This document shows, piece after piece, positions 1-64,000 of a DNA stretch of 64,000 nt. Both the position numbers and the translations under genes were made by a program. Source of the stretch: Verrucomicrobiia bacterium DG1235 (lineage in GTDB: Bacteria; Verrucomicrobiota; Verrucomicrobiia; Opitutales; Opitutaceae); contig DS990592.1 in assembly GCA_000155695.1 (NCBI GenBank), positions 3,333,973-3,397,972 on the forward strand. The letters are read 5' to 3'. A model generated the notes under the pieces. The model was not told the DNA's origin, did no database searches, and saw only the letters and a program-made list of their open reading frames with translations. How positions within the stretch are numbered: position 1 is the stretch's first letter; every line of letters begins with the position of its first letter.

Positions 1-719
1 TTTACCCCTTGCTCCGTCAAAGCCGACAAATGCAGCACGATCGCATCTCGTTGTATCAAATTAGCAGATACACGCTGCTCGATAATCCACTCCTCTCGAA
101 AAAGCTCCTCCCAAGTCGAGACCAGATAATCGATCGAAACCATCTTATAGCGCCTCTTCGGATCAATAAGCTCCCCGCCAATCCGCGCCTCGACCAGCTT
201 CTGATCGCTATTGTACGCAACCTGCATGCCGGAAATAGCCGAGGCTCCACCCCCCGAGATTTGCCGCGCCAGCTCCAAGGCCAATTCACCGTCCACTTCC
301 AAATAGGTCAGATAATTCTGAAACGGCGACAACTCCGTGAGCAAGCCCATCGTCAGCTCCCCCTCCGGCATATTCCGCCGCAAGCCGCCAAAATTAGTTA
401 CCGCGAAATCTATCTCCTCGCCAAACTCCTTCGCGCCCACCACCCGCAGCGAATCCGCCACTAGGTTCGAAAGACCGCACTCCGGACGCCGCCGCGATAG
501 CGGCTCCGCCGCATAGCCGATCACCTCCGCCGCAAACGCCTCCACTCCAGCGCGGTACGGAATCAGGTACGCCTCCATCTCCGCGTCGCCCTTCGTCTCC
601 GCATCGACCCGGACAATCGAGAAATCGACCCCGACCGCCGCCTCCTCCACCGGAGCCGAAACCGCCCACAAGGATGCCCACAAAAAACAGAGACTAAAAA
701 ACGAAAACCGTACCCGCAT
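1..719 (-). CDS. 5'-nucleotidase C-terminal-domain protein, exported (3' end beyond window)
   Basis: Reading the minus strand from the ATG at 719 gives an open frame of 239 codons that reaches the left edge without a stop. Residues 1-22 form a Sec signal peptide. The rest matches the C-terminal, substrate-binding domain of the 5'-nucleotidase/UshA family: CGLSNLVADS at 81-90, VTNFGGLR at 107-114 and LSPFQNYL at 130-137 are its usual conserved blocks. There is no metallophosphatase domain ahead of it, so the protein is a stand-alone C-domain. In several Gram-negative groups such a protein is encoded next to a separate metallophosphatase gene, which would here lie left of the window (inference). 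An in-frame ATG at 731 is an alternative start; neither has a good ribosome binding site. Confidence 0.75.
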   Translation of the reverse strand, partial: MRVRFSFFSLCFLWASLWAVSAPVEEAAVGVDFSIVRVDAETKGDAEMEAYLIPYRAGVEAFAAEVIGYAAEPLSRRRPECGLSNLVADSLRVVGAKEFGEEIDFAVTNFGGLRRNMPEGELTMGLLTELSPFQNYLTYLEVDGELALELARQISGGGASAISGMQVAYNSDQKLVEARIGGELIDPKRRYKMVSIDYLVSTWEELFREEWIIEQRVSANLIQRDAIVLHLSALTEQGV

Positions 720-828
720 GAACGCTACCATCACGAAACGATAGCAACTTTCAAGCCACCACCCGCGCTTTTTCCGCGCCAAACACCCCCCACCCCAACA
801 AACCTCAAACTTCCCAGCAAACTGCCAT

Positions 829-866
829 GCGCAATCCAATGTCTAACGTTAGACATTCGATTGCGC
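829..866. repeat. 38-bp near-perfect palindrome
   Basis: The two halves pair over 19 bp with a single mismatch (837/858). The central 20 bp (838-857, core GTCTAACGTTAGAC) are a perfect palindrome with no spacer. It lies 8 bp beyond the stop of the secreted-protein gene at 875 and about 100 bp upstream of the nucleotidase start. No T-tract follows on either strand, so it is not a textbook intrinsic terminator. It may act as a processing or termination structure, a protein-binding site, or be a repetitive extragenic palindrome. Confidence 0.6.
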
Positions 867-874
867 CACCCTTG

Positions 875-1414
875 CTACTCTCCAGGCAGCTTAAAATGCC
901 GATTCAGCTCATACATCATCTCAGTCAAGGCCTTCGTCATCGCCTCAATCCGAGCCCTCCGCTCAAACTCCTGCGACGACAGCGTCGTAAGCGAACCCCT
1001 AGATCTAAACGAACCCAACTTATTCCGGTAGCCATCAGCCTTGAGCCGCGCCCTGATCACCGCCTCCAAAGTATTCATCCGATCCCGCTCCCACCTCACT
1101 GCATAGATCTCCAAAACGGGCAGACCCTTTTCCACCCGATCCAGAGGATCCACGATTTCTACCGCCATCGGAAACCCTGTTCTCTCTAAAACCACAGCAA
1201 GCGCCTCGGCAAACTCCTCCCGCGCCGTTTGCTCCATCGCGTCCGCAATAGACGGAGCGCTAAAATTCAAATCCACGTTTGCGTTATAATAAAAACTGAC
1301 CTGCAGCAGCTCCTCCTCATTCAGGAAAATAAACGGATCGTCTCGCTTCGCCCAAGCACCCGAAACCACAGCAAACACTAAAACAACCAAAACCGTTCCT
1401 CTGAATTTACTCAT
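875..1414 (-). CDS. Small secreted protein of unknown function
   Basis: About 179 residues with an N-terminal signal peptide (FRGTVLVVLVFAVVSGAWA) and a polar, charged mature part. I do not recognise a family. The middle (roughly residues 60-115) has a pattern compatible with an alpha/beta fold, and the C-terminus (from about 145) looks helical. Two ATGs lie six bases apart (1420 and 1414). A strong GGAGG at 1423-1427 is 8 nt from the second and only 2 nt from the first, so I chose 1414. It is transcribed toward the nucleotidase gene, with the palindrome at 829-866 between them. Confidence 0.7.
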   Translation of the reverse strand: MSKFRGTVLVVLVFAVVSGAWAKRDDPFIFLNEEELLQVSFYYNANVDLNFSAPSIADAMEQTAREEFAEALAVVLERTGFPMAVEIVDPLDRVEKGLPVLEIYAVRWERDRMNTLEAVIRARLKADGYRNKLGSFRSRGSLTTLSSQEFERRARIEAMTKALTEMMYELNRHFKLPGE

Positions 1415-1569
1415 CTCCATTTCCTCCTTCCATTCTTAGTCCCCCTCCTTGCAAAAGAGATCCCAATACAAACACCTCCCCGCCCACAACACAAGACAGC
1501 CCACAATTCCCCGCCGCAAAGCTTGCAGCCCGCCACCTGCTCGCGCCTCAATACCGTCGCCATTCCTCC

Positions 1570-4323
1570 ATGCAGCCGCCGATCCTCCTACTCACTCCCC
1601 ATCGCACGCTCCAGTTAAAACCCCAGGAGACCGGCTCCGCCAACAAAGCCAAAATCGAACGCCTCGCCCAAGCCTTCAAGCGCTCCACTTCGGAAGGCCT
1701 CTTCCTGCTCGCCGCCCAAGCACAAGATACCAGCGAACCCAGCCTGCTCTTCTGGAAAAGCTTCGCCAGCAGATTCCTCGACCAACTCTGCCGCCTCCCA
1801 CAGAGCTCCGCCCGCCCGGATACCATCCCCTCCCCACCCAACGAAGCACTCGCCTTCATCATCGTCTCCGCCCCACCCCTTCCCGGTGGTGAGTATCTGA
1901 ATACAGAACTGCTCCGCTCCCTCTGGACCGAACTCTCCCATTGGACCCTCCAAGCCATCGCCGAAAGCTCCCTCGGCCTCCCCGACTGGCTCAAAAAAAA
2001 CGCCCCCCAATGGCACCAAGTCGGACGTGTCTGCTTCCACCTCGCGGAAAGCAAAAGCGACCCGGAGTACCCCTTCGCCTTCATGGCCACCTACGCCCCG
2101 CGAATTGCCGAAAGCGGACGCGTCCAATTCCAGCCCCTCGCCCACGCCCTCCAGGAATACGCCGGCGCCAAAAACAAAACCCGCCTCCTCCATCTCCTCG
2201 AACCCGTCCACCTCGCCTCCCAACAAATCCCCTACATCGCCGACCTCGTCGAAACCGGCGACCTCTACCACCCGCTCGCCTGGACCCCCGACGAAGCCTA
2301 CGCCTTCCTCAAAACCATTCCCCAGCTCGAAGCCGCCGGCCTTCTCACCCGCCTGCCAAACTGGTGGAAATCCCGCCCTCGCCCCAAAGTCTCCATCACC
2401 CTAGACGAAGGCAAAAAAACAAGCACCGTCGGCCTCAACGCCCTGCTCAGCTTCAAAATGGATTTCGCCCTCGGCGAACAAACCCTCACCCCCGCCGAAA
2501 TCGAAACCCTGCTCGGCGCCACTGAAGGCCTCGTCCGCCTCAACGGCCAATGGGTCGAAGTCGACCGCGAAAAACTCCAGCAAGCCATCGACCACTGGAA
2601 ACGCGTCCAAGTCCACGCCGCCCACGGAAATCTCACTTTCGCCCAAGGCATGCGCCTCCTCGCCGGCGCCCCGCGCGACCTCTCCCAAAGCGAAGACCCA
2701 AACGCCCTCGAGACCGTGCAAGACTGGTCCAGCGTCCACGCCAGCGAAAACCTCGCCGCCACTCTCAAGTCCCTCCGCCAACCCAGCCTGCTCGCCACTA
2801 AATCCACCCACCCCGACCTCCTCGGCACCCTTCGCCCGTATCAGGAAGACGGTTACAAATGGCTCCGCCTCCTCGTCCAGCTCGGCCTCGGAGCCTGCCT
2901 CGCCGACGACATGGGACTCGGAAAAACCATCCAAGTCATCGCCCTCCTCTTGAGCGAAGCGAAACCCGCCGAAGCCTTGGCGAAGGAGGGTGGCGAAGCG
3001 AAAACCCCCATCACCCAAAACCCAGAACCCAGAACCCAACCACCTTCTCTCCTCATCCTCCCCGCCTCCCTGCTCGCCAACTGGAAAAGCGAGTTCGCCA
3101 CCTTCGCGCCCTCCCTCCGCCTGCGCTTCATCCACCCCTCCGAATGCGACAAAACCGAGCTCAACGCCCTCCAAATAAATCCCGCCAAAGAACTCCAAAA
3201 CACCGACGTCGTCCTCACCACCTACGGCATGCTGCAACGCCAATCCTGGATTTCCGAATACACCTGGAACCTCGTCATCATCGACGAAGCCCAAGCCATC
3301 AAAAATCCCAACACCCAGCAAACCCGTGCCGTCAAACGCCTCCAAGGCCACGCCCGTATTGCTCTCACGGGTACACCCATCGAAAACTCCCTCTCCGACC
3401 TCTGGTCCCTCTTCGACTTCATCTGCCCCGGCCTTCTCGGCGGCCCCACCGCATACAAGAAGTTTTGCGACACCCTCCAGTCCGGCCAGCACGGCGGATA
3501 CGCAGCCCTCAAAAATCTTGTATCCCCCTACCTACTACGCCGACTCAAAACCGACAAATCCATCATCTCCGACCTCCCAGACAAGACCGAGCTCAAAGCC
3601 TACTGCCAACTCGCCCCCAAACAAGCAGCCCTCTACAAACGCACCGTAGAAGAGCTCGCCAAAGACCTGCGCGAAGTCGAAGGCATCCAGCGCCGCGGCC
3701 TCGTCCTCACCTACCTCATGCGCTTCAAGCAGATCTGCAACCACCCCAGCCAAGCCCTCGGAGATAATGGATACAAGCCCGACGCCTCCGGCAAGTTCAC
3801 CCGCCTCCAAGAGCTCTGCGAAGATATTGCCGCCCGCCAAGAAAAAGTCCTCATCTTCACCCAATTCCGCGAGATGACCGCCCCCATCGCCCAACACCTC
3901 GCCACCATCTTCGGACGCGAAGGCCTCGTCCTGCACGGCGGCACCCCCGTCGCCCAACGCAAAGCCCTCGTCGACTCCTTCCAGTCCCCCGACGGCCCGC
4001 CCTTCTTCGTCCTCTCCCTCAAAGCCGGCGGCTCCGGCCTCACCCTCACCGCCGCCTCCCACGTCATCCACTTCGACCGCTGGTGGAACCCCGCCGTCGA
4101 AAACCAAGCCACCGACAGAGCCTACCGCATCGGCCAAAAGAAAAACGTCCTCGTGCACAAATTCATCTCACGCGGCACCATCGAAGAAAAAGTCGACACC
4201 CTCATCCAAAGCAAACTCGCCCTCAGCACCGAACTCCTAAAAGGAGCCAACGAAACCAACCTCACCGAACTCTCCGACGCCGACCTCCTCAACCTAGTAA
4301 CCCTAGACATCCACCAAGCCTAA
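1570..4323 (+). CDS. SNF2/HepA-family ATP-dependent helicase-like protein
   Basis: A 917-residue Swi2/Snf2 superfamily-2 translocase that would use ATP to move along duplex DNA or remodel protein-DNA complexes. Residues 1-420 correspond to the SNF2-associated N-terminal region of bacterial homologues. The motor follows: motif I DDMGLGKT near 447, motif II DEAQ near 570, motif III LTGTPIENS, then the C-terminal lobe with HGGTPVAQRK near 786, KAGGSGLTLT and the arginine-finger motif DRAYRIGQ near 847. A segment after motif I, rich in K, E and P (about residues 464-492), is encoded by dispersed repeats also seen in intergenic DNA here and looks like an in-frame insertion. The gene is followed by a SWIM-finger gene on the same strand, a recurring bacterial partnership. 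Confidence 0.93.
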   Translation: MQPPILLLTPHRTLQLKPQETGSANKAKIERLAQAFKRSTSEGLFLLAAQAQDTSEPSLLFWKSFASRFLDQLCRLPQSSARPDTIPSPPNEALAFIIVSAPPLPGGEYLNTELLRSLWTELSHWTLQAIAESSLGLPDWLKKNAPQWHQVGRVCFHLAESKSDPEYPFAFMATYAPRIAESGRVQFQPLAHALQEYAGAKNKTRLLHLLEPVHLASQQIPYIADLVETGDLYHPLAWTPDEAYAFLKTIPQLEAAGLLTRLPNWWKSRPRPKVSITLDEGKKTSTVGLNALLSFKMDFALGEQTLTPAEIETLLGATEGLVRLNGQWVEVDREKLQQAIDHWKRVQVHAAHGNLTFAQGMRLLAGAPRDLSQSEDPNALETVQDWSSVHASENLAATLKSLRQPSLLATKSTHPDLLGTLRPYQEDGYKWLRLLVQLGLGACLADDMGLGKTIQVIALLLSEAKPAEALAKEGGEAKTPITQNPEPRTQPPSLLILPASLLANWKSEFATFAPSLRLRFIHPSECDKTELNALQINPAKELQNTDVVLTTYGMLQRQSWISEYTWNLVIIDEAQAIKNPNTQQTRAVKRLQGHARIALTGTPIENSLSDLWSLFDFICPGLLGGPTAYKKFCDTLQSGQHGGYAALKNLVSPYLLRRLKTDKSIISDLPDKTELKAYCQLAPKQAALYKRTVEELAKDLREVEGIQRRGLVLTYLMRFKQICNHPSQALGDNGYKPDASGKFTRLQELCEDIAARQEKVLIFTQFREMTAPIAQHLATIFGREGLVLHGGTPVAQRKALVDSFQSPDGPPFFVLSLKAGGSGLTLTAASHVIHFDRWWNPAVENQATDRAYRIGQKKNVLVHKFISRGTIEEKVDTLIQSKLALSTELLKGANETNLTELSDADLLNLVTLDIHQA
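2961..3044. repeat. Dispersed repeats inserted in frame in the SNF2 gene
   Basis: Contains the element CGCCGAAGCCTTGGCGAAGG (2967-2986), also found at 10083 and, with one change, at 58154. It is followed by a run of CCCAGAACC-type repeats (about 3012-3038) like those upstream of fcl at 53559-53615. The whole piece is translated without a frameshift and sits in the loop between helicase motifs I and Ia. Confidence 0.7.
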
Positions 4324-4375
4324 ACTCCTCCGAGGCCGTCCAGACTTCAAAGCCCAACATTCAAATTCCAAACAA

Positions 4376-4580
4376 CCCGCTCCCGAGTCATCAGACTCGC
4401 CGCACCGCCTCCAAATCACAAAGCTCCCCATCTGCGTCCATCTGCGGCAAAAAACAACACAACCCGATTTCCCTCCACTTCGTGAATCTTAGTGCCCCTT
4501 CGTGGGCAATAAAAACACACAACCCGATCACCCTCCCCATCTCCATTTCATCCTTCATCCTTCATCCTTCATCCCTTCCC
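4376..4580. repeat. Composite intergenic repeat module, copy 1
   Basis: Fills the gap between the SNF2 and SWIM genes. In order: the hairpin CGAGTC-ATCA-GACTCG (4384-4399), a CATCTGCGTCCATCTGCGG unit, an ACTTCGTG...CCTTCGTGGGCAA unit, and a tandem CATCCTT stretch (about 4548-4573). The first three units recur in the same order upstream of tex (7151-7330), and the first two again after tex (9918-10012). No function is evident. Confidence 0.75.
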
Positions 4581-4583
4581 CCA

Positions 4584-5624
4584 ATGGACGACTACCAGCC
4601 CTACGTCACCGCCGCCCAACGCAAGCTCCTTGCCCAAAAACAAATCAAAGCCCTCAAGGCAGAAGGCTACGACCTCCAGCCCATCGAACCCTTCGGCGGA
4701 AACAAGATCGCCAAATCCTTCTGGGGACACGCCTGGTGCCGCCACCTAGAAGCCTTCAGCGACTACGAAAACCGCCTCCCCCGCGGCCGCTCCTACCTCA
4801 AAAACGGCTTTGTCTGCCACCTCGAAATCACTCCCGGTTTCGTCCACGCCCTCGTCGCCGGCTCCGAACGCTACGAGATCAACATCTCCATCACGCCACT
4901 CCCCGCCAAAACCTGGGACCACCTCAAACAACGCTGCTCCGGCAAGATCGGCTCCCTCATCGAGCTCCTCCAAGGCAAGCTCTCCAGCGAAGTCATGCGC
5001 ATCGTCACCGATCCCCAAGACGGCCTCTTCCCCAGCCCCAAAGAGATCCAACTCAGCTGCGATTGCCCCGACTACGCCGACCTCTGCAAGCACCTCGCCG
5101 CCGTCCTTTACGGCATCGGCCGCCGCCTCGACGACCAGCCCGAGCTCCTCTTCACCCTCCGCGGCGTCGACCAAGCCGAGCTCGTCACCGACACCCTCGG
5201 TTCCACCCTCCAACAATCCCCCGGCACCTCCAAACGCCGCCGCCTCGCCCCCAGCTCCCTCACCGACATCTTCGGCGTCGACCTCACACTTGAGCAGAGC
5301 GAAGAAGGGCCACCCTCCAAAGTAAGGTTGGACCTCGGTCCAGACCGCACAGCCCAAAAGCCAACTCCCAAATCCCCGCCCGCCAAGCCCACATCCGCCA
5401 AAACCATCACCACCGGCCAACACGTCACCCAGCTCCGCGAAACCTTCGGCATGACCGAATACGAATTCGCCATCATCGCCGAAGTCTCCGCCACCACCGT
5501 GCGCAACTGGGAATCCAAAGGCCCCACTACCCTCCGCCTCCGCGCCCCCAATTCCGCCACCCTCCAAACCCTCGCCCCCCTCACCCCCGAAGCCGCCTGG
5601 GACCGCCTCAACTACCTCGTCTGA
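4584..5624 (+). CDS. SWIM zinc-finger protein with C-terminal helix-turn-helix
   Basis: A 346-residue protein. The SWIM metal-binding motif CxCx(n)CxH is present as CDCPDYADLCKH at about residues 159-170, a domain predicted to bind DNA or protein. A C-terminal segment (about 276-300, MTEYEFAIIAEVSATTVRNW) looks like an Xre-type helix-turn-helix, so the protein could bind DNA directly. SWIM proteins and SNF2 helicases are often encoded together in bacteria, and this gene follows the SNF2 gene on the same strand. The start is placed at the ATG at 4584, because the open frame upstream consists of repeat DNA. A linker near residues 235-255 is low in complexity and may be repeat-derived. Confidence 0.87.
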   Translation: MDDYQPYVTAAQRKLLAQKQIKALKAEGYDLQPIEPFGGNKIAKSFWGHAWCRHLEAFSDYENRLPRGRSYLKNGFVCHLEITPGFVHALVAGSERYEINISITPLPAKTWDHLKQRCSGKIGSLIELLQGKLSSEVMRIVTDPQDGLFPSPKEIQLSCDCPDYADLCKHLAAVLYGIGRRLDDQPELLFTLRGVDQAELVTDTLGSTLQQSPGTSKRRRLAPSSLTDIFGVDLTLEQSEEGPPSKVRLDLGPDRTAQKPTPKSPPAKPTSAKTITTGQHVTQLRETFGMTEYEFAIIAEVSATTVRNWESKGPTTLRLRAPNSATLQTLAPLTPEAAWDRLNYLV

Positions 5625-5670
5625 AATCTCCCTGCACCGTTAAATAACGTCTCCAAATTCTGAAGACAGC

Positions 5671-5708
5671 CGGAAAAGAAAAAGAGCCATGCGGAACAGC
5701 ATGGCTCT
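5671..5708 (-). terminator. Intrinsic terminator of the VPDSG-CTERM gene
   Basis: A perfect 10-bp stem (AGAGCCATGC at 5683-5692 with GCATGGCTCT at 5699-5708) and a 6-nt loop. On the minus strand it is followed by TTTTCTTTTCC. It lies about 27 bp past the stop at 5735. Confidence 0.85.
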
Positions 5709-5734
5709 CAATCAAAAAAAATGCTTGTTCGCCT

Positions 5735-6637
5735 TTAGCGAACCTTCCGTCGAATTGCCACGATACCCAGCAAGCCCGTAACCAGCAAGAACACTGCAGA
5801 ACCGGAATCTGGCACACTCGCAGGCCCGTCAAATTCGATATAAACCAAACCATCGGCTCCATCTCCGCCCGCCCAGCGAGTGCTTCCAAGAGCTGAGTCA
5901 TAACCGCCCCCGCCCCCGCCAGCTCCATAGCCAACGCCACCTTTACCGCCAACCGTGAGGTAACCACTTTCCGCCACCGGACCAGAACCACCAATCAATA
6001 TTCCTCCGGCACCGCCACCGCCTTGCCAGAAGATACCCGTTGTTCCTCCTAGACCGCCGGCTCCAGCACTGAGAGTGTTCTCGGTGAAGAGACCAAAGCC
6101 AGCTGTATAGTCACCTTGGCCCAATCCTCCCGCATATCGAGCAGCGCCTCCATTCGAGCCGCCACTTCCTCCAGCGCCAGAAGGTGGAGTGCCACCATTG
6201 TTGCTCCCGCCGCCGCCAGAGCCACCATTGCCACCAGGCTGATTTATACCGGAAACAACACCTCCCCCATTAGCTGTCAGAAAAGAGCCAAAGCTGGAAG
6301 CAGTACCGGCAGTGAGACCTACGATAGCATTGCTGTTCAGTTGAGCTATCCCCCCATTGCCTCCGAGACCCACTACGATAGAAATGAGCTGGCCAGGCGA
6401 TACGCTGAAAGTTCCAAAGCTTACATACCCTGAACCGCCACCACCTTGATGGCCATTGGCGCCGCCCCCGCCGCCACCTATCGCAAGGACCTTCACAGAG
6501 GTCACGCCAGTTGGAACCAAGAACTCTTGAGGCGAGCTACCATCGGTAAAGGTCAGCGACACCGCGTGAGTTGAAGGTAGAGCCAAGGCGCCTAATATTC
6601 CGACAAAGAGGACAAATCGTAGTAACTGTTTTATCAT
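5735..6637 (-). CDS. Glycine-rich exported protein with VPDSG-CTERM sorting signal
   Basis: A 300-residue protein: signal peptide (1-25), a short beta-rich part (VPTGVTSVKVLAIGGGGGG), a long glycine-rich body (about 50-265), and a C-terminal tripartite sorting signal made of VPDSGSA, a hydrophobic helix (VFLLVTGLLGIVAI) and a basic tail (RRKVR). VPDSG-CTERM is a PEP-CTERM variant processed by exosortase-type enzymes and is typical of Verrucomicrobiota. The protein is therefore expected in the outer envelope or extracellular matrix. No exosortase gene is in this window. It is monocistronic, with its own terminator, and lies opposite in direction to its neighbours. Confidence 0.9.
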   Translation of the reverse strand: MIKQLLRFVLFVGILGALALPSTHAVSLTFTDGSSPQEFLVPTGVTSVKVLAIGGGGGGANGHQGGGGSGYVSFGTFSVSPGQLISIVVGLGGNGGIAQLNSNAIVGLTAGTASSFGSFLTANGGGVVSGINQPGGNGGSGGGGSNNGGTPPSGAGGSGGSNGGAARYAGGLGQGDYTAGFGLFTENTLSAGAGGLGGTTGIFWQGGGGAGGILIGGSGPVAESGYLTVGGKGGVGYGAGGGGGGYDSALGSTRWAGGDGADGLVYIEFDGPASVPDSGSAVFLLVTGLLGIVAIRRKVR

Positions 6638-7150
6638 GGTTTTCTGGGGAAGTTTTACCTGTTTACGCCTAGTATACTTAACAGACTAAATTCAGGCATT
6701 TCACTGAACGCTTAGCTAAACCCATACCACTATCGCAGTTTAAAGCTATGATTCAGTCACAAAAACCTACTGGTAAACAACTTATGTACTCAAAAACTCT
6801 GAATACATTATTTTGAAGCCTTGAAGTCCGTAAGGGTTCCTTACGGACATAACCAAATCTTACAACTCTCAGGAGAGTTTCTGATGCCCTCTGAAAGTCG
6901 ATCAAACCAAACGTACACCACCGACTAAATTTCGAGATTGTCTCTTAGGACAAGAGCAGGCGAACGATCAGGCAGCTTGGATAGAGTCACCTCGACAAAA
7001 GAACCGTATCAGAACACCCAAATCCCGCTTGCCAGCCACCTCCCCAATCCCATCCTTCCCCGCTTTCCAAGGTCATACGGGCGCTCCGCGCGCGTTCTCC
7101 CGCAACTAAAATCAACACTCAATTTCATCAACAAATCCCAACCAACCCCA
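6638..7150. other. Intergenic region with two inverted repeats upstream of the VPDSG-CTERM gene
   Basis: No convincing gene here. A perfect hairpin GTCCGTAAGG-GTT-CCTTACGGAC lies at 6826-6848, and AACTCTC-AG-GAGAGTT at 6864-6879. Both lie 190-240 bp upstream of the VPDSG-CTERM start on its strand and lack T-tracts, so they are operator-like rather than terminators. An open frame beginning at 6938 runs into tex, but only through repeat DNA. Confidence 0.5.
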
Positions 7151-7330
7151 CCCGAGTCATCAGACTCGCCCTCAAAAGCTTCCAGACCACAAACCGCCCA
7201 ATCTGCGTCCATCTACGGTAAAAAAGCACAACCCGATCACCAAAAAACTTCGTGTCCCTTAGTGCCCTTCGCGGGCAAAGAAACACAACCCAATTTCCAA
7301 CCCAGTACCCAGTACCCAACAACCCAATTT
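7151..7330. repeat. Composite intergenic repeat module, copy 2
   Basis: Same unit order as 4376-4580: hairpin CGAGTC-ATCA-GACTCG (7153-7168), CATCTGCGTCCATCT unit (about 7199-7220), CTTCGTGTCCCTTAGTGCCC unit (from about 7248), then CCCAGTACCCAGTACCC. It ends three bases before the tex start codon, so any tex leader RNA would contain it. Confidence 0.75.
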
Positions 7331-7333
7331 CCC

Positions 7334-9673
7334 ATGCACGAAAACTTCCTTCCCAAAATCGCTGAAGAACTCAGCATCCCGGAATCCCACGTCACCGCCA
7401 CGGCCAAACTCCTCGTCGAAGGTGGCACCGTCCCCTTCATCGCCCGCTACCGTAAGGAAGCCACCGGCGGACTCGACGAAGTCCAGATCGCCAACATCCG
7501 CGACCGCCTCGACCAGCTCAAAGCCCTCGAAGACCGCCGCGCCGCCATCATCAAATCCCTCGTCGACCAAAAGCTCCTCACCGACGAACTGAAAGCCAAG
7601 GTCGAAGCCGCCGAAACCATGGCACGCCTCGAAGACGTCTACCTCCCCTACAAGCCCAAGCGTCGCACCAAAGCCACCATCGCCCGCGAAAAAGGCCTCG
7701 AACCGCTCGCCGAAAAACTCTTCCAAAACCAAGAAGACGCCAGCATCGATCCCGCCACCGCCGCAGCAGCCTTCGTCGACGCCGAAAAGGAAGTCGCCGA
7801 TTCCGACGCCGCCCTCGCCGGAGCCCGCGACATCATCGCCGAGTGGATCAACGACGACGCCGACGCCCGCGCCGAACTCCGCGAACTCTACACCAAGCAC
7901 TCCACCCTCACCTCCCGCGTCATGATGGGCAAAGAAGAGGAAGGCGCCAAATTCCGCGACTACTTCGACTGGTCCGAGCCCATCGCCAACGCCCCCTCCC
8001 ACCGCATCCTCGCCATCCGCCGCGGCGAGTCGGAAATGGTCCTCTCCATGTCCGTCCGCCCCGACGAAGACCTCGCCGTCGCCAAGCTCGAAGCCCGCTT
8101 CGTCAAAGGACAAAGCCCCGCCGCCGAGCAAGTCCGCCTCGCCACCCGCGACGCCTTCAAGCGACTCCTCTCCATCTCCATGGAAACCGCCGCCCGCCTC
8201 GAAATCAAAAAACGGGCCGACGCGGAAGCTATCAACGTATTCACATCTAACATACGCGAACTCCTCCTCGCCCCCGCCCTCGGCGAACGTACCGTTATCG
8301 CCATCGACCCGGGCTTCCGCACCGGTTGCAAAACCGTCGTGCTCGACGCCCAAGGCAAGCTCCTCTTCGACACCGTCATCTACCCGTCCCAATCCCAACG
8401 CCAGATCGACGTAGCCAAAACCATCGTCAGCGGTCTCGCCCAACGCTTCAACGTCGAAGCCATCGCCATCGGCAACGGCACCGCCGGACGCGAAACCGAA
8501 ACCTTCGTACGCTCCCTCGGCTTGCCCAAGCAAATCGCCATCGTCATGGTCAATGAATCCGGAGCCTCCATCTACTCCGCCTCGGACGTCGCTCGCGAAG
8601 AATTCCCCGACAAAGACATTACCGTACGCGGCGCTGTATCCATCGGACGGAGACTCATGGACCCGCTCGCCGAACTCGTTAAAATCGATCCCAAGTCCAT
8701 CGGAGTCGGCCAGTACCAGCACGACGTCGACCAACGTGCCCTCAAAGCCTCCCTCGACGACTCTGTCCTCTCCTGCGTAAACGCCGTCGGCGTGGAAGTG
8801 AACACCGCCTCCAAGCAGCTCCTCTCCTACGTCTCCGGACTTAATTCCCGCCTCGCCGGCGCCATCGTCGCCCACCGCGAAGCAAACGGCCCCTTCAAGT
8901 CCCGCAAACAGATAACCAAAGTCGCCGGCATCGGACCCAAAGCCTTCGAGCAAGCCGCCGGCTTTCTCCGCATTCGCGGAGCCGAAAATCCGCTCGACGC
9001 CTCCGCCGTTCACCCCGAGCGCTATCCATTGCTCGAGCAAATGGCCAAAGACCTAACCGTCAGCGTTCACGACCTCATAACCGACTCTTCCGCTCGCAAT
9101 AAAGTAGATATCCAAAAATACACTACAGAAGGAGTCGGACTCCCTACACTTCAAGATATCATACAAGAACTCGCCAAGCCCGGCCGCGACCCCCGCGCCG
9201 AATTCGAGCTCATCCAGTTCAAGGAAGGCGTCAACTCCATGGCCGACCTCACCGAAGGCATGAAGCTCACCGGCGTCGTAACCAACGTCACCGCCTTCGG
9301 CGCCTTCATCGACATCGGCGTCCACCAAGACGGACTCGCCCATATCAGCCAACTCTCCGACTCCTTCGTCAAAGACCCCAACGAAGTCGTCAAAGTCGGC
9401 CAAAAGGTCTCCGCCACCGTCACCGAAGTCGACGTCGCCAGAAAGCGCATCGGCCTCAGCCTCAAGTCTGTAGTTGAAATCGACCGACGCTCCCCCGCCG
9501 AGCGCCAAGCCGACAAAGCCAACCAACAAAACCGAGGCCACCGCCCCCAACACGGTGGCGGCAACCGCAACGCCCCGCGCGGCGGCGGAAACCAAAACAG
9601 AGGCGGAGGCAACAACCGCGGCGGAAACTTCGGCAACTCCCTAGGCGACGCCCTCGGCGGCCTCAAGTTCTAG
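7334..9673 (+). CDS. tex: Tex-family RNA-binding transcription accessory protein
   Basis: A 779-residue cytoplasmic nucleic-acid-binding protein of the Tex family. The N-terminal helical region is recognisable by PFIARYRKEATGGLDE. A YqgF/RNase H-like domain starts near residue 319 (VIAIDPGFRTGCKTVV). Helix-hairpin-helix motifs lie at about 502-548 (KVAGIGPKAFEQAAGF), and an S1 domain at about 635-705 (GVVTNVTAFGAFIDIG). The last 45 residues form a Gly/Arg/Asn-rich tail (repeated RGGGN), probably extra RNA-binding surface. I place the start at the ATG at 7334 (MHENFLPKIAEELSIP): that matches the family N-terminus, and everything upstream in frame is repeat DNA. A strong terminator follows. Confidence 0.96.
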   Translation: MHENFLPKIAEELSIPESHVTATAKLLVEGGTVPFIARYRKEATGGLDEVQIANIRDRLDQLKALEDRRAAIIKSLVDQKLLTDELKAKVEAAETMARLEDVYLPYKPKRRTKATIAREKGLEPLAEKLFQNQEDASIDPATAAAAFVDAEKEVADSDAALAGARDIIAEWINDDADARAELRELYTKHSTLTSRVMMGKEEEGAKFRDYFDWSEPIANAPSHRILAIRRGESEMVLSMSVRPDEDLAVAKLEARFVKGQSPAAEQVRLATRDAFKRLLSISMETAARLEIKKRADAEAINVFTSNIRELLLAPALGERTVIAIDPGFRTGCKTVVLDAQGKLLFDTVIYPSQSQRQIDVAKTIVSGLAQRFNVEAIAIGNGTAGRETETFVRSLGLPKQIAIVMVNESGASIYSASDVAREEFPDKDITVRGAVSIGRRLMDPLAELVKIDPKSIGVGQYQHDVDQRALKASLDDSVLSCVNAVGVEVNTASKQLLSYVSGLNSRLAGAIVAHREANGPFKSRKQITKVAGIGPKAFEQAAGFLRIRGAENPLDASAVHPERYPLLEQMAKDLTVSVHDLITDSSARNKVDIQKYTTEGVGLPTLQDIIQELAKPGRDPRAEFELIQFKEGVNSMADLTEGMKLTGVVTNVTAFGAFIDIGVHQDGLAHISQLSDSFVKDPNEVVKVGQKVSATVTEVDVARKRIGLSLKSVVEIDRRSPAERQADKANQQNRGHRPQHGGGNRNAPRGGGNQNRGGGNNRGGNFGNSLGDALGGLKF

Positions 9674-9697
9674 CCGAATCAAACGAATCTCACCCCA

Positions 9698-9725
9698 AGC
9701 GGGCGGCCCAAACCGCCCGCTTTTT
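9698..9725 (+). terminator. Intrinsic terminator of tex
   Basis: A 9-bp G+C-rich stem (AGCGGGCGG at 9698-9706 with CCGCCCGCT at 9713-9721), a 6-nt loop and a T-run at 9721-9725, 25 bp after the tex stop. Confidence 0.9.
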
Positions 9726-9917
9726 CGTACCCTAACCCCGTACGTACCCAAACCCCGTAGGGCTGCCGCTCGCGGCACGCCGCAACTCCCAATTTCGCGC
9801 ACTCAGCGTCCTTCGCGAAAGCCCGCAAAGCCCCAATCCCGTAGTGCGGAACTTCTGTCCGCGTCCAGCAAAGCCCAACCACCAACAAGCCTTCCAAATC
9901 CCAACAACACCGCCCAT

Positions 9918-10012
9918 CCCCGAGTCATCAGACTCGCCCTAAAACGCCTCCAAATCACAAATCGCCCCATCTGCGTCCATCTGCGGTTAAACAAAGCACA
10001 ACCCAATCTCTC
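9918..10012. repeat. Composite intergenic repeat module, copy 3
   Basis: Hairpin CGAGTC-ATCA-GACTCG at 9921-9936, then CCTCCAAATCACAAATCGCC and CATCTGCGTCCATCTGCGG, as in copies 1 and 2. The third unit is missing. The stretch 9726-9917 before it holds no recognisable gene. Confidence 0.7.
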
Positions 10013-10020
10013 CCCCAAAA

Positions 10021-10137
10021 GCCGTCAAAGTCAGCCTCAAGATCGTAGTTGAAATCCACCGACGCCCCGACGCCGTACGCGCCGCCGAAGCCTTGGCGAA
10101 GGAGAAAGGGGTCCTTCGAACAAACGACCAGACTTAA
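10021..10137 (+). pseudogene. Remnant of a duplicated tex 3' segment (S1 domain end)
   Basis: 10031-10068 matches tex 9456-9493 at 33 of 38 positions. Read in frame it gives SLKIVVEIHRRP against SLKSVVEIDRRS in Tex, and the frame closes at a TAA at 10135-10137. The homology stops where the dispersed element CGCCGAAGCCTTGGCGAAGG begins (10083). There is no start codon or upstream domain, so this is a gene fragment and not a functional gene. Confidence 0.6.
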
Positions 10138-10150
10138 TCGGTGCCGAAAC

Positions 10151-10188
10151 CCAAAAAATCGAGAATGCCCAAACCTGAGCATCCTCGA
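10151..10188 (-). terminator. Intrinsic terminator of the 10201-11210 operon
   Basis: Arms 10159-10168 and 10179-10188 pair over 10 bp with one mismatch. On the minus strand the hairpin is followed by six T (10153-10158). It lies 13 bp beyond the stop at 10201. Confidence 0.75.
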
Positions 10189-10200
10189 TCGAGACGGTTC

Positions 10201-10968
10201 CTAGTGTTTACCTGTCTCAACCTCGAACGGCAAAGACAAATCCCCCGAGGCCACGCTGTAGACCTTATACACGCCGAGCATCGGACGACTCTTGTCGCTC
10301 GTGTTCACCTGCATAAAGGCAACCACCGCGTCGAAGCGAAAATCACCCGCCTCCCGTATCCGATTCGCGGGTACGACGATCCTCAACTGCGACCCACGAG
10401 TCACCACCGAAAAGCCAGGCGAATCCATATACATCGGCATCCCGGGATTTGTCGGAGGCAGTTTCACCGACTCATCGCCAGCATCAAACTGCCGCACCGA
10501 AAGCGAGCCGATTCGCTCGTCTTGATGCAGCACCACCCAATGCGTGTGCCAGATTCGGCCGTCGTTCTTCCAGTCGCCATCCGCGTTCTCGTCCCAAAGC
10601 GGAGTGTCATCGAAATCTGGATGCGAAGTCGCAGCCAATGCCAATACGCCTTCCACGTCACCGAACCCGACCGCGCTTGGCTTCAGGTTCGTCGGAAAAA
10701 CATAGCCCAACACAGGCGCGCCATCAAGCTCTCCCTTCGCTTCAGGCATCACGCTACCGGCCTCCCCCTCAACGGTCACTTCGAAGATAAAAGAGTCTAG
10801 CTCGTCCACCTTGACCACCCGAGTCGCCTCGATTTTCAAAGCAGCTGCATCCTCAGGTATCTTAGCGCAATAGGGACATGCCAAAAGCAAATCCGGCAAC
10901 GCCAAACCCAATGCAAGCGCCAACAACGAGCCCTTGCGACTTCCTAACTTGGATAAACGCTTTTTCAC
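10201..10968 (-). CDS. Exported CPYC-containing protein of unknown function
   Basis: A 255-residue protein with a basic N-terminus, a hydrophobic segment (SLLALALGLALPDLLLA) and then CPYCAKIPE. The LLLAC sequence could be a lipobox, making this a lipoprotein, or CPYC could be a metal- or redox-active pair of cysteines; sequence alone does not decide. The mature part looks like a beta-sandwich with conserved-looking Trp/His stretches (WHTHWVVLHQDERIG near 145). The start is a GTG at 10968 with GGAGG (10976-10980) 7 nt upstream, inside the end of the preceding thioredoxin-like gene, so translation of the two is probably coupled. I do not recognise a named family. Confidence 0.75.
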   Translation of the reverse strand: MKKRLSKLGSRKGSLLALALGLALPDLLLACPYCAKIPEDAAALKIEATRVVKVDELDSFIFEVTVEGEAGSVMPEAKGELDGAPVLGYVFPTNLKPSAVGFGDVEGVLALAATSHPDFDDTPLWDENADGDWKNDGRIWHTHWVVLHQDERIGSLSVRQFDAGDESVKLPPTNPGMPMYMDSPGFSVVTRGSQLRIVVPANRIREAGDFRFDAVVAFMQVNTSDKSRPMLGVYKVYSVASGDLSLPFEVETGKH

Positions 10969-10970
10969 GA

Positions 10971-11210
10971 TTAAGCCTCCAGTTGCTCGAGCGAAGCACC
11001 GAAATTCACATGGAACACGCTCTCGCCAATGAGTAATGCTGGCACGGATACGACACCCGCTGCCTTAGCTTCAGCAAGTCGAACAGGCGACTCCCCCAAA
11101 TGCACGATTTCAACCTCATAACGATTCGTATCGATGGCCGACGCGACTCCGCGCTCCGCTCCGACACAAACAGGACAACCGGCATGGTAATAGATGGCTT
11201 TGCTTTTCAT
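10971..11210 (-). CDS. Small thioredoxin/glutaredoxin-like protein (CPVC)
   Basis: A 79-residue cytoplasmic protein with a thioredoxin-fold pattern: beta strand KAIYYHAG, a CPVC redox motif at 12-15, a helix, beta strand YEVEIVHL, and the cis-proline loop VVSVPALLIGE near 54-64. Such small glutaredoxin-like proteins reduce disulfides or pass electrons to partner proteins. It is the first gene of a two-gene operon with the exported CPYC protein (2-bp gap) and is transcribed divergently from the LysR gene at 11368. There is no Shine-Dalgarno; the leader instead contains five TTTTAG repeats. Confidence 0.8.
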   Translation of the reverse strand: MKSKAIYYHAGCPVCVGAERGVASAIDTNRYEVEIVHLGESPVRLAEAKAAGVVSVPALLIGESVFHVNFGASLEQLEA

Positions 11211-11226
11211 AATTCAGATTTCTAAT

Positions 11227-11256
11227 TTTTAGTTTTAGTTTTAGTTTTAGTTTTAG
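11227..11256. repeat. Five tandem TTTTAG hexamers in the leader of the thioredoxin-like gene
   Basis: Perfect (TTTTAG)x5, starting 17 bp upstream of the start codon at 11210. Short tandem repeats in a leader can change copy number by slippage and alter promoter or translation strength. That role is an inference here. Confidence 0.9.
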
Positions 11257-11304
11257 TTTCAACGCCCTGAGGCGTCTGGTTCGCCATCAAGTTACCTCAA
11301 TTCA

Positions 11305-11348
11305 TCTGATAAGAATATTAATTCTTTTTGATTGTTCTGATAGGAATA
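11305..11348. promoter_or_regulatory. Probable LysR operator between the divergent genes
   Basis: Two direct copies of TCTGATARGAATA (11305-11317 and 11336-11348, 12 of 13 bases alike) are spaced 31 bp apart, about three helical turns. The first overlaps an inverted repeat AAGAAT-ATTA-ATTCTT (11311-11326). It lies just upstream of the LysR start at 11368, the usual place for an autoregulatory site that also controls the divergent operon. Confidence 0.55.
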
Positions 11349-11367
11349 GCATATCAATTAACTTCCC

Positions 11368-12258
11368 ATGGAACTTCGCCAAATTCGCTCCTTCCGTGTC
11401 GTCGCTGCCGAAGAACACTTTCGCCGCGCCGCAGAAAAGCTTAACATCGCTCAACCTGCCTTGTCCCTACAAGTACGCCAACTGGAGGAGGAACTCGGCA
11501 CCCAACTCTTCGAACGCGTCGGCCGAGGCGTCCGGCTCACCGATGCAGGCTCCCTCTTCTGGGACTACGCCGACCGAATCGTCTCCCTTGTAGACGAGTC
11601 CGCCGAAGCCACCCGCGAGCACAGCGACCTCATTCGCGGACGCCTACGCATCGGCATCGCCCAAACGCCCAATTGCTGCTTCGGGCCCGCCGTCATCAGC
11701 GCCTTCAAACGCCGCTACCCCCAGGTATTCGTTTCCCTCGCCGAACTGGCTGCCGACGAAATCGAGTCATCCCTCCTCAAAGGTGAGCTCGACCTTGGCA
11801 TCGGCTTCGGCCCATGCGATTCGCCCAACCTTAGCTCGGAATCAATCTACGAAGAACGTTTCGTCGCTCTAGCTCCCCGTGGCCATCCTTGGTTCAACAA
11901 GAAGAACATCAGCCTCAAAACGCTCGCCCAAGAAGAACTCATTCTCCTCACCCGCGACTACTGCACGCGGCGAATTTTTGAAAAAACCTGCGACGACCTA
12001 GACGTCTCCCTAAAAGTTGCCATCGAAATGAATACCATCGAAGGCATCATCGCCTCCCTCGAATCCACGGGTCTCGCCAGCGTGCTGCCCGCCCAAATCG
12101 TCAATTCCCCTCTCATGAGCCCGACGCTTCGCTCAGTCCCTATCGCCCAACCGGGAATTCGACGCAAAGTCGCCCTCGTCTATCGCAAGTCAGGCTACCT
12201 CAGTCCCGCCGCCCACGCCATGGCCACCGAATGGAAAACCCTAGCCAAATCCCTATAA
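11368..12258 (+). CDS. LysR-family transcriptional regulator
   Basis: A 296-residue regulator of normal LysR length. The N-terminal winged helix-turn-helix is clear: MELRQIRSFRVVAAEEHFRRAA, then LNIAQPALSLQVRQLEEELG and LFERVGRGVRLTDAG. Residues 90-296 form the periplasmic-binding-protein-like effector domain (RGRLRIGIAQ at its start). It is divergent from the thioredoxin-like/CPYC operon and is probably its regulator (inference from position). Several cysteines in the effector domain (NCC near 106, CTRR and KTC near 200) are compatible with redox sensing, but I see no proof. Confidence 0.93.
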   Translation: MELRQIRSFRVVAAEEHFRRAAEKLNIAQPALSLQVRQLEEELGTQLFERVGRGVRLTDAGSLFWDYADRIVSLVDESAEATREHSDLIRGRLRIGIAQTPNCCFGPAVISAFKRRYPQVFVSLAELAADEIESSLLKGELDLGIGFGPCDSPNLSSESIYEERFVALAPRGHPWFNKKNISLKTLAQEELILLTRDYCTRRIFEKTCDDLDVSLKVAIEMNTIEGIIASLESTGLASVLPAQIVNSPLMSPTLRSVPIAQPGIRRKVALVYRKSGYLSPAAHAMATEWKTLAKSL

Positions 12259-12448
12259 CGCAAGGCCCGAACCTCTTTCGAGGCACAGCGATTCCGCACC
12301 CATCAAGTCCACTTCGATGAGAAATCATTCATCTGCTTCAGACTCCACCGCTCCCTCCTATTGCTTTCGCATTCCGCCATCCCAACAACCTAAGCATTTT
12401 CACGCTCATTCGTCTTGCGCCGCTTTGTATCCAAAGCAGCGTGACATC

Positions 12449-12625
12449 ATGTTCCCTACCCCCTTCCTTCGCTTCCTCGGCTGCGCCGTCCCCCTTTCCC
12501 TCGCATTTCTATCAATCGCCACCGCCAACGAACTCCGAGTGTCCGGCTCCAACGACTACGGGCAACTAGGCAACGGTCAGTCTGACTATTTCAATCACTT
12601 CGAAAAACTCGCCGAGGGCAAATAA
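12449..12625 (+). pseudogene. Truncated secreted RCC1-repeat protein
   Basis: A 58-residue frame: a signal peptide (MFPTPFLRFLGCAVPLSLAF...ATA), then a single RCC1-type repeat start (LRVSGSNDYGQLGNGQ) and a stop. RCC1 proteins normally have several repeats of about 50 residues forming a propeller, so this is probably the 5' remnant of a longer gene. The stop falls just inside the direct repeat that begins at 12618, suggesting that the repeat marks the break. 12259-12448 holds no other gene. Confidence 0.55.
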
Positions 12626-12724
12626 AGCATCAATCATTACTCTTTGCGGTTCGTGAGAGGTCTCAACAAAATGTTCCGGTTGCTTCTAGTCCGACTGAGC
12701 CTGCCTCAAGCTTAGACTCAGATG
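12618..12724. repeat. Direct repeat A flanking the Ntn-hydrolase gene
   Basis: About 107 bp, about 90% identical to 13849-13955 and in the same orientation. Shared blocks include TACTCTTTGCGGTTCGTGAG and TCTAGTCCGACTGAGCCTGC. A weaker third trace (TTACCCTTTGCG) follows at about 12746. The rest of 12725-12948 shows no gene. Confidence 0.85.
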
Positions 12725-12948
12725 GGGATTTTAAAGTGTAAATCCTTACCCTTTGCGATGACTCGGAAAATCCGAAAGGTGTCAAACATCGAAAGTCAAA
12801 TGCTAAGAGGCGGGAAACGTTGGAAGTCAAATTCTGTGGGCATACCCGAAGAGAGCACACGGAATTGAACTTCCGATTCTCCTAGGGGTCGCAGTCAATC
12901 TCGTTCAACTCCAAATCCGTCACCACAAATCCAATACCCCTAGCGAAG

Positions 12949-13806
12949 ATGAAGCCTTTCCTACTCTTTTCCATACTCTGCGTTCTCTCACCCCTCTACC
13001 TTCAACACGCGACCGCCTGCAGCATGGTCTGTTTCGTCGACCAGTCCGGCCAAACGTGGATCGGTAACAATGAGGACTATTCCAATCCCAACACTTGGAT
13101 GTGGACAGAGCCGAAGAGAAAAAACAAGTACGGCATCGTGTTCTTCGGGTTCGGGGACTTCTTCCCGCAAGGAGGGATCAACGAAGCCGGCTTGGTCTTC
13201 GATGGATTCGCCATGCCGCCATTGGAGCAGAAACTCCAAAAAGGCAGGAAGAAGATAGATTCGACCAAGCTCATGAAGAAGACCATGGGCAGCTGCTCCA
13301 CCGTGGCTGAGGTCAAGGAAATGATCCTCAAATACCGACTAAGCTTCCTCGACTCCGCCCAACTGCTGTTCGCCGACAAATCCGGGGCCACGCTTATCGT
13401 CGAGGGCGACGAAGTGGTCGAAAAAGCGGCGGGCGAACACCAAATCTGCACAAACTTTTACCAATCACTCATCGATTCCCACGAGCAGATCAGCTGTCCT
13501 CGATACTTGAAAGCCTACGCCATGTTCGCCGACGACGCCCTGATCGAGGACGGAAAAGGCTTCTGCCGGGACCTAATAGACGCCATGCACCAAGAGAGCG
13601 AGCAATGGGGAGGCACCCAGTATTCAAATATCTACGACCCGAAAAACGGAGTCATCTACCTCTACCTCTTCCACAACTACGAGGAAGAAGTTCGCCTGAA
13701 CGTCAGCGAAGTCCTCGCCACTCAGAAAGAGCCGATTCGCATTTTCACCCTTTTCCAAAACACGCAAGATTACGACCGCTATCAAGCGCGACACTCCCAA
13801 CGGTAA
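12949..13806 (+). CDS. Exported linear-amide hydrolase of the Ntn (choloylglycine/penicillin-acylase-like) type
   Basis: A 285-residue protein. A signal peptide (1-23, ending ATA) is followed directly by CSMVCFVDQSGQTWIGNNEDY, the arrangement of Ntn hydrolases where the N-terminal Cys is the nucleophile and the following strand ends in an acidic N/D pair. Later strands (GIVFFGFGDFFPQGGINEAGLVFDG) fit the family, whose members cleave linear C-N amide bonds such as those of bile-salt conjugates, penicillin V or N-acyl homoserine lactones. The substrate cannot be told from sequence. Signal-peptide cleavage before Cys24 would itself expose the nucleophile. The gene stands alone between two direct repeats. 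Confidence 0.75.
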   Translation: MKPFLLFSILCVLSPLYLQHATACSMVCFVDQSGQTWIGNNEDYSNPNTWMWTEPKRKNKYGIVFFGFGDFFPQGGINEAGLVFDGFAMPPLEQKLQKGRKKIDSTKLMKKTMGSCSTVAEVKEMILKYRLSFLDSAQLLFADKSGATLIVEGDEVVEKAAGEHQICTNFYQSLIDSHEQISCPRYLKAYAMFADDALIEDGKGFCRDLIDAMHQESEQWGGTQYSNIYDPKNGVIYLYLFHNYEEEVRLNVSEVLATQKEPIRIFTLFQNTQDYDRYQARHSQR

Positions 13807-13848
13807 GGAGGCAATCTGCGCTTGTTCACTTTAGGGTCTGCTACGGGG

Positions 13849-13955
13849 GCTAATAATGCATCAACCCTTACTCTTTGCGGTTCGTGAGAGGACTCAATAG
13901 AATGTTCCGATTACTTCTAGTCCGACTGAGCCTGCTTCAAGCTTAGTCTCAGAGA
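13849..13955. repeat. Direct repeat B flanking the Ntn-hydrolase gene
   Basis: Partner of 12618-12724; about 11 differences in 105 aligned bases. The two copies are 1231 bp apart and bracket one complete gene. Confidence 0.85.
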
Positions 13956-14435
13956 CTGTCTATAAGTGAGCTGAGGCACTCAAGAGGTTCAGCTCTTAAA
14001 ACTTGCAATCCACTAATCTCCATTCTCTGGATACGCTTAACTCCAGCCACGAGAAAAACGAATAGACAACGTTTCACTTTCCACATTTAGCCCCTCCCAA
14101 AAAACACCCCTAACGTCGCACTGCGACACCTATGCGCCGCAGGCGCCCTGACAAAAATTACCGCCGCCCAGCGGCGTTCCAATTTCACAACGTATTACAG
14201 AGGCGATGACGTATACTAAAGCTCAGCTTTGACCCTATCGATTCCCCCACAATGCCGAAACAAAGCCTATTGATGGTTGACTTGGCAAACAGAGTCCTAC
14301 AGTCGTAAGACCAAAGCATCCCCCACTCTTGTTTTGCTCCGATTTGGTCAACAATCGGTAACAAACGACTCTTATACTGATACGCAACTCCACGTTCAGT
14401 ATGACCCCAACTAGGAATACAACTCCCCTCGTCCC
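13956..14435. other. Gene-free leader of the ADOP permease
   Basis: No gene seen. It contains a small hairpin GTCGCA-C-TGCGAC followed by ACCT at 14115-14131, of a family also present at 55477-55493 and 57008-57024 (GTCGC-N3-GCGACACCT), and two other G+C-rich hairpins nearby (about 14134-14149 and 14162-14176). Confidence 0.5.
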
Positions 14436-16880
14436 ATGAACCTATTTCGCGACGTCAAATTCGGACTGCGCCTGCTGCGCAAAAACAAATGGATCAGCAT
14501 TGCGGCCCTCGTTTCCCTAGGCCTTTGCATTGGCGGAAACGCAGCGATCTTCACCATGCTAAACGGACTCATCCTTCGCCCGCTTCCCTTTCATGAATCC
14601 GATAAAATCGTAGAAATATACAACACCTATCCAGAGGGTGGACTCGACAAGGCAGCAAGCAACATTCCGCTCTATATAGACTATCACGATAATACTGACG
14701 CCTTCAGCGATCTCGCGCTGATCGGTGGTTTCTCGGGAACGATTATAGAGAGCGACACCCCCGAACGAATAGGCGGGATGCGCGTGACCTCGGGTTTCTT
14801 CGACGTCTTTCGCGTTACTCCCGAGTTGGGAAGCTTCATCGCGGAAGAGAACATGATCTCGGAACAACATCGGGTGATCGTCCTCGCATACAACTACTGG
14901 CGCGAGCGATACGCCTCCGCTCCCGATGTAGTGGGAGAATCCATACAAATCGACGGAGAGCCCTTCGAGATTCTTGGCGTGGCTCCCCGCTCACTGGAAG
15001 CTCTCTACCCGAACGTCCGGATCTACACTGCCTACGCCTGGACCCCCGAACAAGCGGAAAACTTCCCGCGACACTTGAACAACTCACAACTGCTCGGACG
15101 GCTGAATAACAACATCTCGATCCTAAACGCCCAGCAGCAAGTCGATGCGAGAGACGAGATCTTCTACGAAGCAACCCCACAGATTCAGGACTTCCTAAAT
15201 CGCACGGGGCACAAATCTGTCGTCTCCGAGCATCAAGCGGAGCGAGTCAAAAGCGTCTCGTCCGTGCTCTACCTCCTGCAGATCGGAGCCCTTTTCGTGC
15301 TGGCAATTGGCTGCGTGAACATCGCAAACCTCCTCCTCATCCGATCAAACGCCCGCGAGTCGGAATTCGCCATTCGCTGCGCGATCGGGGCCAGACCCAC
15401 TGCCATTGCCCGCCAGCTGCTCATCGAAAGCGTGCTCCTATCGATGGGAGGCGCTCTATGCGGAGGATTCCTGGCATTTCTTGGTATCCGACTCATCAAT
15501 ACCTATGCCATGGATATGCTACCGCCCATACAACCACTCGCGCTGGATGTCCCTACCATGCTCTTCGCCCTCGGCCTCTCGGTCGCTGCAGGCGTAATCG
15601 TAGGATCCGTCCCCGCCCTACGCGTCTTCCGGCTCAGGCTGACAGCAGGGCTGAACCAAAACTCCCGCAGCGCATCCGCTAGCCGCGCCGCCAAGTTCAC
15701 CAGCTCCGCCCTTGCTTGTGGACAAATCACACTCGCAGCCATGCTCCTCATCGGGACCGGCCTGCTCCTTCTCAGTTTCTCCAAGATCCTCTCGCGCGAC
15801 CTTGGCTTCGATCCGGAAAACATCACTACGCTCCAGCTATCGCTCTCGGGGGCGGACTATAGCGATCAAGAAAACGTGCACGCCTTCCAAAAACGATTGC
15901 TCGATGGCATTCGCGCCTTGCCGGGAGTGGACAAGGCCAGCATCGCAGCCCATGTTCCGATCGTAACAGGCTACCCCTACAACACCTTCAATATTTTCGG
16001 ATACCAGATGGCCGAAGGCGAGGACCAGCTTGCCGCCCTTCACACATGGGTCGCGCCCGATTACTTCGAATCGCTCGGCATTCGCATCATACAAGGCGAA
16101 GCCTTCAGCTTTACCGATAGAGAAACCGGCCGACGGAGCATGGTCATCGATAAAGTTCTAGCAGACCGCTACTACCCGGACGAAAACCCGATCGGACGGC
16201 GACTCGGATTCGTGGGATCAAATACGCCAGAGGAGGACTGGCCTACCGTCATCGGCGTTGCGGAAAAAGTTCAACATACCGCGATCGACGGTATCCAGGG
16301 CGCTCCCTTCATGTACGAAAACATTTACCAAGGCGCGTTTCGCAATTTTCGCGTATTCATAAAAAGCGGACGCGATAGCAGCTCGCTCTTGCCCGAGGTT
16401 CGTGAAACGCTTCGAGAGATCGATTCTGCCATTCCGATTATCTATTTCGGTTCTCTAGCGGAAAGCATCGACAACTCCCTAGACAACAAACGCGCCGTCA
16501 TGCTCCTGCTCGGCATTTTCGCTGGCATAGCGGTCACCCTATCAGCCGTGGGCATCTACGGCGTGCTCGCCTACCGCGTCTCGCAACAAAGCAGAGAGAT
16601 CGGCACCCGCGCCGCAATTGGCGCGAGCCGACAGCAAATCCTCACCTATTTCATCACCCGCGGTCTGATCCGAACCACCATAGGCATCGGCATCGCCCTC
16701 GTCAGCGCTTCGCTCTTAGGCCGACTAATGTCCTCAATGCTCTTCGACGTAGAACCGAACAACCTCGCCGTCTATGCCAGCGCCGCATCCCTCCTCTTCG
16801 TCGTATCCATGCTAGCGAGTTTCATCCCCGCCCTAAAAGCGTCCCGTATCCAACCGATGGAGGCGCTCAGAATCGAGTAA
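14436..16880 (+). CDS. ADOP-family ABC transporter permease (MacB/FtsX type)
   Basis: An 814-residue inner-membrane protein with the duplicated MacB_PCD-FtsX layout of the ADOP (acidobacterial duplicated orphan permease) family. It has a first membrane helix near residues 20-45 (ISIAALVSLGLCIGGNAAIF), a periplasmic domain up to about 265, three helices at about 275-400, a second periplasmic domain (from about 440), and three C-terminal helices ending FIPALKASRIQPMEALRIE. MacB-type permeases use ATP for mechanotransmission across the envelope instead of classical transport. No ATPase gene is adjacent, as is usual for this orphan family. It converges on a second ADOP gene. Confidence 0.9.
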   Translation: MNLFRDVKFGLRLLRKNKWISIAALVSLGLCIGGNAAIFTMLNGLILRPLPFHESDKIVEIYNTYPEGGLDKAASNIPLYIDYHDNTDAFSDLALIGGFSGTIIESDTPERIGGMRVTSGFFDVFRVTPELGSFIAEENMISEQHRVIVLAYNYWRERYASAPDVVGESIQIDGEPFEILGVAPRSLEALYPNVRIYTAYAWTPEQAENFPRHLNNSQLLGRLNNNISILNAQQQVDARDEIFYEATPQIQDFLNRTGHKSVVSEHQAERVKSVSSVLYLLQIGALFVLAIGCVNIANLLLIRSNARESEFAIRCAIGARPTAIARQLLIESVLLSMGGALCGGFLAFLGIRLINTYAMDMLPPIQPLALDVPTMLFALGLSVAAGVIVGSVPALRVFRLRLTAGLNQNSRSASASRAAKFTSSALACGQITLAAMLLIGTGLLLLSFSKILSRDLGFDPENITTLQLSLSGADYSDQENVHAFQKRLLDGIRALPGVDKASIAAHVPIVTGYPYNTFNIFGYQMAEGEDQLAALHTWVAPDYFESLGIRIIQGEAFSFTDRETGRRSMVIDKVLADRYYPDENPIGRRLGFVGSNTPEEDWPTVIGVAEKVQHTAIDGIQGAPFMYENIYQGAFRNFRVFIKSGRDSSSLLPEVRETLREIDSAIPIIYFGSLAESIDNSLDNKRAVMLLLGIFAGIAVTLSAVGIYGVLAYRVSQQSREIGTRAAIGASRQQILTYFITRGLIRTTIGIGIALVSASLLGRLMSSMLFDVEPNNLAVYASAASLLFVVSMLASFIPALKASRIQPMEALRIE

Positions 16881-16944
16881 AGTCGGAATCTTCAAAACGG
16901 AGGTTGCGAGAGCCCGAAAAGCGCCAACCGAATCTGTTTCAACG

Positions 16945-19332
16945 TCATGCCTCCCGCAAGTTCTCAACCGGATCCCGCCGCGCTGCCTGCAGCGCTGGTC
17001 CAATCATAGAAACCAAGGCGACCGTGGCGAGTACCACAACTACAGTCACCAACGGAGCGGGGTCGAATCGTTCGACTGCGAATAGCAGCTCCGAGAACTT
17101 CCCGAATAATACCAGCACCGCTACCAAGCCCAAGGCCACGCCCCAAACCACCGGCACGCCACACTCGCGCATCGTCCAGGAAAGAATCCGTCTGCCGTCC
17201 GCGCCGATCGCCATCCGAATTCCGATCTCGTTCCGATGATCCTTCACGAGGTGGTACATCAAGGCGAACAAGCCATAACCCGCGATCGCCAAGGCCAGCA
17301 CCGCCACGTAGCCCGCCACCAACGCCGACAGCTTAAACACCGAGAACGTTTCACCAAAGCTCTCCTCTATCGTCGCAAACTCCACCACCGGCAGCTTTAG
17401 GGGGCCTTCGCCGAGCATCCTCGCGATCTCCTCGCGCACCAGCTCCGGATTTCCCTCGGTCTTGATATGAAAAACCATATCCGGCGGCGCGAACCCGACA
17501 AAAATTTGCGGCTTTATATCAAGCCCGAGCTCCTGCTCGAAGTTCGAGCAGACCCCCACCACATCCACAACCGGACCGTCCCTCCAAGGCTTAAACGCTC
17601 TTCCGATCGCCACCCCGCCCGGCCAGTACCGATCCACAAAGGCCTCGTTCACGATGACCTTCGACATCGGATAATTCATATCCTCGAATATCAAATCCCT
17701 TCCCTCCAAAAGCTCGACTCCAAGCGCCTTGAAATAGTCAGGTCCAGCGTACTGCAGACGCACCTCGCACTTGTCCGGCTCGACTCGAAAATCATAGCCA
17801 TCGATCTCAATCTTACTGACCTTTATATGCCGCAGCGGCTGCAAGGTCGCCATCCCTACCGTCTTCACTTGCGGAAGCGCGTCGAGGCGACTCTTGATCC
17901 TCCTGTATTCAGGAATCGTATACTGCGGATCGTCGTATTGCCGCCCCAAGGGCTTGTAGTTTACCGCCAGCAACAAAAGCTCTTCCGACTCGAAACCGTG
18001 GTCGATATTATGAGCGTTTCGTAGCGAATCTATAAACCACCCGCAAACGCATACGATCACCACCGATAGCGCCACCTGAAATCCCACGAACACCTTTCTT
18101 CCGAAAAACTGCTTCGTCCCGCGCGTCCCCATGCGCAGCTCTCGGTTGAGGTCGATTCGCCACACGTCCAGCCAACCACCGACACTGATAAAAAGGCCGC
18201 ACAGGACAGGTGTCACCAGCAAGGCCCAGACCACCCACGCATTGCCCAGCAAGCTCAACTCGCTCACCTCTCCCGTACCCGGAATCTCACTACGAAACGC
18301 CTTGATCAACCCTACCGCTATAGCAACCCCTAGCCCCCATCCTAAGTAGCTCAGTAGAACGTTTTCGAAAAACACCCTTCGCAAAACCCAGTTCCGCTTC
18401 GCCCCGATCGCCAGGAAAACCGAATACTCGTGAAGGCGAGACTTCACCCGAGCCGAGACCAAATTGGTCACGTTAAACAACGCAATCAACAGCAGCAGCG
18501 AAATCAACGCGAATATCAACAGCGTCGTCTTTGCCACCACAGCCCGAGTCCCACTCTGATTCGCCTCCACTCCCGACAACAACTCAAAAATTACCTCGGG
18601 ACCATCGTTCGGATTCTCCTCCCGAATCCTCGCTCCCAGTTGCTGCAGCTCCTCGACTCCCTGCCCAACACTCACCCCCTCCTTCAGAAGTCCCCACGTT
18701 ACGTACATCGGCCAATTCCGCAGCGTAAGCTGCCACCGATCGAGAATATGCTCACTCGCTATCCAGAAGTCCTGACGCGATAGGTTGTCCAATCCCACAA
18801 ACGACGCCGGCGCCACGCCCGCCACCACAAACGGCACCCCGTTCAACGAAATCGAATTCCCGAGCGCCGACACGTCCGCATCAAACTCTCTCCGCCAAAA
18901 CGCTTCGCTCACTATGACCGCCCGATCCGAAGACGCCTCGAAATCTTCCGCCCCGATAAATCTCCCCACCACGGGCTTCAGACCCAAAGTTGAAAAGAAG
19001 TTTCCCGAGACCGACGCTCCGCTCAAAACCTTCGCCCCTTCCCCATCGCCCACCAAATAGTCCTCCAAGTGCATGTAGTGGATAAGCGACTCAAAACTCT
19101 CGTTCTCCCTTACCAGCGTCTGGTAGACCGGATAGCTAACACCGCCATCTGGAGCGGGAGTCCTCAAGCGTACAAAGCGAGCAGGATCCTCAACCGGCGT
19201 TGTCTTGAGCAAGACTGTATAGAGCACGAAAAATGATACAAGCAAGGCGCTGCTCGCCAACGCTAACATCACAACAATCGACAAACTCTCGGACAAAGAA
19301 GATCTAACTTTTCTTAGTATATACATAGGCAA
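16945..19332 (-). CDS. ADOP-family ABC transporter permease, second copy
   Basis: A 795-residue paralogue of the preceding gene type with the same layout: first helix near 15-40 (SIVVMLALASSALLVSFF), periplasmic domain, helix trio from about 265 (LLIFALISLLLLIALFNVTN), second periplasmic domain, and C-terminal trio ending GPALQAARRDPVENLREA. It diverges enough from the 14436 gene that this is not a recent duplication. The two genes are convergent with 64 bp between their stops and no clear terminator. A short piece of this gene (18373-18455) is duplicated at 19695-19778. Confidence 0.9.
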   Translation of the reverse strand: MPMYILRKVRSSLSESLSIVVMLALASSALLVSFFVLYTVLLKTTPVEDPARFVRLRTPAPDGGVSYPVYQTLVRENESFESLIHYMHLEDYLVGDGEGAKVLSGASVSGNFFSTLGLKPVVGRFIGAEDFEASSDRAVIVSEAFWRREFDADVSALGNSISLNGVPFVVAGVAPASFVGLDNLSRQDFWIASEHILDRWQLTLRNWPMYVTWGLLKEGVSVGQGVEELQQLGARIREENPNDGPEVIFELLSGVEANQSGTRAVVAKTTLLIFALISLLLLIALFNVTNLVSARVKSRLHEYSVFLAIGAKRNWVLRRVFFENVLLSYLGWGLGVAIAVGLIKAFRSEIPGTGEVSELSLLGNAWVVWALLVTPVLCGLFISVGGWLDVWRIDLNRELRMGTRGTKQFFGRKVFVGFQVALSVVIVCVCGWFIDSLRNAHNIDHGFESEELLLLAVNYKPLGRQYDDPQYTIPEYRRIKSRLDALPQVKTVGMATLQPLRHIKVSKIEIDGYDFRVEPDKCEVRLQYAGPDYFKALGVELLEGRDLIFEDMNYPMSKVIVNEAFVDRYWPGGVAIGRAFKPWRDGPVVDVVGVCSNFEQELGLDIKPQIFVGFAPPDMVFHIKTEGNPELVREEIARMLGEGPLKLPVVEFATIEESFGETFSVFKLSALVAGYVAVLALAIAGYGLFALMYHLVKDHRNEIGIRMAIGADGRRILSWTMRECGVPVVWGVALGLVAVLVLFGKFSELLFAVERFDPAPLVTVVVVLATVALVSMIGPALQAARRDPVENLREA

Positions 19333-19607
19333 CGTGCAGGCGCTCCAAACTCGGACACGTGCCCACCAGCCATGATCCCATAAGCTCTAGACCAAAGAGG
19401 AACCAACAGACTAAAAGGAGAGGCGCAATCAAGAGAGGAATACAGGATTCAAGGGATACATATACAAATCACCCACGTCAGCCCTCCGCAAGCAATAGCT
19501 TAATTAAGTTTACGTATTCCAATTCGCAGTCTCTACCTCAAGAGATCCCATTTTATTCACTCCCCTGCACCCCCTCTCCCACTTCCAATTCTAAGCACCA
19601 GTGATTA

Positions 19608-19629
19608 TCAGAACCACCAGTGGTTCTGA
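19608..19629. promoter_or_regulatory. Operator-like palindrome upstream of the second ADOP gene
   Basis: TCAGAACCAC-CA-GTGGTTCTGA, 10-bp perfect arms with a 2-bp spacer. It is 276 bp upstream of the start at 19332 and 133 bp past the end of the giant-protein operon. No T-tract follows, so it is unlikely to be a terminator. The rest of 19333-19694 holds no gene. Confidence 0.4.
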
Positions 19630-19694
19630 ACTTTACTCAACTACAAGTTTCTAACGACCTCCCAGCTACATCCTAGCAAATCTTCCCCGCTCTA

Positions 19695-19778
19695 AAACCC
19701 CTCGTAAAACCCAGTTCCGCTTCGCCCCGATCGCCAAACAAGCAGAATACTCGTGAAGCCGCTACTTCAACCGGGCTC
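19695..19778 (-). pseudogene. Duplicated fragment of the ADOP permease gene
   Basis: Closely matches 18373-18455 in the same orientation, including CAGTTCCGCTTCGCCCCGAT. Read on the minus strand it gives ARLK-stop-RLHEYSACLAIGAKRNW where the intact permease has ARVKSRLHEYSVFLAIGAKRNW. The Ser codon has become the TAG that ends the neighbouring 164-residue-frame gene, so the last residues of that gene come from this fragment. Confidence 0.75.
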
Positions 19779-20223
19779 GAAAAAACAACGAGTCCGGAAT
19801 CTCCCCTTCGCTCACCCGCCAGCCCTTTCCTTCCGGCTGGAAAATCCCCCCTGCCTCCACCACACTCCAATTCACGGCCTCCAGATCTTCAGAGAAAACC
19901 AGCTCCCAGCGCTCCTCGGAAAACTCGATGTACAAGTCGCCCTCGCCAAGCCAGCGATAAAGCACCTTCACCGCCCCTATATCGATAGGCGCCACCTCCC
20001 CATCCCTTCGCAAAAGCGAAAACAGCTCGTTCAGAGAAACGGATACCGTCCCGTCCTGCCCTTGCACCAGCCCTCCGCTGTTCGGGACAAACGCATCCAC
20101 CACCTCGAAACGGCCAAACGACGACATGCCTGCCCCAGCGACGAAGCCGCCCGCGTGCTCGATGTCCTCCGCCATTAGCTGGCAACAGAAAACGACAAGA
20201 CCGATCCCGCTAAAGCGCCTCAT
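19762..20223 (-). CDS. Small exported protein, last gene of the giant-protein operon
   Basis: About 153 residues with a signal peptide (RRFSGIGLVVFCCQLMA). I do not recognise the family. The mature part alternates short beta-prone stretches with Gly (GGFVAGAGMSSFGRFEVVDAF), and the C-terminus reads like a value-reporting module found in Verrucomicrobiota secreted proteins (YIEFSEERWELVFSEDLEAVNW). The start is at 20223, preceded by AAAGGAG, and overlaps the end of the MORN gene by 14 bp, so the two are coupled. The final ARLK and the stop are encoded by an ADOP permease fragment, so the original C-terminus may have been replaced. Confidence 0.7.
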   Translation of the reverse strand: MRRFSGIGLVVFCCQLMAEDIEHAGGFVAGAGMSSFGRFEVVDAFVPNSGGLVQGQDGTVSVSLNELFSLLRRDGEVAPIDIGAVKVLYRWLGEGDLYIEFSEERWELVFSEDLEAVNWSVVEAGGIFQPEGKGWRVSEGEIPDSLFFRARLK

Positions 20224-20755
20224 CCTTAAACTCCTTTCGGGAAATTTCCTCCCCACGCTCCATCCTCACCTCTAACTTCAATCCGCCGCCCGCATACCAA
20301 GAGCGCGATAAACCATGCGGCACCCCTGCCTCTAGGCTTAACTCGCTCAACAGCTGCCCATTTTCACTCCACCTGCGAAACGTTCCCTCAAACCGCCCCT
20401 CGGCGATCCGCCCTTCAGAACGCTTCGTTCCGTTTTCAAACCACTTCGTACGCACACCATGCGAAACGCCCATCCGAAAACCCTCGCGAACCTGCATCTG
20501 TCCATTCAGATAAAAACCCAAGGACCAACCATGCTGCTTCCCTTCCTTAAAATCTGACTGCGACTTCAAGGATCCATCCGAGTAGTATTCGACTGCTCTC
20601 CCGCTGAACGCCAAATCGCCCGTATTCTCGAAATACCTACCGTCCTCCAATCGCAGTTCGGACAATTCAACAAGCTCCCGATCCCAAGTCAGCAGCAACG
20701 CAACAGCCCCAAGCCCAACCAAGAGAAACGCACACGCTATTCTTCGAACATTCAA
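20210..20755 (-). CDS. MORN-repeat (YwqK-like) membrane-anchored or exported protein
   Basis: 181 residues. A single N-terminal hydrophobic helix (IACAFLLVGLGAVALLLTW) acts as signal or anchor. Residues 35-175 carry about five MORN_2-type repeats of the form YYSDGSLKSQSDFKEGKQHG, FYLNGQMQVREGFRMGVSHG, WFENGTKRSEGRIAEGRFEG and RWSENGQLLSELSLEAGVPHG. Such repeats form stacked beta-hairpins; a YwqK-like subset has been annotated as an antitoxin, but nothing here supports that role. It is the sixth gene of the operon, 15 bp after the thrombospondin-repeat gene. Confidence 0.85.
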   Translation of the reverse strand: MNVRRIACAFLLVGLGAVALLLTWDRELVELSELRLEDGRYFENTGDLAFSGRAVEYYSDGSLKSQSDFKEGKQHGWSLGFYLNGQMQVREGFRMGVSHGVRTKWFENGTKRSEGRIAEGRFEGTFRRWSENGQLLSELSLEAGVPHGLSRSWYAGGGLKLEVRMERGEEISRKEFKDEAL

Positions 20756-20770
20756 GATAAGCCTCCCGCT

Positions 20771-21613
20771 TTACCGTACAGATAGCCGAAACAGATTCGC
20801 CCCGCCCGCGACTCTCGGGACGAGCACACGCAACAGCTCAACCTCAGCCGCATCATAGGTCATCCGAGGCTCATCACCCTCAGCATCGCTTTCGAGCTTA
20901 AACCCTTGCTCTTGCCAATCTAACGAATCCGAACTCCCGTAAATCGTATACCGATGGTCAGCGATCGAAAGAAACTCGATCACATACGCAGAATCCGACA
21001 CGGAAACGATCTTCAAGGACAAGCCATCCAGCACGTTATAAGCGTAAGTGTTCGCCAAATACTCCTCGTAGTTGCTCAAGCCGTCGCCATCCAGATCATC
21101 CCCTGGATTCACATCATCGAGACTATCATACCGGCTCGTCTTAGCAATCAATGCCCTCTCCCACGTATCCGGAATTCCATCACCATCGCTGTCCTCCCCA
21201 AGGGTTAGATTAATAACAGTTGTTCCTCCCGCTTCTCCCAAGGCCGCCAAATCACCCGACATTTCGAACGGCAAGTAAGTCTGCGAACCTATTTGAATTT
21301 CTATTGTAAAAGGAGCGAGAGGATTCAGAGCGCTAGGCTTGTAGCTATCAGAAGTGATCCCCGCATCCATGGGAACCTCAAGACGGTAACTCGCATCAAC
21401 ATACAACGACGGCGTCAGAGGAGCTTCGATCTGAACACCGCTTACAGTCTTCAAAATCACTACTCCTTCGGCATCGATTGGATAGCCCATCTCATCCCGC
21501 ACCATCCCCTTAATCAGGTGGTGAGGGGCAGGCGGAAAAGCTAAGGCACTAGCAGTCAGGACTGTCGCAGCAGCGACACCTAGAAGGTTGCGGGAGAGAC
21601 ATGTGATTCTCAT
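20771..21613 (-). CDS. Exported protein with thrombospondin type 3 (calcium-binding) repeats
   Basis: 280 residues. Signal peptide (1-25), then a beta-rich, carboxypeptidase-regulatory-like part starting HLIKGMVRDEMGYPIDAEG. Two thrombospondin type 3 calcium-binding loops follow in the middle: DSDGDGIPDTWE (about 149-160) and NPGDDLDGDGLSNYEEYLA (about 177-195). The C-terminal part (YTIYGSSDSLDWQEQGF) resembles a module common at the end of Verrucomicrobiota secreted proteins. It probably acts outside the cell, stabilised by Ca2+. It sits 27 bp downstream of the giant gene in the same operon. Confidence 0.8.
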   Translation of the reverse strand: MRITCLSRNLLGVAAATVLTASALAFPPAPHHLIKGMVRDEMGYPIDAEGVVILKTVSGVQIEAPLTPSLYVDASYRLEVPMDAGITSDSYKPSALNPLAPFTIEIQIGSQTYLPFEMSGDLAALGEAGGTTVINLTLGEDSDGDGIPDTWERALIAKTSRYDSLDDVNPGDDLDGDGLSNYEEYLANTYAYNVLDGLSLKIVSVSDSAYVIEFLSIADHRYTIYGSSDSLDWQEQGFKLESDAEGDEPRMTYDAAEVELLRVLVPRVAGGANLFRLSVR

Positions 21614-21640
21614 AGTTCGTTTCTCGTGTTCGCTTTTGTA

Positions 21641-24600
21641 CTAGTTACCCGAATACGAGTAGGTTTCGAGGTGCAGCTTAATATCTTCCACTGTATCGAT
21701 GAATCGCGACAAACCTTCGTCTGGATCATTGAGTAGAGTCCGCCCGGGGATCACGATCTTCCAACGCGTATTCCAGACAGAACGCCCGATCAGGCGATTG
21801 TTCGTAAACTCAGATGGGAAGAGTCGGCCGCTATCGCCCGAATAGACCGACTCATCAGACACAGGGCGGAAGGCCTGGTGCTTACGCAACCCAAAGAGCG
21901 GTTCGCTCAATGAATCACTAGAGCCATAGAAGTCTTTGGACGAATGCTCGGAAGCACCGATATTAAACGGCAGCGGGATCGTCACATCTTGCACACTCCA
22001 GCCACGCAACTGGCTCTCATCCCCAAGAGGCGGCGTCCGCATAATATCGTCTCCTACAGGGATAAGATAGATGTAAGGCGTAGCTGAAAGCGTATTTTCG
22101 CCAAGGAAAGCGAGATCCGGATCACTCGGCGAATCCGCTCCCAGAGTCGCTCCACTATTCACAGTCGGATCGTCCATTCCATTGTATCCATCCAATACGA
22201 TACCAGAGGAAAAGATTTTCGTAGCGAATGAAGTCGGGCTAAAGGTGTGGTCCCCCCCAGCGAGGGCGTTCCCAAAGAAGTTATCACCATTTTTAATTCT
22301 AGTACTAAACTCGATCACGATTCCTGGCACCGGAAGGCCGTCTCCGGAATCGATCTGCATCGCATACCGTTTAACATCTGGATCAGCCAACAGATCTGGA
22401 ACCCGTCCCGCCTCAAGGACATCCCGCCACTTCTCTGCACCTTCTTCGCCCGGGAATATCCTAAAGTTCTCAGTACGCAGCGAAAAGGTCGTGCCGTACA
22501 CATCTGGATTATTAAACCCGAGTCGGCTCTTTAGGATGCTCCAATCCCCTGCCATTTCCGCCAACACACTAGACAGGCCAGGGTCGCCAGAATTGCTGCC
22601 GCCAAACTGCGGCTCACCGTCTTGCACGACACCGAGAGCTCGTGACTGGATAATTCGACTAACAAAGTCACGTCCTTCGTCCGACCCTAGCAGCCCAGTC
22701 TCATAGTCATAGGCTTGCGCAGCGAGAAACGTGTAGCGCGCCGCGAGATCGAACAAACTCTTATAGCGTTCCAACTTCTCATTTCTGAACAGACGGAACG
22801 CCGCGTTTCGTGTGCGATATCCTTGAATGACAACCGCCGACCGCTTGCGGAAAATCTCCCGTTCCGCTTGGATCATCTGTCCCTTCGCTAAGAGCGCCGA
22901 GTACTCCATCCGGGCCTTTTGCCACTCCTGCAAAGCTCTATTCAATGGGAATATCTGTCCGGTGAGATCACCGAGAGCTGCATCCACTTCATAAACAGCC
23001 TCGGTTTCAGTCAGTAGAATCTCAGCAGGAACAATATCATTGAAATAAACATCTCCAGCAAATTTATCTATAACCCCCGCAGCGATTTCACCAGCAGCAA
23101 GGTTCGCGATCTTTGCTAGGTCCAAAATCCCCAACGCCCCTATTCCTGCTGACTTAATCCCGGCCTTGGCAGAGGACAAAGTATCACCCCCATTCGCCAT
23201 TCCAAAAACGAGAGATTGAGGGACTGCAGTTAGCGCCAAATTTTCGATTCTCTCAGCTGAGTCCATTTGAGAACTCAACAAAAGGTCTATCGCCTGCATA
23301 CCAGTTCTCACCAGTCCCGCAGCAGTTTCCAGATCTCTAATCTTCTCATTATATCCCTTGATATCGGAAAGCGTCCTCACTTTAGCCATGAAAATATCGA
23401 GCTGTCGATGGAGCACATAAGTGTAGTACTTATATGATTCCAGTTCTTCGTAGGCGGCATCTCGCTTGCTCGCTATTTCGTTGATCGCGATTTGCAACTG
23501 GCCTTCATACTGTCGCGATCCAGTCCAAGCATCAGGTTTCTCTATAAACCCATTTGGCGACAGATTGTATTCCAAAACTTGCATTGCCGGTCCATCAACC
23601 TCATCGTCGGATTGCGATACGAGACGTTCATTCAATCCACTCGACGCCCAGAAACCCTCTGTCGTGTTGTCGCCTACAAAAAATTCTAGATAATAAGGAA
23701 GGTCTTCCTTTTTCTCGAAATTCGGAATGTCTATGGTATCGTCATCGACATACGTGAAGTGAACCAAGTCAGGTCCGTTGTAGCCGCTGGAGTACGTTTT
23801 TCCGGGACCTATATCGTCAGCGTATGGAGTTCCAAAGAGTTCTATCAATTGGTTCTCGTAAGCTCGTTCCTGGGCATCGATCTTCGCTTGGTATTCATTT
23901 AGCGAATCTTCCTCAGAACGCATTGTACCGGTTACATCCTTAGCCCCATTAAATGCTATCACAGCATTATTCAATGCGGTTTTCGCGCGCTCGAATATCT
24001 GCTCGAAGTGAGACGTTTCGCCGACTCCAAACCCGTTTGGATCCAGATCGAAAACGATGCTATCCTTCTCAAGTCCGAGCGGGTTAAGCCCTGCTTCCGC
24101 ATTGTCCAAACTCGCCAGAGTGTTTTCAGCGACAAAGGTCAATTCCTGCAATTCGTACACCGTTTGACGATCCACAACTTGGATACCTTCGTGAGTTGGA
24201 TCAGGGTCAAACTCTGGTAGCATAGCATTGCCAACAACCCAATTCAGGTATGTACCCTGCTGAGTTCGAGAAGCCCAATGATCAACTCCCCAATAACGAG
24301 TCGATGGCACGGTTCTACGGGTATTCGATCTACTATCCGCAAAGTGCTCCCAACCCTTTTCAGCGACGTTTTTGTAATCCTGACGCAAAGTCAGTTCCAT
24401 GGTCTGCTGACCTGCTTTTGCGATTTCAACAGCAGACGATGCAAACTTTCGCTCGTCCTGATAATCCACCGAAACCGGCACTCCCAATATATTTACCGCT
24501 TCAATCCGTGGAACCCAAGTAAAGTCATCATCCATGAAGAGCTTGAAGTAGTTTTTTATAGCCATCAGGTAATGCCCATAGGCATCTCCATGACCTTGTG

Positions 24601-27600
24601 GATACATAACTGCAGCATCCGCGGCATTAATAGCACCATCGAGATCTCCCGTTTGCTTCTCCTGGATATTGTAATTCAGAGCATAGATAACCTCCCCAGA
24701 ATCGATGCCTCGAGTATAGTTCCAAACGAGGCGATTATAAACAGGGGATATCTCAACCCCTGGCTGCAAGAAATCGCTACGACCTCGCCAGAGAGCGAGT
24801 TCTTCTTCAAGGAGAGTCGCAACCTGTCCTTCGAATGAGAACATAGAGGTCGCTATATCACCATAAGTATTGTCAGCGGTCCCAATTCCAATTGTCGGAT
24901 TAAGGGCATCTGCCTTCGCTTCGTCACCTAATAGCGAATACAGATCGTTCAAATAACCGGACACAAGCAATAAGGCATCGTTGGCTGGTCCAAAATTAAT
25001 TCCTGCGTCGATACTTAGCATGCGGCCTCGATTGAGCACCGTTTCGTAGATCTCGATCAGACCATAGTCGTTTATAGTCGAAAGATTGAGGGCGACATCC
25101 CCCTCCCAACGAGCTCCCGCTTCAGTAAGCACACTTGCATCGGAATCCACCTCATTGGAAAACAGGTTCGTCACTCGCTGATTAAATGGGTTGATCCCCG
25201 CAAGAACACGTTTGATCCAACCTTCAGCCAAGGCAGGAGTCGTCCATTGCGAATAGCCACTCGTATCGCCATCCTCACGATCAGAACCGTCTTCATTGAG
25301 CAAGGGACGATAACGCATTATTAGATAGTTATCAGCCAAGGCTCGCACATCTGCCGTATCGCCAAGAATCGTGCGTACACCATCTGGATACTTCGCTGAG
25401 CTAAGGCTCAACCAACCATCAGCGGTTTTATCAAGTCGCTCATAGGCTTCGATCCGAAGATTGAATACAAGCGATTCATCCCTGGGCGCGTCGCTGAAGA
25501 GTTCAACAACAACCTCGTGTACAAACTCGTCTCCATCAATAGTACCCAGGCTAAGGATACTGCTATCAAGCCCATAAACACGCGACAAAGGCAGAAAACC
25601 TGTCGGAGCCCCAGTGGTCGAAGTGTTTGGATTACTGTCACCCTCCGGGAGATTCGCTCCTACCACCTCAACACCGTTCACGTAAACGCGTACACCAAGT
25701 TCGTCGTCCAAATCCAAGCTCAAGAAAATACCAGAAGCATCGAGGTCGATATCACTCGTAAAACTGCGATAGACGATACTGGACGGAGTTCCAAAACCTC
25801 CTTCTTCTTCCAAGGATTCGGGAACGAAGCCAGAGGCATCTTCCAATAAAGCTGCCACGGAAATCACTGTTGGAGTCGAATTTTCTGTGCGTCGGACTAG
25901 CACGCCTGCCTCCGCCCCATCGCGCATAACAAAGGTATCGTTCACCTCAGTCAAAGCAGCCTCAGTCGCAGTGAACTCGAACTCACCAATACCACCGTTC
26001 TCGACAACTCCCGAAAACGGGACGCCTTCATTCGGCACAACAAAACCAGTCGCAAGAACATCAAGTCGAGCCTCATCCAGGTCGTCCTTGGATTTTCCCG
26101 AATCAAACGCAGCAGGAAAACGGAGATGTCTCCAACTCCCGTCACCCATCAACAAGATGCGCTCGCTTTCAGTGACGACTGGAGGAAGCCCATCCACCGG
26201 AGAGGCAATCATCCACTCAAATTCGTATTCATCGACCGCTCCAGCGAAGTCCGAAATCTGCTGCATTGTCAGCATCTCGTTAAGTGGATTGGAAGAGAGT
26301 ACTGGCTTAACCTCGCCTCGGTACAAATCGTCAGTCACCTGCAGAATCTGCATAAGCACCGGATCTCCAACCGGAGTAAAGGCCTCGCCGTTTCCAAAGA
26401 TCATAGTTACGAAGCCAGCCCCAGGACCCGCCGCGCTCAGAGCATACGAATCGACTGCAATGTCTTCGTCTTCAACAGCAGCAAGCACATCCACCCCAAT
26501 CTCTTCATCCAATGCAATATTCGGCGAATAGGTTCCTGGTCGTTCGGCATCCTCGATAAATGTTTCCAAAGTTGTCGAAAGGCTATCTATCGCAGAGTCC
26601 CAAGCCCCCTTATTTTCGTCCCCTACGACGACTAAAGCCTTTAATTTATCTCGATCGCTATCGCTCAGAACATTGAGCAGGAGATAATCCTCGCCCAAAA
26701 CCTCATCCACAAACTCACCCTTGAACACCAAGGCTCCATCCTCTCCACGACTCGCATCATAGAAAAAACGCGACCCTAGATGCGGAGGCAATAAGCTGAA
26801 GAAAACCTTGCCCAAGTAACTCTCGGTGACCGCCGAGCCCGGTACCTTTGACAATGTCTCTGGACTTAAATAATACTCTTTTTCGCGAGTCGGATCATGC
26901 AGTACGACAGAAGGTTGCTCCTCGTTTTCAGGTCGAGCCGATTGCTGATAAATCACTTGAGCACTAATTTGACCTCGTACTGCCGGCAAGCCCCTCTTCG
27001 GGTTCGTCAAAGTTTCACCTGTGAATAAGACAGGCGTTCCGCTTGGCCAATATGGCTGGTAAGCAATCGCCAAGGCAGGCTCGTCTTCACCCGCATCCTC
27101 GTCTACATAATTCCCATCCGCACCTTTCGCCCGCAAATAAGGCTCAATCGTACCTACAACTGGCTGCACACTCTCTCCAGGGAAATAGAACCCTGGCAGC
27201 GTCTTGTAGTAGAACTGTACATTAAAGGCGTTATCGAAGACCGGTCCCAATTGGTCATGAGGACCACGATACACCCACAGATTTCCTTTACGGTCCTGAT
27301 AAGTGAATTTCGACCGATAGTCGTTGAGTACCAAATCCTCATCCACCAACGGGCTGGCACTTACATACCAATCATCAAAGTCTCCATCAACAAATCCCTC
27401 ATCAGAATCGAGAGCTACCCACTCTTGGAGCGCAATCTCCTCAAATTCATAGCGAATTATTTGAGCATCCCTAAAATCAGAGTAATCTGGATACACATTG
27501 CCTGAGTAAACATCGTCCGGATCAACCAACTCGTACTTAGCAACCTCATCATAATAAACAAGGGCCTCAGACTCGGTACGTAAGGTATTATCGTCCGGAT

Positions 27601-30600
27601 CAAGGTACATTGTGGTATAATAGTCTGAGGACACTTCGAAAGCGACGACGGCTACGCCATTATCCTCTTCGTTTGAAACAACATTAAGAGTAAATGATGT
27701 ATTCAACCCCGGTACATAAACAAACTGGTCTTCACCAACTACGATATCGTCCACTCCCTCAAACCCGTCCGTCACACTAAAATAGACGTAGGGATCTTGG
27801 TCCTCAGCAAAATCATAACCATATCCACTCAAGTCTCCATCTCCTACGCTAAGTGATTGCAACCGTACGGCAGCATCACTCACAAAGCCGCCTATAGTAT
27901 TTGTATGATATGAAGACTCGAAGACAAAGAGTCCCTTTTGCTCAGCGAGATCCGGACTCTGCAAATTATAGAATGTACTATCGACCAATACCGGACGGGC
28001 CACTGAGACAAATCCCCAACGTTCGTCCTCCGCAGGCTCTAGCAAATCAGAACTCTGCAGCTGTATCCAGTTTGCTTCTTTAGTTACGTTAAATCCTTCG
28101 CTCTCAGCCGCATCACTCAATGGCAGTTCCATCAGTGGCAAAGGCATTGGAGCCTGCAAAATAGTGCCCGCCTCCACTTCGTAATTGAAGACTTCTCCAG
28201 CGAGGCGATCTTCACGCTGAACCCGAAACGGAACTATCGAAATCCGAGCGTCGGCATCTTCGTATTCAAGCAGCACAAATGGTTCAGACGAGTATTCCCC
28301 GTCATCATTCGTGATCACGTTTAAATCGTCACGCAATGCATAGACTTGACCTCCCTGCATAAGAGCATGCTCTTCATTCGGATTATACCCGACCTTCGTC
28401 TTGTCATTTTCGAAATAGATTTTTCCCTTTGCCGGAAGGCTTGCCAACGCCCCACTCCCGTCATTGCTTGCCAAAACGATCTTCTCCGGATCGCTCGGCC
28501 ATTCCACAGTGTATCGAGCAAGCGTCGATGGCCAGTAATGAGCTGAGAAACCATCCGTCTCATCATCGTCACTTCGGCGGAACCACATGACCTCAAGTTC
28601 GTTATCCCCTGGGATTGCATTAACCGGAATAATCGCCCCTAGATTAGCTTCTTCGAAGCCGTCCGCAAATGGGTCAATGTATGCGTCTGGGTGTATCGAA
28701 TCTCCTTTATCTAGATTCACGTACCCAGCCCAGTAACCTTCGTCCTCTTCTGCCCCGAAGGATGTGGCAGGAACCTGCAGGCGTTCACCCACATAAACGG
28801 TTCGCTCGATCGTATGGGCGACCTCCGACGCATCTTCCCAATGAAAAGTATCCGAACCTTCATTATAGGAGTCGAGCTGTGTCGCCACGCTCCCGCTCAA
28901 CACACCAGCGGCAAACTCGCTACTTCCATCTACCGGTACGAGACTCTTATCAAGCCAAGAAAACACACGTTCGAAGCGAATTTCTTCGTCAGATTGAAAT
29001 CGCAACAAAGTACGATGCGCAGGCTGCGCTTCCGAAAGAAAAGTGAAGAACTCAAATCCAGAGGTGATCTCAGCACGTTCAAAATCTAGAGGATCCTGAT
29101 ACTCGATCACGGGGATCTCTTCCCCATTCAGCTGAACGCTTGTCTCCAACGCGGCTTCCTCTGTATCCACCAATGGACGTACATAATGGCTATATCTGCC
29201 GACGTCGGTCGGCCACTTAAGATCATAACGTACATATTCGCGAGGCCAGAGAATACCTTGCACTCCTTCTTCCAACCACCACACAAGAAGATCGTTTACG
29301 TTACTTGTTTCACGGCTCGCGTAGAGCTCCGTGTTATCTAAGTCGGAAGTGCTACTCGAATCAGTCGATTTCAGGTGGCGATAAACAAACTTAGCTCCAT
29401 CTCTGATATTAGCTAACCGAGGAACAAGTTCCTGCGTCCCTTCGCCATTCTCGATGCTCTCTAACGGCAGCGGTTCACCCAATTCCGTATGCTCGTCCTT
29501 CGGAACCGCACGCTTTAAAATGTCTACGATTTCAAACCCAAGATGCTCAGGGATCCCTGATTCGAGATCCTCCGTCCCAAGATACTCCAGAAACAGACGC
29601 CCTTCTCTGTTCAGCGCTTTCAATGATTTATCCGAAGGCGAATACCAGAATGTGGAAGTAACCGCAGAATTCGCTTCGACACCACCGTTCACTTCGGTCC
29701 CCACTCCGGTTCCTTCATTGATGGGAGTACCTTCCGACACGGGCACCTCACGTGGCATTTCGGAATTATATACGATCTTCACTTCCGTGACCCGTGTCTC
29801 CGGGATTTCGACAGGCACTCCATTGTACGCCCCCCCGGTCCAATAAATCGTCTTCGCTTCCTTAACGGGAGCTCCAGAAATGATGTAACGCTGAGGTAGT
29901 AATCGGTAAGTGAGTCCACCTTCGGTCATATAAGGAAGGTTTTCCGTATCCAGATCTTCAGTGCTTTGAGAAGTCGGCAACAGTTCACGCCAAACAACCG
30001 TTACCGGACCTGACTGGGTAGCAAAAACAGCGTTGGCGGACTCGCTATAGTGATAGCGCTCAGTAGAGCGTAGCTCGTTGGGCCTCGCTCTCCAATAGTC
30101 GTTATCATCAATTGGGTTTCCATCCTCATCTTCGCTCGGAGGAACGATCCCCTGCCCTCGTGTCGCAGTGGCATGCGTATAAGTATAGAGCCGGTAGTAG
30201 GCTGTAGACTCGATTACATATTTGCTCGGATCGTCATCGTAGTCGGCAGGCCGACCCACTTCCGCAGCGCTCTTTTGCCAAGTAAGATCAAAGGGAGATG
30301 ACTTATCTGCAGTCGCCTTTGCATAACCCAGTCGTTCATCCCAAACGATTCCTAAGCTATCGCTATCGAGATAAGGACGTGGATTCCAATAATCCGAAGG
30401 ATTTACTCCATCGAGCTCTACACCATCTGAATCCGTAATTGGGAGAGGGAGAACTTCACCGAATAAATAACTGCTCGAACGCCCAAACAGAGTCGCCCCG
30501 ATACGAGTCCGACCTAGTTTGAAGCTACTGCTGGATGGAGCCTCTACTTCGTTTCCAACCGACGTCACAGGCGCAATAGTGGAAAATGAATACAGAGACT

Positions 30601-30790
30601 TAAATTGCCCATCAACCGCAGTGTTCACAGCCGTTCCACCCAAACCATCAGCCGTACCATACTCTCCTTCGGAGATTCGATTGTAGGCGTCCTCTTCCTG
30701 GTCCAGCTCAAATATTTCAACCGCTTGAGCAAGCATCGGCAGGACAATTCCAGCGGCAAGGCAGAGTGTTCGTCTCTTAAAGAGCTTCAT
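21641..30790 (-). CDS. Giant exported protein (3049 residues), unknown function
   Basis: One uninterrupted frame of 9150 bp. Signal peptide at residues 1-23 (TLCLAAGIVLPMLAQA). Roughly residues 25-1800 are acidic and beta-rich, with no family I recognise. From about 1900 to 2120 the sequence becomes helical and partly TPR-like (GDLDGAINAADAAVMYPQGHGDAYGHYLMAIKNY). Residues about 2220-2700 are mostly long helices, interrupted by a Gly/Ala-rich hydrophobic stretch at about 2520-2577 (SAGIGALGILDLAKIANLAA). A compact beta-rich end (from about 2750) closes with VIPGRTLLNDPDEGLSRFID. The helices, apolar hairpin-like stretch and beta end recall Tc-toxin A subunits in layout only; I see no decisive motif. 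The gene is intact, so it is presumably under selection. Confidence 0.8.
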   Translation of the reverse strand: MKLFKRRTLCLAAGIVLPMLAQAVEIFELDQEEDAYNRISEGEYGTADGLGGTAVNTAVDGQFKSLYSFSTIAPVTSVGNEVEAPSSSSFKLGRTRIGATLFGRSSSYLFGEVLPLPITDSDGVELDGVNPSDYWNPRPYLDSDSLGIVWDERLGYAKATADKSSPFDLTWQKSAAEVGRPADYDDDPSKYVIESTAYYRLYTYTHATATRGQGIVPPSEDEDGNPIDDNDYWRARPNELRSTERYHYSESANAVFATQSGPVTVVWRELLPTSQSTEDLDTENLPYMTEGGLTYRLLPQRYIISGAPVKEAKTIYWTGGAYNGVPVEIPETRVTEVKIVYNSEMPREVPVSEGTPINEGTGVGTEVNGGVEANSAVTSTFWYSPSDKSLKALNREGRLFLEYLGTEDLESGIPEHLGFEIVDILKRAVPKDEHTELGEPLPLESIENGEGTQELVPRLANIRDGAKFVYRHLKSTDSSSTSDLDNTELYASRETSNVNDLLVWWLEEGVQGILWPREYVRYDLKWPTDVGRYSHYVRPLVDTEEAALETSVQLNGEEIPVIEYQDPLDFERAEITSGFEFFTFLSEAQPAHRTLLRFQSDEEIRFERVFSWLDKSLVPVDGSSEFAAGVLSGSVATQLDSYNEGSDTFHWEDASEVAHTIERTVYVGERLQVPATSFGAEEDEGYWAGYVNLDKGDSIHPDAYIDPFADGFEEANLGAIIPVNAIPGDNELEVMWFRRSDDDETDGFSAHYWPSTLARYTVEWPSDPEKIVLASNDGSGALASLPAKGKIYFENDKTKVGYNPNEEHALMQGGQVYALRDDLNVITNDDGEYSSEPFVLLEYEDADARISIVPFRVQREDRLAGEVFNYEVEAGTILQAPMPLPLMELPLSDAAESEGFNVTKEANWIQLQSSDLLEPAEDERWGFVSVARPVLVDSTFYNLQSPDLAEQKGLFVFESSYHTNTIGGFVSDAAVRLQSLSVGDGDLSGYGYDFAEDQDPYVYFSVTDGFEGVDDIVVGEDQFVYVPGLNTSFTLNVVSNEEDNGVAVVAFEVSSDYYTTMYLDPDDNTLRTESEALVYYDEVAKYELVDPDDVYSGNVYPDYSDFRDAQIIRYEFEEIALQEWVALDSDEGFVDGDFDDWYVSASPLVDEDLVLNDYRSKFTYQDRKGNLWVYRGPHDQLGPVFDNAFNVQFYYKTLPGFYFPGESVQPVVGTIEPYLRAKGADGNYVDEDAGEDEPALAIAYQPYWPSGTPVLFTGETLTNPKRGLPAVRGQISAQVIYQQSARPENEEQPSVVLHDPTREKEYYLSPETLSKVPGSAVTESYLGKVFFSLLPPHLGSRFFYDASRGEDGALVFKGEFVDEVLGEDYLLLNVLSDSDRDKLKALVVVGDENKGAWDSAIDSLSTTLETFIEDAERPGTYSPNIALDEEIGVDVLAAVEDEDIAVDSYALSAAGPGAGFVTMIFGNGEAFTPVGDPVLMQILQVTDDLYRGEVKPVLSSNPLNEMLTMQQISDFAGAVDEYEFEWMIASPVDGLPPVVTESERILLMGDGSWRHLRFPAAFDSGKSKDDLDEARLDVLATGFVVPNEGVPFSGVVENGGIGEFEFTATEAALTEVNDTFVMRDGAEAGVLVRRTENSTPTVISVAALLEDASGFVPESLEEEGGFGTPSSIVYRSFTSDIDLDASGIFLSLDLDDELGVRVYVNGVEVVGANLPEGDSNPNTSTTGAPTGFLPLSRVYGLDSSILSLGTIDGDEFVHEVVVELFSDAPRDESLVFNLRIEAYERLDKTADGWLSLSSAKYPDGVRTILGDTADVRALADNYLIMRYRPLLNEDGSDREDGDTSGYSQWTTPALAEGWIKRVLAGINPFNQRVTNLFSNEVDSDASVLTEAGARWEGDVALNLSTINDYGLIEIYETVLNRGRMLSIDAGINFGPANDALLLVSGYLNDLYSLLGDEAKADALNPTIGIGTADNTYGDIATSMFSFEGQVATLLEEELALWRGRSDFLQPGVEISPVYNRLVWNYTRGIDSGEVIYALNYNIQEKQTGDLDGAINAADAAVMYPQGHGDAYGHYLMAIKNYFKLFMDDDFTWVPRIEAVNILGVPVSVDYQDERKFASSAVEIAKAGQQTMELTLRQDYKNVAEKGWEHFADSRSNTRRTVPSTRYWGVDHWASRTQQGTYLNWVVGNAMLPEFDPDPTHEGIQVVDRQTVYELQELTFVAENTLASLDNAEAGLNPLGLEKDSIVFDLDPNGFGVGETSHFEQIFERAKTALNNAVIAFNGAKDVTGTMRSEEDSLNEYQAKIDAQERAYENQLIELFGTPYADDIGPGKTYSSGYNGPDLVHFTYVDDDTIDIPNFEKKEDLPYYLEFFVGDNTTEGFWASSGLNERLVSQSDDEVDGPAMQVLEYNLSPNGFIEKPDAWTGSRQYEGQLQIAINEIASKRDAAYEELESYKYYTYVLHRQLDIFMAKVRTLSDIKGYNEKIRDLETAAGLVRTGMQAIDLLLSSQMDSAERIENLALTAVPQSLVFGMANGGDTLSSAKAGIKSAGIGALGILDLAKIANLAAGEIAAGVIDKFAGDVYFNDIVPAEILLTETEAVYEVDAALGDLTGQIFPLNRALQEWQKARMEYSALLAKGQMIQAEREIFRKRSAVVIQGYRTRNAAFRLFRNEKLERYKSLFDLAARYTFLAAQAYDYETGLLGSDEGRDFVSRIIQSRALGVVQDGEPQFGGSNSGDPGLSSVLAEMAGDWSILKSRLGFNNPDVYGTTFSLRTENFRIFPGEEGAEKWRDVLEAGRVPDLLADPDVKRYAMQIDSGDGLPVPGIVIEFSTRIKNGDNFFGNALAGGDHTFSPTSFATKIFSSGIVLDGYNGMDDPTVNSGATLGADSPSDPDLAFLGENTLSATPYIYLIPVGDDIMRTPPLGDESQLRGWSVQDVTIPLPFNIGASEHSSKDFYGSSDSLSEPLFGLRKHQAFRPVSDESVYSGDSGRLFPSEFTNNRLIGRSVWNTRWKIVIPGRTLLNDPDEGLSRFIDTVEDIKLHLETYSYSGN

Positions 30791-30857
30791 AGGCCAGTTG
30801 GTATCAGAATCGCTTGGGAAAATAGAAAGAAGGTTCGCGGGCTAGCGTCACACTGCC

Positions 30858-32282
30858 TTATTCCGCGAGTGACTGCACGAGGGCTTCAAGCGCCGCGAGA
30901 CGTTCGCGAAGAGCTGCGTTTTCTGCCTCTAGCGTATCCACTTTTTCATTGAGCTCATTGATTCCCTCAATCGCTACGACACCCAGTGCAGTGTAATTAA
31001 GCGAAAGGTGCTCGCCAGATTCCCCTACCACCTCTGGGAAGACTTCCTGGACGTCTTGGGCAATGAAACCGTACTGCAATCCCACTTCTGGACTCGCCTT
31101 AAAGTGATAGCTTTTAGCCTCCAATTGGGCTAAACGCGGCAGAACGTCATTTATTGGTTCAATATCTTGCTTCAAACGACGGTCACTACTTTGGCTGAAT
31201 AGAAGTCCTACAACGACCCCCGAGGTGTTCACTGTGAAATTAGCGTTTCCTTCAAAATCGTACCCTAGATAATTGTAGACTTGGCCACGACCATGCTCCG
31301 CCATCGCAGAGAATGCCGAAATGGGGCTATGCTTATTAACTCCCCAATAGCCATGTAGCAGCACATTTTCAGCGAGCTCAGAAGAAGCGACAGAGCCTTC
31401 AGCCAGATCATCCGCTGTCAGAGAATTATTAAAGACTTCATCCGAACCAACCGCACCCGTCGCGATCTCCGAGGCCTTCACCGCATCCGCTTTGATCTCC
31501 GCAGAGTCGACCGAATTGTTGCCCAAATCATCTGCTGTCAAAGAACCATTAGCCACTTCTGACGAACCAACCGCACCAGCCACTATCTCAGCTGAATCGA
31601 CCGAATTGTCACCCAAATCATCTACCGTCAAAGATCCGTCCTCGACCTCATCAGTACCAACCGCTCCATCGACTATCTCTGCCGAATCGACTGAATTGAT
31701 GCCCAAATCATCTACCGTCAAAGATCCGTCCGCCACAGCGTCAGAGCCTACCGCACCATCATCGATCGAACCCGCGACGATAGAATCGTCATCTACGCTA
31801 CCCGCAACATTGGCGTAGGACGCGAGGAACGCGTAGGCATTCGGCAAGATTCTCAAACGTGGCGATAGCTTTTGAAATTCACCATCATTATCGACCTGAA
31901 TTTCAACGTAGCGGTCCGAGGCGGTAGGACTCCTAAATGCCGCAGCCAAATCATGCTTATCGTCTCCGCTGATTGCTGTGCCCTCACCGAGGATCGCGCT
32001 GAAATAACCTCCATCGACCGTAACCGTTTGCGACTCGGCAAACACTGACTCGCCCCCTTCTTCGGCCGTGTAAACAATGAACTGCATCGCCTTATTCTCA
32101 GGAGTCGGGTCGCCAACGGGATCGCCAGCGTCATTGGTGAGATAGCTCTGCACCGTCATGAACTTCGGCGGTGTCTCCGCCGCAAAAGCAGTCGCAATTG
32201 ATGCGACAATTGCCAGTGCCACAAATGGCGATCGGGTTGAAGTTTTCTTTAAGAGTCCAGCCAGAGCGTTTAGTACATTCAT
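30858..32282 (-). CDS. Exported fibre-like protein with C-terminal S74 self-chaperone domain
   Basis: 474 residues. Signal peptide (about 10-35), then a tail-fibre-associated beta domain (to about 160, ending LSPRLRILPNAYAFLASYAN). Residues about 160-300 hold degenerate repeats of 22-24 residues built on GSLTVDDLGINSVDSAEI. The C-terminus from about 367 is the intramolecular chaperone of peptidase family S74: SDRRLKQDIEPI, then YGFIAQDVQEVFPEVV and NYTALGVVAIEGINELNEKV, closing in a coiled coil. S74 domains assemble trimeric fibres and then cut themselves off. They are best known from phage tail spikes, but this gene is in a chromosomal operon with no phage genes nearby. Third gene of the operon. 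Confidence 0.88.
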   Translation of the reverse strand: MNVLNALAGLLKKTSTRSPFVALAIVASIATAFAAETPPKFMTVQSYLTNDAGDPVGDPTPENKAMQFIVYTAEEGGESVFAESQTVTVDGGYFSAILGEGTAISGDDKHDLAAAFRSPTASDRYVEIQVDNDGEFQKLSPRLRILPNAYAFLASYANVAGSVDDDSIVAGSIDDGAVGSDAVADGSLTVDDLGINSVDSAEIVDGAVGTDEVEDGSLTVDDLGDNSVDSAEIVAGAVGSSEVANGSLTADDLGNNSVDSAEIKADAVKASEIATGAVGSDEVFNNSLTADDLAEGSVASSELAENVLLHGYWGVNKHSPISAFSAMAEHGRGQVYNYLGYDFEGNANFTVNTSGVVVGLLFSQSSDRRLKQDIEPINDVLPRLAQLEAKSYHFKASPEVGLQYGFIAQDVQEVFPEVVGESGEHLSLNYTALGVVAIEGINELNEKVDTLEAENAALRERLAALEALVQSLAE

Positions 32283-32314
32283 GATTATTATATTAAAATT
32301 TTGGATACCTCACT

Positions 32315-34084
32315 CTATTCCGAGAGAGTAGTGAGCAGAGTGTCGTTGTCAGAAAGTCGGGTTAAAAGAAAAGTGCCTTGCACCTCGTAGGATTTCGCAT
32401 CTTCGCCAGTAAGCGTTATGGTCTCAGAATAGGAGCCGCCCATCTCGACACTTCCTGCGGTGAGAGCAGTGAAATCGTCGGACGCCCCCGAAAATGAAAA
32501 ACTCAGAGCTCGGCTCACCGAGAACGATTCTGTTCCCGCTGGAGCGGCTCCATCAAAAGTAGCATTGCGGTTGTCATGATCCGGGTGATACGTATGAAGA
32601 AATGGGTTCGAACGTTGATCGTCCGCCCCGAGGTCAACCGTGGTCGTCAACGTATTACCCAGATCAAAGCTTCCACCAGAAAGTACCCATGGAAGATTGC
32701 CTTCTGTCCAAGGAAGATTCGGAGCGCTAATACGACGAGCCAGGTCGAAACTATCTGAATCCAGATTTCCTTCGAGAGTCGTCAACACAGGATCCAACGA
32801 ATCATCAATTCCGCTATAGACACGTTGCAAAAGTTTGGCAGTGCCATCTGCCCCCACATGCATAATGACTCGCAACTTGAATCCACGCGGCACGCCTCCA
32901 AACGACGTATCCGTTCCAGTCAATACGGCGTCATCTGTAGTTCGGTCATAATAGCTTAAATTATGTCGCACTTGGGTTACCAAAGCCTCACCAACCCACA
33001 ACCCCGAGAAATCTCCTTTGGTCGCGCTCACAGGCAAATCGTATTGAGCATACCCTACGGAATCGGTAAATCGCAGCAAACTCGCATAGAGGTCACCCGA
33101 GCTCCCAGACATTTCCGAACGATCGAGCCCAAGTACAATGCTCACAGCAGACCCCTCTTCACCCTTAGGAGCGAGCACCCAGCTGCTGTTCTCCTCGCTC
33201 AATCGCGAGTAGCTATGAGTCAAGGTTTCAGGATCAAGAGTCCCACGTACCAATAATTCCGGAGTCCCCACTACAGTAGTTTGCCCGGCAGGAGCCGTTT
33301 CAGACGCGATGTCCTCCATCGTAACCGTCAATTCCTCAGCGGTGTTGTTAGAGAGCCGAATCCCATAGGTGCTGCCTTGCTCCCCAAACCCGACCCCAGA
33401 CTGCGACTGCAAATCCAAAGCAAAGGGAGAATAATAGCGATTATACACATCCTCCGACCGTATCCAAAAAGCCGTTCCTCTCTCTGCGTCTGTTGATCGT
33501 AGATCGAATACCTGTTTGGGGTTTTCAGAAATCGGACCACCATCGTAGCCGAAAACCTCAGCTCCAAAGCGCAGATCGGGAGCGGGTTCCAGGAAATCGA
33601 ATAATGAAGGGGCGCCGGTGGGCACAGTAGAAAACCCTATAAAATTCGATCCGTCCGAACTCCAATTGTAAGTCGGCGGTACTGGCTGCCCTTTAAGGTT
33701 CAAGGTATAATCAGAAGCCTCAGATTCGTCCAAGCGAATCAAATACGCAGCATTGCCAATCGGGGAATCGATTGTCGCATCCAACGGAAACGCCTTTTTC
33801 CAAGACAACCAACGCGAGTTCGTATCCAGAGGTGCCTGAGGAGAGGTCACAAACATCAGTGTCGAAAAGTCCGGTTTCCACAGCCAAACCTCCGTTACCG
33901 GCGTCGAGGCAAACAGTTCAGTCATCGTCGTGTGCTGCATATCAACATGCAAGTAAACACCGTTCCACCCTGGTTTCAGAACGACAGACTGGGTTTGCCA
34001 CTGCGCCTGAACAACAGCGATACTCGCCAAAGCGAGAAGGCTGCTTATAGTGGACTTGATAATTCGTGTTAGGATTCGATCCAT
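32315..34084 (-). CDS. Large exported beta-rich protein, unknown family
   Basis: 589 residues, signal peptide 1-28 (SLLALASIAVVQAQ). The N-terminus reads WQTQSVVLKPGWNGVYLHVD, a start I associate with Verrucomicrobiota secreted proteins of unknown function. The rest is beta-prone, with a run resembling an immunoglobulin-like module (FSGLWVGEALVTQVRH near 365) and a lipocalin-like end (SVEMGGSYSETITLTG...YEVQGTFLLTRL). Only 15 bp separate it from the kelch gene and 32 bp from the S74 gene. I cannot give a function. Confidence 0.75.
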   Translation of the reverse strand: MDRILTRIIKSTISSLLALASIAVVQAQWQTQSVVLKPGWNGVYLHVDMQHTTMTELFASTPVTEVWLWKPDFSTLMFVTSPQAPLDTNSRWLSWKKAFPLDATIDSPIGNAAYLIRLDESEASDYTLNLKGQPVPPTYNWSSDGSNFIGFSTVPTGAPSLFDFLEPAPDLRFGAEVFGYDGGPISENPKQVFDLRSTDAERGTAFWIRSEDVYNRYYSPFALDLQSQSGVGFGEQGSTYGIRLSNNTAEELTVTMEDIASETAPAGQTTVVGTPELLVRGTLDPETLTHSYSRLSEENSSWVLAPKGEEGSAVSIVLGLDRSEMSGSSGDLYASLLRFTDSVGYAQYDLPVSATKGDFSGLWVGEALVTQVRHNLSYYDRTTDDAVLTGTDTSFGGVPRGFKLRVIMHVGADGTAKLLQRVYSGIDDSLDPVLTTLEGNLDSDSFDLARRISAPNLPWTEGNLPWVLSGGSFDLGNTLTTTVDLGADDQRSNPFLHTYHPDHDNRNATFDGAAPAGTESFSVSRALSFSFSGASDDFTALTAGSVEMGGSYSETITLTGEDAKSYEVQGTFLLTRLSDNDTLLTTLSE

Positions 34085-34099
34085 AGTGATTCGTTCGTG

Positions 34100-36109
34100 T
34101 TATGGAGTTCGGAAAAGGTAGATAGTAGGGCTGGGGTCGATACGCTGCAGCGCCGCCAAACGAGAGGAACCATCCTTCCCGCCAAAAACAAAAAGAGCGT
34201 CTCCGCTCCAAACCGCCGTCATTTCAGAACGTGCGACAAAAGCGCTGCTTTCCACAGAACGCCAAGAGTCAGAACTCTCACTATATGCGTAGCAGGAAGC
34301 GCTCGCCCCAGAGCCAGTCTGGCCGCCCATAATAATCATTTCGCTCCCCGTCCAAACCGCAGCGTGATCCGTACGCCCAGACGGAGTAGACGCACCCGAA
34401 AGAGCACTCCAAGAATTCGATTCCGGATCATAGGTAAAACCGTCATCACGCAAGCTCCCCTGATCCTCACCCCCAAAGATGAGAACCTCCTCACCACTCC
34501 AAACCGCAGTATGCCCGCTACGAGAACTTGGAGCATCTACAGAGCTCATCGCCGTCCATGAAGCAGGGTTCCCTCCACTGAACTCTAATACCGCACCGCT
34601 CGAAACAGCGCCGCCAGAACCAAGCCCGCCCCAAACGACAAGTTCGTCCCCCGTCCAAGTCCCCGAAGCGAGCTGACGGGCTGGGGGCGCGCCAGAAGAA
34701 GGCAACGTGACCCAAGAATCAGTATCCGTATCGTAAATACCCCCATCATCCAACAAACCGCTTCCGCTCACCCCACCCCATACCAGCAACTTACCGTCTA
34801 CCAAAACCGATACATGCCCCTTACGACCAGAAGGAGTGCCGGAAGGATTCATCGGCGCCCAGAGATTAGTATCGGGATCGAATCGTTTCCCGTCAGACAA
34901 ATACCCACCAGAGCCCACACCGCCCCAAACAAGCAAATGCTCGCCGGTCCAAACAGACGAATGCCCCGACCGCGTGGACGGAGCATCCTGGCTGGAAAGC
35001 ACCGACCATGAATCCGACGCAGGAGAATAGATACCGCCCGTACTCGAATAGACTCCATTAAAAACCTCGCCCCCGAATACGATCAACTTGTCATCCGCCC
35101 AAACAAAGGAATGGCCGTTACGCCCAGACGGTTGTCCCGCTGAGCTCCCATCCTCCCAGCCCTCCGACTCCACCGTACTGAAACGTCGGTAGCCCTGTTC
35201 GATCAATTCTGCATCATTCGCATCCGTCGAAGCCAACACGACCGGTCCTACCGGACCGCCGCCGCCTTGATTCGAGAGCGCATCGATCTGTGCCTGCAAG
35301 CTTTCGACCTGAGCCGTCAAAGTCGCCACCCGAGCGATGCTCGAACTGATCCGCTCGTCGGAAAAGATCCCGCTCGTAATCCTTGACGCATCGAAAGTCG
35401 CAGCGGAAATCTTACTATCCAATTCGCTATCCCTGGCCAGCGCAGTCGGAAGACGAGCATCCGCGACCGTTCCACTGGTAATCTGGCTTGCCGAAAAACC
35501 TGCGGCCGCGAGCTTGCTGTCCACCTCGCTATCGCGAGCCAAGCCCGCCGGCAATCGGGCATCGGAAAGCGATCCGCTCGTAATCTTCGACGCGTCGATA
35601 TTCGGCACAGTCTCCACCGATCCCGCTAGAAGTGCATAATCCGCCCGAGCCGCCTTCATCGAAAACGCCACCGACCCCATTTCCCTATCCGGAGAAAGCT
35701 GCACAAACTCATCGCCACCCGCCTTCAGCCAAATGCGAACGCTCAAACTCTCCTCATCAAAAACCGAAGCCTCCAAAGCCTGCATGCCCGTATCCCCCAA
35801 ACGCACTGCATACACGCCACGCATCACGTTCACCGTGACACCCGTCTCCGGTTCCCCTCCGCCGACGCTCGTGCCGTCATTACTCCAAACCGAATTCTCG
35901 TTCCCGTCCAAAAGGGCAAACTTGAAAGTCGCTTCCCCCTCAAAAAGAGCGTCCGCTACCACCACTTGTCCCTGATAAGTCAGCGTCAATGGAACCGCCT
36001 CCGAAAAAGGTAACCCGCCCCATACAAATGCCAATAACAAGACCACCGAACGGCGAGCCGCAGACAACGGAGCCACCAAGGCATAGGCCTGTGAATTAGG
36101 ATTCATCAT
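34100..36109 (-). CDS. Exported kelch-repeat protein with fibre-like N-terminal domain
   Basis: About 669 residues from the ATG pair at 36109/36106; the open frame upstream looks non-coding. Signal peptide (RRSVVLLLAFVWGGLPFSEA). Residues 40-150 are the same tail-fibre-associated beta domain as in the S74 protein, ending LSPDREMGSVAFSMKAARADY. Next come three repeats of the ITSGSLSDARLPAGLARDSE kind (about 170-255) and a short coiled coil. From about 325 to the end lie at least six kelch repeats (GRNGHSFVWADDKLIVFGGE, then RSGHSSVWTGEHLLVWGGV and so on), forming a beta-propeller likely to bind glycans or proteins. It is the first gene of the seven-gene operon. Confidence 0.88.
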   Translation of the reverse strand: MMNPNSQAYALVAPLSAARRSVVLLLAFVWGGLPFSEAVPLTLTYQGQVVVADALFEGEATFKFALLDGNENSVWSNDGTSVGGGEPETGVTVNVMRGVYAVRLGDTGMQALEASVFDEESLSVRIWLKAGGDEFVQLSPDREMGSVAFSMKAARADYALLAGSVETVPNIDASKITSGSLSDARLPAGLARDSEVDSKLAAAGFSASQITSGTVADARLPTALARDSELDSKISAATFDASRITSGIFSDERISSSIARVATLTAQVESLQAQIDALSNQGGGGPVGPVVLASTDANDAELIEQGYRRFSTVESEGWEDGSSAGQPSGRNGHSFVWADDKLIVFGGEVFNGVYSSTGGIYSPASDSWSVLSSQDAPSTRSGHSSVWTGEHLLVWGGVGSGGYLSDGKRFDPDTNLWAPMNPSGTPSGRKGHVSVLVDGKLLVWGGVSGSGLLDDGGIYDTDTDSWVTLPSSGAPPARQLASGTWTGDELVVWGGLGSGGAVSSGAVLEFSGGNPASWTAMSSVDAPSSRSGHTAVWSGEEVLIFGGEDQGSLRDDGFTYDPESNSWSALSGASTPSGRTDHAAVWTGSEMIIMGGQTGSGASASCYAYSESSDSWRSVESSAFVARSEMTAVWSGDALFVFGGKDGSSRLAALQRIDPSPTIYLFRTP

Positions 36110-36551
36110 CAAGAGGGAACCCTCAGCTACATATTCCGAGGATTCTGGACGCAGACAGGTGTGTTGGATTAAGGAGCTTCGCCGAAAGCCGGTATGGCTA
36201 CAGTCTGAAGGTAAAGGATAGGCACCAGAGAGTGAGTAAAAACCTAAGGGTATTTTACAAGCAAATAACAATCAGAAGCCTCTCTTATCACTTGGTCGAG
36301 CCCCACTACCCGAAGCGAGTCCCCACCTAACAAACACTATCAAGATCACAAAAATCTAAAAACCTTCGCGATTTCGAAGGGAACAAAGCCGGTCTCCAAG
36401 CACCTCCCCAAACCAAACCCCACTCAACAAATAGAGTGTTCTCTCCACTCACTAAGCTTCCCCACCTAAAATACCCCAACCCTCTTGAGCTCATTTACTT
36501 ACAAACAATGCAACAGCTTAAAAAAGATGCTAATTTGAGCGCTTCACTCTA
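36110..36551. other. Divergent intergenic region upstream of the giant-protein operon
   Basis: No gene seen. It should hold the promoter of the minus-strand operon starting at 36109. I find no unambiguous -35/-10 pair for that direction, nor a riboswitch-like structure. Confidence 0.4.
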
Positions 36552-36580
36552 TTGTCGGATCGTTAAAACTTTGCTAAATT
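36552..36580 (+). promoter_or_regulatory. Candidate promoter giving a leaderless transcript for the 83-residue gene
   Basis: TTGTCG (36552-36557), 17-bp spacer, TAAATT (36575-36580). The ATG at 36587 is only 6 bp after the -10 box, so transcription would begin at or beside the start codon. No Shine-Dalgarno is present. Confidence 0.45.
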
Positions 36581-36586
36581 CCGTTC

Positions 36587-36838
36587 ATGTCATTCGAAAC
36601 AGCAAAGCCCGTCACCCCAGAATCCTTCAACCAGGACTTCCAGTTCACCCGCCGACCGCAGGTTCGCTACCCTGCTAAGAAAGAAGCTAAGCAGTCAGTT
36701 AACATCTCGACCGACACCCGCGCTAAGTCAGCCATGCGCCGCATGCAGAACCCCTACGCACCCAAGCTCTCCTACAGCGACAACGGTCAGATCTCTAACG
36801 GAACCGCCACCGGCCAGTTCTTCAGCGCCGTCGCGTAA
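36587..36838 (+). CDS. Small basic protein of unknown function
   Basis: 83 residues, cytoplasmic, no signal peptide or membrane helix. Basic in the middle (FTRRPQVRYPAKKEAK, RAKSAMRRMQNPYAPKL) with an uncharged, flexible end (NGQISNGTATGQFFSAVA). No family recognised. Its reality is supported by a good promoter just upstream, codon use like neighbouring genes, and a strong intrinsic terminator 48 bp downstream. It is flanked by genes on the other strand, so it forms its own transcription unit. Confidence 0.65.
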   Translation: MSFETAKPVTPESFNQDFQFTRRPQVRYPAKKEAKQSVNISTDTRAKSAMRRMQNPYAPKLSYSDNGQISNGTATGQFFSAVA

Positions 36839-36885
36839 AAAAGCTGTAAGCGAATCCCTTTCAAAACGCATTTCGAACGACATAC

Positions 36886-36912
36886 GGGCGCGCCGCGAGG
36901 CGCGCCCTTTTT
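36886..36912 (+). terminator. Intrinsic terminator of the 83-residue gene
   Basis: Perfect 9-bp stem GGGCGCGCC / GGCGCGCCC (36886-36894, 36899-36907) with a 4-nt loop, followed by TTTTT (36908-36912). Confidence 0.9.
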
Positions 36913-36992
36913 CAATTCAACTCCCTACCTGGGCAGTGAAATCACCTTGCGGCACTCGCGCCGAACCCGCCGGGCGACCAGCCCTCACACGC

Positions 36993-38990
36993 TCAAATCG
37001 CTTCCAGCACCACCACCGATTGATCAGCCCTGATCCGAGAGCGATAGAACGCTTCCAAATCAGGAAATCGCTCCAAAGGAACCACTTCCGGCAAAATACG
37101 CACCTCGCGCTCCACCCGAAGAACCCTGCTCTCCGCGTCATGCTCAAAACGGAGCTCGTAGCTTCCGAAGTCCTCCGCAAAAGAACGATCCTCCGGCAGT
37201 TCGCTGAGCTCAAACCCTTCCGGAAGCTCGAGATCGTACGACTCGACGAGATTAGACGCATTTAGGCGTACAGGCTGCGTTCGCTCTTCGTCGCCAAACG
37301 GCAAAGCCTCATAGCGGCCAATCAGAATTGGCTTAAATATTAGCGTACGGTTTCTCAAATTCTTGCCATAGCCTGCGGAACCAAACTCCGCGCTGAGCGA
37401 ATACCGATCCCGACGCCGATCATCCCTCCACTCAATGTTGATGACTCTCACGCTTGGGATGCTGTCGGCAAGCCATCGAGAAACCCGCTTCTCGTAGTTG
37501 TCAGAATCCGTAAACGCGAACGATCGCTCCTCAGCCGCCTGCTGCCCAGTTGAGGTTTCGACAAACTGACCTTCCACCCGATCCAAGAAAATTGAAGCGT
37601 CCACCTCTCTCCTAATCTCCCTCGTTTCTAGCGGCAAAAGCGGAAGTTCAATCAAACAGCTGTTTTCACCCGCCAATAGCATCCCTTTCATGCCCTGCAA
37701 ACTGTCATGCAGATCCCCAAAAACTGCGTATTCGTTTGTAGGATCAAACATAAGCATTCGACCCAAGCCTTCACCTTCCACCAGGTTCGCCGACTCGTAT
37801 CCGTCGGGCGCCTCTATCGCCACGATGCAGTGATTAAACTGATTCGGAGATACCCAGTCCTCGCGCACCTCCTTCATAGAATCATCCCAGTTGACAATTA
37901 ACGAGTACGCCTTGAAGCCACGTTCCGCGAGCAATGCCGTCAACAGATTACTCTTGTCCTTACAATCCCCATAATTGCTAGCAAACACCTCCTCCGGAGC
38001 TCGAGGTCGCCGGCCTCCACCTTTCCCCAACTCCAGGGCAATCGATACGTAATTAATGGACTGAGCATATTCGCACAGCGCCCGAATCTGCTCTATGGGA
38101 TCCACGATCCCAGCTGTAAGCTCAGCCACCTTTGCACGCATTTCTCCAGTCACGTCCTCCGCGGAATCATAGTAGGGCCAAAACCGCAGAGCCAGCTCTT
38201 CCCATGAGCCTGCAATCGGATCACGCTCCCCGCTGGGCGCCTGAAGAGAAACACAGACAGAAAGCGGCGACAGCTCCCCCATCGGCTGAGCCTCCGCCGC
38301 GAGCAAGTTTCTTGCCTCCCAAACGAGACTGCCACCCTTTCGCGAGCCTTCAAGCGGACTGCCGTGAATGAAAAATGTCGAGTACTGCCAAGAGTCGGGC
38401 AATCGCACCTCCAATCGCGAATAAACCGACGGATGCGCCCCTTGGAATTGCCAGAACAACTCAGGATCCACTCCCTTGTCCCGCAATACCGTTTCAAATC
38501 CGAAAACCCAGCCCTTCATCGCTTCGCCACTGCCATCTATCCAGCGACGACGAGAGGTCGTTACCAAACTGCCATTCGCTCCTTCCATCACCGAATCCAC
38601 AATGTCCTTTTTCTTGTATTCAACCGCCTTCCCCTTCTTCCCCTTTCCGGGTATCATCCATGCCTTGATAGATAGCGGCTTGTCCGTGTCTTCCGAATAA
38701 CTCATCGAAGCGACCGCCTCATTCGCGCCCGCGGAATTCAATATCAGCATCGCCTGACGAGTAGTAATAACGATTGTGCCATCCGGCTCCACCTCATAGA
38801 CGCCTTCGTCGTGCAGATAGACAACCTCTGGCGAGTCCTCGAGCAAGGCGGGAGGAATGCTTATTTCACTCGCCTTTTTGAGCCAATCGGGAGCCCCCTT
38901 TCCATCACATAGAGCAGTTGATACTCCTGCCAGAAGAAAAAAGATATATATTTTAAATTTAGGCGACATAGGCGTAAAACCGCTATTCAT
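36993..38990 (-). CDS. DUF3857/transglutaminase-core protein, catalytic residues present
   Basis: 665 residues with a signal peptide (FKIYIFFLLAGVSTALC). The N-terminal half is the DUF3857 domain. The transglutaminase-like core follows at about 310-430 with the expected Cys in NYGDCKDKSNLLTALLAERG (near 337), His in NQFNHCIVAIEAP and Asp in MLMFDPTNEYAVFG. The C-terminal third is beta-rich. Proteins of this kind are periplasmic and may cleave or cross-link peptides; the substrate is unknown. Its start overlaps the stop of the upstream paralogue by 4 bp (ATGA), so the two are co-translated. Confidence 0.88.
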   Translation of the reverse strand: MNSGFTPMSPKFKIYIFFLLAGVSTALCDGKGAPDWLKKASEISIPPALLEDSPEVVYLHDEGVYEVEPDGTIVITTRQAMLILNSAGANEAVASMSYSEDTDKPLSIKAWMIPGKGKKGKAVEYKKKDIVDSVMEGANGSLVTTSRRRWIDGSGEAMKGWVFGFETVLRDKGVDPELFWQFQGAHPSVYSRLEVRLPDSWQYSTFFIHGSPLEGSRKGGSLVWEARNLLAAEAQPMGELSPLSVCVSLQAPSGERDPIAGSWEELALRFWPYYDSAEDVTGEMRAKVAELTAGIVDPIEQIRALCEYAQSINYVSIALELGKGGGRRPRAPEEVFASNYGDCKDKSNLLTALLAERGFKAYSLIVNWDDSMKEVREDWVSPNQFNHCIVAIEAPDGYESANLVEGEGLGRMLMFDPTNEYAVFGDLHDSLQGMKGMLLAGENSCLIELPLLPLETREIRREVDASIFLDRVEGQFVETSTGQQAAEERSFAFTDSDNYEKRVSRWLADSIPSVRVINIEWRDDRRRDRYSLSAEFGSAGYGKNLRNRTLIFKPILIGRYEALPFGDEERTQPVRLNASNLVESYDLELPEGFELSELPEDRSFAEDFGSYELRFEHDAESRVLRVEREVRILPEVVPLERFPDLEAFYRSRIRADQSVVVLEAI

Positions 38991-40972
38991 TCAGCTTCCA
39001 CGCGCTTAAATCCCAGGGCGTGCTGATCTCGAATGTTCAGTTGATAGAAAATGGACTTCACTACCGGATAAGACTTCACAGGCAGGCTATGTAAGTCCTG
39101 ACGGAAGCTTCTTTCGTAAATGACCTTACCTGACCTACTGGCTTTCAGTGTCGTCTTGTATTCGCCAAATCCCGGCATCTCAAACGGCCTTGGCGCCGAC
39201 CCTTCCTCCAGCTCGAATCCATCTGGAAGTTGGATCGTAATTATGTCATTAGTAGTAGACGGATAATTAAAAAGGAGCGGCGAGTTACGCTTTTCACTTA
39301 TAAAAACATCCTGAGCTCCCTTGCCAAAAACAAATGGCTGAAAATAGAGGCGCTTGCTCGTCACATCCGCATAGTCAGGAATCTCTACATCATAAGTGAT
39401 AATCAAAGGAAGTATATGGGAACCGCGATTCTTCATCGTAAAATCGTCGAACCGAGCCTGAGGCATCAGCTTCTTTAGCTTGTCAGTGAAAAACTCCTCT
39501 CGTTCCTCTAAACCCTCCATCATCGAAAGACGTTCCTTCATGTCCAACCCCGTGTATCCTTTGTAGATAATGCTAACCTTTCCCTTCAAGGCACCCATCT
39601 CATCTATCGTCCCAACCAAAGATCGATCCTGCACGGAATAGCCGGCATCCGGCAGTGTAGCCAACTCCAATTGTCCATCCTTCGGAGCTGCCTGCAGCAC
39701 AACCCCGTCTGCCGCAAACCATTCTACATCGCCACAAGGCAAAAACGGATTCCCCGGACGAAAGTAGCGCGTCTCCCCATCTATATCGATCGCCACATAG
39801 CGAAGCCTCATCACAAAATCCAATACCATCCACGCCTGAAAACGCACAAATCGACCATTATGCATCGCAGCCCATCGCGGCTCGAACCCTGCCGCTTTCG
39901 CCAGGGCTCCGAACAATCCTGTAACTTCGTCCGGCCAACCATTGCCACGCGAAAGCGTATCCTGCGGCTTCCCCTTCTCCTTTATCTTTTCGCGAGCCTT
40001 CTCCGTAATCACTCCACGCGAGTAACGAAGATTCACCAACTCGTTTTCACAGTAATTATAGAGAGCAATTAACTTGTTCCAATCGCTCGACAAGCCCTTT
40101 GTAAGCTCACCAGCCAAGTCCTGTATATCTTTATTTGGCTTAAAAGACTTCTTACCCTCCTTGTACATTTCTTTCGCCAATTCAGACCAGTACTTTTCAG
40201 GCTTGGTATTGCTCGTTGAACGGGAATCGAAATAATACAATATTATCGACGGAATCAGACTATTATCAGGAAAGCTATACGGCTCATCGACAAAAGCTCC
40301 TATATTGAGCTTCTCGAAAACATAGTATCCCCTCTCAGTTGACGATAAATCGGCCTCAGGGAAATTAAAACGAGAGATCTTGCTTCCAAATCCTGGATAC
40401 TCAAAGGGTTTAATCCGCTTAAAAATACGTCGAGCCGGTAAACGCTCTTGAAAACGAAGCACCGGCATCCAGTCGACCTCGTTATTCTTTATCGAATACT
40501 GCAGTTCTACGATGTCTCCCGGCTCTACATTCGGAAACGCAAAGGACTTAGCGCTAATCTCCGTTTGCCCATCGCGAACCAATTCCGTGTCAAACACGTG
40601 AACATTGCTCAACTCATAGATTCCTCCTGCAGGCTTCACCGTTCGCCCCTTGATATTTATTATATTCCCTGCATCGCTATCGTACACGAGCTTCCAATCC
40701 GCCAACTGCGACACCCCTAGCTCATTGTAGACTCGAAAACGCATATAATGGTCGATCGATTCAGATAGACCATAGCTGTTACTCGCTGATTGCCGGTACT
40801 TCGTTTCAGAGAATAGTATCTCGGCACCAAACCCGGGGTCGATCTCCGACTCAGTCAAAGCAAACTCCGACGGATCGATATCGCGCCACGGTTCAGCTTC
40901 TAAAAATCGAAAGGCAAACAAAAATAAAATGGCGGCCAACACCATCGCCGCTCGGGGAAAACGATCTTTCAT
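38987..40972 (-). CDS. DUF3857/transglutaminase-like protein lacking the catalytic Cys
   Basis: About 661 residues from the ATG at 40972 (MKDRFPRAAMVLAAILFLFAF, signal peptide); the 71 codons upstream in frame look non-coding. DUF3857 at the N-terminus as in its partner (YGLSESIDHYMRFRVYNELG). In the transglutaminase-like region the Cys-containing motif is replaced by GNGWPDEVTGLFGALAKAAG, so the usual nucleophile is missing, and the His position (near FVRFQAWMVLDFV) is also changed. It is probably a non-catalytic partner of the intact protein encoded directly downstream, perhaps a substrate-binding or structural subunit (inference). Confidence 0.83.
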   Translation of the reverse strand: MKDRFPRAAMVLAAILFLFAFRFLEAEPWRDIDPSEFALTESEIDPGFGAEILFSETKYRQSASNSYGLSESIDHYMRFRVYNELGVSQLADWKLVYDSDAGNIINIKGRTVKPAGGIYELSNVHVFDTELVRDGQTEISAKSFAFPNVEPGDIVELQYSIKNNEVDWMPVLRFQERLPARRIFKRIKPFEYPGFGSKISRFNFPEADLSSTERGYYVFEKLNIGAFVDEPYSFPDNSLIPSIILYYFDSRSTSNTKPEKYWSELAKEMYKEGKKSFKPNKDIQDLAGELTKGLSSDWNKLIALYNYCENELVNLRYSRGVITEKAREKIKEKGKPQDTLSRGNGWPDEVTGLFGALAKAAGFEPRWAAMHNGRFVRFQAWMVLDFVMRLRYVAIDIDGETRYFRPGNPFLPCGDVEWFAADGVVLQAAPKDGQLELATLPDAGYSVQDRSLVGTIDEMGALKGKVSIIYKGYTGLDMKERLSMMEGLEEREEFFTDKLKKLMPQARFDDFTMKNRGSHILPLIITYDVEIPDYADVTSKRLYFQPFVFGKGAQDVFISEKRNSPLLFNYPSTTNDIITIQLPDGFELEEGSAPRPFEMPGFGEYKTTLKASRSGKVIYERSFRQDLHSLPVKSYPVVKSIFYQLNIRDQHALGFKRVEAE

Positions 40973-41183
40973 TGGGGTAAGAGGATTAATGAGATTCAGG
41001 AGGAACAAATCGAAACGCAGCACTTTCATCTGGAAAAGACTGCCCACGCCGCTAGCACTCATCCCTAAGCAAGATTTCAGATCAATCGAGAATAAACACC
41101 TATAAAATACAATTCTGCCCCTCGACCAACACCGGCTCCAACGGGAGTTGCAAACAACCGAAATCCTCCGAATCTGACTCACC

Positions 41184-41789
41184 ATGGAAATCGACCTGAC
41201 AAACCTCGCCCCGACCGAACGCTACCGCTTCCTCACCTCCGTCGTCATACCGCGCCCCATCGCCTGGGTCACCAGCCTCTCGCCAGACGGCACGATCAAC
41301 GCAGCACCATTCAGCTTCTTCAACGTATTCGGCTCCAAGCCACCCCTCGTCGTCCTCGGCATTGGCAATCGGCCCGACACCGGCAAACCCAAGGACACCG
41401 TCCTCAACATCAAATCCTCCGGCCAATTCGTCATCAACACCGTCTCGGAACCCCAGGCCGAGCTCATGGCGAAAACCTCAGCCTCGCTCCCGCGCGACGA
41501 GAGCGAGATCGACACCTTCGGCCTTAAAACCACCCCCTCATCTCGCATCTCCCCACCTCGCATCGACGGGGCCCCCGTCTCCCTCGAATGCGAGCTCCAC
41601 TCCATCCAGGAAATCGGACAAAACCGGCTCATCATCGCGAAAATCGTTTACGCCTCCGTCGCAGACGCCTTCTACGATCCCGCAAGCGGAACCATCGATA
41701 CCGCAGCGATGAAGATCATCGGCCGCATGCACGGTCCAGACGGCTACTGTACAACGACACAGATCTTCGATATCGAACGCCCGGACTAG
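41184..41789 (+). CDS. Flavin reductase-like (FMN-binding split-barrel) protein
   Basis: 201 residues, cytoplasmic. The N-terminus has the split-barrel signature VIPRPIAWVTSLSPDGTINA, followed by APFSFFNVFGSKPPLVVLGI and TVLNIKSSGQFVINTV. The family binds FMN or FAD and includes flavin reductases that supply reduced flavin to monooxygenases. No monooxygenase gene is nearby, so the partner is unknown. It is divergent from the transglutaminase-like pair, with 211 bp between starts, and stands alone. Confidence 0.9.
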   Translation: MEIDLTNLAPTERYRFLTSVVIPRPIAWVTSLSPDGTINAAPFSFFNVFGSKPPLVVLGIGNRPDTGKPKDTVLNIKSSGQFVINTVSEPQAELMAKTSASLPRDESEIDTFGLKTTPSSRISPPRIDGAPVSLECELHSIQEIGQNRLIIAKIVYASVADAFYDPASGTIDTAAMKIIGRMHGPDGYCTTTQIFDIERPD

Positions 41790-41998
41790 CCCCTCCATTC
41801 CCCGAGTCACCGCACGACGAAAAAGCCTGTCAAAGACGCATGAAAAGTCAGAGCGAAACAGGAAGCCACTTTTCATAAAGCGCTGCCCGACTGCGAGTTC
41901 AGTCAACGTATTCCTTTTTTACACCCGACCCATCCTCAAAAGCGGAAGCGCGGAGACGATATAGGTAGAATTAGAGGTCCCCAAAACCTCAAATCCCT

Positions 41999-42008
41999 CC
42001 CCCCCCCC
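41999..42008. repeat. Poly(C)10 tract in the leader of the chemoreceptor gene
   Basis: Ten consecutive C, 21-30 bp before the ATG at 42029. Homopolymer runs of this length are prone to slippage. Here the run lies upstream of the start, so it could tune transcription or translation. The rest of the 41790-42028 gap shows no gene. Confidence 0.9.
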
Positions 42009-42028
42009 AATCACATCCCCACGCCTCC

Positions 42029-43969
42029 ATGACTATCAAGAGAAAGATCATCGTTCTCAACTTCGTCGCCGCTTCCATATCGCTAGCCCTCGGCGGCACC
42101 CTCGTTTTCCAAAGCTGGCAAGAATCGCGCGAACTCAAAAACTTCGCCAAAGTCAGCCAACTCCTAATCGAAATGATCAAGCTCGGCGACGCCTGGACCC
42201 ACGAAAGCGGCGGCGTATGGGGCACCACCACCCACCATCGAGCAGCCGACCAGGTCGAGGAGGGCATCGCCGAATACCGGTCACGGATCGCAAAAACGGA
42301 AGTCGTTACCGAAAACCTTCTGAAACTCGTCGACAGCATGAACCTCGACGAACACTCCCCGCGCTTCCGCGCCATGCTCCAAAACGAGCTCAATTTCGAG
42401 GAGCGACTCAATCCCATCCGAAATCGGCAACTCATCGACAAGGCAGATCCCTGGCCGACTACCCTGCAGTACAACGACCAGATAAAGTGGCTCTTCAGCC
42501 TCATCCCCCAGATCGCCACCGAAACCAGCGACGCCGAACTCGTCCGCAAAGTCGTCGTCTCAGACCTCGCCCTCCAGGCCCAGCTCATGACCAATCGCCA
42601 CGTTGGCCTGCTCAACTACGCCCTCTCGTCCGGGCAAGTCACGGAAATGGTCACCACCCGCTTCGAAGCCTACCTCGGCAACTCCCTTCCCCTGCTCAGT
42701 CGCATGGAAATGATCATGAACGAGGAAAGCATCCCGGCTTTCCAAAAGCTCGTCGACAACGACTCCTTCGACTTCGTCTACCAAGTCACCGAGCAAGTCC
42801 GCGCCGGAGGATTCAACGCCGACGGCTCGAAAAAGACCTTCGAACAAACCACGATCGACCGCACCGCCGAGCAAACCGCCCTACTCGAAAAGTCCGTCCC
42901 CGAATTCTCCGCCTACGTGCTCTCAAACATAGCCGACTACACCGAATCGCGAGCCAGCAGCAGCCAAGCCTCTCTCCTCAAGTCCCTCATCGTTGTTTTC
43001 TCCGCTCTCCTCGCCTGCGGAGCCGGCGGCTGGTATATCGTGCGCAGCATCGACACCTCTATTCGCTCCGTTTCCGCCCAGCTCGCCGAATCCTCCAACA
43101 ACGGCCAAAAGCTCTCACACCACGTATCGTCCGCCGCCAGCGACCTCGCAAACGGATGCTCGGAGCAAGCGGCCTCCATCGAGGAAATCCACGCCACCAT
43201 GGACCAGATCGCCTCGCTCTCCGACGAAAGCGTCACCCAAGTCGGCCAAGTCCTCGACCTCGCCTCCGAGACCAACAACTCCGCACAGCAAAGCTCCGAC
43301 TCCATGTACAAGATGCGAGACGCGATGACCAGAATCCACGACTCCAGCGGCGAGATCGCCCAGATCGCCAAAGAGATCGAAGAAATCGCTTTCCAGACAA
43401 ACATCCTAGCCCTCAACGCCGCCGTCGAAGCCGCCCGCGCAGGCGAAGCCGGAGCTGGATTCGCCATCGTCGCCGACGAAGTTCGCAACCTCGCCCAAAA
43501 AAGCGCCGTCTCCGCCAGCTCCACCCGCGAAAAGATAGAAAACGCCCAAAGCAGCGTACGGGAGGGCAACAAGCTTACCACCGAAGTAGATTCGCAACTT
43601 TCCGAAATCCTCGCGAAAATCGGCCAATTCAAAACTTCCATGTCCGAAGTGGAAGGCATCTCGGAACGCCAAAGAGGAGCTATAGACGAAGTAGCCAAAG
43701 CCATGTCCGACATCGACAAGGTCACCCAGCGAAACGCCGCAGGAGCCGAAGAATCCGCCAGCGCCGCCTTCGAGCTAGACACCCATTCTCGGAACATCCT
43801 AAACCAAATACAAGGACTCGAAAACTTCCTCGTCGGAACAAAGAAGCATCGCGCCCAAGCCCAGACTCCAGTCTCAGCCCAAACGCTCAAACCCCAGGAA
43901 GACTTCCAGCTCCAAAACCGCGCCCAAACACCCGTCGCCAAAACCGAAGACGCAGAAGTCTGGAACTAG
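42029..43969 (+). CDS. Methyl-accepting chemotaxis protein
   Basis: 646 residues. Membrane helix 1 at about 8-28, a periplasmic helical sensor domain (30-310), helix 2 at about 314-334 ([20 protein letters not shown]), and a cytoplasmic signalling domain. Its hairpin tip ([20 protein letters not shown], about 460) is the canonical CheW/CheA-contact region. A typical HAMP is not obvious after helix 2. There is no C-terminal NWETF-type pentapeptide for CheR tethering. No other chemotaxis gene is in the window, so it is an orphan receptor. Its stop codon interlocks with that of the convergent gene (shared CTAG, 43966-43969). Confidence 0.93.
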
Positions 43970-45735
43970 TCCTTCGGCTTCTTCTTAAACAAGCCGTTAA
44001 GCAGCTCCCCTGCTTTACCAGCGTCATCACCCTCGAGCCCAAGCTTCTTCGTCGCCTCGTCGAGCAGCTTCTTCTTGCCCGCCGATACAAGTATCTTCTC
44101 CAAAGCCTTCGACTCGAGCTTCACCCCCGGCCGATCCAAAGGTCCGCGAATCTCTAGCGGCAGCGTCACCCCATCCAAGCTCACCGGCTTGCCGCCAATC
44201 CGAGCCGTAGAGCCCGAAAAGGTCACCTGAGCGACTAAGTCATTGTCCACCGTTCCAATATTCCCGCTCAGATCGATATCCATCGTCCCGCCAGAGAGCG
44301 GAGGTTCCCCAGACGCCTTAAGCTTCGAAGCAAACGAATCCACCGGCACCCTGTTGAGCAAAATCTTAACCTCGTTGCTGCCCGTTCCGCTCGCGCCCGC
44401 CAAACTCAAACGAGCGTCAAAAAGCTGATTGTCCGCCACCAATGAAAGCGTTGGCGCCGCAGCGGCCAAACTTGGATGCGTCGACAAGTCGCTGCCGTTG
44501 AGATCAAGCGTCGCCCCCTCGAAATAAGGCGTCTTGATCCCCTTCGCCTCGACCCGGCGTATCCATAAAGTGGGGCTACCCTCCGTCAAGAAATCCGCTT
44601 TCACGTTCGCATGTCCGAGAGCACGGATGCGACTGTTAAGTTCTTCCTTCCAAGAAGGAGCCTTCTCCGCCTCCTCGTCTCCGGACGTCATTTGTTCCAG
44701 CCAGCGCTTCCCCTGCGCCAGGCGCTCCTTCCACTCTTCACCGTTCTCAAGCACACTATCAAGATCGTCGAAATCAGGCATCTCGATCTTCTTATCCGTC
44801 TTCGGCTTGGGGCCAATCTGCTTGCCCGGCGTCGCCCGGGTCTCCCCTGAGGAGGCATTCTCAAGCACCAGATTGTCTATCGAGAACCGCTTGCGAAGCA
44901 GGTCCGTCGTATTCACGTCCGCTACGATCCGCTGCGACGAAAACAAGTTCGTATCCAGATTCTGGGCATCCGCCATGGCAAGCCCCAGCACCTCCAGCTT
45001 GCCTTCTCCCAAATCCAAGTCCACTCCCTCGAGATCCACCGTCGCCCCATTCGCAGTTTCGAGATTCGACTTCGCCAGCGAAGTCAAAAGCGGAGCAGAC
45101 AGCTTGCTAAAGCCAACTGCCAACAACACCGTCAACACCACGACAACCGCCACGCCCCAAATACGAAGCGGGTTCCCCATACGCACCGAAAGCAACTCCT
45201 CGTAGCTCTTCTTGCCACGACCTTTCCCCAGAAAAAGAAACTTCAGAATCTTCACCCAAAGCTTGCTGGAATACTTCTTCATGCGTTCAGAATCCTCCGA
45301 AACCGCCGCCATCTTGCGACGGTAGCCCCTGATCGAACGCGTAAGCGAAAAAGCGAGAACAAAGCCGAGGACCAGCGCCACCAATTGCCCGCCCGCGACC
45401 ACATAGTAGTCTAATCCTGAATACGCAGTCACCGGCGCGTTTATCAACGATTTAAACAAGCCCTGAGCTGGCCCCTCCAACAAAATTTGGCCGATCTTGA
45501 AAACAACCGGCATCGCGACCAACAAAACGAGCTTGCTCAAAATCAGGACGATCCCGCCAAGGAAGAGATTCGCGTTCAAAACAAGCAGCAGAAATATCCA
45601 CAACAGCATCAAGGCCGGCGCATGCGAAAAACTCGGAACGAAACCAATCAACGCTCCCAGCAAGCACGCCGCGTAGATTTGAAAAGGAGTCGTCTTGCCG
45701 CGAATAAGGGTACCAATCTTTCGAGTGATGATCAT
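43966..45735 (-). CDS. Membrane protein with AsmA-like C-terminal domain (TIGR03545/TIGR03546 type)
   Basis: About 589 residues from the ATG at 45735 ([20 protein letters not shown]); the 24 upstream codons look spurious. Residues 1-150 hold four or five membrane helices resembling TIGR03546 proteins ([20 protein letters not shown]). After a basic linker comes a further helix (about 205-225, [18 protein letters not shown]) and then a periplasmic AsmA-like/TIGR03545 domain to the end ([30 protein letters not shown]). In many bacteria these two parts are separate neighbouring genes; here they appear fused. AsmA-like proteins are linked to lipid transport and envelope integrity. The gene converges on the chemoreceptor with a 4-bp overlap. 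Confidence 0.82.
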
Positions 45736-45947
45736 AATATGAGCTGAATAAGGTTTTGGCAACGCGCCCGAGACTCTGCTCGAAACGCGATATTGGAAAC
45801 TCGACAACAGAAATGCCTAGAAGATGCTAAGTCAAAGCCGCAGCCCAATCTTTCCCAAAACATCACGAAACCATGCAGAGCTAGCGTCGACAACTCAAAC
45901 TGCCAGACACGAGAAAAGACCCTCTGCTCCTATCCGAGAAACAATAA

Positions 45948-46142
45948 ATGAAATCCATTTTGAGAATTCTCGCCCTATTCCTGAGCCTCTGCCTTCTAGC
46001 CGGCTGCGCCGCTACCGTGCCCATCAAAGTCGCCGCCACCGCCACCAAGGCCGGAGTCAAAACCGCGAAAGCCGGAGTCAAAACCACCGCCAAAGTCGGC
46101 GCCGCCATCATCCCCAACAACTCCGACGAGGAATCTGACTAG
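45948..46142 (+). CDS. Small lipoprotein
   Basis: 64 residues. A typical lipoprotein signal (ILRILALFLSLCLLAGC) with lipobox LLAGC, cleavage before Cys19. The mature part is short, Ala/Lys/Thr-rich and repetitive (ATKAGVKTAKAGVKTTAKVGA), ending in an acidic tail (NSDEESD). No family recognised. The stop interlocks with that of the convergent M48 gene (shared CTAG at 46139-46142). Confidence 0.8.
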   Translation: MKSILRILALFLSLCLLAGCAATVPIKVAATATKAGVKTAKAGVKTTAKVGAAIIPNNSDEESD

Positions 46143-47191
46143 TCCAATCCCGATTCAATCCGCTCTATATTGTCGACACGCTCTTGCAAGCTAGGATGCG
46201 TCGAGAGAAAGGTCGCCACCGGAATGTCAGGTACGTCCCTGTGAAGCAGGATCAAAATTTCCTTCATCGCATCCGCTCCGATATCCGCCTCCTCCAAAGC
46301 CTTCGCCGCGAAAGTATCGCTCTCGAGCTCGAACCTTTGCGAGTATTGAGAATTCAATACAAGCGCCGGAATTCCCTCCGCCAAGGAGATCGCAGAACTC
46401 GCATCCCCGATTAATATCGAAAACACCAGAAAGACGCCGCCTCGCTGAACCAGCGCCCTGATCCCATGTTGCTTCTCCACATGAGTCACCTCATGCAAAA
46501 ACACCGCGAGGACTTGCTTATCCGTCTCGCAGAGATCTACAAACTCATCCGTCGCCACCACCAGTCCAGACGGAAACGCAAACGCATTCGCCCCCATCGC
46601 CTTACCTCCGAAAACGCGCAGCTCATAGTCAAAACTTTCGACATCCGCCCCAGACAAATCAAGAGCCTCGTAAAAGATTTCCTGAATCCGCACGTGCTCG
46701 TCTATATCAATTGAGCTTTCGTCGACATAATTCATCCTCTCCATCATCGCGATGCTCTGCTCAGTCATCGATTGGCGCCACGATTGCGGCATATCCATCG
46801 CCACCTTCCAAGCAAGTGCCGGCAATCCCCATTGCAGAAATGCGAAGCAGAAAAACCCAATCATCAAAAGACTGGCAACCGTTCCCTTCCAGTGACCTTC
46901 CAACCAGGCGATCCTTCGCCAAACCCCTCCCGACGAGAAATGAGACTCCATCTCCCTAAATCCAGCCTGATCATCCGTCTCAAAACGAGAGTCGCCTCCC
47001 TCCGCCTTAAAATGCACCACTCGCTTAAGTGAACCGAGCGGCGGCTCAACCACGTAGTCCCCTTTCGAATACGCCTCTACTCGACCGTCAAAACGGATTT
47101 CTATCTCCTCGAAAGCGTGTACCGTCAAAGTCGCCCCTATGCTACGCGAGGAACCGGCTTCGTAAAATCGCCCTTCGACAGACCCTACCAT
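46139..47191 (-). CDS. M48-family membrane metalloprotease
   Basis: 350 residues. The zinc motif HEVTH (HExxH) lies at about 231-235, with the third ligand expected in the following helix (FELESDTFAAKALEEAD, the ExxxD of the M48 family). One or two hydrophobic segments (about 105-125, VASLLMIGFFCFAFLQWGLP, and about 245-262) place it in the inner membrane. Residues 1-90 form a small beta-rich N-terminal domain. M48 proteases degrade misfolded envelope proteins. It overlaps the end of the upstream DUF898 gene by 7 bp, a pairing seen in many proteobacterial genomes. Confidence 0.9.
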   Translation of the reverse strand: MVGSVEGRFYEAGSSRSIGATLTVHAFEEIEIRFDGRVEAYSKGDYVVEPPLGSLKRVVHFKAEGGDSRFETDDQAGFREMESHFSSGGVWRRIAWLEGHWKGTVASLLMIGFFCFAFLQWGLPALAWKVAMDMPQSWRQSMTEQSIAMMERMNYVDESSIDIDEHVRIQEIFYEALDLSGADVESFDYELRVFGGKAMGANAFAFPSGLVVATDEFVDLCETDKQVLAVFLHEVTHVEKQHGIRALVQRGGVFLVFSILIGDASSAISLAEGIPALVLNSQYSQRFELESDTFAAKALEEADIGADAMKEILILLHRDVPDIPVATFLSTHPSLQERVDNIERIESGLD

Positions 47192-48297
47192 CCGATATCA
47201 AACTCAAACACGTCTGCCGCTGCGTCGCCAATCGCCGACACCTCGTTCTCTCGCCCTGCGACGAACTCGCCGAGACCCGCTCCCGGATGCACAAGATCCA
47301 CCGATTCCGCGAAATACCGCGTCTTCCGAATCGCCGCCCACGGAGCAAGTAATCCCAAGCTAAATACAATCGCGAGAATGTTCGTAAGAGAAATCCAATA
47401 GAACTTCCCAACCTTAAGCTTCGACTCGAAAGCAGTCTGCTGAACAAGCATCCGCCCAAGATTATAATTAAACAAAGACACGAAAATATAAATCTGAACA
47501 AACACCATACCCAACATCAAAGGAGCGTACCCGAGATAAATCGAAAGATAGAAAGAAATCGGAATATTCTCGGGATCGATCGGCTCACCCGATGCTAAAG
47601 TCGGCAACATAATCGCTCCAAAAACAAACATGTAGATGAAGAACATCGCCATCGACATCACCCCTCCAAGAATATACCGCGTATAATATTCGCCTGCCTC
47701 AGGAGTGAAATCAAATTGTCGACCGCCAAAGCTGAGATTCTTATAGAAGTACTCCTTTTGCTTCATGATCCAGTACGGCACGATCAAACCAAAGGTAAGC
47801 GGGATCAAAATAGCCATCCCCAGATAAATTGCATACGCGTCTCCCACCGTTCCATGAAATTCGAATCGCACGTTGCGATAGCTCGTATTGTGAGCCTTAA
47901 ACCGCATCGCCTTGTAAACCACCCATGGACCGAAAAAAATGTACATGAGAATAAAGGGAATAGTGAAAATGGGATTGAAGAAGCCAGCCGTATAGTAGCC
48001 GCCCACTACCACAAGCACGATCAAGTAGCCCCAGAAGATATTAATCGGCTTCGCTAAATAATCGAAAGAATGCCCGTCCAGATGGGTGTTAGCATGAAAA
48101 TAGCGACGGCTGCGAACTCGTGCCCACGGCGTATAGAAGCCGAAAGTCACCAAGGTAAGCAACATATTCACAATCCAAATACGAAAGTACTCGCCCGTCT
48201 GTCCGGTAAAACCAAAGGAAAGGTTCCTATAAATAGGAGCAACAGGAGAATTTGACGCTCCAAAGGAATCGCCAGTCGGGTTCAAGGAATTATCCAT
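47185..48297 (-). CDS. DUF898 (YjgN-like) integral membrane protein
   Basis: 370 residues. After about 20 polar residues it contains the DUF898 signature FGFTGQTGEYFRIWIVNMLL and TFGFYTPWARVRSRRYFHANT, then repeats the same kind of block at about 190-235 (LSFGGRQFDFTPEAGEYYTRY). Six to eight membrane helices. The family is widespread but functionally undefined; its co-occurrence with an M48 protease suggests a joint role in the envelope. It is the first gene of the pair. Confidence 0.9.
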   Translation of the reverse strand: MDNSLNPTGDSFGASNSPVAPIYRNLSFGFTGQTGEYFRIWIVNMLLTLVTFGFYTPWARVRSRRYFHANTHLDGHSFDYLAKPINIFWGYLIVLVVVGGYYTAGFFNPIFTIPFILMYIFFGPWVVYKAMRFKAHNTSYRNVRFEFHGTVGDAYAIYLGMAILIPLTFGLIVPYWIMKQKEYFYKNLSFGGRQFDFTPEAGEYYTRYILGGVMSMAMFFIYMFVFGAIMLPTLASGEPIDPENIPISFYLSIYLGYAPLMLGMVFVQIYIFVSLFNYNLGRMLVQQTAFESKLKVGKFYWISLTNILAIVFSLGLLAPWAAIRKTRYFAESVDLVHPGAGLGEFVAGRENEVSAIGDAAADVFEFDIGW

Positions 48298-48414
48298 ATA
48301 GTGAGGAGGGGTTCTAATTGGTTTCGAATCACCCGAAAAGGCGAGTCAAGGGATGAACAAGCCCTATCAAAAGCCGAAACGCTAACAAGCTAAAATACGT
48401 AATCCCTGCAACAA

Positions 48415-48451
48415 ATCCCCAAAAAACGCCCGAGCTGCTTGCTCGAGCGTT
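48415..48451 (-). terminator. Intrinsic terminator of the DUF4399 gene
   Basis: Arms 48425-48435 and 48441-48451 pair with one G-T mismatch, loop of 5 nt. On the minus strand a T-run follows (48419-48424). It lies about 28 bp after the stop. Confidence 0.85.
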
Positions 48452-48478
48452 TACAGAAAGGAAAGCCAACTCGCTTTG

Positions 48479-48910
48479 TTACTTAACGACGACAGTGATT
48501 TGCTCCGAAGCCACGACTGGCTGATGCGGAATATGCAAATAGTCGCCGAGTACGAGCTGCAGCGTATGGGTGCCCGGCTCAAGGGTGAGATCTACCTCCG
48601 TTTGCCCTTTTCCGAAATGCTTCAAACTCTCGCTCATCGGCATCGGCACACCTTCGTCCGGTAGAGACTTGGCATTGATAAGCAAATGATGATGTCCCGT
48701 ATTCGGCAGTTCGATACCAGCCGGAGCCACTCCCATTCCCTTTAGACCAAATTGCACCGTAAAGGTTTTGCCAACCGTCTCGCCGTCAGCTGGCGAAATG
48801 ATATAAACCTTCGCACCTTCAGGCGAAGGCGTGCGTGGCAGAGCAGCCGAAGCCGCGCAGGCGAAGGAAAAGGCGAGGACAAAAAGGAAAGCGGTTTTAA
48901 TTCGATTCAT
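48479..48910 (-). CDS. DUF4399 exported protein
   Basis: 143 residues. Signal peptide 1-22 (TAFLFVLAFSFACAASA). The mature domain is DUF4399: VYIISPADGETVGKTFTVQF, the conserved NTGHHHLLIN near 70-79, and LEPGTHTLQLVLGDY near 111-125. The triple His may bind a metal, but the family role is not known. Monocistronic, with its own terminator. Confidence 0.92.
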   Translation of the reverse strand: MNRIKTAFLFVLAFSFACAASAALPRTPSPEGAKVYIISPADGETVGKTFTVQFGLKGMGVAPAGIELPNTGHHHLLINAKSLPDEGVPMPMSESLKHFGKGQTEVDLTLEPGTHTLQLVLGDYLHIPHQPVVASEQITVVVK

Positions 48911-48939
48911 GGCTGATTGGATTAGGCTTTATGTTGATC

Positions 48940-49683
48940 TCATTGAGGCGCGGCAAAGAGCGAATCGTCAATTTCAGGATTAACCTCGAGCGAATCAAAC
49001 CCTATCGAAATCAACATTCCCGCATTCGTCATCTCGATCAGACTGGGATAGGTTATCCCGTCTTGCTCGCCGTAGGATTTCACATTCATACTCGCTGGCA
49101 CTTTCCCCATCGGCCCCATATCAGCGATCATATCCATGCGAAGCAGCAATCCGGTCTCCTTACTATAATAATGCGTCTGCTCGTCGCCGGACTCGGCGTC
49201 GATAAGCTTCAAAACAGTCGCCATCACTCCGTTCACATCGGCATCCGCTAAGACCTCACCTCCCGAGAAAGCGGACTCGAAATCAAGCATATCCGCGAAG
49301 CTCTCGTTTTGCTTCAGAGTCGCGATCTCACCTTCGCTCAAAAGGCGAAACCCCTGCATCGGATCCTGAGCCCAACCAACTTCACCATCAAAAGCCTGGA
49401 TCATCTCGCCCATGCCAGGAAGAGTCTGTACACTGTATACCTTATCTGGATACGCCTGAACAATTTCGGATGTTCCCGTCATGCCCATCGCAGAGATCGA
49501 GAACGTGCCCTTCAGCCGAGATGACTTTATGGCCGCAAGAGCTTCGCGCCCTCCGCTCGCTTCGATATTCGCTTCGAGCACACTGACTACATCGTCGGAT
49601 AGTTCCGCCTGAAGCGAAACCTGGAGAAAAGAGACAAGAGAGAGAAAGGCCACGAGGACCTTACGAGACAGAAACGTTTTCAT
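48940..49683 (-). CDS. Exported LolA-like (outer-membrane lipoprotein-sorting-like) protein
   Basis: 247 residues from the ATG at 49683 (MKTFLSRKVLVAFLSLVSFL, signal peptide). The mature protein alternates beta strands as in the LolA/LolB-like fold: IKSSRLKGTFSISAMGMTG, VQAFDGEVGWAQDP-like strands, and YYSKETGLLLRMDM, a stretch typical of these proteins. It may carry a lipid or lipoprotein, but the fold is also used by other periplasmic proteins. It follows the S41 peptidase gene by 7 bp and is probably co-transcribed with it. Confidence 0.75.
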   Translation of the reverse strand: MKTFLSRKVLVAFLSLVSFLQVSLQAELSDDVVSVLEANIEASGGREALAAIKSSRLKGTFSISAMGMTGTSEIVQAYPDKVYSVQTLPGMGEMIQAFDGEVGWAQDPMQGFRLLSEGEIATLKQNESFADMLDFESAFSGGEVLADADVNGVMATVLKLIDAESGDEQTHYYSKETGLLLRMDMIADMGPMGKVPASMNVKSYGEQDGITYPSLIEMTNAGMLISIGFDSLEVNPEIDDSLFAAPQ

Positions 49684-49690
49684 AGGGATT

Positions 49691-50974
49691 TTAGTTGGGT
49701 TGTTGAATCCAGTTGCGAGCAGCAACAAGCACAGTGTCGATTCCTCGAGAAAGATCAATAGGCGAAATGGGAACGATCACATCCGGAGTCACGCCCCTTC
49801 CTTCAAGACTTATGCCCTCGGGAGTTTTGAAATCCCCAAGCGCGATTTGCAAGGCATCGCCGTTGGGCAAAGAGGTGATCACCGAAGGAAGCGCCGCTCC
49901 GGGCGTCGGCTGCCCAAACACCCGAGCCCGCCCCAACTCCTGTAGTCCTATCGCAAATACCTCGCTCGTCGATACGCTGGTCTCATCTACCAGCAAGGCC
50001 ACCTTCCCATGATACGCGTTTCGCTGTGGAAACCCTACCACATTCATATGGCCTTCCCGCAAAGTAGTCGTGCCAAGCACCACCTGTTCCTCAACGATCA
50101 AACCCGTGAGGCCACCAGCCATCACCATCATCCCGCCAGGGTTTCCACGAAGATCAATCACTAGCCCGGGTGCATCGCTCGGCAGCTCGGCGACAAACTG
50201 CCGAATCTCCGGCATCACCGCCGGAAACCAGAGGTTGAAGCGCAAATACCCGATACCGTCCTCAAGCACGCGCGTCTCAATCTCGAGCGGTAGCTGTCCG
50301 ATGTTTCCGAAAGGCTCCGTCTCCCGACCCTCGAAACGATCCAAGGTCACTTCACGAAGATACTTCCCAGACGATCTGGGCGAACGAACCTCGACCTCCA
50401 CCCGCTCGCCAACAGTCGCTCGGAAGCGGGACAAAGCAGAAGAAAGCATAGTGTATTTGAGGACATGCCCGGGAAGACCCGTTTTGCGCAACGACCGCTT
50501 GAGCTGTCTAATACTTTTTCCATTTATCGAAAGCAGCGTATCCCCATCACGGATACCGGCCGCATAGGCCGCACCGCCCGGATCGACTCGGTAAAAGACG
50601 ATGCGTCCACCATCAAAGCAAAGGTCAACCCCCGCCCAGCCGCCCGCCCAAGGAGAAGTCAGCTCTTGCGAATCGAAATCCGAAGACAGCAAGGACAAAT
50701 GGGATTCACCCAGCTCGTAAAGCATGTCCGATATCACCTTGCGGACCGCCTCCATGTCCGAGGCCTTCGCCAGCCGAGCGCGATAAGCATCCCCGACTTC
50801 ATCCCAGTCAAGCCCCCCAAAAGAACTATCGTAGTACGTTTCCCGCACCCTATCCCACGCCGCCTCGAAAGTCTCGCCCCGGAGCGCTTCAAAAGCCGTC
50901 GCGCCCGAGACAGTCGCGCCCGCCAAAGGCAACATGGCTAAAATTACGCTCAGGAACTGTATAAATTTCCGCAT
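49691..50974 (-). CDS. S41-family (C-terminal-processing/tricorn-type) peptidase with PDZ domain
   Basis: 427 residues from the ATG at 50974. Signal peptide (FIQFLSVILAMLPLAGATVSGA). Helical N-terminal part, then a PDZ domain at about 115-200 (IVFYRVDPGGAAYAAGIRDG, TLLSINGKS). The protease core follows: GLVIDLRGNPGGM near 280, and catalytic Ser in ETSVSTSEVFAIGL near 345. The Lys found after the Ser in Tsp-type CtpA enzymes is not obvious in the segment VFGQPTPGAALPSV, so the tricorn-like S-H-E-S tetrad is more likely. Periplasmic or exported. First gene of an operon with the LolA-like gene. Confidence 0.88.
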   Translation of the reverse strand: MRKFIQFLSVILAMLPLAGATVSGATAFEALRGETFEAAWDRVRETYYDSSFGGLDWDEVGDAYRARLAKASDMEAVRKVISDMLYELGESHLSLLSSDFDSQELTSPWAGGWAGVDLCFDGGRIVFYRVDPGGAAYAAGIRDGDTLLSINGKSIRQLKRSLRKTGLPGHVLKYTMLSSALSRFRATVGERVEVEVRSPRSSGKYLREVTLDRFEGRETEPFGNIGQLPLEIETRVLEDGIGYLRFNLWFPAVMPEIRQFVAELPSDAPGLVIDLRGNPGGMMVMAGGLTGLIVEEQVVLGTTTLREGHMNVVGFPQRNAYHGKVALLVDETSVSTSEVFAIGLQELGRARVFGQPTPGAALPSVITSLPNGDALQIALGDFKTPEGISLEGRGVTPDVIVPISPIDLSRGIDTVLVAARNWIQQPN

Positions 50975-51122
50975 TTCAAGAGGCAGACTTGGGATCACAC
51001 GAAATAGTTGCAATACAGGCTTTTAAAAGAACGTAAAGACAAGCGACGCAGCCGTAACCTTATCTTTTCATTAAAAATCTTCCATTTCGGCGCGACGGAT
51101 GCTTAATCCAAGAAAATCATCG

Positions 51123-51245
51123 ATGACCCAGTTTCAGCAACAGCAACAATCAAATCGCAAAGCGGTCCAAGGACATGCCACATCGGCTTGCCACTCTTGG
51201 ATGATGGCTTGGCTAGCGGACAGGACACCGGACAACGAAAGTTAG
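51123..51245 (+). CDS. Candidate small ORF of 40 codons before a terminator
   Basis: ATG at 51123, TAG at 51243-51245. Product starts MTQFQQQQQSNRKAVQGHAT; no family recognised. The only support is a strong terminator 30 bp downstream (51275-51305), which needs a transcript to end. The region could equally encode a small RNA; the 50975-51122 stretch before it shows no gene. Confidence 0.3.
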   Translation: MTQFQQQQQSNRKAVQGHATSACHSWMMAWLADRTPDNES

Positions 51246-51274
51246 AAAAACCGGAAAACCACCCGCCCCGCCAA

Positions 51275-51305
51275 GCCGAACGTCAAAAACGTTCGGCCTT
51301 TTTTT
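51275..51305 (+). terminator. Intrinsic terminator upstream of the GNAT gene
   Basis: Perfect 9-bp stem GCCGAACGT / ACGTTCGGC (51275-51283, 51289-51297), 5-nt loop, then seven T by 51305. It ends an unidentified transcript from 51000-51270. Confidence 0.85.
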
Positions 51306-51358
51306 GGCCCAGACAAAACACAAATCAATTTACACCAACACAGGATAGGAATCAGACA

Positions 51359-51880
51359 ATGACACACACACTGCCCAGCAAGAAGAGTCCGCCCTCCATC
51401 ATAGAGACGGATCGCCTTCTACTCAGAACGCCACGCATTGAAGACGCGTTCGCCCTGCGCGACCTCGCCGCAGCAGACGACGCCTTCGCAAACGCCACGG
51501 TCGGTCAGGCATCCAGCACGCTCGAGACAGCCTGTACTGCCATCGTTCGCATGCTCGAAGATCACCGCTCCGGCATCGGTCCTTGGTGGGTCGTCACAAA
51601 AAAGGACACCGGACGCGTCATCGGCCTCACCGGCTTCAGCACGCGACACAATGAGCGTGGCCCCCTCAACGCCCTCGCCACCGACGTGCTCGGCCACGGC
51701 TACGCCCAAGAAATCATCGAGGCCCTTATCTTGAGCAGCTCACCCATGCCTCGCCTTCACGACTCTTTCAGCGATGCCGAGATCGAAGACACCGAACCAG
51801 AGCACACACCGCCAACGCGCTGGTACTGGCACTCCAAACCCGCCCGTCCCACGCGCCCCGGCACTCTCCGCTGCGCCTAG
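51359..51880 (+). CDS. GNAT-family acetyltransferase with degenerate C-terminus
   Basis: 173 residues from the ATG at 51359, preceded by AGGA. The first half matches RimJ/RimL-type acetyltransferases: IETDRLLLRTPRIEDAFALRDL, then WWVVTKKDTGRVIGLTGF and an acetyl-CoA loop-like LGHGYAQEIIEAL near 118. Beyond that the expected C-terminal strands (N-x-S-x-x-x-L-x-x-x-G-F) are absent and replaced by a Pro/Thr-rich tail, so the gene may be frameshifted or decaying. A terminator follows. Confidence 0.65.
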   Translation: MTHTLPSKKSPPSIIETDRLLLRTPRIEDAFALRDLAAADDAFANATVGQASSTLETACTAIVRMLEDHRSGIGPWWVVTKKDTGRVIGLTGFSTRHNERGPLNALATDVLGHGYAQEIIEALILSSSPMPRLHDSFSDAEIEDTEPEHTPPTRWYWHSKPARPTRPGTLRCA

Positions 51881-51901
51881 CTAATCCAACAACTCTCAAG
51901 C

Positions 51902-51931
51902 ACGCCCGCCCCTGAAAAGGCGGGCGTTTTT
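51902..51931 (+). terminator. Intrinsic terminator of the GNAT gene
   Basis: Stem ACGCCCGCC / GGCGGGCGT (51902-51910, 51919-51927), 8-nt loop, T-run to 51931. The interval from there to 52108 shows no gene. Confidence 0.88.
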
Positions 51932-52108
51932 GCATCCCACCCTAATCTCAGTCTCCACTCAGCGGATACTTCAGCCCGTGGCCCAGATAGCATCAACCGC
52001 TCTACCCCATCCTTCGCACCCAGAACCAAGAACCAAAAAAGATCGTGTGGACAATTTCCCGCAAACGCTTTTCCCTCCGCCTTTTCTCAGATCCAACAAA
52101 CTCAATTC

Positions 52109-53122
52109 ATGAAAAAAGCCCTCATCACCGGCATCACCGGACAAGACGGTTCCTACCTCGCTGAACTCCTCCTCGCTAAGGGATACGAAGTGCACGGAGT
52201 CATCCGCCGCGCCTCCACCTTCAACACCGACCGAATCGACCACCTCTACCAGGACCCCCACGTCAACGGCGTGAAGCTCTTCCTGCACTACGGCGACCTC
52301 GCCGACTCAGTCCAGATGGTCAAGCTCCTCTACGACCTCCAGCCCGACGAGATCTACAACCTCGGAGCCCAGTCCCACGTGCGCGTCTCCTTCGACGTGC
52401 CCGAGTACACCGGAGACGTCGTCGGCGTCGGAGCCGTGCGCATCCTCGAGGCCATCCGAGAGGCCAACCTCGTCAAGAAAACCAAGTTCTACCAGGCCTC
52501 CTCCTCCGAGATGTTCGGCAAGGTCCAGGAGGTCCCCCAGACCGAGGACACCCCCTTCTGGCCGCGCTCCCCCTACGGCTGCGCCAAGATGTACGCCCAC
52601 TGGCTCACGGTCAACTACCGCGAGTCCTACGACCTCTTCGCCTGCTCGGGCATCCTCTTCAACCACGAGTCCCCCCGCCGCGGCGAGACCTTCGTCACCC
52701 GCAAGATCACCCGCGCCGCCACCCGCATCAAGGAAGGCCTGCAGGAGAAGCTCTACCTCGGCAACCTCGACGCCAAGCGCGACTGGGGCTTCGCCAAGGA
52801 GTACGTCGAGATGATGTGGCTGATGCTCCAGCAGGACCAGCCCGACGACTACGTCATCGCCACCAACGAGACCCACACCATCAAGGAGTTCGTCGAGGAG
52901 ACCTTCGGCCTGCTCGACCTCGACTGGGAGAAGTACGTCGAGTACGACAAGCGCTACGAGCGCCCCGCCGAGGTGGATCTTCTCATCGGCGACCCCGCCA
53001 AGGCCAAGAAGCAGCTCGGCTGGGAGCCCAAGGTCAAGTTCAAGGAGCTCGTCAAGATCATGACCGAAGCCGACCTCCAGCTCGCCCAAAACGAAGCCAA
53101 AATCAAAAAGGCCCTCGCTTAA
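52109..53122 (+). CDS. gmd: GDP-mannose 4,6-dehydratase
   Basis: 337 residues, normal family length. It converts GDP-D-mannose to GDP-4-keto-6-deoxy-D-mannose with bound NADP, the first step toward GDP-L-fucose. Rossmann motif [14 protein letters not shown] at 8-21, [13 protein letters not shown] near 88, catalytic ASSSEMFG near 131, and the YGCAK (YxxxK) motif near 155. Cytoplasmic. The next sugar gene, fcl (53616), encodes the following step. Codon use is more GAG/AAG- and C-rich than in fcl, so it may have been acquired separately or be highly expressed. Confidence 0.97.
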
Positions 53123-53175
53123 GCTTGAGCCTTTGGGTTTGAGCAAATGGATTCTGGGTACTAGTTCTGTGAGTC

Positions 53176-53535
53176 ATGGCTAGCTATAGAAAATTGAAGG
53201 TATGGCAGGATGGCAAAGCACTCGCAGTTAAAGTCTATCGATTAACCCAATCCGAACAATGGAACGCGGACTGGGGCCTTCGGGACCAACTACGTCGTTC
53301 AGCAGTCAGCGTCCCCTCGAACATAGCCGAGGGTGATGCCCGAAACAGCCAAAAGGACTCAATCCGGTTTTTCCAGACAGCCCTCGGGAGTCTAGCAGAA
53401 GCGTCAACCCAATCAGAGATCGCCAAGGATATCGGCTACCTAGAGTCGAAAAACCACACAGCCTTACAAGAGGAAATGCACGACCTTGAACGAAAACTCG
53501 GAGCCCTCGTAAAATCCCGTAAAGCCACCCTCTAA
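53176..53535 (+). CDS. Four-helix-bundle protein (23S rRNA-IVS/S23 family)
   Basis: 119 residues. Matches the four helix bundle family by [19 protein letters not shown], then [21 protein letters not shown] near 35-55, the family hallmark, and [15 protein letters not shown] near 68. Originally found encoded in intervening sequences of 23S rRNA, the family now appears scattered in many genomes, often inside polysaccharide loci as here. Function unknown; it may bind RNA. It lies between gmd and fcl on the same strand, 53 bp after gmd. Confidence 0.9.
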
Positions 53536-53558
53536 TCCCAGCAGTCACCCCGCACCTA

Positions 53559-53615
53559 GAATCCAGAACCCAATTCTCCATGCACCTAGAACCCAGAACC
53601 CAGAACCCAGAACCC
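53559..53615. repeat. CCCAGAACC-type tandem repeats before fcl
   Basis: Several degenerate copies of ACCCAGA ending at the fcl ATG. The same repeat occurs inside the SNF2 gene (about 3012-3038) and, in a related form, before tex (7301-7320). Confidence 0.8.
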
Positions 53616-54569
53616 ATGCTTGCTACACACACGAAAATCTTCGTGTGTGGAGCAAGCGGCATGGTCGGTTCAGCAGTAGCCCGCCGCCTCACCTCCCTCG
53701 GCTACACCAACCTCGTCACCGCCAGCTCCTCCGAGCTCGACCTCACCCGCCAAGCCGACGTCGAAGCCTTCTTCCAAACCCACAAGCCCGACGTCGTCGT
53801 CATGGCCGCCGCCAAAGTCGGCGGTATCCACGCCAACAATACATACCCCGCCGACTTCGGCTACCAAAACCTCGTCATCGCCAGCAACACCATCCACGCC
53901 GCCTACCAAGCCGGCGTATCCAGATTCCTCTTCCTCGGCTCCTCCTGCATCTACCCCAAGCTCGCCCCCCAGCCCCTGCGCGAAGACTGCCTGCTCACCT
54001 CTCCTCTCGAGCCCACCAACGAAGCCTACGCCATCGCCAAGATCGCCGGCCTCAAGCTCTGCGAGTACTACCGCAAGCAATACGGAGTGATGTACCACTC
54101 ACTCATGCCCACCAATCTCTACGGCCCCGGCGACAACTACCACCCCGACAACTCCCACCTCCTCCCCGCCCTCATCCGCCGCTTCCACGAAGCCAAAGAA
54201 GCAAACGCCCCCGAAGTCACCATGTGGGGCACCGGCACGCCCCTGCGCGAGCTCATGCACGCCGACGACCTTGCCGACTCCGTTGTATTCGCTCTTCAAT
54301 TACAGAATCCACCCAGCATCCTCAACGCCGGCACCGGCGTCGAACACACCATCAAGCAGATCGCCGAGCTCGTCGCCCAGACCGTCGGCTATCAAGGCAA
54401 GATCGTCAACGACCTCACCAAGCCCGACGGCACCCCCCGCAAGCTCATGGACGTTTCCCGCCTCCGCGACCTCGGCTGGACCGCCAAGATCCCCCTCGAA
54501 GAAGGCATCAAAAAAACCTACCCCCTCTTCCTCGAGCAACTCCAGCGCGGCACCCTCCGCACCAAATAG
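53616..54569 (+). CDS. fcl: GDP-L-fucose synthase
   Basis: 317 residues. It epimerises and reduces the Gmd product with NADPH to GDP-L-fucose. Rossmann motif [14 protein letters not shown] near 12-25, active-site GSSCIYPK near 108, and the YxxxK motif YAIAK near 143. The start is placed at the ATG at 53616, since the in-frame sequence before it is tandem repeat. The last codons and the DNA after the stop (54523-54779) are duplicated at 55205-55406. With gmd it completes the GDP-fucose pathway. Confidence 0.96.
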
Positions 54570-54779
54570 CCCGCGTAGTTCCAACATCGAACGACCAATA
54601 AACGAAGGGTCGGCCCTCGCGCCGCACCGCATTTCGCGCAACCACCGCGCAAAAGGCACGCGCTCTAATCCAATCAACCAACCTCCACACCCTTCACCTC
54701 CCAAAAAAATCCTGCTCCCGCAACCGCGGGATCCTGCTCGCCTCAGGCGATCCAGCGACACAGTCGCGATGTTTAAAAC
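54523..54779. repeat. Duplicated segment spanning the fcl 3' end, copy 1
   Basis: 54523-54630 matches 55205-55312 at 103 of 108 positions; all five differences lie in the last fcl codons. After a non-matching gap, 54711-54779 matches 55338-55406 (CAGCGACACAGTCGCGATGT shared). Same order and orientation in both copies. Confidence 0.9.
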
Positions 54780-54911
54780 CAAACTTCCATTCCCGTTGAA
54801 GCAGACTCCGGGACCTCAACCTACTCTGCGGTAAAACCCAAGCTCCCAGCAGCCAATCAACAATCGTCAATAACCAGCTGGAACCTGCCAACCAACACCG
54901 ATAACCGAAAT

Positions 54912-55121
54912 TCAAATCAGCCACTTCGACCCCTGAATCGGCCCCCGTTTGGAAACGTCTTCAATCATAAAACGCTGCGACCAATTCAAAAACTCAATTA
55001 GCTCATCCACGGACAAAACACGATCCGCACGTTCACGCAGGATCCGAAAATCCTCCCGCCGCCTCTCCGACAAAGCGTCCTCCAGAAACTCCTGCTTCTC
55101 CTCTTCACTCAACCTAGTCAT
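54912..55121 (-). CDS. Small hypothetical protein, second of a coupled pair
   Basis: 69 residues, highly charged and helical (LSEEEKQEFLEDALSERRRE), then VLSVDELIEFLNWSQRFMIE and a basic end. No family recognised. Its ATG overlaps the end of the upstream frame by 8 bp (GATGACTAG), a typical coupling arrangement that supports both. It lies between the two copies of the duplicated fcl segment. Confidence 0.6.
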   Translation of the reverse strand: MTRLSEEEKQEFLEDALSERRREDFRILRERADRVLSVDELIEFLNWSQRFMIEDVSKRGPIQGSKWLI

Positions 55122-55269
55122 CTGAATTCCGAAGCTCCTCCAAGAGTGCCTCACGGTCAAACAAGGAAAAATAGTCGCCCAACAAGAGCCAATCGACCGA
55201 ACGTCCCTCTTCCTCGAACAGCTCCAGCACGGCACCCTCCGCGCCAAGTAGCCCGCGTAGTTCCAACAT
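55114..55269 (-). CDS. Small hypothetical protein, first of a coupled pair, possibly truncated
   Basis: 51 residues from the ATG at 55269, open further upstream to a TAG with no earlier ATG. Product MLELRGLLGAEGAVLELFEE, then SVDWLLLGDYFSLFDREALL. The C-terminus reads like the end of a larger protein, so the 5' part may have been lost at the duplication boundary. The antisense of fcl copy 1 encodes a near-identical stretch ([17 protein letters not shown]), since this gene overlaps copy 2. Confidence 0.45.
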   Translation of the reverse strand: MLELRGLLGAEGAVLELFEEEGRSVDWLLLGDYFSLFDREALLEELRNSDD

Positions 55270-55406
55270 CGAACGACCAATAAACGAAGGGTCGGCCCTC
55301 GCGCCGCACCGCTCACTCAGCTACCGCGCTTAAAAAACCTGCTCCCGCGAACGCGGGATCCTGCTCGCCGCAGGCGATCCAGCGACACAGTCGCGATGTT
55401 AAAATC
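55205..55406. repeat. Duplicated segment spanning the fcl 3' end, copy 2
   Basis: Partner of 54523-54779. It still reads FLEQLQHGTLRAK-stop in the fcl frame, against [13 protein letters not shown]-stop in fcl; three of five substitutions are silent in that frame. It includes a hairpin-rich block shared with copy 1. Confidence 0.9.
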
Positions 55407-55718
55407 AACCTCCCCATCTGCGTTCTCAGCGACCACTAAAACCACCCGTCGCCCCAGCCCTCCGTCAAGACCTCCCGTCGCGAAGCGACACCTAATGTCT
55501 CACCGCTTTGCGATTCGAGTGTCGTTTCACTCGGTACGGCCACCGGCCAACTTGACCAAGCCCTTCCTCAAGCCCCACATTTCGGATTCACACCCCTGAC
55601 CCTCGAATTTCAAACTTCGGATTTAGTACCGAAGCAAAGCGACACTTGAGAAGCAAAGCGACGAAACACCTAGAATCTCGGATTTCGAATCCTCCCCCAG
55701 AACCCAAATCCGCAATCT
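55407..55718. other. Repeat-rich intergenic region
   Basis: No gene. Contains GTCGC-GAA-GCGACACCT (55477-55493; other copies at 14115 and 57008), AAGCAAAGCGAC-type repeats near 55634-55662, and ATTTCGGAT-like stretches to 55690. Confidence 0.5.
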
Positions 55719-56723
55719 TCAATCACCACCCTCGTCCAAGTACCACCGCACCATTCGCTCCAAGCCCTCCCGGAGCGAGGTCCTAGGCTCCCATCCCAGC
55801 ACCCTCCGGATCTTCTCGATATTCGCATGCGTCGCCGCCTGGTCCCCCGGCCGCCGCGGCATCACCTCGATCCGCGCCTCCTTACCCATTATAGCCTGCA
55901 CCGTCTCGATCGCCTCACCCGTGGTAAAGCACTTGTCCGTGCCCACATTAAAAATCTCACCCTCCGCCTTCTCCCAATTCTCCAGGCAGGCCACGATAGC
56001 CTCGCAAATATCCCCCACATAAGTGAACGAGCGCTGATGCTCCCAGCTCCCCTCAAACAACGGAAACGCCTCCCCTTTCCCAATCGCCCGCATCAAACGC
56101 GGAAACAGCTTCTCCGGCCTCTCCCGCTCCCCGTACACCGAGAACAACCGCAGAGAGCACGCCGAAAACCCACCTCGCCCATCTTCATTCCTCAATTTTC
56201 CATCTTCCATCTGCCACCCTTGGCGCACAGCACCCATCACCTCTAGCTCAGCCGCCAGCTTCGTCTCGCCATACCAAGAAGCCGGCTTCGGCTCCCCCAC
56301 CTCCGAATCCATCGCCCGAAGCCCATACACAGACGACGACGAAATATTCACAAACCGCTTCACCCCAGCCCGCGAAGCCGCCTCCACCAGCCGATGCGTC
56401 GCCACCACGTTATTGCGATTATAGTCCTCCCACGGCGTCCTCGCCGATATCCCCGGCTGCCCCGCAAAATGCACCACCGCATCCACATTCTCCAGGTGGG
56501 GCGTGACCGCCGGGCACGCCGCATCAGCCAAATCCAATTCCAACAACTCCACACCCTCAGCCACCAAACCCCGAGCCGATTTCCGTTTCAACGCCACCGA
56601 ATAGTAGTCCGTAAACGCATCCACCCCAACCACATCGTAGCCGCCCTCAAGCAAGCGCTTCGCCAAATTCGAGCCAATAAAACCCGCGACACCTGTAATC
56701 AAAACACGCACCGCCCCAGCCAT
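55719..56723 (-). CDS. NAD-dependent nucleotide-sugar epimerase (UDP-glucuronate 4-epimerase-like)
   Basis: 334 residues, extended SDR fold. GVAGFIGSNLAKRL near 11-24 binds NAD, ISSSSVYG near 125 and the YxxxK motif in SWYGETKLAAE near 150. DAFTDYYSVALKR near 36-48 resembles UDP-glucuronate and related UDP-hexose epimerases, so it probably makes a uronic or hexose precursor for the surface polysaccharide. Exact substrate unknown. Residues about 167-183 (GWQMEDGKLRNEDGRGG) are encoded by a dispersed repeat and look like an in-frame insertion. Opposite strand to its neighbours. Confidence 0.9.
   Translation of the reverse strand: MAGAVRVLITGVAGFIGSNLAKRLLEGGYDVVGVDAFTDYYSVALKRKSARGLVAEGVELLELDLADAACPAVTPHLENVDAVVHFAGQPGISARTPWEDYNRNNVVATHRLVEAASRAGVKRFVNISSSSVYGLRAMDSEVGEPKPASWYGETKLAAELEVMGAVRQGWQMEDGKLRNEDGRGGFSACSLRLFSVYGERERPEKLFPRLMRAIGKGEAFPLFEGSWEHQRSFTYVGDICEAIVACLENWEKAEGEIFNVGTDKCFTTGEAIETVQAIMGKEARIEVMPRRPGDQAATHANIEKIRRVLGWEPRTSLREGLERMVRWYLDEGGD
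56176..56222. repeat. Dispersed ATCTTCCATCTGCC-type repeat inserted in the epimerase gene
   Basis: Low-complexity CCATCTTC/TTTTCCATC pattern as in intergenic DNA at about 59542-59560. Translated in frame; it falls in a surface region after the YxxxK helix and shifts nothing downstream. Confidence 0.6.
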
Positions 56724-57582
56724 TTACCAAACCCTCCCCACTGCAATCCCAAAAGCCCAAAGCAAGCTTGATCGCGAATCCCCAAAAACCAAACCAACCA
56801 AAACACAACCCACCCATCACCCAGACTTCTTCCTTCTTCAATCCAACTTCCTAACCTGCACACCGCCTCCCCATCGAAGCTAGGACCGAGCAAAGCGAAA
56901 CTCGAACGAAGAAAAGACAACACCTAGGATTTAGGATTCATCAGCACCCGGTCAAATTGCTTCGCCCTCTTTGCTTCACTCCATCGCGTCCATCCCCAAA
57001 ACCTCCCGTCGCCACGCGACACCTACTTGGCTAAAAGCCAACCTGACAAAACCCAGAACAACTCCCCATTGTTGTAGCGAAGGCTCCCGCCAACCCAATT
57101 CCAAAAAAAACCATGCCGTTGTGCCGCGACGATCCTGCCCGCGCAGCGGATCCCTGTTAAACAAAAAGACAAACCCGTCCCCCCTCATTTCTCCCTTCGA
57201 GAAGGGCAGGAGACCTGATTAAGGTCGAAGAGCCAATTTTACCGCTCACCACCTTGTCTCGCGAATCAATCTCGCAGACGGATGCCCGAGCAGCGTGTCC
57301 CTGTATAATGTGCTCCAGCACCCCAAACCTAAATGAACGCGCTCTTATATTCTGTTCATTTTTCCTTGAACTCACTGAACAGCCCCTCAGTACTTCCCAC
57401 AGTTCGCTCTCCGCAGCCAACAGCTTTCGCAACTCACAGCCGCACACAACCCTTCGAATCCGCCACTCTCCGCAGCTATCAAGCTGCCCCACAACCCGAT
57501 CAACAAAAAATATTCGCGTACATCTGCGGCCATCCGCGGTAAAAAAAGACAACGCACCTCAGCACCAGCTTCGTGCCAATTC
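56724..57582. other. 859-bp repeat-rich intergenic region
   Basis: No intact gene. Notable items: GTCGC-CAC-GCGACACCT (57008-57024), a GATCCTGCCCGCGCAGCGGATC hairpin-like stretch (about 57130-57151) like those at 54730 and 55357, a CATCTGCGGCCATCCGCGG unit (about 57523-57541), and CTTCGTG units running into the MarR start. Confidence 0.55.
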
Positions 57583-58104
57583 GTGAACTTCGTGGGCAAT
57601 CAAAATCCAGACCAACTCTCCGACATCGAACGCGAGCTCATCGCCTTCTTCGTCAACGCCGCCCAAGCCGTCGGGCTCCCCAAGTCCTACGGCGAAATCT
57701 ACGGTCTCTACTTCGCAACGGAAGCCCCCCTCGCCCTCGACCACGTCATCGAGCGCCTCCAGATCAGCAAGGGCTCCGCCAGCCAAGGCATCCGCTTCTT
57801 AAAAAGCATCAACGCCCTCAACTCCGCCTACCTCCCCGGCGACCGCCGCGACCACCACACAGCCGAGACTAGCCTACGCCGCATCGCCGACGGCTTCATC
57901 CGCCAGCGCATCCGCCCCGAGCTCAAAGACGGAGCCGCTCGCCTCAAAGAGATCGCCCGCCAGAGCAGCAACTCACCCAGCGATATCGTGCACGAGCGCA
58001 TCGACACCATCACCTCCTGGACAAAAAAAGCCGACCTCCTCTTCCCCTTCGTCAGCAAATTCCTCGGCAAAGCCGGCCCCAGTCACAATGAACCCACCAT
58101 CTAG
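57583..58104 (+). CDS. GbsR/MarR-type transcriptional regulator
   Basis: 173 residues. Winged helix-turn-helix regulator of the GbsR type: LIAFFVNAAQAVGLPKSYGEIYGLYF (about 19-44), recognition region LQISKGSASQGIRFLKSINAL (about 64-84), wing YLPGDRRDHH, then a C-terminal helical dimerisation part. Likely controls the polysaccharide genes around it (position only). The start is a GTG at 57583; a second GTG lies at 57592. Both lie inside a CTTCGTGGGCAA dispersed repeat, so the repeat supplies the initiation codon. Confidence 0.87.
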   Translation: MNFVGNQNPDQLSDIERELIAFFVNAAQAVGLPKSYGEIYGLYFATEAPLALDHVIERLQISKGSASQGIRFLKSINALNSAYLPGDRRDHHTAETSLRRIADGFIRQRIRPELKDGAARLKEIARQSSNSPSDIVHERIDTITSWTKKADLLFPFVSKFLGKAGPSHNEPTI

Positions 58105-58153
58105 CAGCCAAACACATGCCCCCTTCTCACACCGCCATGTCCGCCGTCATGTC

Positions 58154-58176
58154 CGCCGAAGCCTTGGCGCAGGTGG
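58154..58176. repeat. CGCCGAAGCCTTGGCG dispersed element
   Basis: Third copy of the element at 2967 (inside SNF2) and 10083. Part of a gene-free 158-bp interval that then becomes A+T-rich before the ATPase start. Confidence 0.75.
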
Positions 58177-58262
58177 AAGCCTAAGCGAAGTAGAAAACGC
58201 AGCGCTCTCTTCTAATAGCATATACAACTTTACATTTTGCATTTTTCCGTAAACAAACCGTA

Positions 58263-59423
58263 ATGCTCAACCGATCAATAGTGCAGGCCTTAGACGTGCG
58301 ATGGAAATCCTATCCCATCGTGACGATTACCGGTCCTCGCCAATCAGGAAAGACCACGCTCGCCAGAGCTCATTTCCCTGACCTGCCCTACCAGACGCTC
58401 GAAAACCCAGACACCCGCGCCTTCGCCCAAGAAGACCCCAAAGGCTTCCTCAACCAACACCCCGAGGGAGCCATTCTCGACGAGATCCAAAACACCCCTG
58501 AGCTCCTTTCCTACTTGCAAGGCATCGTCGACGAAGACAACCGACCCGGGCAATACGTCCTAACTGGCAGCCATAACTTCAACCTCCTGCAAACCGTCTC
58601 CCAGTCCCTCTCCGGCCGGACATCTCTACTTACCCTGCTCCCCCTTTCGCTTTCCGAAACAAGCCAAGCCGCCGCTCGCACCATCGACGAGCATATCCAT
58701 ACCGGTTTCTACCCGCGCCTTCACCAAGCAAACGCCCCGGAGCCCTACGTCTACTACGCCGACTACTTCCAAACCTACGTCCAGCGCGACATACGCTCGC
58801 AAGCCAACATCCGCGACAACGCCCAATTCGAGCGGTTCATTCGACTATGCGCCGGGCGCGTCGGCCAACTGCTCAACATCACTTCCCTCGCAAACGACGT
58901 CGGCATCAGTCGCATCACCGCCGAAAACTGGCTCACCTTCCTCGAGACAAGCTACCTCTGCTATCGCCTCCAACCCTATCACGCCAACCTCGGAAAACGA
59001 CTCACCAAGTCGCCCAAGCTCTACTTCTACGACGTCGGCCTCGCCAGCTATCTCATCGGAATCAAAACCGCCGACCAAATCGCCACCCACCCCCTAAGAG
59101 GCGAACTCTTCGAAAACCTGATCATCAGCGATTTCCACAAGCAATTCCACAACGCAGGCGACGTGCCCCAGCTCTACTTTTACAGAGACCTGCAAGGAAC
59201 GGAAATCGACTGCGTATTCCCAAGCGCCAACTCCACCCACCTAATCGAAATCAAGAGCGGACAAACCATAAGCTCCGACCAGTACAAGGCACTATTCAAA
59301 GTCCCCCCGCTCGCGCAACACGCAGAAAACAAACGCTACCTCGTCCACACCGGCGAGCAAACCCAACACCGCAGCGAACTCACAATCCTCAACCTGCAGG
59401 ACGCCTCCACACTCTACTCCTAA
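58263..59423 (+). CDS. P-loop ATPase with DUF4143 domain
   Basis: 386 residues. Walker A GPRQSGKTT near 24-32, Walker B AILDEIQ near 76-82, sensor LTGSHNF near 100-106. The C-terminal half is DUF4143: LLNITSLANDVGISRITAENWLTFLE near 205-230, KLYFYDVGLASYLIG near 258-272, and ending with the nuclease-like GTEIDCVF...HLIEIKSG (about 318-337; D-ExK pattern). Genes of this kind are mobile and scattered in many genomes; function unknown. Likely cytoplasmic and unrelated to polysaccharide synthesis. Confidence 0.93.
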   Translation: MLNRSIVQALDVRWKSYPIVTITGPRQSGKTTLARAHFPDLPYQTLENPDTRAFAQEDPKGFLNQHPEGAILDEIQNTPELLSYLQGIVDEDNRPGQYVLTGSHNFNLLQTVSQSLSGRTSLLTLLPLSLSETSQAAARTIDEHIHTGFYPRLHQANAPEPYVYYADYFQTYVQRDIRSQANIRDNAQFERFIRLCAGRVGQLLNITSLANDVGISRITAENWLTFLETSYLCYRLQPYHANLGKRLTKSPKLYFYDVGLASYLIGIKTADQIATHPLRGELFENLIISDFHKQFHNAGDVPQLYFYRDLQGTEIDCVFPSANSTHLIEIKSGQTISSDQYKALFKVPPLAQHAENKRYLVHTGEQTQHRSELTILNLQDASTLYS

Positions 59424-60130
59424 GCAGTACAAGCCCCCGTCCTATGATCCATCATCCAGCAACGGCCTCCTATCAACCAGCCCTTCAAGTCTCGACAACT
59501 TCATCCCTAGAACCACCTCCGCGGTTAATCTTCTCCCAATCTCCCATCTTCAATCAGCAACTTGTCACGCCGTAGTTCCCGAAGGCGGATCAGCAATCTT
59601 CAATCAGTAATCAGCAATTAGCCATCCGCCACTTGTCTCGGCAAAGCGTAGCGACGACGGATCAGCCCCCGGCGGCACTCAACACTCCCGGCTATCCCAG
59701 AAGTAAGAAAAAAAACATATCAATCATTAAGCACTGACCCTTTTGTTGTCAGCAACCGCATACAACCCAAACCACCCGCTTCCTACGCGACATCAACGCT
59801 TCACATGTAGAATTCTACAAGCTTTTTCGTTTCGGATTTTGGATCTCAGATATAGGACTTCGCCTCCTCCCCTCACCACTCCTCCTTCCAGAAAATCAAA
59901 ATTAATGCACTGCCCCCTTCTTCCGTCCCTTAACTAAATGGAGAGAAATCGACATCCAGAGCTGATAGCAATCAAAACGACACAAATCGTCCTTTCCCAG
60001 ATCGAACCTTATCCAATCGACTTCACACCAAACAAAAAGGGCTGACTCGTTTCTCTCGCTATTAGCTTTATAAAGAAACCAAAAAAACACACGCCGACAG
60101 CATAAAGACAGCAGCTCCAAAGAATCAAAA
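59424..60130. other. Repeat-rich boundary before the A+T-rich polysaccharide block
   Basis: No gene. 59541-59670 contains repeated CAATCTTCAATCAG and TCAGTAATCAGCAATT-type units. From about 59695 base composition shifts to A+T-rich, which continues to the window end. Confidence 0.6.
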
Positions 60131-61330
60131 ATGCCTTCTAACAAAGAAACGTACAAAAACTTTATAAACCGAGGTGCATTCTACGCTGTAAATACGATCT
60201 TACAATTCTTCGCAATCTCACTCATATCGCATCAATTAACACTAAAAGAGCGCGGCACGTATATCTTAATAATAAGCATTCTACCCGCAACATCTAGTAT
60301 ACTCTCATTAGGTCTAACAAACATAATACCGGCATCGACCAACGGATGCCTAACAAGGCTGCCAATCGCAATACAAAAGACCTTCATAAAAATAATTCTA
60401 CCAACGATAGCACCGATACCAGTCCTATCCATATACTTTTCTTTCACAAAAGACACTGTATCGTTTTTATTTTTACAAATCCTCGTACTAAATATCGCAT
60501 TCAACACACGACTACTACTGCTAGGGAGTCTGACAGCACAATCAAAAACAACGATCGAGATAATAATCACAACATTCACAAGCGGAACTTTCCTCACCAC
60601 TCTTTTTATAACATCCAAATATACCACTCTCACTATTCAGTCTTGCATAAACATCCTCATAGCAAGCCACTTTCTATACATTTTAATCGCCGCAGTAACA
60701 ACCCGAAAACAACTCCAATCGTATTCAAACCAACACAAACACACATTCCCATTTAGAATGGGACTTCGATCCACAGCACACGTAATCCTAACAACTTCAA
60801 AAACTAGAATAGACCTACTCTTGGTATCCTTTCTTGCTCTACCAGAAACAATCGGCCTGTACAGTGCCCTCACCACTATGTCACAACTATCAAACGCCCC
60901 CTCCACAGCGATTGGACAGGTACTACTAGCAAAATCAGCTACCGAAAAAGGAACTAATAAATATTTTCCTATAAAAGTCTCCATATTTATCGCCATCGCC
61001 ATCATAGCAGGATCAACCATTGTTATCTTTCTAGGCGAGACTTTCTGGATTCTTACCTTCGGAGCCCAATACACGGATATCTCCAAAACCTTCCCCTACT
61101 ACGTCATCTTCATTACGGCATCCGCCGCGTCTAACACGTTGTCATATTGGCAATCAGGCAAAGGGTTCCCTCAAAGCCTCCTCGCAGCATCCTTAGCTTC
61201 AATCCTCATAACAATAACAGCAGGGCCAATAATGTACAATTTTTTCGAAATCAACGGCCTTTGTCTTGCGATCGGAATTGCGGCATTGATAGGGGTAGTA
61301 ATTCAAACACGGCACATTACAAAAGCATGA
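60131..61330 (+). CDS. Wzx-like polysaccharide flippase/exporter
   Basis: 399 residues, about 12 hydrophobic segments with few charged residues, in the layout of the MATE-like polysaccharide transport family: NRGAFYAVNTILQFFAISLI at the N-terminus, KTRIDLLLVSFLALPETIGLYSALTTMSQL near 218-248, a pattern typical of Wzx. It would flip undecaprenyl-linked repeat units across the inner membrane. The stop overlaps the next start by 4 bp (ATGA). Strong A+T bias with many ATA and AAA codons, unlike gmd or fcl. Confidence 0.85.
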   Translation: MPSNKETYKNFINRGAFYAVNTILQFFAISLISHQLTLKERGTYILIISILPATSSILSLGLTNIIPASTNGCLTRLPIAIQKTFIKIILPTIAPIPVLSIYFSFTKDTVSFLFLQILVLNIAFNTRLLLLGSLTAQSKTTIEIIITTFTSGTFLTTLFITSKYTTLTIQSCINILIASHFLYILIAAVTTRKQLQSYSNQHKHTFPFRMGLRSTAHVILTTSKTRIDLLLVSFLALPETIGLYSALTTMSQLSNAPSTAIGQVLLAKSATEKGTNKYFPIKVSIFIAIAIIAGSTIVIFLGETFWILTFGAQYTDISKTFPYYVIFITASAASNTLSYWQSGKGFPQSLLAASLASILITITAGPIMYNFFEINGLCLAIGIAALIGVVIQTRHITKA

Positions 61331-62643
61331 CATGGATCCAGCAAACAGCTCTTCTTACTCACCTAGTAGTACTAATATTTAGTATCCTTTTTTGCTTACG
61401 GAGTCTAACAGCCATTGTAACATTGCTTCCTATTATCCTATCCTCGATTTTCTATACAACATGGCCAGTATTCGAGCAATTGATATTTGAAATCACTCCA
61501 TTCAGAGGAACCCCCCTATCTACAACAGCCACGATCAACATCCTATTTATATCCTCTCTTTCACTAACAGCAGCTCTCTTATTGTCATCATTTCTAAAAA
61601 CCACCTTAAAGAATTTTGAATCCAAACTACAGGAAACTTTAACCAACTATGATGGAAAAGGAGCACTCCCACTTATTATCTTCTCGACAATGCTACTCTT
61701 CATTTCAACAGGCTTTCGACCGTGGCAGCTCGCGGATTATGAAACTGCCATCAGCCTTTCTAGCGGCAAACCACTTTTGAGCCTCTCACGAACTGGCATT
61801 TCCTTAGGATGTTCGCTTATCATCCTAGGGATGCACAACAAAGCATTACTAAAATCCCCGAAAGCAATAATTTACGGCATAACACCACTTTTCTTAGCCG
61901 TATTAACATCAAACAAGCACTCACTTCTCCCCCTCGTTTCAATAATCCTAATCCTTTCACTCAACCGAAGAAGAAAGAACTGGAATGGTCTCAAACAGGT
62001 GGCCAAAGTACTTTTGCTCTCCATATTCCTAGTCTCTTCCCTTGTATTCATGAAGCTATTCTCAATACACCGAGGAGGGGGTAATGTGCTTGAACTGCTC
62101 GACATCGCCAGATCAACAAATTGGCAATTCCTATCCATAACTGGAAGCGATCCAGGTGGGCCATACGTATCACTCTCCGAAGAGTTCAACTACGGAATAG
62201 ACAACCCACACGAAAACGAACTATTAACTAGGCTAGCGTCAGTAACTCCAAGGGTACTCCTCAGCGGCGAACGCCCAGACGCTGTAGATATAGAATTCGC
62301 GAAGTCGACCATTCCAAATTGGGAACCAGGCCTCGGACTAGGCTATCACCCCCTAGGCGACCTACATAGCGTTGGCGGCCCTATACTAGCGATTTTCTAT
62401 ATGCCACTACTGCTGCTGGCGAGCATCTCCTTCTTGCACCTCGCCGACCAAACACTAAAAACGCGTGCATCGACCTGTGCTGTTACATTGATTTGCTTTG
62501 GAACTTCATTAATAAGCCACCGAACAATGCTCGAAGGATACGGAAAATACTTGTTAACAAATCTAGCGATACCCGTAACAGTATTAGTATTTTCAGTGTA
62601 CACAATTAACACAATCAAGATCCAAAAAAGGACGGCCTTATGA
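61327..62643 (+). CDS. Probable O-antigen/polysaccharide polymerase (Wzy-like) membrane protein
   Basis: 438 residues from the ATG at 61327, with ten or more hydrophobic segments. A long hydrophilic loop (about 255-345, FSIHRGGGNVLELLDIARST...) sits between two blocks of helices as in Wzy polymerases. Sequence similarity in this group is low, so the call rests on topology and on its place between a flippase and a glycosyltransferase. Overlaps both neighbours by 4 bp, so the three are one operon. A+T-rich. Confidence 0.7.
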   Translation: MTWIQQTALLTHLVVLIFSILFCLRSLTAIVTLLPIILSSIFYTTWPVFEQLIFEITPFRGTPLSTTATINILFISSLSLTAALLLSSFLKTTLKNFESKLQETLTNYDGKGALPLIIFSTMLLFISTGFRPWQLADYETAISLSSGKPLLSLSRTGISLGCSLIILGMHNKALLKSPKAIIYGITPLFLAVLTSNKHSLLPLVSIILILSLNRRRKNWNGLKQVAKVLLLSIFLVSSLVFMKLFSIHRGGGNVLELLDIARSTNWQFLSITGSDPGGPYVSLSEEFNYGIDNPHENELLTRLASVTPRVLLSGERPDAVDIEFAKSTIPNWEPGLGLGYHPLGDLHSVGGPILAIFYMPLLLLASISFLHLADQTLKTRASTCAVTLICFGTSLISHRTMLEGYGKYLLTNLAIPVTVLVFSVYTINTIKIQKRTAL

Positions 62644-63710
62644 AGAAACTGAAGATACTTATAGCAGGTCCACTTCCGCCTCCAATAGGCGGAAGCCTCA
62701 TCGTATTCGAAAAACTAACAAGGCACCTAAGCAGTGCACATGATTTTATTTGCCACACACTAAACACTAGACCCAGAACCTCAAAGAAAAAGAACTTACC
62801 AAGTGAGCTATTCCTAGCATTCCGATTATTTTCTGTATTTGCAATAAAGGGGCCAAACGTTGACTGTCTTTCATTCCACGCAAGCCGAGGAGCATTCATC
62901 AAAACAGCACCCATTATATATATCATATCAAGACTACTAGGCAAGCCGCTCATTCTGCGCATATTCGGCGGCGGCCTACTAGACCAGTATAAAAAAAATC
63001 CAAAACACGCTCAAATCATATTTAGACACACAACTAAACACGCAGAGAACATACTCGTCCAAACGCGTTCTTTAAAAAAGACATTCGAGCAACTCGGATA
63101 CAATAACATAACTTGGTATCCGAACTCCATTCCAACCAAAAGAGCAGCCAAAATCCCAAAAGGAGGATCGTGCAAAAGCTTCGTCTACCTCGGTCGAATC
63201 ACCGAAAACAAAGGCATAAAATACCTATTAGATGCATTCAAGCGACTTCCGGATTGTGAGCTAACAATCTACGGGCCAATCGACGATTCCGACATCTCAA
63301 CTGAAACACTCAAGGGTGGTAATATACATTATGCAGGCATAGCCGAAAGAGAATCTATTGACGAGGTACTATCCGCATACGACGCATTAATACTTCCAAC
63401 GTTTCACCCAGGAGAGGGATACCCGGGAGTCGTACTTCAGGCCTACAACCAGGGCCTACCAGTCATTGCGACAAACTGGATGGCGATACCAGAAATAGTA
63501 AGCAAACGCACAGGAATATTGATTCCTCCAAAATCCACAGAAGCTATCGTATCATCCGTAAAAACACTATCGAAAAACCCAGACCACTACACGTTGATCA
63601 GCGAGAATGCCCTAAAATACTCTAGACAGTTCTCAGACACCAAATCCTTCACCCATTTTCAGGAGATCCTCCGCTCTCTCGTAAAGGACAAGAACAACAG
63701 TATTATATAA
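62640..63710 (+). CDS. Glycosyltransferase family 4-like protein
   Basis: 356 residues, GT-B fold. The N-terminal domain starts LKILIAGPLPPPIGGSLIVF (donor/acceptor loop), the C-terminal domain FVYLGRITENKGIKYLLDAF near 181-200, and the nucleotide-sugar site GEGYPGVVLQAYNQGLPVIAT near 259-279. In the usual E-x7-E motif the second Glu is replaced by Gln here (EGYPGVVLQ). It would add one sugar to the lipid-linked unit. Donor unknown. A+T-rich, operon with the neighbours. Confidence 0.9.
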   Translation: MKKLKILIAGPLPPPIGGSLIVFEKLTRHLSSAHDFICHTLNTRPRTSKKKNLPSELFLAFRLFSVFAIKGPNVDCLSFHASRGAFIKTAPIIYIISRLLGKPLILRIFGGGLLDQYKKNPKHAQIIFRHTTKHAENILVQTRSLKKTFEQLGYNNITWYPNSIPTKRAAKIPKGGSCKSFVYLGRITENKGIKYLLDAFKRLPDCELTIYGPIDDSDISTETLKGGNIHYAGIAERESIDEVLSAYDALILPTFHPGEGYPGVVLQAYNQGLPVIATNWMAIPEIVSKRTGILIPPKSTEAIVSSVKTLSKNPDHYTLISENALKYSRQFSDTKSFTHFQEILRSLVKDKNNSII

Positions 63711-63711
63711 C

Positions 63712-64000
63712 ATGTGTGGAATAGCAGGAATATTTTGCCCAGAACGCAAAACCAGTACGATCGGAGCGCTCATTAAGAAATCAATTAGCGTTCTACAACA
63801 CAGGGGCCCGGACACGACATCATCATGGATAAGAGAACCAAGAGGAATAGCACTAGCACACAGCCGATTGGCAATAATAGACCTCTCCTCCGCCGGCAGC
63901 CAACCAATGAGCTCTCCGAATGAAAGATACACAGTCACTTACAACGGGGAAATCTACAATTATATAAAAATTAGAACTGAACTAAAAGAAAAAGGATATA
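63712..64000 (+). CDS. asnB: Asparagine synthase (glutamine-hydrolysing), N-terminal part
   Basis: Open from the ATG at 63712 to the right edge (96 codons), so only the glutaminase domain is visible. MCGIAGIF gives the nucleophile Cys2; QHRGPD, AHSRLAIIDLS and YNGEIYNY are the other class II amidotransferase motifs. In polysaccharide loci such genes often amidate sugar acids, so this one may not make free asparagine. It starts 1 bp after the glycosyltransferase stop. Confidence 0.93.
   Translation, partial: MCGIAGIFCPERKTSTIGALIKKSISVLQHRGPDTTSSWIREPRGIALAHSRLAIIDLSSAGSQPMSSPNERYTVTYNGEIYNYIKIRTELKEKGY

Follow-up and report, generated by a model that had tools for sequence, protein, structure and literature searches.

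In the 64,000-nucleotide stretch of DNA analysed here (the window), two same-orientation copies of a 110-bp sequence bracket a single hydrolase gene, the left copy lying at the break of an RCC1-like gene, and the whole block is absent from the corresponding locus of Pelagicoccus sp. SDUM812002 (G003)—in which the hydrolase gene occupies another position, itself represented by an empty site in the genome of the window. This arrangement is best read as an old islet of accessory genes within a variable slot, that is, as the relic of an insertion or segmental duplication at a hotspot, with a probability that we put at roughly 0.55. According to this reading, the hydrolase gene would have entered the patchwork region to the right of a LysR-type regulator gene (Table 1) together with its upstream region, the part firmly common to G003 amounting to about 0.97 kb. 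The event or events would have left on each side of the hydrolase gene a copy of an intergenic sequence that is low in copy number and so far known from here alone, and would have interrupted the RCC1-like gene at the left copy's outer edge. The two copies probably arose in the same event as the arrival of the gene, either by insertion beside a resident copy or by segmental duplication followed by loss. One linked event can only be inferred, since a single-repeat ancestral state did not turn up; furthermore, a third, partial copy of the repeat core, just to the right of copy 1, is not accounted for by a simple one-step insertion.

Table 1. Features of the islet and its left flank, in window coordinates.
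Feature	Position	Strand	Basis or remark
LysR-type regulator, last gene of the slot's conserved left side	11368–12258	+	Pfam HTH_1, LysR_substrate
RCC1-like secreted protein gene, truncated 5′ fragment	12449–12625	+	Relative in G006; RCC1 label by eye
Repeat copy 1	12613–12722	+	110 bp; repeat search of the window, genome search
Third, partial relative of the first part of the repeat (core motif)	12733–12757	+	10 bp right of copy 1
Hydrolase unit common to G003: 110 bp upstream and gene	12839–13806	+	blastn 12839–13805, 88.8%
CBAH/C45-like Ntn-type hydrolase gene, 285 aa, secreted by eye	12949–13806	+	Pfam, NCBIfam, PDB profile
Repeat copy 2	13844–13953	+	110 bp; repeat search of the window, genome search

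The repeat pair and the slot around it

An earlier note on this DNA had described same-orientation repeats bracketing the hydrolase gene, and a repeat search of the window bore this out: the two copies of the repeat (D1) are 89% identical over 110 nt with start points 1231 bp apart, and they differ by 12 mismatches, 7 of which are transitions, with longest identical runs of 24 and 22 bases. Within 11369–16880, exact repeats reach 24 nt, whereas 200 mononucleotide shuffles gave none longer than 17 nt, and the pair was recovered by self-BLAST of the window with an E value of 6e-35. Genome searches of the own assembly (5.78 Mb, 6 contigs, 96.5% complete) found two full copies, both here and within 1.35 kb of each other, and not the many genome-wide copies that the same note had named as counterevidence; the short core of the repeat does recur. 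BLAST with the 110-bp repeat detected the full sequence in none of 56 relatives, seven congeners among them, such that the own genome is the only one of 57 to carry it, and the best further match across these 57 genomes was 29 bases long, in G003. There was no match among plasmid, phage, and viral-contig records, from which records very near the window's own genome were possibly left out, and a search for literature on direct repeats in Pelagicoccus genomes found none.

Because the copies are 89% identical and orthologs are 82% identical at third codon positions, the copies would be younger than the split from G003 if they have been neutral and free of gene conversion, which could mask their true age; such an age agrees with the absence of D1 from G003. 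The repeats are probably no longer active. Origin as a coding remnant was rejected, with mismatches spread 5, 3, and 4 over the three codon positions (counted by eye) and stops in all six frames of 12600–12960 and 13800–14440, as was a tRNA attachment site, the window holding no tRNA.

The foremost rival explanation, to which we give perhaps one chance in a handful, takes the 110-bp sequence to be a small non-autonomous insertion element; two landings, neither connected with the hydrolase gene, would then have bracketed it by coincidence. Indeed, both copies share the same two ends, the left copy breaks the RCC1-like gene at its edge, and the core recurs elsewhere in the genus. However, no terminal inverted repeats were found (local score 4 for the first versus the last 30 bases of each copy), and neither the single copies nor the islet as a whole show a target duplication of 2–11 bases; furthermore, the genome has no full copies beyond these two close neighbors, and the other places in which the core occurs have only about 28 positions in common.

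The claim that the left copy coincides with the break of an RCC1-type gene also held. The fragment, which by eye comprises a signal peptide and an RCC1-like start, resembles the beginning of an open frame of 889 aa in the congener G006 (53% identical over 45 aa), and this match (12482–12616) ends at the fourth base of copy 1, with the open reading frame itself ending at 12625. When the first 560 of the 889 aa of the G006 frame were compared with the whole window, no convincing match to the remainder of the gene was found downstream, the others having E values of at least 0.25; a 22-aa candidate on the opposite strand at 14685–14750 (E 0.42) was taken as a chance match. Neither the fragment alone nor the longer frame 12317–12622 has a family match.

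The LysR-type regulator has an ortholog with 95% amino acid identity in G003, with synteny continuing leftwards. Synteny of G003 with the window covers 7311–12262 and a weak piece at 12388–12456, and is then found at 36533–36722 and from 41183 onwards; the RCC1 fragment, both repeats, and the hydrolase gene are absent from the locus in G003, with about 12457–36530 of the window missing. In G006, about 1 kb of spacer separates the LysR gene from a relative of 16949–19331; this spacer holds a small open frame of a different kind, no repeat copy and, by eye, no RCC1-like frame. These two are the congeners, out of the seven that form the sample behind the islet reading, in which the locus is comparable, the other five having no LysR ortholog at E ≤1e-60. 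The gene to the right of the islet (14436–16880) has no relative above 39% in the seven congeners at E ≤1e-100. The empty site that the earlier note had proposed to look for, with a single repeat and an intact RCC1 gene, did not turn up: no congener has the full repeat, and neither G003 nor G006 shows an RCC1 gene at this place.

Several other features of the window were noted in passing. A 3049-aa open frame (21641–30790) lies within the stretch missing from G003 at this locus. An 84% identical pair is found at 18371–18453 and 19694–19776, with the first copy inside a MacB-like gene (16945–19332) and the second at the end of, and past, a small frame (19762–20256). A frame encoding an endosialidase-chaperone (Peptidase_S74) domain contains tandem repeats of about 90 bp (31403–31760), and a 23S rRNA intervening-sequence-type protein gene (53176–53532) lies between two sugar-nucleotide-type genes (neighbors by eye). 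A second, largely intergenic interspersed repeat family, with 78–84% identity, is represented at 4360–4519, 7132–7287, and 9892–10010 and contains a perfect CGAGTCATCAGACTCG hairpin and a CATCTGCGTCCATCTGCGG stretch; the copy at 7132 falls in the listed frame 6938–9673, upstream of what is probably the gene's real start, and a copy occurs in G003 too.

The hydrolase gene and its second locus

The hydrolase gene is the one gene enclosed by the D1 copies. It gave a marginal match to Pfam CBAH (PF02275; 21.5 bits, cut-off 20.4), limited to residues 74–153, and a match to NCBIfam C45_proenzyme with an E value of 7e-14 and 51.8 bits, under the cut-off of 85. A two-sequence profile matched choloylglycine hydrolase 7sve in the PDB with an E value of 1.8e-4 over residues 75–155. 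The structure model from the two-sequence alignment was unusable (pLDDT 33.9), and the Ntn label thus rests on the profiles. The gene is single-copy in its own assembly, and the search of 56 genomes yielded one close relative, that of G003 (89% amino acid identity), as well as two weak partial relatives in the family (31% and 39%).

In G003, the gene lies on contig C68, and firm homology to the window is confined to 12839–13805. A weaker upstream alignment runs to about 12751, an extension left unproven by the score of 34 for 12723–12838 alone, which equals the shuffle maximum of 34 (mean 20); homology does not extend past the stop codon (score 22, shuffle mean 18). The G003 gene sits in a 14.5-kb segment (C68:8225–22691), the counterpart of which in the own genome is an empty site, namely a 20-bp junction at C6:1637538 to 1637559. 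Among the proteins of this segment, those adjoining the hydrolase were inspected, and point to defence-type genes: an AAA ATPase of a restriction system passes the TIGR04435 cut-off, an HNH-like protein stays under its cut-off, and two further proteins are a PADLOC candidate PDC-S14 and a PDC-S01-like ATPase.

The G003 gene has no D1 copies. In addition, no flanking direct repeat pair of at least 20 bases was found in L027:7000–11000, a 22-nt inverted pair (77%) that flanks the gene and a 20-nt direct pair (80%) with one copy inside it both being of a kind that chance gives. No core with 3 or fewer mismatches occurs in C68:1–50000 (loci L090, L027, and L093). In L027, 23-bp tandem repeats (10413–10496) just upstream of a PDC-S01-like ATPase gene hold AAAGTGTCAATCC, part of the core.

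Third-codon-position identity between the own genome and G003, determined for two genes only, is 0.818 for the hydrolase and 0.831 for the LysR regulator. As the hydrolase has diverged much like the LysR gene, either an ancestral gene has moved in at least one lineage or there were two uptakes from close sources. Furthermore, with the G003 gene lacking D1, the repeats are not the vehicle of the gene. The proposal that the arrangement records an insertion therefore stands in outline—the block is absent from the G003 locus, the RCC1-like gene is cut at the repeat edge, and the hydrolase gene lies elsewhere in G003—and fails for the repeats as carriers of the gene. Thus, one accessory gene is found at two unrelated loci in sister strains, neither of which carries it at the locus used by the other.

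The core motif and the less likely explanations

The third relative of D1 (Table 1) has 2 mismatches to the 19-base core TCAATCCTTACTCTTTGCG, and its local alignment with copy 1 scored 34, compared with at most 31 in 200 shuffles. At 3 or fewer mismatches, the core has three matches in the window (12630, 12739, and 13861), against 0.01 expected. Elsewhere, the own genome has one occurrence with 1 mismatch (C6:5048889) and two with 3 mismatches, a looseness at which the reversed control also gave 3 matches; in congeners, it occurs once in G003 (contig C96, exact) and once in G001 (contig C53, 1 mismatch). The exact 19-base core is present in one record of genome_contigs, the G003 contig. Alignment of six core places with their flanks gave about 28 shared positions, with the by-eye consensus TAAAGNGTCAATCCTTACYCTTTGCGGT, beyond which nothing obvious is shared, by eye, except by the two D1 copies.

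In the wider phylum, the core with one free base and at most 1 mismatch was matched in 5 of 387 genomes, namely the own genome (2 matches) and four with single matches, with 1 match for the reversed control and about 3 chance matches expected by a rough estimate. At 2 or fewer mismatches, matches were found in 5 of the 120 genomes of a family sample—four in the own genome, one in G001, and three singles outside the genus—and the reversed control had 1 match, in the own genome. The genus members in this sample were G000 (the own genome), G001, G002, G004, and G005; G003, G006, and G007 were covered by whole-genome BLAST with the 110-bp repeat only, and the exact core in G003 was found through genome_contigs.

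At C6:5048889, the core precedes by about 50 bp a gene that looks lipoprotein-like by eye and has no Pfam match, and the surrounding stretch has no match in the seven congeners at E ≤1e-8. Short stretches near this core (L029, 4505–4718) recur at five other places in the genome with 82–93% identity, and constitute another intergenic repeat family. The core on C96 of G003 lies about 63 bp upstream of the parD-like antitoxin gene of a parDE-like pair, on a contig with Gabija-like genes; a Gabija-like GajA/GajB pair and the parDE-like pair are located at 734–4191 and 5849–6396 of locus L028 on this contig.

It seems unlikely that D1 works in transcription as a twice-used feature, be it promoter, operator, terminator, or structured RNA. 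At C6:5048889 and on C96, the core does precede a gene in the same relative orientation, as such a feature would; in the window, however, this orientation points away from any gene start, and the G001 core lies between two apparently convergent genes. Structured RNA and terminator were each rejected as identities of D1: folding of both copies on both strands fell within shuffles (z 1.68, 0.20, 0.13, and −1.01), the window has no Rfam match at gathering score, and there is no promoter-like site in 12250–14450 and no terminator-like site inside either repeat.

Present excision or amplification of the hydrolase gene by recombination between the repeats, a capacity suggested by the earlier note, is also unlikely, and D1 as a live device of this kind is somewhat harder still to credit than a transcription feature. 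If D1 were active, its same-orientation copies 1231 bp apart would make a simple gene-dosage switch, against which their divergence argues. RecA-type recombination has length and divergence limits, and on this basis it is unlikely to be frequent between copies that are 11% diverged and identical over no more than 24 bp in a row. Furthermore, neither a recombinase nor a transposase gene was recognised by eye among open frames of at least 80 aa in 8000–20000, the hydrolase gene is present once in the assembly, and its G003 counterpart does without the repeats. One report states that the minimal segment for recombination is not known for the organism group it concerns (PMC12046097).

Least probable is the joint proposal that Pelagicoccus has an undescribed cassette-like system with the approximately 28-bp core as its junction site, and that further sites of accessory genes in the genus are marked by single copies of the core: it draws on the three modules in a row (core and about 80 bp; core and hydrolase; core and about 80 bp), which begin with the core or within about 10 bases of it, and on the other cores at accessory genes, and is opposed by the position of the G001 core between apparently convergent genes, by the lack of a core near the G003 hydrolase, and by an upstream edge of the hydrolase unit that is not firmly at the core. 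D1 and its core are a small sequence to watch for at accessory-gene sites such as those of the islet reading.

Comparison with known systems

Integron cassettes (attC) are characterized by RYYYAAC/GTTRRRY core sites and an IntI integrase; by eye, no GTTRRRY core is present in the D1 repeat. A composite transposon bounded by insertion sequences was rejected, as no flanking transposase was recognised by eye in the open frames of at least 80 aa in 8000–20000 or among the neighbors scanned against Pfam. D1 resembles MITE- and REP-type repeats in being short and intergenic, with the same ends in both copies and no coding frame, but differs in having neither terminal inverted repeats nor a target duplication and in having two full copies only; the multiple dispersed copies by which MITEs are recognised are here replaced by recurrence of the core of about 28 positions alone. 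With respect to choloylglycine/C45 Ntn hydrolases, the enclosed gene passes the Pfam CBAH cut-off and encodes a Cys after an apparent signal peptide (by eye), but falls under both the C45 and the bile-salt-hydrolase cut-offs of NCBIfam and carries GNNED in place of the GRNxD of CBAH members. Overall, the locus is most like genomic islets and accessory-gene hotspots in its conserved LysR flank and in gene contents that differ among G003, G006, and the own genome, and is unlike them in that a 110-bp direct repeat pair brackets one gene of the patchwork here.
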